A stretch of DNA of 35,035 nucleotides from Gammaproteobacteria bacterium (GTDB lineage Bacteria > Pseudomonadota > Gammaproteobacteria > Pseudomonadales > Cellvibrionaceae): assembly GCA_025362015.1 (NCBI GenBank), contig JANYIO010000102.1:1-35035 (forward strand). Reading direction: 5' to 3'. This document shows positions 1 to 35,035 of this stretch, piece by piece. The position numbers and the translations under genes were made by a program. The notes below the pieces were generated by a model. That model was not told the DNA's origin and did no database searches. It was given only the letters and a program-made list of their open reading frames with translations. The stretch's first letter is position 1. Every line of letters starts with the position of its first letter.

Positions 1-28
1 CAACCTACGGGTATGATTTTTATATCAA

Positions 29-829
29 TCAAACTCGATGCAAAATAATTTCCAACACTAACTTGCTACCAAAATACGCCAACATCAAAAATAAAAATCC
101 TGCTAATGTCCAACGAATCGCAGTATTACCGCGCCAACCCAATTTATATTTCCCTATCAACAAAAATGCATATACAAACCAGGCGGCAATTGAAAATACA
201 GTCTTGTGCACCAAATGTTGCGCGAAAATATTTTCCAGAAAGATAAAGCCAGTGACTATTGAGAGCGTTAATAAGATTTCGCCAACGAATACAAATTCAA
301 ACAATAATGCCTCCATGGTTTGCAAAGGTGGCAAATAACGCAGGCTGTGTAATCCCGCCTTAGTTTTTAGTTGTCGATTTTGATAGGCCAGGAGCAATGC
401 TTGTAAAGTCGCAATAGTTAATAAGCTGTATGCAAGAATGGATAAGACTACATGACAGGCGAGTTTATAATTGAGTTGTAAAATGGAGCTGTGACTATGA
501 CTGAGAAATGCCGCTATGACCGCAAGAGCAGAAAGCGGAAGTAAAAAAATAAATACATTGTGCAGCGGTTTTTTAAAACTGCTGAGTAATACAACGCTAT
601 TGATTACCCATAAAATGAGTGAAGAAACAGCAAAAAAGCTCAGCTGGATACCTTCCGGTTTAACACTAATACCGTAAATGGCGACTGCATGAAAGCATAA
701 AGTCAGTGCTATGGCGCGTAACAATACGTTAATGGTTGGTGCGGTTTGTTTGATAACCTGAGTTGCCAGATAGACACCCAAGGCTGCATAGAGGAGTGCG
801 GCGATGATATTGGCAATGATGAAAATCAT
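29..829 (-). CDS. ypjD: YpjD/CcsA-type cytochrome c assembly (HemX-like) inner-membrane protein
   Basis: This 266-residue protein is almost entirely hydrophobic, with about eight predicted membrane segments. The first (residues about 3-23) starts directly at the initiator. It fits the cytochrome C assembly family (CcsA/CcmC-like, PF01578) in the short YpjD/HemX form. Histidines that could contact haem are visible in a His-Ser-His-Ser stretch near residue 112, in the ACHVV segment, and in the conserved-looking HKTVFSIAAW segment before the last helices. Family knowledge suggests a role in haem handling or cytochrome maturation at the inner membrane, but YpjD itself is poorly characterised. It diverges from ffh across 222 bases, a gene pair I recall from many Gammaproteobacteria. 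The ATG at 829 is the only good start before the first helix; its ribosome-binding site is weak. Confidence 0.82.
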   Translation of the reverse strand: MIFIIANIIAALLYAALGVYLATQVIKQTAPTINVLLRAIALTLCFHAVAIYGISVKPEGIQLSFFAVSSLILWVINSVVLLSSFKKPLHNVFIFLLPLSALAVIAAFLSHSHSSILQLNYKLACHVVLSILAYSLLTIATLQALLLAYQNRQLKTKAGLHSLRYLPPLQTMEALLFEFVFVGEILLTLSIVTGFIFLENIFAQHLVHKTVFSIAAWFVYAFLLIGKYKLGWRGNTAIRWTLAGFLFLMLAYFGSKLVLEIILHRV

Positions 830-960
830 ATTATGCTTGGCTCTACAAAAAAGGACTAAATGATAAGTGGGTGCAGCAAATGATAGTTGAACTCAATTGG
901 AAGTTTGTCATAAGGCCCCAGCAAATGCTATTACTCACTAGTATTTCGTTCGCCTTGAGT

Positions 961-990
961 TTGTCGCTAGGCTATTTTTGCGGTTATAAT
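961..990 (+). promoter_or_regulatory. Sigma70-type promoter for ffh
   Basis: TTGTCG at 961-966 and a perfect TATAAT at 985-990 are separated by 18 bases. They lie 62 bases upstream of the ffh ATG, in the spacer between ypjD and ffh. The spacing and the consensus -10 box make this the clearest housekeeping promoter in the window. Transcription would start near 997. Confidence 0.65.
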
Positions 991-1051
991 CGCGACCATT
1001 TTTGCAAATCATCCCCCCTATTAATTTTCCAGTAGTTGATTGAGATAAGTT

Positions 1052-2440
1052 ATGTTTGAAAATCTAACGGACCGTTTATCCCACACACTCCGCAGCATTA
1101 CCGGCAAAGCTCGCCTGAGCGAAGACAACATCAAAGATGCTTTGCGTGATGTGCGAAAAGCACTGCTTGAGGCGGATGTTGCGTTACCGGTAGTGAAACT
1201 ATTTATCGACCAGGTACGTAGCCGTGCGCTTGGTCAACAAATCAGCAAAGCGCTTAACCCCGGCCAACAGTTTATTAAAATTGTCGAAAAAGAACTGGTT
1301 GAAATGATGGGGCAGGCCAACGAAAGCCTGAATCTTGCGCAGCAGCCACCGGCAATTGTGCTTATGGCGGGCTTGCAAGGGGCAGGTAAAACCACATCGG
1401 TTGCCAAGCTGGCAAAGTTTTTAAAAGAGCGCGAGAAGAAAAAAGTCCTCGTAGTTAGTGTGGATATTTATCGCCCTGCAGCAATTCAACAGTTGCAAAC
1501 ATTGGCTGCGGAAGTTGGCGCGGAATTTTTCCCCTCGACCACCGAACAAAAACCAGTTGATATAGCACGTGCCGCCATTGATCACGCCAAACGCCAATTC
1601 TTTGATGTGGTGATTGTGGATACTGCTGGTCGTTTGCATATTGACAATGAATTGATGACTGAAATCCAGGATCTACACGCAGCTATTAAGCCAGTGGAAA
1701 CCCTGTTTGTAATTGATGCGATGATCGGCCAGGATGCCGTGAATACCGCAAAAGCGTTCAACGATGCGCTACCGCTAACCGGTGTAATCCTTACCAAAGC
1801 TGATGGTGATGCGCGCGGTGGTGCTGCGTTATCTGTACGCCATATTACTGGCAAGCCGATTAAATTCCTGGGTATGGGCGAGAAAGTAGATGCGCTTGAG
1901 CCATTTCATCCGGATCGTATTGCTTCACGTATTCTCGGCATGGGTGATGTGCTCTCCTTGATTGAGCAAGTCGAGCGCACCATCGATAAAGAAAAAGCCG
2001 ACAAACTGATTAAGAAAGTTAACAAAGGTCAAAAATTTGATCTCGAAGATTTACGAGATCAGTTGCAACAAATGCACAACATGGGCGGTTTAACCTCCAT
2101 GCTCGACAAGTTGCCAGGCATGGGGAATATGGCGCAAATGGCGCAGTCGTCCAATATGAATAAACAATTCAAAACCATGGAAGCTATTATTGGGTCGATG
2201 ACGCCCGACGAACGCCGCAACCCGGATGACCTCACCAGCTCACGTAAACGCCGCATTACACTCGGCTCGGGTACACAAATTCAGGATTTAAACCGTTTGT
2301 TAAAACAACATAAACAAATGGCAAAAATGATGGGGAAAATGAAAGGGGGCGGTATGGCTAAGATGATGCGTGGTATCGGTGGTGCCTTACCTGGCGGAAT
2401 GGGCGGCATGCCTCCTGGTGGAATGCCACCACGACGTTAA
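1052..2440 (+). CDS. ffh: Signal recognition particle protein Ffh (GTPase)
   Basis: Ffh binds 4.5S RNA and hydrophobic signal sequences emerging from the ribosome. It delivers them to FtsY at the membrane in a GTP-dependent step. The 462 residues carry the N domain (1-90), the G domain with P-loop GLQGAGKTT (107-115), DTAGR (189-193) and TKADGDARGG (247-256), then the M domain. The M domain starts near GMGDVLSLIEQ and ends in a Met/Gly-rich tail (MMGKMKGGG, GGMGGMPPGGMPP), as expected for signal-peptide and RNA binding. Length and motifs are typical and no key residue is missing. The ATG follows a weak GAGATAAG ribosome-binding site. A promoter at 961-990 and a hairpin terminator at 2453-2495 make it a single-gene transcript. 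Confidence 0.98.
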   Translation: MFENLTDRLSHTLRSITGKARLSEDNIKDALRDVRKALLEADVALPVVKLFIDQVRSRALGQQISKALNPGQQFIKIVEKELVEMMGQANESLNLAQQPPAIVLMAGLQGAGKTTSVAKLAKFLKEREKKKVLVVSVDIYRPAAIQQLQTLAAEVGAEFFPSTTEQKPVDIARAAIDHAKRQFFDVVIVDTAGRLHIDNELMTEIQDLHAAIKPVETLFVIDAMIGQDAVNTAKAFNDALPLTGVILTKADGDARGGAALSVRHITGKPIKFLGMGEKVDALEPFHPDRIASRILGMGDVLSLIEQVERTIDKEKADKLIKKVNKGQKFDLEDLRDQLQQMHNMGGLTSMLDKLPGMGNMAQMAQSSNMNKQFKTMEAIIGSMTPDERRNPDDLTSSRKRRITLGSGTQIQDLNRLLKQHKQMAKMMGKMKGGGMAKMMRGIGGALPGGMGGMPPGGMPPRR

Positions 2441-2452
2441 AATATTTCACAC

Positions 2453-2495
2453 ACACCACCAGCGTTAATCATGCTGGTGGTGTTTCATTTTTCTT
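2453..2495 (+). terminator. Rho-independent terminator after ffh
   Basis: A perfect 11-base-pair stem pairs ACACCACCAGC (2453-2463) with GCTGGTGGTGT (2473-2483) around a 9-base loop. TTCATTTTTCTT follows directly. It sits 12 bases past the ffh stop. Confidence 0.88.
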
Positions 2496-2545
2496 CACAG
2501 ATTTAATGATGATGTCGTAGGGTTTGATGATTTCTTCTGTTACGC

Positions 2546-2884
2546 CTAACGTAATGCCAAATCAGAAAATTCAATCCCTTCCCAACCAAAGCGCATAAAG
2601 TTGCGAATATTTTGATGATCAGTGGCATCAGGATTTTGCTGTACATCAATACGATAGTAGTCGCCAAAACATTGTAGTGTTTGCTCTTTTGTCAGATTGT
2701 GTAATTGTGCAAAAGAAAATAATTTGCACGATCCAGAATTTTGACCTACCTCATTTTGCAATTCCCCATTACGAAATGCCGTTGCTGTAAATGTGTAATT
2801 TGTGTCTATAACCGCAATGGTATCCGCAAATTTAATATCGTTTGGGTTGTTTATTAATGTTTTTAAAAATTCGTTTACTTGCAT
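2546..2884 (-). CDS. HopJ-family (type III effector HopJ-like) small protein
   Basis: This 112-residue acidic soluble protein resembles the HopJ family (PF08888) across its whole length. It has an N-terminal helix with FLKTLINNP, the central segment VIDTNYTFTATAFRNGELQNE, a GSCKLFSFAQLHNLT stretch, CFGDYYR, and the terminal IRNFMRFGWEGIEF. The family was named after a Pseudomonas syringae secreted protein. However, homologues are widespread in bacteria without type III secretion, and nothing here (no secretion genes, no hrp box seen) points to an effector role. The biochemical function is unknown. The start is supported by GAG at -9 relative to the ATG. It converges with ffh, with the ffh terminator in between, and diverges from maeA. 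Confidence 0.85.
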   Translation of the reverse strand: MQVNEFLKTLINNPNDIKFADTIAVIDTNYTFTATAFRNGELQNEVGQNSGSCKLFSFAQLHNLTKEQTLQCFGDYYRIDVQQNPDATDHQNIRNFMRFGWEGIEFSDLALR

Positions 2885-3043
2885 AACAATCTCATTTTGT
2901 AAAAATAATAAGGCATCATTTTAACGTTTAACTCCATATCAAGCCATAATTTAGATGTTTTCTGAGGCTGAGTTTAAGGTAGCTATAAGCGTTAATGTGA
3001 GTTATGTTTAAACAATACAATTTGATGTAGGCAGTATGCTCTG

Positions 3044-4741
3044 ATGATGAAAAAGCGCCCCATTTATATCCCGTTTGCCGGCCCGGCACTGCTTGAATCA
3101 CCATTGTTAAATAAAGGTAGTGCTTTTAGTGAGCGTGAGCGTCAGCAATTTAATTTAGAAGGTTTGCTTCCCTATAAAATAGAAACCATAGCGGAACAAA
3201 AGGCGCGCGCCTATCAACAACTCTGTGCGTTTCAAACGGACATCGATAAACATATTTATTTACGTAATATGTTGGATACCAACGAAACCTTGTATTTCCG
3301 TTTGGTCGTAGATCATCTGGAAGAAATAATGCCGCTAATTTATACCCCAACTGTGGGGCTCGCCTGCCAGCAATTTTCCAAAATGTATCGCCGCAAACGC
3401 GGTTTATATATTGCGTATCCAGATCGCGATCGCGTCGATGAAATGCTGCAAAATGCGACTAAACAAAATGTGAAAGTGATTGTTGTTACCGACGGTGAAC
3501 GCATTTTAGGTTTGGGCGATCAGGGTATTGGTGGCATGGGTATTCCCATTGGCAAGCTTGCACTTTATACCGCATGTGGGGGCATTAGCCCTGCATATGT
3601 TTTACCGGTGATGCTCGATGTGGGAACTAATAATGAATCTCTTCTTAACGACCCAATGTATATGGGTTGGAAGCATCCACGCATTACGGGTGAAGATTAT
3701 TACACTTTTGTTGACGAGTTTATTCAGGGAGTGAAATTGCGCTGGCCTAAAGCCTTATTACAATTCGAGGATTTTGCACAAGACCATGCAACGCCTTTGT
3801 TAAATCGTTATCGCAATCAACTTTGTTGTTTTAACGATGATATTCAAGGCACCGCAGCGGTAACGCTCGGCACACTTTTAGCTGCCTGTACCGCCAAAGG
3901 TGAACGCTTGTGCGATCAGAGAATTATGTTTGCTGGTGCAGGCTCTGCCGGAACAGGAATTGCCGAGCATTTGGTGCGCCAAATGATAGATGAAGGTTTA
4001 ACCGATGCGGAAGCTCATAGCCGAATTTTTCTTGTGAGTAAGGATGGGCTATTGCAAACCAGCTCTAAAGATCTATTCGACTTTCAGAAACCCTTGTGTA
4101 TACCTGATTCCGTTGTAGCGCAATGGACTTTAACTCATAGCAAAATGGAAGCTGTTATTAATTTGCTCGATGTCGTTGTGAATGCTCAGCCGACAGTATT
4201 AATTGGCGTTTCCGGGCAGGCAGGATTGTTTACTAAGAAAATTATTGAGGCTGTGCAAAGTTATTGTGAATATCCTATTGTATTACCGTTATCCAACCCC
4301 ACATCACAGACAGAGGCGCAACCGGTTGATTTGTTGCGTTGGACTTCGGGTAAAGCGCTCATTGCGACGGGCAGCCCTTTTGCACCAGTAGATATGGGTA
4401 GTCGCCATTTTGAAATTGCCCAATGTAACAATAGTTATATATTTCCCGGGTTGGGATTAGGAGTAATTTCCGCAAAAGCGAGATATATAACAGATGCTAT
4501 GATGATGGCAGCGAGCCGCGCTTTAGCGGGTGCTTCCCCGATCGTCAAAGAAGGTAAGGGAGCTTTACTACCGCCTTTACAAGAGATTCGTGAAGTCAGT
4601 AAAATTATCGCATTAGCGGTATTTAAGCAGGCTATTCTTGATGGTGTGGCTATGCCAGTACCAGATGAGTTGATGGTTGAAAAAATAGAGGCAAACTTTT
4701 GGCAACCTGAATATCGCGACTATCGGCGGACATCTTTTTAA
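3044..4741 (+). CDS. maeA: NAD-dependent malic enzyme (oxaloacetate-decarboxylating)
   Basis: It converts L-malate to pyruvate and CO2 with reduction of NAD, in the cytosol, linking the TCA cycle to pyruvate. The 565 residues align end to end with my recollection of E. coli MaeA (SfcA), including the start ([21 protein letters not shown]) and the end ([14 protein letters not shown]). Visible elements are IYTPTVG with the catalytic Tyr100, the catalytic Lys171 in [17 protein letters not shown], metal-site Glu242/Asp243 in QFEDFA and Asp266 in FNDDIQGT, and the Rossmann glycine loop GAGSAGTG (298-305). The start is ATG 3044 or the adjacent ATG 3047; the ribosome-binding site is weak. It appears monocistronic: HopJ diverges upstream and a 668-base spacer follows. 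I saw no convincing terminator hairpin. Confidence 0.96.
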
Positions 4742-5409
4742 AAATATGGTACTACTTTTTGTTATGATGATTTAGGCACTGCTGTTGCAAATCCGGGTCT
4801 ACCTATCATAATGTTTATATGTTGTTGATTTTTGTTAATAAAAATTCTAACTATAATGAGAAAGAGTAGGTTATTGCTATTACTATGGCACCAATATCGC
4901 TTTATACTTTCGACCCTATGAGCGTTGTAAGTAAATTGTGTAATCCGCTCTATGTTCGCCTTGTAATGTTTAGATTTAATGAATTTGTTGTAACGCAAAA
5001 AGCAAAGAAAGTATGTAAGTGTGGGTGTGTAGTCAGGATTTTAGTGATCATTTATTTAATGAAAACCAGACGACCGAACAGCAACCTGCTATAATCCAAA
5101 ATGTGATTTAAATGAAATATGCGCCACCTTCACTATCGTTTTTAAGGCAACTAATGCAGAATAGACATTGCGTAGTTATTAGCTTTAAAAAAGTTAAGTG
5201 ATTGTTTAACGAGTTGTTTGAATAATTAGCTGGTTGCTTGAATAAATTGTAAGCTAGGTCAAAATTGATTGGGTACTATATAATTCATTTAACCATATTG
5301 AGTCCTGAACACATTTTCCTTTGTGAGCAGAACATTAGATGTGCTTTCTTTTGAGGTGGCACGTGATCTTTAACTGTATATCTTATCGAGATGTTCAAAA
5401 AAGGACTGC
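4742..5409. other. 668-base AT-rich spacer between maeA and the mmcQ-like gene
   Basis: I see no supportable gene here. Two open frames (4885-5094 plus, 4762-4998 minus) overlap each other, lack ribosome-binding sites and have unnatural compositions, so I leave them out. Possible promoter elements are an extended -10 (TGCTATAAT, 5087-5095) and a TATAAT at 5279-5284, neither with a good -35 box. The second could serve the downstream mmcQ-like gene. No clear terminator, tRNA or long inverted repeat was seen. Confidence 0.5.
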
Positions 5410-5772
5410 ATGATGGATTTTTCTTCTGCACAGAAATATTTATTAAGTAAAAACCGATCGGTGCAAACCTTTCCTGTAGATCCGAATGTCGGGGTTTACA
5501 AAGTTTGCCATAAAATGTTTGCAACGCTCACATCGGGCGTGGCTTTCGCACGCATTAATTTAAAGTGTGATCCTGAGCTTGCGTTGGAATTGCGTGCGCA
5601 ATATGACGCTATTCAGCCTGGCTATCAGATGAACAAGAAGCATTGGAACACCGTTATTTTTGATGATAGTGTTCCTGATGAGGAAATTTATGACATGATC
5701 GATCATTCGTATAATTTAATCGTCAGTAACTTGCCTGATGCAGAGCGCGAACAACTGCTAAAAAATGCCTGA
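5410..5772 (+). CDS. MmcQ/YjbR family protein (DUF419, CyaY-like fold)
   Basis: This 120-residue soluble protein matches the MmcQ/YjbR family. Diagnostic parts are the early VGVYKVCHKMFA strand-helix, FARINLKCDPELALELRAQY, the conserved PGYQMNKKHWNTV segment (about residues 76-88), and a C-terminal helix DEEIYDMIDHSYNLIVSNLP. The family has a double-wing, CyaY-like fold and is annotated as possible DNA-binding protein; its physiological role is unknown. AAAGGA lies just upstream of the tandem ATGs at 5410/5413, and either may be used. Its 3' end overlaps the next gene, an XRE-cupin regulator, by 8 bases (ATGCCTGA), so the two are probably translationally coupled and transcribed together. Confidence 0.85.
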   Translation: MMDFSSAQKYLLSKNRSVQTFPVDPNVGVYKVCHKMFATLTSGVAFARINLKCDPELALELRAQYDAIQPGYQMNKKHWNTVIFDDSVPDEEIYDMIDHSYNLIVSNLPDAEREQLLKNA

Positions 5773-6352
5773 TTCTTTGCTTAATTCTCCGCTATCTAAA
5801 GCTGCTACCCACCTCGATGTGGGGGCACGATTAAAAATAGTCCGCGAACAAAATGGTTTGTCACAAAGGGAACTGGCAAAAAGATCAAGTGTTCCTCACA
5901 GTAGTATTTCTATGATAGAGCAGGGGCAAAATAGCCCTTCAATCAATTCTCTTGAAAAAATTCTTAGTGGCATTCCAATGACTTTGGCGCAATTTTTTGT
6001 TTGCGACCCTGATTATTCGAGCCAAATTGTTTATCGTTCCGGCGAGCTGACTATTAACCAGGAACAAGTGCCTGGCATAATTGTCCACAAGATCCCGCAT
6101 AAAAACCCCGCGCTGAAATTGCAGTTTCAAAAAATTGTTTTAAGTGCAGGTGCTGATACAGGCGCCACTCCTTTAATATCAAGTCAACATCTCAGTGGCT
6201 TTATTATTTCCGGCCAGCTTGAACTAACCGCTAATATGCAAGTTTCCAGCTTAAAATCGGATGATGCATTCACTCTTTCCGCTAAGCATGCATATCGTTT
6301 GCGAAACTTATCCAGTACAGAAAACTGTGTTTTACTTGTTTGTGAAGCTTAA
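5765..6352 (+). CDS. XRE-family transcriptional regulator with C-terminal cupin domain
   Basis: The 195 residues have two parts. An N-terminal helix-turn-helix of the Cro/CI (XRE) type (about 19-76) includes LKIVREQNGLSQRELAKRS, then VPHSSISMIEQGQNSPSINSLEKILSGIPM. A C-terminal cupin-like beta domain (about 105-195) includes HLSGFIISGQLELTANMQVSSLKSDDAFTLSAKHAYRLRNLSS. This architecture is common in regulators that sense a small ligand through the cupin, for example PuuR-like proteins. The metal-ligand histidines usual for catalytic cupins are not obvious. The start lies inside the 3' end of the mmcQ-like gene (8-base overlap), so a shared transcript is likely. Ligand and targets cannot be read from the sequence; fadBA, 91 bases downstream on the same strand, is a possible but unproven target. 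Confidence 0.88.
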   Translation: MPDSLLNSPLSKAATHLDVGARLKIVREQNGLSQRELAKRSSVPHSSISMIEQGQNSPSINSLEKILSGIPMTLAQFFVCDPDYSSQIVYRSGELTINQEQVPGIIVHKIPHKNPALKLQFQKIVLSAGADTGATPLISSQHLSGFIISGQLELTANMQVSSLKSDDAFTLSAKHAYRLRNLSSTENCVLLVCEA

Positions 6353-6384
6353 CTGAATCACTCATCACTTTTTTAGCCAACCTC

Positions 6385-6435
6385 TCTCTTAGCCTGCTAC
6401 ACTTATCCTTGAATTTTACTCAAATCTCTAAGAGA
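6385..6435 (+). promoter_or_regulatory. Inverted repeat spanning the fadB 5' untranslated region
   Basis: TCTCTTAG (6385-6392) and its exact complement CTAAGAGA (6428-6435) are separated by 35 bases. The right arm contains the purine-rich AAGAGA that serves as the fadB ribosome-binding site, 8 bases before the ATG at 6444. In RNA the pair could form a long-loop hairpin that hides the site. An operator role or chance is also possible. Confidence 0.3.
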
Positions 6436-6443
6436 AATTGCTT

Positions 6444-9820
<3,377 letters not shown>

Positions 9821-9833
9821 TACCTGTTTCTTT

Positions 9834-9871
9834 GAAAATAAAAACTCGGCTTCGGTCGAGTTTTTATTTTC
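9834..9871. terminator. Strong terminator after fadBA with C(UUCG)G loop
   Basis: A perfect 15-base-pair stem (9834-9848 with 9857-9871) is extended by a G-U and a C-G pair and closed by a UUCG tetraloop (9851-9854). The right arm carries the T-tract CGAGTTTTTATTTTC. The A-rich left arm gives a T-tract on the other strand too, so it could act in both directions. Confidence 0.93.
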
Positions 9872-9884
9872 TGATAAACTGCTT

Positions 9885-9912
9885 CTAGCACCTAGCACCT
9901 AGCACCTAGCAC
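9885..9912 (+). repeat. Four perfect tandem copies of CTAGCAC
   Basis: The 7-base unit CTAGCAC is repeated exactly four times, between the fadBA terminator and the start of the next gene (33 bases before its TTG). The identity of the copies suggests a young or actively slipping repeat. It may alter spacing in the leader of the downstream gene. Confidence 0.95.
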
Positions 9913-9944
9913 ATAAAAATTATCACACAGAATGAGTTGTCGTT

Positions 9945-11351
9945 TTGATTATTTATTTTTCTGAAAATCCTGAAGCCACTATTCGTGAACAACAAAGCAA
10001 GTTGTTGACGAAAAGCCATCTTGATCATGCATTTGCAATTCATTTTAACTTTCTGCAATATTATTTGGCTGAGCCGAAGGCAATTGAATTACTAGCATTG
10101 GTTTACCTTACAAAAAATAATTCTGATATTCATGTTTCAGCGGCAATTTTTTTATTTAACGAACCGCTAAAGCATGCAGTGGAATCGTTAAGCAATAACT
10201 TTTCTGCACTACAATTATTTGCACAGCAACAACAGGCACCTTGGCTAAATTTATCGGCGCCACTCACGCTAGAGCCCGTTAAAATTCCCAAGCCGTGGGG
10301 GCAAGAAATTTGGTATACCGGGATTGAAGCACGCGGGCAATCCAATGTTATCGCACAGGGTTTTACTACACCACTGCCATGGGTATTGGCATTAATGCCA
10401 GAATATTTAGCGGCTGGCTTAGATAAAAAAATAATCCTATTGAAAACTCTCGATCCTTTACCCGATGAAGTTCGCGGTGACTTGTATTTTGAGTTGCATG
10501 AACAAAAGCAAGAAGTTTATATCGTTACTCATGTTGATGAACGAGCATGGAAAAATAATATTGGTGCTATTCGCTTAGGTTTTAGTGACATTATTCGCGC
10601 GCAATACGATAACGATGAGCAATTTAAAGCGGCTTATTTAAATGCTGTAAAAACTTACGAAAAGATTCGCCGAGCTATTGATGGCTTAGCTGATGGTGAT
10701 GGCTCAACTGATGGCTTAACTAATGGTACAGTTGATGGCACAACTAATAGCACAACTGTAAACCAGTGTCCGCCTGAGTTAGTGAAACAAGAGCAGCAAG
10801 CGCGTGAGTACATGAACAGTTTTTCTGCTGTTCATCCGCTGCAAGTAGGCGATGTAGTAAAAGTACCCTGTTATGTACCCCATGCCTTACAGCATGGCGT
10901 ACGCACATTAGAATTTCAAACGCCGGTTTACGAGCGAAAAATTTTATCCTTCGCGCAAAAAGTATTAACACAATCCCATTGGGATACAGAAGACGCATTA
11001 GCAAAAGCTTTATGTAATACTCCCGAGCAAAAAGCACATTTAGTATTATTTGTTACGGAAAATGAAAGTATAAAAGTAGAAGAAATTGTCAGCTTTGATG
11101 ATTTTCGTGTAGTGCGGATCAGCCTTGCTGCATATACAACCTATTCACTGCCCGCACAAAATAGTTATGGCCTAATTATGCCTATCGCTAATTCATGCAA
11201 AGTGTTATCGGCAACTCTAGAACTTAATATCATTGCAGAAACAGCCACGTTTATACCACACACTTTAATGTCAAATACACGTGAATCATTGTGGTTAAGT
11301 GCGGGTGAGGCAGCTGTGCAAATATTAATTGCAACCGTTATTAATCATTAG
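9945..11351 (+). CDS. Cupin-fold, class I mannose-6-phosphate isomerase-like protein
   Basis: I do not recognise a named gene. Parts of the 468 residues resemble type I phosphomannose isomerases: IPKPWGQEIWYTGIEARG (about 114-131), DLYFELHEQKQEVYIV with His185 and Glu188 in the position of metal ligands, and a cupin strand set KVPCYVPHALQHGVRTLEFQTPVYERK (His313, His317). The first 110 residues and the C-terminal 130 are not diagnostic. Between the halves lies a simple-sequence insert, residues 246-271, made of [D/N]-G-x-T tetrapeptides. The start is uncertain: the frame opens after a stop at 9933 and TTG 9945 is the first usual start codon, with only a weak GAATGAG before it. A sugar-phosphate isomerase or a related non-enzymatic cupin are both possible. 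It is flanked by the fadBA terminator and a convergent DUF4124 gene. Confidence 0.65.
   Translation: MIIYFSENPEATIREQQSKLLTKSHLDHAFAIHFNFLQYYLAEPKAIELLALVYLTKNNSDIHVSAAIFLFNEPLKHAVESLSNNFSALQLFAQQQQAPWLNLSAPLTLEPVKIPKPWGQEIWYTGIEARGQSNVIAQGFTTPLPWVLALMPEYLAAGLDKKIILLKTLDPLPDEVRGDLYFELHEQKQEVYIVTHVDERAWKNNIGAIRLGFSDIIRAQYDNDEQFKAAYLNAVKTYEKIRRAIDGLADGDGSTDGLTNGTVDGTTNSTTVNQCPPELVKQEQQAREYMNSFSAVHPLQVGDVVKVPCYVPHALQHGVRTLEFQTPVYERKILSFAQKVLTQSHWDTEDALAKALCNTPEQKAHLVLFVTENESIKVEEIVSFDDFRVVRISLAAYTTYSLPAQNSYGLIMPIANSCKVLSATLELNIIAETATFIPHTLMSNTRESLWLSAGEAAVQILIATVINH
10680..10757 (+). repeat. In-frame 12-base degenerate tandem repeat inside the cupin gene
   Basis: Six 12-base units plus one 6-base half unit, for example GATGGCTTAGCT, GATGGCTTAACT and GATGGCACAACT, encode DGLA-DG-DGST-DGLT-NGTV-DGTT-NSTT. 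The unit is a multiple of three, so copy-number change would keep the reading frame. It probably forms a flexible surface loop between the two halves of the protein. Confidence 0.9.
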
Positions 11352-11365
11352 GATTTTCTGACAAA

Positions 11366-11767
11366 TTAACAATTTGGTTTCTTCACGTCCTGACAGTCTG
11401 CACATTTCGCTTTATTTATCCCGCCGCCAACCATTCTGCAATGATTAAAACAATATTGCGCATTTAAATAGTCGCGCTTTTGCTGTGTGCAAGTTTCAGA
11501 TTCTTTGGGTAGCGAATTAGGTATTTTAACCGCTGTAGCAGTGTTGTTACTGTCGCTAGGGGTAACATTAGTAGGCTGTACAGCTGGAACAGTGTTGATT
11601 GCTTTTGTGTCGACTTCTTTGCCTTGCGAAATATATTCTGGAGGAATTTCATCGCCAAAATGTTTATGCCCTTGCTTATCTGTCCAGGTATAAGTTTCAG
11701 CATAAGACAATGCCGCACTGCAGGTTATAGCCAATAATAAAAAATGTAGGAAACGTCTAGTTTGCAT
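11366..11767 (-). CDS. Secreted DUF4124-domain protein with Cys-rich C-terminus
   Basis: The 133-residue product begins with a clear signal peptide (MQTRRFLHFLLLAITCSAALSYA, cut before ETYTW), so it is likely periplasmic. A DUF4124 motif follows directly: YTWTDKQGHKHFGDEIP. This domain is common in gammaproteobacterial envelope proteins of unknown function. A low-complexity Thr/Asn/Val linker leads to a C-terminal segment with six cysteines, including YCFNHC and CADC, which could form disulfides or bind metal. I chose ATG 11767 over the longer frame from 11803 because GAGAAT lies 8 bases before it and the signal peptide starts there. It converges with the cupin gene, with only 14 bases between the two stops, and lies downstream of the inverted-repeat element at 11806-11904. 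Confidence 0.8.
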   Translation of the reverse strand: MQTRRFLHFLLLAITCSAALSYAETYTWTDKQGHKHFGDEIPPEYISQGKEVDTKAINTVPAVQPTNVTPSDSNNTATAVKIPNSLPKESETCTQQKRDYLNAQYCFNHCRMVGGGINKAKCADCQDVKKPNC

Positions 11768-11805
11768 AATAGTATTCTCAACTTGATGTACTAACGGGTA
11801 CAAAT

Positions 11806-11904
11806 AAAGAATACTGTTTGATTTAAAACCGTATGAGGCATGGATGCCGATTCGAGCCTACACGGAAGTATTCACGGCGTGTTTTAAATTGAACAGTATT
11901 CTTT
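11806..11904. repeat. Approximately 100-base inverted-repeat element (MITE/REP-like)
   Basis: Terminal arms of 24 bases (11806-11829 and 11881-11904) are complementary at 22 positions, beginning AAAGAATACTGTTT. They enclose 51 bases with an inner palindrome GGCATGGATGCC (11838-11849) followed by GAGCCTACACGGAAGTATTC and ACGGCGTG. The layout, with an AT-rich outer stem and a conserved-looking GC-richer core, fits a small non-coding interspersed repeat. I believe the GAGCCTACA...GTATTCACGGCGTG core recurs in intergenic regions of other Gammaproteobacteria, but that is from memory. It lies between two minus-strand genes and could also act as a terminator or processing hairpin. Confidence 0.7.
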
Positions 11905-11984
11905 GTAAGTAACTCATTAGTAAGTATTATAAAAAATTCACCGATCCTATTTGGTATAGACATATTGGGGTAGGCATATATTAG

Positions 11985-12758
11985 TCACAAAAATTCTTGA
12001 ATCATTGCTAAGTATTGCGGATTTTCCGCTATGGTGTTATGGGATGTATTTGCTATAACTTTTAACGACACCGTACTGTGTTTAAAATGAGAATGCAATA
12101 ATAGTGTTTGTTCGCGTGGTATAACGGTATCATTTTGTGCGGCAATAATTAATGTTGGTACATTAATCTTAGGTGCATAGCGCCATGATTCGTATTTATC
12201 TTCTAGCAACCATTTAATGGGAGTGAACGGGAATTGCGAGTTAGCAAGTTCGAGCAAGCTATTATAAGGTGTTACCAACACTAACTTTGCTGCAGGCCGC
12301 AAACTTGCTACATGTACAGCAATCCCACTGCCTAAACTGCGCCCAAGAATGGTAACCTGGTGGTGTTCTGCATATGCCTTGTCAAAAAGAGCAAGCGCAT
12401 CATTTATTAACGCCACTTCTGAAGATTTCCCCGCACTTCCACCAAAACCTCTGTAGTGAAGTAAATAGAGCGCGTGATCTGGAAAGGCAGATGAAAAATC
12501 AGGTAAATTTAAGGAGACATCTTCAGCGTTACCGCCAAAATAAATAAGTGCTTTGTCGCCATTATGCGGGCGTATTGATACCAGCACATTACCCTCGGCA
12601 ATAGGTAATTTTAGATTCACTTCGTTCGTTAAAATAATCCTGGTTTGTGGAAAATAAATTAACGAACGTTGAAAAATAAATAACCCCAGGCAGAGTAGCC
12701 CATAAATAACAGCAAATAGCATTACTAATCGAATAGCTATACTCATAAACCTTTCCAT
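11985..12758 (-). CDS. Membrane-anchored alpha/beta hydrolase (YfhR/BEM46-like)
   Basis: Counting from ATG 12758, the 257-residue protein starts with one membrane segment (about residues 7-29), then an alpha/beta hydrolase domain. The nucleophile elbow is GRSLGSG with Ser141, the acid is Asp210 in AAQNDTVIP, and the base is His240 in NTSHNTI. HYRGFGGSAG (101-110) is the typical loop after strand beta-4. This matches the YfhR/BEM46 group of anchored serine hydrolases of unknown substrate. The start is uncertain: a TTG at 12779 extends the frame, and ATG 12746 has GAAAGG before it but at very short spacing. It is downstream of glgA on the same strand, 159 bases away with an inverted repeat between, so it is probably separately expressed. 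Confidence 0.85.
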   Translation of the reverse strand: MERFMSIAIRLVMLFAVIYGLLCLGLFIFQRSLIYFPQTRIILTNEVNLKLPIAEGNVLVSIRPHNGDKALIYFGGNAEDVSLNLPDFSSAFPDHALYLLHYRGFGGSAGKSSEVALINDALALFDKAYAEHHQVTILGRSLGSGIAVHVASLRPAAKLVLVTPYNSLLELANSQFPFTPIKWLLEDKYESWRYAPKINVPTLIIAAQNDTVIPREQTLLLHSHFKHSTVSLKVIANTSHNTIAENPQYLAMIQEFL

Positions 12759-12767
12759 CTTTAATTT

Positions 12768-12826
12768 ATCTATCTTCAAGCTATCTATCTGCCTATCCGT
12801 CTATTTTCAACCTATTCGTCTTCAAC
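12768..12826 (-). repeat. Degenerate tandem repeat upstream of the hydrolase gene
   Basis: On the minus strand, irregular units such as GTTGAAGACGAATAG, GTTGAAAATAGACGGATAG, GCAGATAGATAG and CTTGAAGATAGATA run head to tail into the 5' end of the hydrolase frame. The units differ in length, so this is a decayed simple repeat and not a clean array. Confidence 0.5.
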
Positions 12827-12845
12827 TGCAGTTAAAATTAATTTA

Positions 12846-12879
12846 TCGCAATAATTAAGGCATACATAACATATTGCGA
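12846..12879. promoter_or_regulatory. Inverted repeat TCGCAATA-N18-TATTGCGA downstream of glgA
   Basis: Perfect 8-base arms (12846-12853 and 12872-12879) are separated by 18 bases in the glgA-hydrolase spacer. No T-tract follows on the minus strand, so a protein-binding site or weak processing hairpin is at least as likely as a terminator for glgA. Confidence 0.35.
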
Positions 12880-12917
12880 ACAGAAAAATTTTCCAGGACT
12901 ACGTACTGCTATTTTCA

Positions 12918-14411
12918 TCAAGCAGCCATGCTGTTTTCCAATATTTTTTCATAAATATTTTCATAAAGTTTGGCGCTTTTCTCCCAAGAGAAATCCTGCT
13001 TCATTGCGTTAATTTGCAATTTTTTCCATTTCTCGGGGTGTTGGTAGCACGCGAGCGCACGTTTAATTGCCTGATGTAAATCTTCAGCGGTTGCTTTGGT
13101 GAAAACAAAACCATTGCTTATATCATTAATTTCATTTTCTACAGCTTGGCTATTTTGTACAGCTTCAATTACCGTATCGCGCAAACCGCCAACTACATGT
13201 ACAACAGGTAAGGTGCCATAACGCAAACTATAAATTTGATTTAGACCACAAGGTTCAAAGATGGATGGCATTAAAAAAATATCGGCGCTAGCTTCTATTT
13301 GATGAGCGAAATCTTCGTTGTAACCTAAGGTCACCGAAACTTTATTAGGGTGCTGTTGTGCAATCTTTGTTAAGGCTTGTTCATAACTGTCAAAACCACT
13401 CCCTAAAACAACTAACTGACAATCCAACATTAATAGTTGATTCATTTGTTCGAGTAATAAATCCACGCCTTTTTGTTCCACCAAGCGGCCGATAAAGCCC
13501 AGCATGGGAATTGTCTCGCTCACTGGCAAACCTAATTGCGCTTGTAAATGAGTTTTGTTTTTTACTTTTTGATTGATAGTACGGCGATTATAATTATGGT
13601 GAATTAATTTATCAGCGCCGGGATTCCATTCATCCATATCTATGCCATTTAAAATTCCGCTTAAATCTTTAGCGCGAAAACGTAATAAACCATCCAGCCC
13701 ACAACCAAACTCCGGGCTTTTAATTTCTTGAGCATAGCTTGGGCTTACAGTAGTAACAGCATCGGCAAAAGCGAGGCCGCCTTTAAGGAAAGACATTTGC
13801 CCATAAAATTCTAATTTTTCATGATGCCAATAATCTTGCGGAAAACCCATTTCAGCAAAAGCTTGATGCGAAAATAATCCACGGTAAGCCATATTGTGAA
13901 TGGTGAAAATGGTTGCTGGCTTGGTTGCTGGCACAAGCGCGGTAGCTTGTGTTAAAAGCGCAGGCACTAAACCAGTTTGCCAATCATTACAATGCACGAC
14001 ATCTGGTTGCCAATCGATGTTAGCTTGATTGAGTGCAATAGCTTCTGCCACTTTAGCAAAGAGAAAAAAACGCCAGTGATTATCGTCCCAATCATTTCCA
14101 TCTGGATTACAGTAGGGGTTGCCATCACGCTCAGAAAACTGTGGTATATCGACAAGCAACACCGTCACGCGTGAACCAGGTAAGCGCGTTTGCAATATAC
14201 TTATATCCTGGCCATGTATGGGTAATTGCGTTAATTTTTTTAGGCCAGCCGCATCTGCTTTTATTAATACACTCGCGTAAGCAGGCAATAAAATTTTTAT
14301 ATCATGACCTAGTTTTAATAATGCTCGTGGCAGGCTGCCGGCAACATCGGCGAGCCCTCCTGTTTTAATCAGTGGATGTGCTTCACTGGTAACAAATAAA
14401 ATTTTTCTCAT
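12918..14411 (-). CDS. glgA: Glycogen synthase GlgA (ADP-glucose-dependent, GT5)
   Basis: GlgA transfers glucose from ADP-glucose to the non-reducing end of a growing alpha-1,4-glucan in the cytosol. The 497 residues show the GT5 layout. The N-terminal Rossmann domain starts MRKILFVTSEAHPLIKTGGLADVAGS with the ADP-glucose-binding Lys16 in KTGGLADV. NDWQTGLVP and the FTIHNMAYRGLF segment follow. The C-terminal domain has LGFIGRLVEQKGVDLL and the catalytic-loop region PSIFEPCGLNQIYSLRYGTLPVV. CAGGAA precedes the ATG by 7 bases. glgB lies 119 bases upstream on the same strand, probably in one operon, but the spacer consists of degenerate copies of the glgB 3' end. The last bases after the stop show no terminator. 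Confidence 0.97.
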   Translation of the reverse strand: MRKILFVTSEAHPLIKTGGLADVAGSLPRALLKLGHDIKILLPAYASVLIKADAAGLKKLTQLPIHGQDISILQTRLPGSRVTVLLVDIPQFSERDGNPYCNPDGNDWDDNHWRFFLFAKVAEAIALNQANIDWQPDVVHCNDWQTGLVPALLTQATALVPATKPATIFTIHNMAYRGLFSHQAFAEMGFPQDYWHHEKLEFYGQMSFLKGGLAFADAVTTVSPSYAQEIKSPEFGCGLDGLLRFRAKDLSGILNGIDMDEWNPGADKLIHHNYNRRTINQKVKNKTHLQAQLGLPVSETIPMLGFIGRLVEQKGVDLLLEQMNQLLMLDCQLVVLGSGFDSYEQALTKIAQQHPNKVSVTLGYNEDFAHQIEASADIFLMPSIFEPCGLNQIYSLRYGTLPVVHVVGGLRDTVIEAVQNSQAVENEINDISNGFVFTKATAEDLHQAIKRALACYQHPEKWKKLQINAMKQDFSWEKSAKLYENIYEKILENSMAA

Positions 14412-14429
14412 TTGAAATTCCTGTAGACA

Positions 14430-14551
14430 TTAGTTGCACTCTAATAAAATAAGCTTCACGTGAATAAAATAAGTTGTACTTTTAATACAATCAGTTGCGC
14501 CTTAATAAAATAAGTTTCACGTGAACAAATTCAGTTGCACTTTAATAAAAT
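14430..14551 (-). repeat. Six degenerate approximately 20-base copies of the glgB 3' end filling the glgB-glgA spacer
   Basis: Read on the minus strand, the end of glgB (14551-14531, encoding ILLKCN plus TGA) is followed by five further units of 19-21 bases: 14530-14512, 14511-14491, 14490-14471, 14470-14451 and 14450-14430. The consensus is ATTTTATTAAAGTGCAACT. Two units (14530-14512 and 14470-14451) share a variant core CACGTGAA, so an alternating higher-order pattern is visible. Only about 18 bases, including the glgA ribosome-binding site, remain outside the array. Confidence 0.92.
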
Positions 14552-16738
14552 CGCGCCCAGTGGCGGTAGTGTTAACTCAATGGATTGCGCGTGCCCCATC
14601 CAACTAATCGGCGACGACGGTATTTCTGCAGGATTACCCATATTCGTCCCAGCATAATAATTGGAATCCGAATTGAAAATTTCGTGATAAGTCCCCGCAA
14701 TAGGTACGCCAAGGCGATAATTTTCACGCGGTGTCGGTGTAAAATTTAAGATAACCAACGTTGATCCTTTACTGCCTTTGCGCAAATAACTAATCACGGA
14801 TTGAGTTGAATCATTACAATCAACCCATTCATAACCATCTGACTGAAAATTGCGTTCATAAAGTGATGGTAGTGTGGTGTAAAGTTTATTGAGATCTTTC
14901 ACCAATGTTTGCAAGCCAGTATGAAACTCGCCTTCGCCAAGCAAATGCCAATCTAGCGATTTTTTATGTGCCCATTCATCCCACTGGCCAAATTCGCTGC
15001 CCATAAATAATAATTTTGTACCGGGGTAGGTATAAAGGTAAGTGTAAAGCAAACGTAAGTTGGCAAATTTTTGCCACATATCTCCCGGCATTTTATTAAT
15101 CATACTGCCTTTGCCGTGAACCACTTCATCGTGCGAAAAAGGCAGTTGAAAATTTTCGGTAAAGGCGTACATCATGCCGAAGGTTAATTGGTTGTGTTGA
15201 TATTGACGATAAATTGGATCTTTACTGATGTATTGAAGCGTATCGTGCATCCAGCCCATATTCCATTTCATGGAGAAGCCCAAGCCACCCACCCAGGTAG
15301 GACGCGTAACTTGCGGCCATGCGGTCGACTCTTCAGCAATTACTATAGTGCCCGGGTGTTGCCCGTGACAAAGCACATTAAGCTGGCTTAAAAATGCCAT
15401 GGCTTCAAGGTTTTCATTACCACCATAAATATTCGGAATCCAGTCACCATCTTCGCGTGAGTAATCCAGGTGCAACATAGAAGCTACTGCATCAACACGT
15501 AAACCGTCTATGTGAAATTCTTTGAGCCAAAATAAAGCATTGGCGAGCAAAAAATTGCGCACTTCATTGCGCCCATAGTTATAAATCAGTGTGCCCCAAT
15601 CGCGGTGTTCGCCCAAACGTGGGTCTTCGTGCTCATAAAGTGCACTGCCATCAAAGCGGGCAAGGGCAAATGCATCTTTAGGAAAGTGCGCGGGAACCCA
15701 ATCGAGAATAATGCCAATACCATTTTGGTGCAGGTGATCAACGAAATAACGAAAGTCGTCCGGCGAGCCAAAACGGCTTGTAGGCGCGTAATAGCCGGTA
15801 GTTTGATAGCCCCATGAGTCATCAAACGGATGCTCTGTAATCGGGAGAATTTCAATGTGGGTAAAGCCCATAGTCCGTACATATTCAGCGAGCTGATGAG
15901 CTAACTCGCGATAAGATAAAAATTGATTGTCATCACCTTTGCGCCATGACGATAGATGCACTTCGTATACGGAAAAGGGCGAGTGCTGCCAATCCCACTT
16001 AGCTCGCGCTGTCATCCAATTGCTGTCTCGCCATTTGTATGCGGTAGGCGCGGTCACAATAGATGAAGTTTTAGGGCGCAATTCAAATGCCTGGCCATAG
16101 GGATCCGCTTTCGCAAACACATCGCGGGTATTGCGATTACGAATTTCATATTTATAAAATGAGCCAACGGGTAAGCCGGGAATAAATATTTCCCATAGAC
16201 CGCTGCCACCGCGTACTCGCATTGGGTGGTGACGACCGTCCCATTCGTTGAAATCACCAACGATGCTAATGCGTTCAGCACTCGGTGCCCATGTTGCAAA
16301 CAAAACACCATCAATACCATCGACTTGATGTTGGTGGGCACCCAACACTTCATAAATGTTCCAGTGTTGCCCTTCATTGAACAAGTGAATATCCAATTCG
16401 CCCAGTTGTGGGGCGAAAGAGTAAGGGTCATATTCAGTGTGTAAATTATTATGACGGTCAAGCCACTCAACTTGATAATGCTCTTGTGTCGATTTAGCTA
16501 AGCCATACCACTCAAAAAAATCAGTGCCTTCAATGCGCTGTAAATTATGTTTCACCTGTTTGAATAGTAAGGCTGCGGAGCGGGCGCCGGGTAAAAAAAC
16601 TCTTAATACCGTGTCGGCAATAAGTGTATTTTCTTTGAGTGGATGCCTGCCTAAAACCTCAAACGGGTCGTGGTGTGTGGCTGCAATAATACGCAGGAGA
16701 TCATTAGGCAAAGGTTGATCTTGCTTGGCACTGAGCAT
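14531..16738 (-). CDS. glgB: 1,4-alpha-glucan branching enzyme GlgB (GH13_9)
   Basis: GlgB cuts alpha-1,4 chains and re-attaches them through alpha-1,6 bonds to branch glycogen. The 735 residues contain an N-terminal extension (about 1-120), a CBM48-type beta domain around [25 protein letters not shown] (145-168), the GH13 barrel, and a C-terminal beta domain. Catalytic residues are nucleophile Asp416 in [15 protein letters not shown], acid Glu469 in VIAEEST and Asp537 in [23 protein letters not shown] (346-355) is the usual first conserved region. Spacing between Asp416 and Glu469 equals that recalled for E. coli GlgB (405/458). AGGAAA precedes the ATG. It is divergent from glgC and upstream of glgA. 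Its final codons are the source of the downstream tandem array. Confidence 0.98.
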
Positions 16739-17144
16739 GCAAATTTTCCTATAAAGTTAAGGTAAGCAACATAAGGTTAACTGAAAAAGCTTAGGTTAGG
16801 TGAAACCCTTGAGTTTGGCACCTAAATCATAATTCGTAAAATAGTTAATGAGACCACTTTATTAAAGCGGAAAAATTCAAGGCTAAAGTAAAACATAGTG
16901 ATGACCTAAAGTAGAGCAAAAATATTTTGCACAAACGAAATATTTGCAGATTCAATGCCAGCATTACAGATACAATAGAAAATACTTTTACAAAGGAGTA
17001 ATAATTCTTGATAATAAAATTTAACAAGTAGATGTTTTTCGTTTGGCATTGATATTGCTCAATGAAAATTTAAAGACTAATTGTCAGTATAAACCTGCCA
17101 CTAAACATAAACCTACTACTAAACCAAAAGGAAAACGCTGTAAA
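16739..17144. other. Divergent glgB/glgC control region
   Basis: This approximately 400-base AT-rich stretch must hold both promoters, but I cannot pick confident -35/-10 pairs. Next to glgB, AGGTTA-like words recur (16756-16801), a weak repeat. TACAAT at 16971-16976 is a candidate -10 for glgC, but its possible -35 partners are badly spaced. A consensus ribosome-binding site AAAGGAG (16992-16998) precedes a 7-codon TTG-started mini-frame ending at 17031, which is out of frame with glgC. Next come the 18-base duplication at 17091-17126 and the glgC ribosome-binding site. Confidence 0.5.
17091..17126 (+). repeat. Tandem 18-base duplication in the glgC leader
   Basis: 17091-17108 and 17109-17126 match at 14 of 18 positions, both starting AAACCT and containing ACTAAAC. 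It lies just before the glgC ribosome-binding site. Being 18 bases long, it would also keep frame if translation began at TTG 17043. Confidence 0.7.
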
Positions 17145-18404
17145 ATGAGTACTAATAAAACTTCTGGTCGCTTCGTTAGCCGTTTAACACAAAAAACCCT
17201 GGCACTTATTTTGGCGGGAGGCCGCGGTTCACGTCTTCATCATCTTACTAATTGGCGCGCAAAACCGGCTGTACATTTTGGCGGAAAATTCCGCATTATA
17301 GATTTTCCATTATCCAATTGCGTTAACTCTGGAATTCGTCGTGTTAGCGTACTCACGCAATATAAATCTCACTCGCTGGATCGTCATATTCAACGTGGCT
17401 GGGGGTTTCTCGGTGGTGAGTTAGGTGAGTTTGTGGAGTTATTACCAGCACAACAACGCCTCGATGAATCCTGGTATGTTGGTACCGCCGATGCCGTTTT
17501 GCAAAATCTCGATATTATAGATCGCCATAATCCTGAATATGTGTTGATTCTTGCCGGTGATCACATTTATAAAATGGATTACGGCACCATGATTGCGGCG
17601 CATGTTGAACGCGGTGCCGATATCACTGTTGGTTGCATTGAGGTGCCACTCGATATCGCTCATGCATTTGGTGTTATGGATATTGATCAAGATAATCGTA
17701 TTGTGCGTTTTACCGAAAAGCCGGCAAAGCCTGAGCATATGCCCGGCAAACCGGATAAAGCACTTGCCTCGATGGGCATCTATGTTTTTAGCACTAAAGT
17801 GCTTTTCAGTGAATTATTAAAAGATCAAAAAAATCCAGACTCATCACACGATTTTGGTAAAGATATTATTCCCGCGATGATTAAATCGCATCGCGTTACC
17901 GCATTTCCTTTCCGTGATCCTATCAATGGCGGCGATGGTTATTGGCGCGACGTAGGTACTGTTGATGCGTTGTGGGAAGCTAACCTTGAGTTAACCAGCG
18001 TGACGCCTGAATTAGATTTGTACGACGCTGAATGGCCAATCTGGACGCATCAAGAACAAGTTGCTCCTGCAAAATTTGTATTTGATGACGATGGCCGTCG
18101 TGGTTATGCAGTGGATTCACTAATTGCCGGAGGCTGTATTGTTTCCGGGTCAACAGTGCGTCACTCATTGCTCTTCCCGCGTGTGCGTGTGCATTCTTAT
18201 TGCGAGATTAGCGATTCAGTGCTTTTTCCCAGTGTTGAAGTGGGTCGCAACTGCAAAATTCGTAAAGCGTTAATTGATCGACGCTGTAAAATTCCTGAAG
18301 GAACTGTTATCGGTTACGACAACGAAGCCGATCGAAAACGATTTTTTGTCTCCCCCAAAGGCGTTGTTTTAGTAACTCCTGAAATGTTAGGTTATGTTGA
18401 CTGA
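17145..18404 (+). CDS. glgC: Glucose-1-phosphate adenylyltransferase GlgC (ADP-glucose pyrophosphorylase)
   Basis: GlgC makes ADP-glucose from glucose-1-phosphate and ATP, the committed step of bacterial glycogen synthesis. The 419-residue protein has the nucleotide-binding [18 protein letters not shown] (19-36), [27 protein letters not shown], the [13 protein letters not shown] segment, [25 protein letters not shown] with the substrate-site Lys, [11 protein letters not shown] and YWRDVGT. A left-handed beta-helix C-terminal domain ends near [10 protein letters not shown] chose ATG 17145, with AGGA before it, over TTG 17043, because the extra 34 residues are Lys/Thr/Pro-rich, derive from a repeat and precede the normal family start. 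Allosteric control (fructose-1,6-bisphosphate/AMP in E. coli) is family knowledge. The GH57 gene follows after 30 bases; same operon. Confidence 0.97.
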
Positions 18405-18436
18405 GGCGAGTTCAAATTGACTGAGGAGAATTCCAT
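18397..18436 (+). repeat. 20-base tandem duplication across the glgC stop and GH57 start
   Basis: 18397-18416 and 18417-18436 match at 16 of 20 positions and both begin TTGACTGAGG. The first copy contains the glgC stop (TGA 18402-18404). The second supplies the ribosome-binding site GAGGAG and runs into the ATG at 18435. Confidence 0.85.
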
Positions 18437-20195
18437 GCCTGCTAGTAACAAAATGAAAGTTGTATTTTGTTGGCATATGCATCAGCCAGATTATCGCAAT
18501 ATTATGACTGGGGAATATTATTTTCCCTGGACATATCTTCATGCTCTTAAAGATTATGTTGATATGGTTGCGCATTTGGAAGCACAACCTAAAGCGCGTG
18601 CCGTATTTAATTTCGCGCCAATTTTGTTAGAACAGTTGGATGACTATGGCCAACAAATTAACCAGTACTTCAATACTCATGAGACGATTAAAGATGCCGT
18701 GTTAGCATCACTTGTTGCAACAAATCTTCCTGTTGCCGGGAGCCTCGCATACACAGAGCTTGCGAAAAAATATTTACGTGCAAATCGCGAGCGCATGATT
18801 GAGCGTTTTCCTATTTATCGTGAATTAGCCGACACCGTTGATTCACTCAACGAAAAACCTTGGCTAGCACAATATCTTAATGAACAGTTTTTAATTGATT
18901 TATGTTTCTGGTATCACTTAAGTTGGCTAGGCGAAACTTTGCGCCGCACCGATGTGCATGTGCAAGCATGGCAAAATAAAGGCCGTGGATTCTCTCAGCA
19001 AGATAGAACACATTTGTTGCAAATTATTGGCGAGCAAATTCGTTCCATCGGCCCGCGCTATAAAGCGCTTTACGATAAAAATCAAATTGAAATGTGCATG
19101 AGCCCTTATGCACATCCGATTGTGCCTTTGTTGCTGGATATTAATTCTGCACGTCAGGCATGGCCTAATGCAACCCTTCCTATTTCAACCCATTATGCCG
19201 GCGGCACAGCGCGTGCTAAATGGCATTTAACGGAAGGAATAAAAACCTTTAAGCATTATTTTGGTCATAGCCCACGTGGTTGCTGGCCATCTGAAGGCGG
19301 CCTGAGTGATGACACCTTGGTGCTATTAAAAGAAGCGGGTTTTGAGTGGACTGCTACGGGCGATTCAGTGTTGCGCAATAGCTTGAAACATGCCGACAAC
19401 AAAATTGTTGCAGCCGAATTGGACGTTAAAAAATCTTGCTTGCATCGTTCATACGACTTTGCCAATAGCCATATTAATTGTTTCTTTCGCGATGATGGCT
19501 TGTCAGATTTAATTGGTTTCAAATATGCTACCTGGCATGCAGAAGATGCCGTGGGTGATTTAATAAATCACATGGTGAAAATTGCAGATGCTTGCGATAA
19601 CCCAAAAAATTCAGTTATTTCCGTGATAATGGATGGTGAAAATGCGTGGGAATATTTTCCAGAAAATGCTTACTATTTTTTAGAATCTTTGTATCGCCGT
19701 ATTGGCGAACATCCGCAGCTTGAATTAACGACCTACAGTGAATTAATCAGCCTTCAACAACCAGAGTCTTTAGCCATGTCGCATTTAGTTGCAGGTAGCT
19801 GGGTATACGGCACCTTCTCTACATGGATTGGCGATAAAGATAAAAATCGCGGTTGGGATATGTTGTGTGAAGCAAAATTAGCAACCGATTTGGCGCTATC
19901 TGCACACAAATTCAAACCTGATCATTTGGCACAAATTGAAAAGCAATTAGCGTTATGTGAAGGCTCGGATTGGTTTTGGTGGTTTGGCGACTATAACCCC
20001 TCGCAAAGTGTTAGTGATTTCGAATTTTTATATCGCCAACATTTAAAAAATTTGTATCAGCTTATTAACGTACCGGCACCAGAATATTTGAATGCTGTTA
20101 TCAGCGTCGGTGGTGGTGGCTCACCTGCTACAGGGGGTGTTATGCGTCAGGGGCATGAGATCATTACTGAGAAACCTGAATATACAAATTCATAA
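18435..20195 (+). CDS. Glycoside hydrolase family 57 (alpha-amylase/glucanotransferase type)
   Basis: This 586-residue cytosolic protein (no signal peptide) has the conserved GH57 regions: WHMHQPDY (13-20), CMSPYAHPIVPLL (221-233), the nucleophile block RGCWPSEGGLSD with Glu287, and the acid block VIMDGENAWEYFPENA with Asp400. The family uses a retaining mechanism on alpha-glucans and includes alpha-amylases, 4-alpha-glucanotransferases, branching enzymes and amylopullulanases. Sequence alone does not say which activity applies. Its place between glgC and malQ suggests work on internal glycogen or maltodextrin. ATG 18435 has the perfect GAGGAG 6 bases upstream, so I prefer it to TTG 18417. 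Its C-terminus is Gly-rich (VGGGGSPATGG). Confidence 0.93.
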   Translation: MPASNKMKVVFCWHMHQPDYRNIMTGEYYFPWTYLHALKDYVDMVAHLEAQPKARAVFNFAPILLEQLDDYGQQINQYFNTHETIKDAVLASLVATNLPVAGSLAYTELAKKYLRANRERMIERFPIYRELADTVDSLNEKPWLAQYLNEQFLIDLCFWYHLSWLGETLRRTDVHVQAWQNKGRGFSQQDRTHLLQIIGEQIRSIGPRYKALYDKNQIEMCMSPYAHPIVPLLLDINSARQAWPNATLPISTHYAGGTARAKWHLTEGIKTFKHYFGHSPRGCWPSEGGLSDDTLVLLKEAGFEWTATGDSVLRNSLKHADNKIVAAELDVKKSCLHRSYDFANSHINCFFRDDGLSDLIGFKYATWHAEDAVGDLINHMVKIADACDNPKNSVISVIMDGENAWEYFPENAYYFLESLYRRIGEHPQLELTTYSELISLQQPESLAMSHLVAGSWVYGTFSTWIGDKDKNRGWDMLCEAKLATDLALSAHKFKPDHLAQIEKQLALCEGSDWFWWFGDYNPSQSVSDFEFLYRQHLKNLYQLINVPAPEYLNAVISVGGGGSPATGGVMRQGHEIITEKPEYTNS

Positions 20196-20283
20196 CTCAA
20201 TAAATAGTTTATTACCAACAAACCATGAAAAAATTGTATGCATAAATAAATCACTAAAACCAAAGGGGAGAACTCTTCTACTT

Positions 20284-21834
20284 ATGCAAAAAAATATGGC
20301 GGCTATTTCACCCCTTTTTTTAACCCGACGTGCAGGTGTCTTGCTGCATCCAACATCGCTGCCGAATGAACAAACTTTCTCGCATCCAGATTCTATTGCT
20401 CAATTACATGGCACACTCGGAAAAGATGCCTATACTTTTATTGATTTTTTAGCAGCTTCAGGCATTAGTATTTGGCAAATGTTACCGACAGGGCCTACGC
20501 ATGCTGATCTATCGCCCTATCAGTCATTATCATCACACGCTGGCAATCCTGAATTAATTAGTATTGACTGGTTGATCGAAAAAAATTGGGTAACACCAAA
20601 AAGTAAATGGAATTCTGCCGGAGCCATCACCGAAAACATAAGTGCAAAAATGCATAAGATTCGTGCTGAATGTGCAATTCAATTTTATGCGCTAATTGCA
20701 AGCGAGCAGGGCAAAGAGCTGTCAGAAAAATTCAACCAGTTTCGCAAGGAAAACCTTTATTGGCTAGATGATTTTGTATTATTTATGGCACTGCGTAAAT
20801 ACTTTGATAATTGCCCCTGGAATCAGTGGCCTGAAGCAGTAAAAAAGCGCAGCCCTGAAGCTTTACAAGCTTATGATGAAACGCTTAAATCTGAAATTGC
20901 ACTTTTTACTTTTGAACAATTTGCTTATTCGCAACAATGGCAACAATTGCGTCATTATGCGACAGAAAAAAATATTGCATTGTTTGGTGATATCCCTATT
21001 TTTGTTGCGCATGACAGTGCCGATGTATGGGCGGCGCAAGAATTTTTTAATTTAGATGCTGAAGGAAATGCACTGACTGTAGCGGGTGTACCACCCGATT
21101 ATTTTTCAGAAACAGGGCAGCACTGGGGTAATCCACATTACAACTGGCGGGCGATGGAGGAAAGTGGTTTTAGTTGGTGGTTGGCGCGCTTGCGCTCACA
21201 ACTCAATCAGTTTGATTTAATTCGTATTGACCATTTTCGTGGCTTTGAAGCATTTTGGGAGATTTCTGGAGAAAGTAAGGATGCGCGGAACGGCACATGG
21301 GTTAAGGCGCCAGGAGAAGCTTTTCTAAAGGCTTGTTTTGCAGAATTTCCATCTTTGCCTTTAGTTGCAGAAAACCTGGGAGTGATAACGGCAGAAGTTG
21401 AAGCACTACGGCATCAATTTAATTTGCCGGGCATGTTAGTGCTACAGTTTGCATTTGATGGCAATATGAAAAATCCTCATTTGCCGCACAATCACTCACA
21501 TAGTGATGTTATTTATACCGGTACACATGACAACGATACTACCCTCGGTTGGTATCAAACACTTTCAGAACAACAGCAACAGTTAGTTGAAGATTATCTA
21601 TGTGGCAGCAAACAAACTATGCCGTGGTTATTAATTGATGCGGCACTTGCATCGGTAGCGCCCATGGCAATTATTCCGTTACAAGATATTTTAATGTTGG
21701 ATGGCAAGCATCGTATGAATATGCCTGGCACTATCGGCAAGAATTGGATGTGGCAATTTAACTGGCGACAATTGCCAGAGGATTTAAGTGGTAAGTTGTA
21801 TACACGTTTAGCTCGTTACGATCGTTTAAGTTAA
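20284..21834 (+). CDS. malQ: 4-alpha-glucanotransferase MalQ (GH77, amylomaltase)
   Basis: MalQ disproportionates maltodextrins, moving glucan segments between chains and releasing glucose. The 516 residues show GH77 motifs in order: RAGVLLHPTSLP (16-27), WQMLPTGPTHADLSPYQS, GDIPIFVAHDSADVW, nucleophile Asp316 in LIRIDHFRGFEAFWE, acid Glu363 in LVAENLG and Asp416 in YTGTHDNDTT. Length matches the compact, DPE1-like bacterial form and not the longer E. coli form with an N-terminal extension. An open frame from 20092 overlaps the GH57 gene and adds 64 non-homologous residues, so I place the start at ATG 20284 after AGGGGAG (20264-20270); ATG 20296 is an alternative. It is in the glgC-GH57-malQ-PilZ operon. 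Confidence 0.95.
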   Translation: MQKNMAAISPLFLTRRAGVLLHPTSLPNEQTFSHPDSIAQLHGTLGKDAYTFIDFLAASGISIWQMLPTGPTHADLSPYQSLSSHAGNPELISIDWLIEKNWVTPKSKWNSAGAITENISAKMHKIRAECAIQFYALIASEQGKELSEKFNQFRKENLYWLDDFVLFMALRKYFDNCPWNQWPEAVKKRSPEALQAYDETLKSEIALFTFEQFAYSQQWQQLRHYATEKNIALFGDIPIFVAHDSADVWAAQEFFNLDAEGNALTVAGVPPDYFSETGQHWGNPHYNWRAMEESGFSWWLARLRSQLNQFDLIRIDHFRGFEAFWEISGESKDARNGTWVKAPGEAFLKACFAEFPSLPLVAENLGVITAEVEALRHQFNLPGMLVLQFAFDGNMKNPHLPHNHSHSDVIYTGTHDNDTTLGWYQTLSEQQQQLVEDYLCGSKQTMPWLLIDAALASVAPMAIIPLQDILMLDGKHRMNMPGTIGKNWMWQFNWRQLPEDLSGKLYTRLARYDRLS

Positions 21835-21860
21835 ATAACCGTCATTATCTAGGGGGTTGT

Positions 21861-22226
21861 ATGGAACATAGATACACAGAACGTTATGTGAGTGATTTAA
21901 GTGTTTTGATTTATCAAGATAAATTGCCAGTCGCCATTGGTCGCATCAAAAATGGTAGCCGATTAGGCATTTTTATTGAAACAGATTTTGCAAATATTGA
22001 TTGCGAACACCAAATCTCACTAGAGCTTCCACAGAGCCGCAATTCTGCTAATAAATTACCCAGGGTTGAAATGAATGCTCTTGTAATCCATAAAGCTGAA
22101 AAAGGGTTTGGTGTTGAGCTTGATATTAAAACACAAGAACAGACTGATTTATTTGTTGAAATATTGCGCGCGCTCTATGAAAAGCCGCAAGACGCTCAGA
22201 TTTTTTCAATGGCCGCTACCCGTTAG
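21861..22226 (+). CDS. Small PilZ-domain protein (c-di-GMP receptor candidate)
   Basis: The 121-residue product carries the two PilZ hallmarks: RxxxR as RYTER (residues 4-8) and [D/N]xSxxG as NGSRLG (31-36), followed by beta strands. Both c-di-GMP-contact motifs are intact, so binding is plausible. AGGGGG lies 7 bases before the ATG, and the 26-base gap to malQ suggests co-transcription with the glycogen genes. That would put a second-messenger receptor in a storage-polysaccharide operon, although association by read-through alone is possible. A hairpin at 22296-22329 follows. Confidence 0.8.
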   Translation: MEHRYTERYVSDLSVLIYQDKLPVAIGRIKNGSRLGIFIETDFANIDCEHQISLELPQSRNSANKLPRVEMNALVIHKAEKGFGVELDIKTQEQTDLFVEILRALYEKPQDAQIFSMAATR

Positions 22227-22295
22227 CATTACCTGATTTTATTATTATCCGTATTAATTTAATAACTTGTAACGTTAACCTTTGCTTAACAAATA

Positions 22296-22329
22296 TTAGC
22301 CGCCAGGGAAATTAAATCTTGGCGGCTAA
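22296..22329. terminator. Hairpin, probable terminator of the glgC-GH57-malQ-PilZ operon
   Basis: TTAGCCGCCA (22296-22305) pairs perfectly with TGGCGGCTAA (22320-22329) around a 14-base interior, where two further pairs (one G-U) are possible. Only ATTT follows the stem, so termination strength is uncertain. Confidence 0.6.
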
Positions 22330-22606
22330 ATTTACGGTCACGCTAAAAAATATTAATTTCTCTATTCCATATAAAATTTTTATAAAAAATGTATCAAAAA
22401 TTATTTGATTAATATACTATTGCACCAAGTGTGATTAAATGTTAACGAATGTCGTCTAAGTTAATGTTTATAAGGATCTATATGAACCTGAATGAATTTA
22501 GGTAGTTAAAAGGATAACTTGTAATGTTCTAGCAATAGTTTACAAAGGAAAATTTTTTATCAAGGATAACGTAAAAGCAGATTATCTTATTTTTCGTTCT
22601 CTGGTC

Positions 22607-22648
22607 GTTAATATTGCATGTTAATCTTGCATAGAGTTAATGTTGCAA
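22607..22648 (+). repeat. Three direct repeats GTTAATnTTGCAt upstream of the PPTase gene
   Basis: GTTAATATTGCAT (22607-22619), GTTAATCTTGCAT (22620-22632) and GTTAATGTTGCAA (22636-22648) lie within 52 bases of the start codon. They could be activator or repressor sites, or another small tandem duplication of the kind seen elsewhere in the window. Confidence 0.8.
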
Positions 22649-22658
22649 TAGAGATGCT

Positions 22659-23408
22659 ATGACTAGCCTTAACGCTTTAAAAAATGAGATTCATCTCTGG
22701 TGTGTTAATACCTCTGACCTTGATTATAAAATCGCCAAAAAACATCTAATTTGTGATCTTAGTGCTGATGAGATTGCAAAATGTAATGCTTATTTTTTTG
22801 AAAAAGACAAGCTTAGTTGTTTGATTGGAAAATCCTTAGTTCGCCGCATACTTTCATACTATTATCCGAAAATTAAGCCCCATGAATGGTGTTTTTCTAT
22901 TGGAAAATATGGGAAACCTTTTGCGAATCACGAACAAGTAAGCGCTGCGTTTAGTTTTAACTTATCGCACTCACGCGAGTTTGTAGTCTGTGCGGTTTGT
23001 TGCTTCGGCGAGATAGGCGTTGATGTTGAATACATTAGGAAAATGGATGACATGGATAGTGTTGCACAGAATTTCTCTAGTTGTGAAACAGAAGCGATTA
23101 GACGTGTACAAGGTCACGATAAATTAGAGTTGTTTTATCGCATTTGGACACTGAAAGAGGCTTATGTTAAAGCGATAGGGCTAGGATTGACCGTACCTTT
23201 ATCAGATTTTGGTTTTGAATTTTCAGATACAGATAATATTGTATTACATGTCGATTCAATACCGACATCAAATAACTCAGTATGTTTTTGGAGTTTTGAT
23301 GCACCAAAAGAAGGTTATAAGTTAGCGGTTGCGGTCAATAACACCGAAAGAAATGATGTGGTTTTAAGATTTATGGAGCTTAACGAGTGGCATTGTTGCA
23401 AGGATTAA
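22659..23408 (+). CDS. 4'-phosphopantetheinyl transferase, Sfp/Gsp type
   Basis: It transfers phosphopantetheine from CoA to the active serine of carrier proteins, making them functional. The 249 residues show KYGKPFANHE, FNLSHSREFVVCAV (100-113), the Mg-binding GVDVE (120-124; Asp122, Glu124) and WTLKEAYVKAIGLGL (163-177; Glu167), the full signature of the two-domain Sfp type. The PKS and ACP that start 1.4-5.2 kb downstream are obvious clients (predicted serines at ACP Ser121 and PKS Ser1494). ATAGAG lies a few bases before the ATG. The 615-base spacer downstream means it is probably transcribed apart from the PKS genes. Confidence 0.93.
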   Translation: MTSLNALKNEIHLWCVNTSDLDYKIAKKHLICDLSADEIAKCNAYFFEKDKLSCLIGKSLVRRILSYYYPKIKPHEWCFSIGKYGKPFANHEQVSAAFSFNLSHSREFVVCAVCCFGEIGVDVEYIRKMDDMDSVAQNFSSCETEAIRRVQGHDKLELFYRIWTLKEAYVKAIGLGLTVPLSDFGFEFSDTDNIVLHVDSIPTSNNSVCFWSFDAPKEGYKLAVAVNNTERNDVVLRFMELNEWHCCKD

Positions 23409-23471
23409 GTGCATGCCACTGCGCATTGAAAACTTCGACATGGTGCAGAATATTTAAAATTTCTTGCTGGC

Positions 23472-23508
23472 TAGCAGAGAATTATCAGATTTTATAATCT
23501 GCCTGCTA
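23472..23508. terminator. Two-part hairpin after the PPTase gene (possible terminator)
   Basis: The outer arms TAGCAG (23472-23477) and CTGCTA (23503-23508) enclose an inner stem CAGATT (23486-23491) with AATCTG (23496-23501) and a 4-base loop. No strong T-tract follows directly, so termination is a guess from position. Confidence 0.4.
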
Positions 23509-23511
23509 ATT

Positions 23512-23529
23512 ATTTATTGATCAATAAAT
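23512..23529. promoter_or_regulatory. 18-base perfect palindrome, possible operator
   Basis: ATTTATTGATCAATAAAT is its own reverse complement and lies about 100 bases past the PPTase stop. It could be a dimeric regulator site. AT-rich sequence raises the chance of accidental palindromes. Confidence 0.4.
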
Positions 23530-23930
23530 GTCATTATTTTTTCACGTTTATTTCGTGATGGTATTTTATTGCCTGAAATTTTTCATATTGATACTGAGAG
23601 ACTGAAGCTAAGGGGCAATGACTGTAACGAAAACTACTGATTAACAGTTAGGCGTGATTAAAAAATTATTTATTTTTATAGATAAATAAAATTGTCATTA
23701 TTAATGGATATGTTAGCTAACAAAATTTAATTAACAAAAATTATTGTCCGTAAATTAATGACCCATAATTGTGCAAAACAAATATTTATTTATGTATTTT
23801 AGTGCGAATGTTTAAATAAATTTTTCAATAGTTATCTTAAAATACATAAACCGTACAAGTTATTGGTAAAAGTGACGCACAAAATTGCATGATGGCGCAC
23901 CGAGTAATATAAGAGTCGCATAGATTATCA

Positions 23931-23979
23931 TTGACGAAAATATTTTAAAAACGCTTTAATTGGCATCTATTTTGCCAAT
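23931..23979 (+). promoter_or_regulatory. Promoter of the PKS operon with overlapping inverted-repeat operator
   Basis: TTGACG (23931-23936) and TTTAAT (23955-23960) are 18 bases apart and fit a sigma70 promoter. A perfect inverted repeat ATTGGCA-N7-TGCCAAT (23959-23979) begins in the -10 box and covers the expected start point near 23967. That is the classic place for a repressor operator. It lies 45 bases before the DUF1302-like start codon. Confidence 0.55.
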
Positions 23980-24023
23980 AAATTTGTAAAGGTTTTTGTA
24001 TTTACATTAATTAAGGAAATATA

Positions 24024-25400
24024 ATGAAGTATCATTTTTACAAAGGAACTAATTTTTACAAAGTAACTATTCCGTTACTCTGCTGGTTGTTCATCACTGT
24101 TACGCAGTTTTCTGCTGGCAATGTAAAAGCTAAGGATATTGATTTAGATACGGAGATAGCTTACTTATCTGCATACAACTATGCTGAAAATTACCTTTCA
24201 AAATCTGAAGCAAGAATCTCTTTTTCTCTAGAAAAAGACATATTTGATAGCTCACGAATTTACGCCAAAACACTTCTTTTAAACGACTTTTCAGGACGCC
24301 TGGAAGTGGGGGATCCCTATGACAATGAACCTCACTCTTGGGGTGATCGCTTAAGCCTTAACAATTCGCACGATTTGCAATTTGAATTGCGCGAATTGTA
24401 TTGGCAGGTGGTAGGTGATACGAGCTTAGTGCGCATTGGCAAACAACAAACAGTATGGGGGAAGGCCGATGGTGTTGTGGTTCTTGATTTGATAAACCCA
24501 TTTCGCTACAGAGAGTTTGTTCTTGAAGATTCTAAAGATTCACGTATTGCGCAATGGTCAACAAATGTAGATTTAACATTTGATGCATTTACTTTTCAAG
24601 TGGTTTGGATTCCAGATAATACTTATGGCGACTTTCCCAATATGCAAAGTGAATTTGCAATTACTTCGGCGCAGCTGGTTCCGCGTTACCCGCAGCCATT
24701 TCCTGCACAATACAAAATATTGCGACTTGATAAGCCAAATGATGTTATCCAAAATTCCGATGTTGCACTTGAATTAGGTAAGTCTTTGGGGGGGTGGGAC
24801 GTCACGCTGAATTACATCAATCAAATGGCAAATGATCCCGTTTTTTTCCGCACTATTGATTATTCGCAAGCATTGCCATTGGTCACTGTTGCTGCAACCT
24901 ACACCCGTGTACCGACACTCGGCGCAAGTGCCAGCAAAAGCTGGGGAGATTTGGTGATGCGTACAGAATTGGCATATCGAAAAAATCGCTACATTATCGA
25001 CTACGACGTTCAGGATGAGGATGGCGCGCAAAAAACAGATGAATTAAATTATGTTGTGGGCCTGGATTATTTTGGTTTTAATTCGGCATTACTGAGTGCG
25101 CAAATATATCAAAGCCACCTGATGTCTTATAAAAATTCACTGGCAAGGGAAAGAGCTGTCACCTTATTTACTCTGCTTTACCAAAAATCTTTTTTTAATG
25201 ACACGTTAACTTGCGAAGGCCAATGGCTAACAGATCAAAACGGGCATGATGGTTTGGTGCGGTTAAGTGCATCTTATCGTATGACGGACACTTATACCCT
25301 TGACATTGGTGTTGATACTTTTTATGGCGATGCGAATGGCATATTTGGTCAGTTTGACGCGCGCGATCGAGTAAGTTTTGGTTTAAAAGCAAAATTTTAA
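24024..25400 (+). CDS. DUF1302-like outer-membrane beta-barrel protein
   Basis: The 458 residues start with a signal peptide (hydrophobic core PLLCWLFITVTQF, likely cut near residue 36 before KDIDLDTE). Alternating amphipathic strands follow to a terminal aromatic residue (GLKAKF, final Phe), as in outer-membrane barrels. Internal segments such as LRELYWQVVGDTSLVRIGKQQTVWGKADG and DLINPFRYREF resemble DUF1302-family proteins, which are linked in databases to lipid or hydrocarbon use and export. Function is not established. AAGGAA precedes the ATG by 7 bases. It is the first gene of the cluster, behind the promoter at 23931, and the FAAL-like gene follows after 25 bases. An inferred role is passage of the PKS-derived lipid, or of its fatty-acid precursor, across the outer membrane. 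Confidence 0.75.
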   Translation: MKYHFYKGTNFYKVTIPLLCWLFITVTQFSAGNVKAKDIDLDTEIAYLSAYNYAENYLSKSEARISFSLEKDIFDSSRIYAKTLLLNDFSGRLEVGDPYDNEPHSWGDRLSLNNSHDLQFELRELYWQVVGDTSLVRIGKQQTVWGKADGVVVLDLINPFRYREFVLEDSKDSRIAQWSTNVDLTFDAFTFQVVWIPDNTYGDFPNMQSEFAITSAQLVPRYPQPFPAQYKILRLDKPNDVIQNSDVALELGKSLGGWDVTLNYINQMANDPVFFRTIDYSQALPLVTVAATYTRVPTLGASASKSWGDLVMRTELAYRKNRYIIDYDVQDEDGAQKTDELNYVVGLDYFGFNSALLSAQIYQSHLMSYKNSLARERAVTLFTLLYQKSFFNDTLTCEGQWLTDQNGHDGLVRLSASYRMTDTYTLDIGVDTFYGDANGIFGQFDARDRVSFGLKAKF

Positions 25401-25425
25401 TATTTATTTTACTGAGGGAAAATTT

Positions 25426-27120
25426 ATGGAAACTATTATTAATCGACTAGAAAATATTACGAAAATGGCTCCTGATCTTGAATGGTTTTTTCCTGATACA
25501 GATAAAACTATTAAGGTTCATCAATTAAAATTACTTATCGATGAATACTCAACAAAATTTCAGTTGTTGGGTATTAAAGCGCAAGAGGTTGTAGGCCTGA
25601 CTTTGCCCAACAGTTTAGAGCTGGTTGCAGCTTTGTATGCCTGCTGGAAGAACAACTATATTGCTGTGCCATTGCGAACAAAATCAGGTAAATATCAAGT
25701 CTATCTCGATTTTCTTATTGCCTGCCACCAATCGTGTAATTTTAAATTGATGCTTTGCGCTAATGACACTTCGTTGGAGATGCGCGAAACATGGCAACAA
25801 AAAACCCAAACTACAATAAAAACGCTGGATGAATTTGTCGCGTTAGCTGCTGATCAAAAGTCACCACCCATAAATCAATTGCCAGACCAGCATGAGAATG
25901 ATTTAGCCATTATTCAATTTTCATCAGGCAGTACCGGTTTTCCAAAAGGAGTGATGGTTACTCACAATATGGTGATGCGTCAGCTAGAACACATTTATTC
26001 TTCGCATCATAAAAATTATGGCGAACCTTTACAAAATATTGTCGCCTCCTGGACACCTATTAATCACGATATGGGGCTCTTTACTGGAGTTTTATACCCT
26101 ATATTTTCTGGCAGTACGCATATTTTGGCATCGCCAGAATATTACATGCAAAATCCGTCGCGTTGGTTCAAATTGCTTGCAGAGCGCAAAGTAGAATTAA
26201 GTTTTACCACGAACTCTGCCTTAGCCGTTGGCTTGCGCTCGGTTAAGCGTTTGTATAATCAGCCAGATACAGATTTGTCGAAATTACATATGTATATATC
26301 GGCAGAAAAAATTAGCAGTATTGTGTTGAAAAAAGCTCGCGAACTGTTGGCTCCACTTGCCATGAATTCCGACAGAATTCACGTTGCCTATGGCATGGCT
26401 GAAAATAGTTTAGGTGCAAGCGTAAGTCGTCGCGGTGAATTATCAATTCAAAGGGTTGCTATTCTGGAAGATCATCGCGTTATCTTTGCGGACGCCAGCA
26501 ATCAAAATTCTTTTGAGTTAGTTTCATCAGGTTATGCCAATCCGATGCACGACATTACTGTCCGTAATGTTAATGATGAAGTTGTAGATGAATTAATTTT
26601 AGGTGAAGTCAACATAGAAAGTAATTGTATGACGCCAGGCTACATGAATATGCCGGAAAAAACGGCAGAAAAATTTATTGATGGTCGCTTTAGAACCGGT
26701 GACTTAGGTTTTATGTGGCGCGGTGAATTGTACTTTTACAGCCGTAAAGATGATTTGATTGTGTATAACGGTCGCAACATTGTGCCCGAAGATATAGAGG
26801 AAACAGTGGAATCACTGGATTTTGTGAGAGCGTCAGCCAGCGCGCTGTTGGCCTGGGAAAGTTCTATTACAGGAACCATGATATTGCATTTGTTGGTTGA
26901 AGGTCGTGAAACGGATTCTGCCGAGACGATGGAAGCTAAATGCAAAACTATCAGGTTAGATGTGCTGGAAAAACACGATGTAGTCTTAACAAAAATTTAT
27001 CTATGCGCTAAAGGCACAATAGAAAAAACATCGAGCGGAAAAAAACGCCGCAAGGTATTAACTGAGCGTTTGAAAGCAGGGCAATTAGAAATTTATACCG
27101 GTATTCACGAAACAGCGTAG
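25426..27120 (+). CDS. Fatty-acyl-AMP ligase-like adenylate-forming enzyme
   Basis: It is predicted to activate a carboxylic acid with ATP and load it on a carrier protein. The 564 residues show the ANL-superfamily motifs: FSSGSTGFPKGVMVTH (165-180), SWTPINHDMGLFTG (208-221), YGMAEN (322-327), RTGDLGF (423-429), GRNIVPEDIE (449-458) and the C-terminal KTSSGK with catalytic Lys537. The HDMGL block, GRNxxPxDIE and TSSGK are characteristic of FAALs that feed polyketide synthases and not of CoA ligases. I cannot confirm the FAAL-specific insertion by eye, so a CoA ligase is still possible. GAGGG precedes the ATG. The next gene encodes an ACP, the obvious acceptor. The stop codon begins a triple 21-base repeat. 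Confidence 0.88.
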   Translation: METIINRLENITKMAPDLEWFFPDTDKTIKVHQLKLLIDEYSTKFQLLGIKAQEVVGLTLPNSLELVAALYACWKNNYIAVPLRTKSGKYQVYLDFLIACHQSCNFKLMLCANDTSLEMRETWQQKTQTTIKTLDEFVALAADQKSPPINQLPDQHENDLAIIQFSSGSTGFPKGVMVTHNMVMRQLEHIYSSHHKNYGEPLQNIVASWTPINHDMGLFTGVLYPIFSGSTHILASPEYYMQNPSRWFKLLAERKVELSFTTNSALAVGLRSVKRLYNQPDTDLSKLHMYISAEKISSIVLKKARELLAPLAMNSDRIHVAYGMAENSLGASVSRRGELSIQRVAILEDHRVIFADASNQNSFELVSSGYANPMHDITVRNVNDEVVDELILGEVNIESNCMTPGYMNMPEKTAEKFIDGRFRTGDLGFMWRGELYFYSRKDDLIVYNGRNIVPEDIEETVESLDFVRASASALLAWESSITGTMILHLLVEGRETDSAETMEAKCKTIRLDVLEKHDVVLTKIYLCAKGTIEKTSSGKKRRKVLTERLKAGQLEIYTGIHETA

Positions 27121-27180
27121 ATCTTGTAATTTTAAAGGTAGGTCTTGTAATTCTAAACATAGGTCTTGTAATTTTAATTT
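27118..27180 (+). repeat. Three 21-base tandem repeats beginning with the ligase stop codon
   Basis: Units at 27118-27138, 27139-27159 and 27160-27180 share TAGGTCTTGTAATTTTAA with few changes. The first starts with the stop codon itself. Because 21 is a multiple of three, each unit repeats TAG, TAA and TAA in the ligase frame, giving nine in-frame stops. The array ends 31 bases before the ACP start codon. Confidence 0.95.
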
Positions 27181-27211
27181 GTTCTTAATCCTTGAAGCGA
27201 GAGAATTAATA

Positions 27212-27841
27212 ATGCCAACAAAAAATCCTGAGCACATCAAAGCTATTGAATCGCAAATACATGTTAATCAACGTATTTGTAATTTTATGGAAACAGCGTC
27301 CAAAAAAAGTTTGTTGTCTTTATCGCAAGATATTGAACAGCTTTACAAGGACATTATTATTGACATCAAATTATGTTCACAAACTCTGGCGAGTATTATT
27401 CATCCAGATAATATCCAATCTGTAAAAGTTACAGACAATGAAACATTCAAAATCCCTTCTGCAAATGCTGATTCGATAAAAAGTCATTTAATTAATTGGC
27501 TTCTAGAGCATGACTATCATGAGAGCGATGCCATTGATACAAAATTACCTTTTGCAGAAATGGGCTTGACCTCAATAGATGCTGTCGCACTTGCCGATAC
27601 AATTCAAACCAAGTTTCTGGTTGACATAGACGCAACAGTCGCCTGGCAATACCCCACCATTGATACGCTGACAAAACATATTGTTAAATTGACATCAAAT
27701 CAATCGCAGAATCATTTTTCTGACGCGCAGAAGCCGTCTGCGAATGTTCGCCCTAATATGGAATCTATGGCGGAATTAAGCTTAGAAGATATGGCTTTTC
27801 AATTAGAAAATTTAATTTCAATGGGCGCACAACGCGCGTAA
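27212..27841 (+). CDS. Acyl carrier protein with long N-terminal helical extension
   Basis: The 209 residues divide into an uncharacterised, mostly helical N-terminal region (1-85, no membrane segment), a carrier domain (about 86-162) and a polar linker with a terminal helix. The carrier domain has LPFAEMGLTSIDAVALADTIQTKF with Ser121 as the phosphopantetheine site (GLTS in place of the usual GxDS), and WQYPTIDTLTKHI as the final helix. The terminal ELSLEDMAFQLENLIS (about 186-201) resembles the tails that dock carrier proteins to a following PKS. I place the start at ATG 27212 with GCGAGAG upstream; a TTG at 27179 lies inside the repeat. It sits between the FAAL-like ligase and the PKS (16 bases away), so it probably carries the fatty-acyl starter. 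Confidence 0.85.
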   Translation: MPTKNPEHIKAIESQIHVNQRICNFMETASKKSLLSLSQDIEQLYKDIIIDIKLCSQTLASIIHPDNIQSVKVTDNETFKIPSANADSIKSHLINWLLEHDYHESDAIDTKLPFAEMGLTSIDAVALADTIQTKFLVDIDATVAWQYPTIDTLTKHIVKLTSNQSQNHFSDAQKPSANVRPNMESMAELSLEDMAFQLENLISMGAQRA

Positions 27842-27857
27842 AAGGAGTTGGCATCAC

Positions 27858-30800
27858 ATGACTGAGCAGCACGAGAACGCAACTAAAATGAAGGATTTAT
27901 TACTGGCGTCCTATGTCAAAATTCAGGGATTGCATCAACAAATTGCAGCCTATGAAAATGATACGAATGCGCCCATCGCAATTGTGGGCATAGGTTGCCG
28001 TTTCCCGGGAGGTTGCGATACGCCTGATGCTTATTGGCGTTTGATTGCTGAAGGACGTTGTGCTGTTAAAGAAATTGATAACACGCGCTGGGATATGACT
28101 GGGCTGTATTCGCCTGATAGTACTCAGCCAGGCAAGCTCTATGCTACATCCATGGCATTGTTGGATAACGTTGATCTATTTGATGCCGCACTATTCAAAC
28201 TGCCGCAAGAAGAAGCTGAACTGATGGATCCGCAGCAGCGCTTGTTGCTGATGGCCTGCCACGAAGCCATGCAAAATGCTTGCTATACACCAGAGCATTT
28301 TGCCGGTTCAAATACCGGCGTGTTTGTTGGTTTAAGTACTGCCGATTACTCGCGTATCACCGTCAATATGGCGCACGCCGATAAAATTGGTGGCTATGCC
28401 TGCTTGGGTAGCGCATCCAGTGTGGCAGCTGGTCGCGTGTCTTACTTGTTAGGTTTGCATGGCCCTGCAATGGCCGTTGATACTGCTTGTTCTTCGTCGC
28501 TGCTCTCAGTGCATCTGGCATGTGAAAGTATTCGCCGTGGTGAGTGCGAAGTGGCGCTAGCAGGTGGTGTGAATGTTATTTTGACACCCGAAAATTCTAT
28601 TGGCTTATCTAAAATATCGGCCTTGTCGAAACAAGGTTTATGCAAAACTTTTGATAAAGATGCTGATGGTTATGTACGCGGCGAAGGCTGCGGAATGGTA
28701 TTACTGAAAACCCTCGCACAAGCCAAAAAAGATGGCGATGAAATTTATGCAGTAATTTATGGCTCTGCAGTAAACCAGGATGGCGCCAGCAATGGTTTAA
28801 CTGCACCCAACGCGACTATGCAAGAAGCATTGATCCAATCTGCTTTGAAAAATGCAGGCCTTCAAGCCACGGACATTGGTTATGTAGAAGCACATGGCAC
28901 AGGCACTGTACTCGGCGACCCGATTGAAGTGAATGCGCTGGGGCGGGCGCTGCAACGCACCAGGGAATCCAACCCATTATTAGTGGGTTCGGTTAAAACT
29001 AACATCGGACATTTAGAATCTGCGGCGGGCATCGCCTCGCTGATTAAAATGTGCCTTTCAGTGAAATTTCGCACGATTGCGCCTCATCTACATTTAGAAA
29101 ATCCGAACCCACACATAGCCTGGGATAAATTTAATGTCACAGCTCCGGCTCAAGCCCGAGCTTGGGATAGCACTATGGCGCAGTATGGTTCTGTTAGTGC
29201 GTTCGGCTTGAGTGGCACTAACGTCCATTTGATTGTTGGTGCAGCTGAGCCCGACGCTATGGATCCGAATGCTGCAAACCAAAAGCATGCGAGTCAGACA
29301 CCTGCTGCACACACAAGCTTAGTGTTAACACTGTCAGCAACAAGTGCATCTGCTTTGAGTAACACAGCGGGGCGTTGGGGGGATTTTTTAAGCCTGCGTC
29401 CAGATGCTGTGGCAGACACTGTGGCGCTAAGCCAACTCTTTAACACTGAGGGCATTTATCGCGCGGTGATAAATTCGGGTAACCAGAATGAATTCAGCAC
29501 GCAACTGCAACAATTAGCCGTTGGTGAAGAAAAGCTTACATTTCAAGGCAAGTTACTGGAAGCCAACCAGCGTCAACTGGTGATGATGTTTTCCGGTCAG
29601 GGATCGCAATATCTGGGTATGGCGCGTGATTTATATCTTCAGGAACCGGACTTTGCTGCTGCACTACAACAAGCGTTTAATTTTTATCAAACTGAAACAG
29701 GGCAATCTCTGGAAGCTGTCATTTGGGGTAAGGATGCGGCACTCCTCGATAATACTGCCCATGCGCAAGTCGCAATTTTTGCCGTGCAATACGCGCTCTA
29801 TCGCTATTGGCAGGCTAGAGGAGTTATTGCAAATTATGTCGTTGGCCACAGTATTGGTGAGTATGCCGCTGCGGTGGCGGCAGAGGTGATGACATTCGAA
29901 GAAGCTATGCGTTTGGTGATTCTTCGCGGCCAACTTATGGCTGCTTTGCCGAACAATGGTGGCATGAATGGCGGCATGTTAGCAGTACAAACAACGGCTA
30001 CACATATCGAAGAATTATTGCAAACCAATGAGGATTTTACCGCCTTAAGTATTGCTACCTTAAATTCAGATAAAGATATTGTCTTGGCTGGCCCGTTGGC
30101 TCAGCTCGATAAATTGCAACAACGTCTGAATGGCGATGGCATTAAAACCACACGACTTAACGTCTCTCATGGGTTTCATTCACCGCTCATGGAACCTGTG
30201 TTGGCACCATTTTATGAAGCTGTAAAAAAAGTTTCGCTGAAACCACCGCGCATTAAGTTTTGCTCAACACTTTATGGCGATTGGACAAGTGATGCCTTGT
30301 GCGACCCACAATATTGGGTAGAGCAAATTAGAAAACCAGTGTGCTTTTCTGCAGCGATTAAACAGATCGCCAAGGAAACTGTTGGCGCCTATTTGGAGAT
30401 AGGCAGCAGTGCTACGCTATCCACTTTTGTGCTTTCCAGCTTGCAGCCAGCGCCTGAATTAGTATTGTTTTCGCTGCGCAAAAATAAGGATGATCAGCAA
30501 ACGCTGCTAGCTTCCTGGGCACAGTTATACATTGCCGGCCTGGCACCTGCGAGTATGTTATCGACCACTGCTAGACCAGCGCGCAGAACTATTCCGGCTG
30601 CTGCGCCCAACTTGAAACGCTATTGGTGTGAGTATGATGATCAATACAAAACCATTACCAAAACAAGCAATAACCTATCGCTTATTCAATCGCTGAATCT
30701 ACAACAGAGCTGGAAACCCGTTGCCAGTTTACAAGCGGTGCATACAGCATCCGATCAAAGTGATTGCCTCGTAATATGTTTTGAGCCAATGCAGAGCGAT

Positions 30801-33800
30801 TCACACTCAGTTATTTATATTGATTATCGCCGGCTAGCGAACCCTGAGAATAGCGATGTAAGAGCGCTCTATGTCACGGCGTTAAATGCAAAATTAAAAC
30901 GCAAAGAGAAGCTTAAAGAATTACTGGTGCTGGCTCCGTCATCTACTGCGGGCAATGAAGCGCAAAACTATTTGCTGGCAATCGCCCAGGTTACACAAAT
31001 CATCATGAAGCAGGCACTTGGCTTAGGTTTGGCGCAGGTGAGCTTCGTTTCTCAACAAAATAATTCTCAGCCTGCAGAAGGGTTTTCTCTGCACCATAGC
31101 CTCGCGGGTTGGTGCCGTTCGCTGCGTTTGGAATACCCACAAATTGTTATCCAGCAACTGCAATTTATGGGGGCTAATACACAACCCAATCGCAATAATT
31201 TGCTCGACATAATCCAAACTCACAATGCTTTTGTTCAGTACGGTACAGAAGTAAAAATTGCTGATAATCAGATATTGATTCCGGAGTTGCAGGCAATTCC
31301 AACGGCTGAGTTAAACACTGCGGTTCAGGTCATTGCCGATGCCACCTATTTAATCACCGGCGGTTTGGGTGCCTTAGGTTTTGCGCTGGCTACATTTCTG
31401 GTTGATCAGGGCGCGCGGCATATTGCGCTGCTGTCCAGACGCAGTCAGCTAACACCTGAGCTTGCCAAACACTATGAAGTATTAAACAGCAAAGGCTGTG
31501 AGTTGACGCTGTTAAGCGTTGACCTTGCAGATGAAAAGGCACTTTCAGCTTGCTTGGATGAATATCTACAAACCCGACCACCGCTTAAAGGCGTAGTCCA
31601 TTGCGCAGGTATATTGCATGATCAACTCCTCAGCGATGTTGATGCCGCAAGTCTGGAGTCGGTGTTTACGCCCAAAATCGCGGGCAGTATTCATATTAAC
31701 AACTACCTGAACGACTGGAATAACGACAAAATTTCACTCGATTTCTTCGTACTGTTTGGTTCTGTCGCGGCCAGCTTTGGCAACCTCGGCCAAAGTGCCT
31801 ATTCTCTGGCCAATGGTTTTTTACACGACTTAAGTGAGTGGCGCCGAGAAAAAGGGTTACGAGCACAAACTATCGCATGGGGACCCTGGAACGGCAGCGG
31901 CATGGCTAACAATTTGTTGGTGGCCGAAACACTCAAAGCCAGCGGTATCGCATTACTTGATGTCGAGAAGGGCGTTGAGCGTTTTGCCCGACTTGCCACC
32001 TACACAACAGATGCAATTGTGTTTGATGCGGATATCAAACAGCTTAACAACGCGCTCCAACAACTACGCCAACCTGCATTTTTCCAACGTTTTATTGCAG
32101 ATATCTTTGCAGTTACATCGGCAAATACATTCGCAGCTGCAGGTTTAAACCAACAGCCGAAAACTATCGCACAAGCAGAGCCAAGTGAGTTAGACACTTA
32201 CCTTGCCACGTGCAAAAATTTATCCGAACGAGACGCCGTCATGAAGTTTGTACGCTCGCGGATTGCTTATGTTTCCGGCAATGATGCGGCTATGGATTTT
32301 GCAGCGGATCAACCGCTAAGCGAACTAGGATTGGATTCACTGATGGCAGTACAGTTAGGTGCAAACCTGGCCAAAGCTATCGGGAAAATTTTGCCTGTCA
32401 GCCTGTTGTTTGATTACCCCAGTATTCAGGCTCTTACCGATTTTTTGCGCAAAGAATGTTTGACGGAGAAACTCAATGCACCCGCGCAAGAATCATTATC
32501 AGCACCTTTAACAGCTCAAGAAGATATTGCCATTATCGGGCTGAGCTGCCGCTTTCCCGGAAGTATCGGAAGCGACTCAGATTTCTGGCAACTGCTTGAA
32601 CAAGAAGTGGATGGGGTTGGCGAGGTGCAAAATCAACGCTGGAATAGCGCTGATTACTATGACGCGAATCTGGATACTCCGGGAAAAATGTACAGCCGCT
32701 GGGGCGGGCTATTGCAAGGTATTGATCAATTCGACGCGGGCTTTTTTGATATCAACAAACAAGAAGCCCTGTTTATGGATCCGCAACAGCGTTTGTTGCT
32801 GGAAGTCGCCTGGCAAGCTTTAGAGCATAGCAACGTGTTGCCCACAGACTATCCGGATGCAGGGGTATTTGTAGGGGTAGGGCCAAACGAATACATTCAT
32901 AGCGTTAAGTCGATGGGCGTTGAACATACCAATGCTTATTTGGCCACGGGCAATTCAATCAGCGTAGCCGCTGGGCGCCTGGCTTATTTTCTCGGCTGGC
33001 AAGGGCCGGCAATTGCGATAGATACAGCATGCTCCTCGAGTCTGGTCAGTATCAACCTCGCCTGCGAAGCCTTATTGCGTGGAGATTGTTCGCTCGCTTT
33101 GGCGGGTGGCGTTAACCTTACTCTATCGCCCTTAACAAATATTGCACTCTCAAAAGCGCGCATGCTATCCCCGGTTGGGCGCTGCAAAACCTTCGACGAT
33201 TCTGCTGATGGTTACGTGCGTTCAGAAGGCTGCGGTCTGGTCACCCTGAAGCGATTAAGCCACGCCATTGCCAACGGCGATAATGTACTTGCCGTTATCA
33301 AAGGCGGCGCTATTAATCACGACGGGAAAAGTCAGGGGTTAACGGCGCCCAATGGCCTCGCGCAAGAGAAAGTCATGCGTTTGGCGCTGCAACGCTCTGG
33401 GTTAAAACCTGAGGATATCCAATACGTTGAAGCCCACGGCACCGGCACCACCTTGGGTGACCCGATTGAAATGCATTCTATAGAAACTGTTTACGGGGAA
33501 AATCGTACGGAAAAACTCTATGTAGGCTCAGTCAAAACTCACATTGGGCACACTGAAGCCGCAGCGGGAATCGCTTCCGTCATAAAAGTTGTAATGATGA
33601 TGCAGCACCAGAAAATTGCCGGTAATTTGCATTTGCGCAAACTCAATCAGCATTTTAGTGCAGCCTTACGTGCAGATGACTCGGCAATCATTATTCCCAA
33701 GCATGCCTGTAACTGGCCAGAATCTACCACCGGGCAAAGGGCGGCGGCCATTAGTTCTTTTGGTTTCAGTGGTACTAATGCGCATCTTATTCTTACCCAG

Positions 33801-35035
33801 GCACCTGTTATTCATGCCCAAGGGTCAGAGCTTTTAGGGCTAGACGAAGACTCAGGCACGTCACTGGAAAATCAATCCTATGTATTGCCGATAGCGACGA
33901 AATCTACGGCCGCCTTACGCCAACAGGTAACTGCCTATGTCGATTATCTAGCTCAATATCGTGGTTCTCTTAAAGCTATGTGCAGTACTGCTGCGCTATC
34001 ACGCCAGCATTTTCCGTTTCGGAAAATGTTTGTGGGCAGTACAACTGCTGAGTTGCAGCAAGCGATGAATGAGTGGCTTGCAGAACCTGCACCAGCCAAA
34101 ATCAATAGCAAAAAGCCGCCAGTTGTATTTGCATTTACGGGTCAAGGCAGCCAATACCTGGGTATGGGGCGTGAGCTTTTTGGAGTTCTGCCACGCTTTA
34201 CGCAAGTATTGCAGGACTGTGATGCCTTGATGGCAACCCACATGGGGGAATCGATTATCGCGGTCATGTTCGGCGATGATCTACAAAAAATTGACAATAC
34301 TTACTACACCCAGCCTGCCTTGTTTGCCCTGGAATACGCCTTGGCAGAACAATGGCTAGCATGGGGCATTACCCCGGATTTTGTTGTAGGCCACAGCATT
34401 GGTGAATTCGCTGCCGCATGTGCTGCCAAAGTATTTAGCTTGGCAGATGCCGTGACCATGGTATGTGCAAGAGCCCGTTTGATGGTGCAACTTTGCCAGC
34501 CCGGATCTATGTTGGCGGTGTTTACTAATCAAGTACAGATTGCCAAGCTTTTAGCAGAACTATCGCTGGAACAGCAAAATTTGCTTTCCATAGCAGCTGA
34601 AAATGAGCTCAGTAATACGATTGTTTCAGGTGATCATGAGGCGATTCTTGCACTCGCCCATCTGTGCTCCACTCACGAGATTAATACACAACAGTTAACG
34701 GTATCCCACGGGTTTCATTCGGTAATGATGGAACCGATGCTCGACGCATACCGAGCCGCCATAGCCACTACTCAATTTCACGCACCGCAAATTCGTTTTA
34801 TTTCCACAGTGCTCGGCAAAGAAGTCACTACAGAAATTTGCAAGGTGGAATATTGGGTAGAACAGGTCGCCAGCAAAGTAAGATTTTATGATGCAGTGCA
34901 AACTCTGGTTGCCGGCGGAGCCAAATTATTGTTGGAGTTGGGGCCCTACAACCAGCTCAGCAAAATGGCGGCGAGATCAATGCCTAAAGATCAAATGATT
35001 TTGCTGCACTCTTTATCCAATCAGGCCCACAATCA
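27858..35035 (+). CDS. Modular type I polyketide synthase, KS-AT-KR-ACP-KS-AT..., 3' end outside window
   Basis: From ATG 27858 (AAAGGAG at 27841-27847) one frame stays open for 2392 codons to the window edge. Residues 8-33 form a docking-like helix. Module 1 has KS 39-461 (Cys211 in DTACSSS, His346 in EAHGTGT, His385 in NIGHLE) and AT about 574-877 (Ser665 in GHSIGE; SHGFHS with His774, the malonyl-type pattern). It continues with a KR structural part followed by KR (TGGLGALG from 1167, Ser1302, Tyr1315) and ACP (GLDSL, Ser1494). Module 2 has KS from 1556 (Cys1725, His1860, His1898) and AT from 2089 (Ser2180, SHGFHS with His2287). There is no DH or ER in module 1, so a beta-hydroxy product is expected. 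The KR segment GILHDQ keeps the second Asp of the B-type LDD motif. Later domains lie beyond the window. Confidence 0.97.
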   Translation, partial: MTEQHENATKMKDLLLASYVKIQGLHQQIAAYENDTNAPIAIVGIGCRFPGGCDTPDAYWRLIAEGRCAVKEIDNTRWDMTGLYSPDSTQPGKLYATSMALLDNVDLFDAALFKLPQEEAELMDPQQRLLLMACHEAMQNACYTPEHFAGSNTGVFVGLSTADYSRITVNMAHADKIGGYACLGSASSVAAGRVSYLLGLHGPAMAVDTACSSSLLSVHLACESIRRGECEVALAGGVNVILTPENSIGLSKISALSKQGLCKTFDKDADGYVRGEGCGMVLLKTLAQAKKDGDEIYAVIYGSAVNQDGASNGLTAPNATMQEALIQSALKNAGLQATDIGYVEAHGTGTVLGDPIEVNALGRALQRTRESNPLLVGSVKTNIGHLESAAGIASLIKMCLSVKFRTIAPHLHLENPNPHIAWDKFNVTAPAQARAWDSTMAQYGSVSAFGLSGTNVHLIVGAAEPDAMDPNAANQKHASQTPAAHTSLVLTLSATSASALSNTAGRWGDFLSLRPDAVADTVALSQLFNTEGIYRAVINSGNQNEFSTQLQQLAVGEEKLTFQGKLLEANQRQLVMMFSGQGSQYLGMARDLYLQEPDFAAALQQAFNFYQTETGQSLEAVIWGKDAALLDNTAHAQVAIFAVQYALYRYWQARGVIANYVVGHSIGEYAAAVAAEVMTFEEAMRLVILRGQLMAALPNNGGMNGGMLAVQTTATHIEELLQTNEDFTALSIATLNSDKDIVLAGPLAQLDKLQQRLNGDGIKTTRLNVSHGFHSPLMEPVLAPFYEAVKKVSLKPPRIKFCSTLYGDWTSDALCDPQYWVEQIRKPVCFSAAIKQIAKETVGAYLEIGSSATLSTFVLSSLQPAPELVLFSLRKNKDDQQTLLASWAQLYIAGLAPASMLSTTARPARRTIPAAAPNLKRYWCEYDDQYKTITKTSNNLSLIQSLNLQQSWKPVASLQAVHTASDQSDCLVICFEPMQSDSHSVIYIDYRRLANPENSDVRALYVTALNAKLKRKEKLKELLVLAPSSTAGNEAQNYLLAIAQVTQIIMKQALGLGLAQVSFVSQQNNSQPAEGFSLHHSLAGWCRSLRLEYPQIVIQQLQFMGANTQPNRNNLLDIIQTHNAFVQYGTEVKIADNQILIPELQAIPTAELNTAVQVIADATYLITGGLGALGFALATFLVDQGARHIALLSRRSQLTPELAKHYEVLNSKGCELTLLSVDLADEKALSACLDEYLQTRPPLKGVVHCAGILHDQLLSDVDAASLESVFTPKIAGSIHINNYLNDWNNDKISLDFFVLFGSVAASFGNLGQSAYSLANGFLHDLSEWRREKGLRAQTIAWGPWNGSGMANNLLVAETLKASGIALLDVEKGVERFARLATYTTDAIVFDADIKQLNNALQQLRQPAFFQRFIADIFAVTSANTFAAAGLNQQPKTIAQAEPSELDTYLATCKNLSERDAVMKFVRSRIAYVSGNDAAMDFAADQPLSELGLDSLMAVQLGANLAKAIGKILPVSLLFDYPSIQALTDFLRKECLTEKLNAPAQESLSAPLTAQEDIAIIGLSCRFPGSIGSDSDFWQLLEQEVDGVGEVQNQRWNSADYYDANLDTPGKMYSRWGGLLQGIDQFDAGFFDINKQEALFMDPQQRLLLEVAWQALEHSNVLPTDYPDAGVFVGVGPNEYIHSVKSMGVEHTNAYLATGNSISVAAGRLAYFLGWQGPAIAIDTACSSSLVSINLACEALLRGDCSLALAGGVNLTLSPLTNIALSKARMLSPVGRCKTFDDSADGYVRSEGCGLVTLKRLSHAIANGDNVLAVIKGGAINHDGKSQGLTAPNGLAQEKVMRLALQRSGLKPEDIQYVEAHGTGTTLGDPIEMHSIETVYGENRTEKLYVGSVKTHIGHTEAAAGIASVIKVVMMMQHQKIAGNLHLRKLNQHFSAALRADDSAIIIPKHACNWPESTTGQRAAAISSFGFSGTNAHLILTQAPVIHAQGSELLGLDEDSGTSLENQSYVLPIATKSTAALRQQVTAYVDYLAQYRGSLKAMCSTAALSRQHFPFRKMFVGSTTAELQQAMNEWLAEPAPAKINSKKPPVVFAFTGQGSQYLGMGRELFGVLPRFTQVLQDCDALMATHMGESIIAVMFGDDLQKIDNTYYTQPALFALEYALAEQWLAWGITPDFVVGHSIGEFAAACAAKVFSLADAVTMVCARARLMVQLCQPGSMLAVFTNQVQIAKLLAELSLEQQNLLSIAAENELSNTIVSGDHEAILALAHLCSTHEINTQQLTVSHGFHSVMMEPMLDAYRAAIATTQFHAPQIRFISTVLGKEVTTEICKVEYWVEQVASKVRFYDAVQTLVAGGAKLLLELGPYNQLSKMAARSMPKDQMILLHSLSNQAHN

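What the first reader, a model, noticed from the sequence alone, without database searches (positions are those of the whole stretch)
24024..35035. Fatty-acid-primed type I PKS cluster with a DUF1302-like outer-membrane protein as first gene
Seen: barrel protein, FAAL-like ligase, ACP with long extension, and KS-AT-KR-ACP-KS-AT PKS, all on one strand with 25-, 91- and 16-base gaps behind one promoter. FAAL-to-ACP-to-PKS handoff is established for mycobacterial and cyanobacterial lipids. What I do not recognise is the pairing with a DUF1302-type protein and its location next to a glycogen locus in a gammaproteobacterium. Inference: it makes a hydroxylated, malonyl-extended fatty acid or lipid that is placed in or moved through the outer membrane.
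Basis: partly seen in the sequence, partly recalled or inferred. Interest (0 to 1): 0.78.

Follow-up and report, generated by a model that had tools for sequence, protein, structure and literature searches.

The report
Fatty-acid polyketide line ending in butenolide
The window holds the front half of a gene cluster that appears to lengthen a fatty acid, release it as a ring-headed (butenolide) lipid and ship it towards the cell surface, which suggests a job for a membrane protein family (DUF1302) whose function is unknown.

Summary
In detail: DUF1302 protein, FAAL, ACP and a KS-AT-KR-ACP-KS-AT synthase lie on one strand with 25-, 91- and 16-base gaps. The window is a whole contig that stops inside the synthase. 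Contig C211 of the same genome begins where it stops (post-AT linker, DH-KR-ACP) and goes on with KS-(dead AT)-ACP-AfsA, HAD phosphatase, FAD monooxygenase, START-like, LolA-like and MMPL genes. One relative carries FAAL, PKS, AfsA fused to HAD, FMO, MMPL, LolA and DUF1302 on one contig; a congener has the same cassette behind an NRPS-PKS; Nitrincola alkalilacustris has it without PKS. AfsA-type PKS release as a phosphorylated butenolide is proven for gladiostatin; DUF1302/LolA/RND export is described for monoterpenes. Best reading: a FAAL-primed polyketide is released with dihydroxyacetone phosphate as a butenolide (or derived furan) lipid, dephosphorylated, oxidised and exported through DUF1302. 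The parts are known; the linkage was in no listing of ten open-library searches. Product and function are untested, and the C12-C211 join is inferred.

The parts
22659..23408 (+). Sfp/HetI-type 4'-phosphopantetheinyl transferase, probably the dedicated activator of the carrier domains
   Evidence: ACPS 63.2 bits; HetI model 142.8 bits, below its cut-off of 370. The genome has a second, distant copy on C71 (29%); 20 of 21 genomes of the genus have a PPTase, and the best congener matches are 36-37%, so this looks like an extra copy.
24024..25400 (+). DUF1302 outer-membrane-type protein, proposed outer-membrane exit of the exported lipid
   Evidence: PF06980 44.1 bits; N-terminal hydrophobic signal-like stretch and C-terminal Phe (read); neighbours of relatives; AlphaFold model too poor to use (pLDDT 34.8).
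25426..27120 (+). fatty acyl-AMP ligase (FAAL), loads the fatty acid
   Evidence: P-loop SSGSTGFPKG
27212..27841 (+). stand-alone acyl carrier protein with N- and C-terminal extensions; PP domain about 27527-27682
   Evidence: PF00550 37.5 bits; Pks13 N-terminal ACP stretch E 8e-14; Ser motif GLTSI
27858..35035 (+). type I PKS, cut by the contig end just after the second AT
   Evidence: continuation proposed at C211:20963-17919 of the same genome
27969..29237 (+). KS1
   Evidence: PF00109/PF02801, fabF match 41-460, Cys/His/His motifs
29586..30545 (+). AT1, malonyl-type motif HGFH (specificity rule recalled)
   Evidence: PF00698, GHSIGE
31341..31892 (+). KR1
   Evidence: PF08659 186 bits
32295..32447 (+). 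ACP1
   Evidence: PF00550, GLDSL
32529..33800 (+). KS2
34125..34970 (+). AT2, malonyl-type motif HGFH
   Evidence: fabD match at residues 2090-2371, GHSIGE

Best explanation
The window holds the first half of a cluster that makes and exports a long-chain butenolide (or furan derived from it). Steps inferred from domains: the FAAL adenylates a fatty acid and loads the stand-alone ACP; PKS module 1 (KS-AT-KR-ACP) adds C2 and leaves a hydroxyl; module 2 (KS-AT, then DH-KR-ACP on C211) adds C2 and leaves a double bond; the last protein (KS, dead AT, ACP) adds C2, with malonate from the stand-alone AT, and leaves a beta-ketone; its AfsA domain condenses that beta-ketoacyl-ACP with dihydroxyacetone phosphate to a phosphorylated butenolide; the HAD-IB enzyme removes the phosphate; the FAD monooxygenase oxidises the product; START-like and LolA-like proteins carry it from the MMPL pump to the outer membrane, where DUF1302 is the exit or insertion site. 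Shown: gene content, motifs, recurrence of the gene set in a few genomes. Inferred: the C12-C211 join, every reaction, substrate, product and destination.
For: Window domains. C12 ends just after AT2; C211, reversed, starts in a post-AT linker followed by DH-KR-ACP; both ends align to one contiguous PKS (own contig C63) with an implied -6 residues between them. Of 12 own-genome matches to the last 835 PKS residues only those on C12, C63 and C211 score over 400 bits, the rest under 93; C63 begins inside an AMP-binding domain. AfsA 75.8 bits, cut-off 24; HAD 103.9; MMPL 102.1; LolA_like 156.1. The same set on one contig in G285, with AfsA and HAD fused; the cassette behind an NRPS-PKS in congener G012 and alone in Nitrincola. 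An HAD gene lies with AfsA in 11 of 17 widened other AfsA genomes. The four cassette LolA proteins form one group, support 100/100. H, H, G, E, R, Q invariant with two Streptomyces ScbA/BarX proteins in 8 of 8 aligned rows. Precedents: ACP-PBS didomain of gladiostatin condenses a 3-ketothioester with DHAP in vitro (PMC7756379, passages); deleting most of the gladiofungin AfsA domain abolishes product (PMC7756420, passages); AmeABCD (PMC6394551, passages).
Against: C12-C211 adjacency rests on one spanning homologue and on gene logic; the ends share no 10-base word and there is no read evidence. The AfsA domain scores 48.1 against a cut-off of 200 for the ScbA/BarX equivalog (single hotdog). The cassette DUF1302 proteins form one group in 0 of 200 bootstrap trees and the MMPLs in 4%; the window genome's MMPL falls outside the other three on a long branch. 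The window genome's own AfsA and HAD do not find Nitrincola's at E 1e-4, only Pfam and other cassette members do, so Nitrincola's pair may come from the stand-alone AfsA lineage. The pump is below the HAE3 cut-off. The START match is below its cut-off (18.6 against 22) and no START homologue was seen beside the other cassettes. The DH motif lacks the usual Pro (recalled motif). No product, expression or localisation data. The cassette is rare: MMPL+LolA+DUF1302 beside AfsA in 2 of 17 widened other AfsA genomes, and MMPL+LolA+DUF1302 in 1 of 80 FMO loci.
Confidence: 0.57

Rival explanations
1. The product is a diffusible butenolide signal or antibiotic that the pump expels from the cell, not a lipid kept in the outer membrane.
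For: Known AfsA products are signals (Streptomyces) or antibiotics (gladiofungin, gladiostatin); an AfsA cluster in Ruegeria pomeroyi is needed for killing competitors (PMC7426152, passages); AmeABCD acts as an efflux system.
Against: FAAL priming plus three extensions predicts a hydrophobic chain; LolA-like and START-like carriers fit delivery to a membrane better than release into medium (inference).
Confidence: 0.27
2. C211 is a separate cluster; the window's synthase ends otherwise (for example with a thioesterase) and makes a hydroxylated fatty acid.
For: Draft assembly of 328 contigs; the join is not spanned by sequence.
Against: Both broken ends are complementary parts of one PKS module with almost no missing residues, on one spanning homologue; G285 has FAAL, PKS, AfsA, HAD, FMO, MMPL, LolA and DUF1302 on one contig; DUF1302 lacks its usual LolA/MMPL partners in the window and C211 has the only PF17131 match found in the genome.
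Confidence: 0.08
3. The AfsA-like single hotdog is not a butenolide synthase but a dehydratase- or thioesterase-like hotdog that releases or dehydrates the chain.
For: Hotdog fold is shared by dehydratases and thioesterases (recalled); score far below the ScbA/BarX equivalog cut-off.
Against: Conserved E..RQ motif with GBL synthases; fused to an HAD phosphatase in G285 and near one in 11 of 17 widened other AfsA genomes, which fits a phosphorylated product; the gladiostatin domain, also at the C-terminus behind an ACP, is proven.
Confidence: 0.08

Closest known systems
Gladiostatin/gladiofungin trans-AT PKS with terminal AfsA (PBS) domain (PMC7756379, PMC7756420; passages read)
   Same: Final module ends ACP-AfsA in place of a thioesterase; phosphatase candidates are encoded; malonate is supplied by an AT in trans (whole line there, only the last module here, inferred).
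   Different: Here FAAL-primed, cis-AT in modules 1-2, HAD-IB phosphatase next to AfsA (fused in G285), an FAD monooxygenase, and a DUF1302/LolA/MMPL export set.
AmeABCD of Castellaniella defragrans (PMC6394551; passages read)
   Same: DUF1302 outer-membrane protein, LolA/DUF1329 periplasmic protein and HAE3 RND pump in one cassette.
   Different: AmeABCD gives tolerance to monoterpenes and has a fourth protein AmeC; here the trio goes with a synthesis line and, in the window genome, DUF1302 heads the operon while LolA and MMPL lie on C211.
Mycobacterial FadD32-Pks13 and PKS-MmpL lipid systems (recalled; family hits)
   Same: FAAL loads an ACP, PKS extends, MMPL exports the lipid.
   Different: AfsA release instead of thioesterase (recalled for Pks13); LolA-like and DUF1302 partners.
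Streptomyces AfsA/ScbA/BarX and Mmf systems (alignment; Mmf seen only as search listing, and in passages)
   Same: AfsA motif; AfsA with a phosphatase (MmfP recalled; SabP).
   Different: Here a single hotdog fused to a PKS; no ScbR/ArpA-type receptor was noticed among the genes scanned, but it was not searched for.

Membership tests
[quoted passage not shown]
   PP-binding 836-892, AfsA 951-1081 of 1100 aa; no TE family at E 0.01 in it
PKS with phosphorylated butenolide synthase (PBS) release | Conserved AfsA motif | tested here: met
   HPQDHIPGLYLIEASRQ; six columns invariant in 8 of 8 rows including two Streptomyces ScbA/BarX proteins
PKS with phosphorylated butenolide synthase (PBS) release | Condensation of beta-ketoacyl-ACP with DHAP | not testable with these tools
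   needs an enzyme assay
PKS with phosphorylated butenolide synthase (PBS) release | The AfsA protein belongs to the window's assembly line | tested here: inconclusive
   complementary ends, -6 residues on the single spanning homologue; no sequence overlap
ScbA/BarX gamma-butyrolactone synthase (NF041195) | Score above curated cut-off 200 | tested here: not met
   48.1 bits, positions 4-156 of 290
Fatty acyl-AMP ligase | Closest to FAALs rather than acyl-CoA ligases | tested here: met
   best NCBIfam model is a fatty acyl-AMP ligase (223 bits, cut-off 600 not reached); PDB chains named FAAL, FadD23 and FadD32 score 104-128 bits against 77 for the acyl-CoA ligase FadD13
DUF1302 (PF06980) | Score above gathering cut-off | tested here: met
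   44.1 against 23.2
Outer-membrane beta barrel | Barrel fold | tested here: inconclusive
   AlphaFold model from 2 rows has pLDDT 34.8; no PDB sequence match at E 1
DUF1302-LolA-HAE3 exporter (AmeABCD type) | All three genes in one cassette | tested here: inconclusive
   in the window genome DUF1302 is on C12, LolA and MMPL on C211; together in 9 of 11 widened relatives
HAE3 RND transporter (TIGR00921) | Score above cut-off 351.9 | tested here: not met
   157.9 bits, best of five models; works-like claim only

The most novel reading that the evidence does not exclude
AfsA-HAD-FMO-MMPL-LolA-DUF1302 is a recurring six-gene cassette that makes and installs an undescribed class of butenolide- or furan-headed outer-membrane lipids, with interchangeable chain builders in front (FAAL-PKS, NRPS-PKS, or the cell's own fatty acid synthesis), and DUF1302 is the outer-membrane exit of this and of other lipid routes.
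Probability: 0.38. Interest if true: 0.82.

Novelty: new variant of a known kind. Interest (0 to 1): 0.63.

Why it matters
It predicts a concrete product class (fatty-acid-primed butenolide lipids), links PKS release by AfsA to a three-protein trans-envelope exporter, and makes the function of DUF1302 directly testable. The cassette with and without a PKS in front separates chain building from head-group formation and export, so each can be tested by single deletions. The AfsA-HAD fusion in one relative supports a phosphatase step that is only proposed for gladiofungin and gladiostatin.

Tried and rejected
Promoter claim: consensus matches below the shuffled mean. Close relatives of the FAAL: none; listed matches reach 33% identity in the order sample (390 genomes) and 31% in the genus (21 genomes), both at E 1e-40, so no orthologous whole cluster to compare. 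Plasmid search with the FAAL: 926 records, best places all under 60% identity. Rfam at gathering scores and tRNA scans of the window: nothing. C63 as the continuation of the window: rejected because it starts inside an AMP-binding domain; it is a second FAAL-PKS. Best plasmid AfsA relative (Mycetohabitans rhizoxinica) shows no such cassette among its 19 annotated neighbours (that gene table is incomplete by its own description). Structure of DUF1302: model too poor, so no fold search was made. Tree test: LolA supports one origin of the cassette proteins, DUF1302 (0 of 200 bootstrap trees) and MMPL (4%) do not; the separate clade test that I called in that script does not exist under the name used and did not run.
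Full report
1. The observation. The window is contig C12 of an unnamed draft genome G000 (4.5 Mb, 328 contigs) and ends with it. Four genes on + match the finding: DUF1302 24024-25400, FAAL 25426-27120, ACP 27212-27841, PKS 27858-end, with gaps of 25, 91 and 16 bases. Domain calls agree, and the active-site motifs can be read: KS Cys and His, AT GHSIGE with HGFH, KR, ACP serines. Upstream, 22659-23408 is a phosphopantetheinyl transferase, beside a second, distant copy on C71. The glycogen genes further upstream (glgA-, glgB-, glgC-like, GH57, GH77) share no evident function with the cluster. No promoter signal above chance was found.

2. The missing half. Searching the own genome for the last 835 residues of the PKS gave 12 matches; those on C12 (two), C63 and C211 score over 400 bits, the others under 93. 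C211 also holds the only match to LolA_like PF17131 found in the genome. Read in reverse, C211 starts with a post-AT linker, then DH-KR-ACP (stop at C211:17919); then C211:17793-14491, KS, an AT-sized stretch without GHSxG, ACP and AfsA; C211:14449-13784 HAD; 13754-12051 FAD monooxygenase; 12067-11357 START-like (below cut-off); 11339-10497 LolA_like; 10406-7866 MMPL; and, divergent, a stand-alone AT 6782-7786. C12 stops just after AT2. Both ends align to the contiguous PKS on C63 with an implied -6 residues between them (the two rows printed are the same C63 protein, so one test). The ends share no 10-base word. I take the two contigs as one cluster with high but not full confidence.

3. Relatives of DUF1302. 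In 57 genomes searched, 21 including the own one match the window's DUF1302 at E 0.001. I widened the 11 best others. Homologues of C211's LolA-like protein lie in the stretch in 10 of 11 and of its MMPL in 9 of 11; the exceptions are G055 (neither) and G051 (LolA only). Pfam confirms MMPL and LolA_like in the three cases scanned (G048, G041, G012). So the protein usually goes with a pump and a periplasmic carrier.

4. The cassette. Searches for AfsA (PF03756) matched 15 of 390 genomes of the order sample, 5 of 369 of the class sample (one of them, G494, below the cut-off) and 5 of 21 of the genus, the own genome counted each time: 23 genomes in all. I widened 17 of the 22 others; G099, G158, G174, G205 and G494 were left out. 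Some stretches are short or at contig ends (G048, G742). Two of the 17 have the full set. G285, one contig: FAAL-ACP (Pfam), a KS-AT-KR-ACP synthase (by alignment), a protein KS-ACP-AfsA-HAD (Pfam; its ACP by the motif GFDSL only), then FMO, MMPL, LolA and DUF1302 (by alignment). G012, same genus: condensation-adenylation with a nitroreductase-type insert and PCP, KS-(no GHSxG)-AfsA, HAD, FMO, MMPL, LolA, DUF1302, then a thioesterase. A separate scan with the FMO alignment kept 80 loci, of which one, Nitrincola alkalilacustris NZ_WBOM01000012.1, has AfsA (Pfam), FMO, MMPL, LolA, DUF1302 (alignment) and HAD (Pfam) in a row and no PKS match in the 21.6-kb stretch. The window genome's own AfsA and HAD did not find Nitrincola's at E 1e-4; those of G012 and G285 found its AfsA. 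G266 and G183 have FAAL and AfsA inside one reading frame of 2,557 and 2,519 codons, KS-AT between them, and an MMPL gene about 6 kb downstream on the same strand, but no LolA or DUF1302 match. Others have AfsA-FMO-HAD (G041, G001) or AfsA-FMO on a 4.6-kb contig (G048). An HAD gene is near AfsA in 11 of the 17 (G285, G012, G370, G296, G041, G023, G123, G714, G001, G015, G011), not found in G266, G183, G204, G742, G710, G048.

5. Common origin. Trees of 12-14 proteins: the four cassette LolA proteins group with support 100/100, the window genome's being closest to G012 (57%). The cassette DUF1302 proteins lie in one starred part of the tree with five others and form one group in 0 of 200 bootstrap trees. 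Three cassette MMPLs group 100/100, but the window genome's does not (one group in 4% of bootstrap trees; long branch), so its pump may have been exchanged. This speaks partly against simple inheritance of the whole set.

6. How it probably works. The AfsA domain shares H, H, G, E, R, Q with two Streptomyces ScbA/BarX proteins in all 8 aligned rows. In gladiostatin an ACP-AfsA didomain condensed a 3-ketothioester with DHAP in vitro to a phosphorylated butenolide (PMC7756379, passages); in gladiofungin deleting 65% of the domain abolished the product (PMC7756420, passages). Here no KR was found in the final module, so a beta-ketoacyl-ACP is expected, as that reaction needs; its own AT is dead and a stand-alone AT lies on the same contig. 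The HAD protein passes the HAD-IB cut-offs (124.8 against 98.3) and is fused to AfsA in G285, which fits removal of the phosphate. The FMO resembles polyketide and phenol hydroxylases and rifampin monooxygenases; its substrate is a guess. Predicted chain: fatty acid plus three C2 units, a hydroxyl from module 1, a double bond from module 2, a ketone next to the butenolide ring; inference from domain order. AmeABCD gives the export precedent: DUF1302, LolA/DUF1329 and HAE3 pump, whose deletion lowers monoterpene tolerance (PMC6394551, passages). Thalassolituus proteomics also pairs an MMPL-LolA protein with a porin-like neighbour on long alkanes (PMC6304351, passages).

7. Known or new. Each part has precedent. 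Ten literature searches (open-licence PMC only) listed no paper that by title or abstract start joins AfsA release with DUF1302/LolA/MMPL; I saw the listed rows only, and passages of five papers. PMC6930871 (AfsA, butenolide and one mention of 'MMPL family') was not opened. PMC7756420 reports orphan AfsA-ended lines in Gloeobacter, Paenibacillus and Ruminiclostridium; PMC7426152 finds about 93% of AfsA-domain proteins in gammaproteobacteria and actinobacteria and an AfsA cluster needed for killing in Ruegeria. I file this as a new variant of PBS-released PKS clusters, not as a new kind.

8. Limits.

Noticed in passing
L117:5679-12589, L125:5413-12037, L126:4562-11299, L244:6240-13047, L245:6338-13187: In five genomes (two of the same genus, three of the same family) a stand-alone AfsA and HAD pair lies divergent from a periplasmic SBP_bac_3 protein, a CHASE5 histidine kinase and a response regulator, beside a GGDEF-EAL protein (domains by Pfam in L117; the other four by 40-66% alignment identity to it). 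Looks like a butenolide signal synthase with its own two-component sensor and c-di-GMP output, a possible quorum-sensing system.
   Followed up: partly
own genome C63 (L089:2-11391): A second FAAL-KS-AT synthase with DH/KR-ACP-like stretch by alignment (2,397 codons, start cut) and a following 1,399-aa gene with an AMP-binding-like stretch; not part of this cluster.
   Followed up: partly
L032:3-8477 (G048:C197): FAAL, 4HBT thioesterase, an MMPL-LolA fusion, DUF1302 and two fatty acid desaturases in one run: another lipid class apparently served by the same exporter type.
   Followed up: partly
L037:1-14336 (G046:C165): A PKS/AMP-binding gene at the contig end near DUF1302, LolA-like and MMPL genes.
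   Followed up: no
L115:2014-17212 (G266), L118:2846-17857 (G183): FAAL, KS-AT and AfsA in one giant reading frame, with an MMPL gene about 6 kb downstream: a one-protein version of similar chemistry.
   Followed up: partly
L121:10308-18976 (G012): A congener puts an NRPS with a nitroreductase-type insert in front of KS-AfsA and the same export cassette, so chain builder and head-group/export genes seem to be swapped.
   Followed up: partly
window 12918-21834: Glycogen locus: glgA-, glgB- and glgC-like genes with GH57 and GH77 genes; the last two ORFs overlap as listed (18417-20195 and 20092-21834).
   Followed up: no
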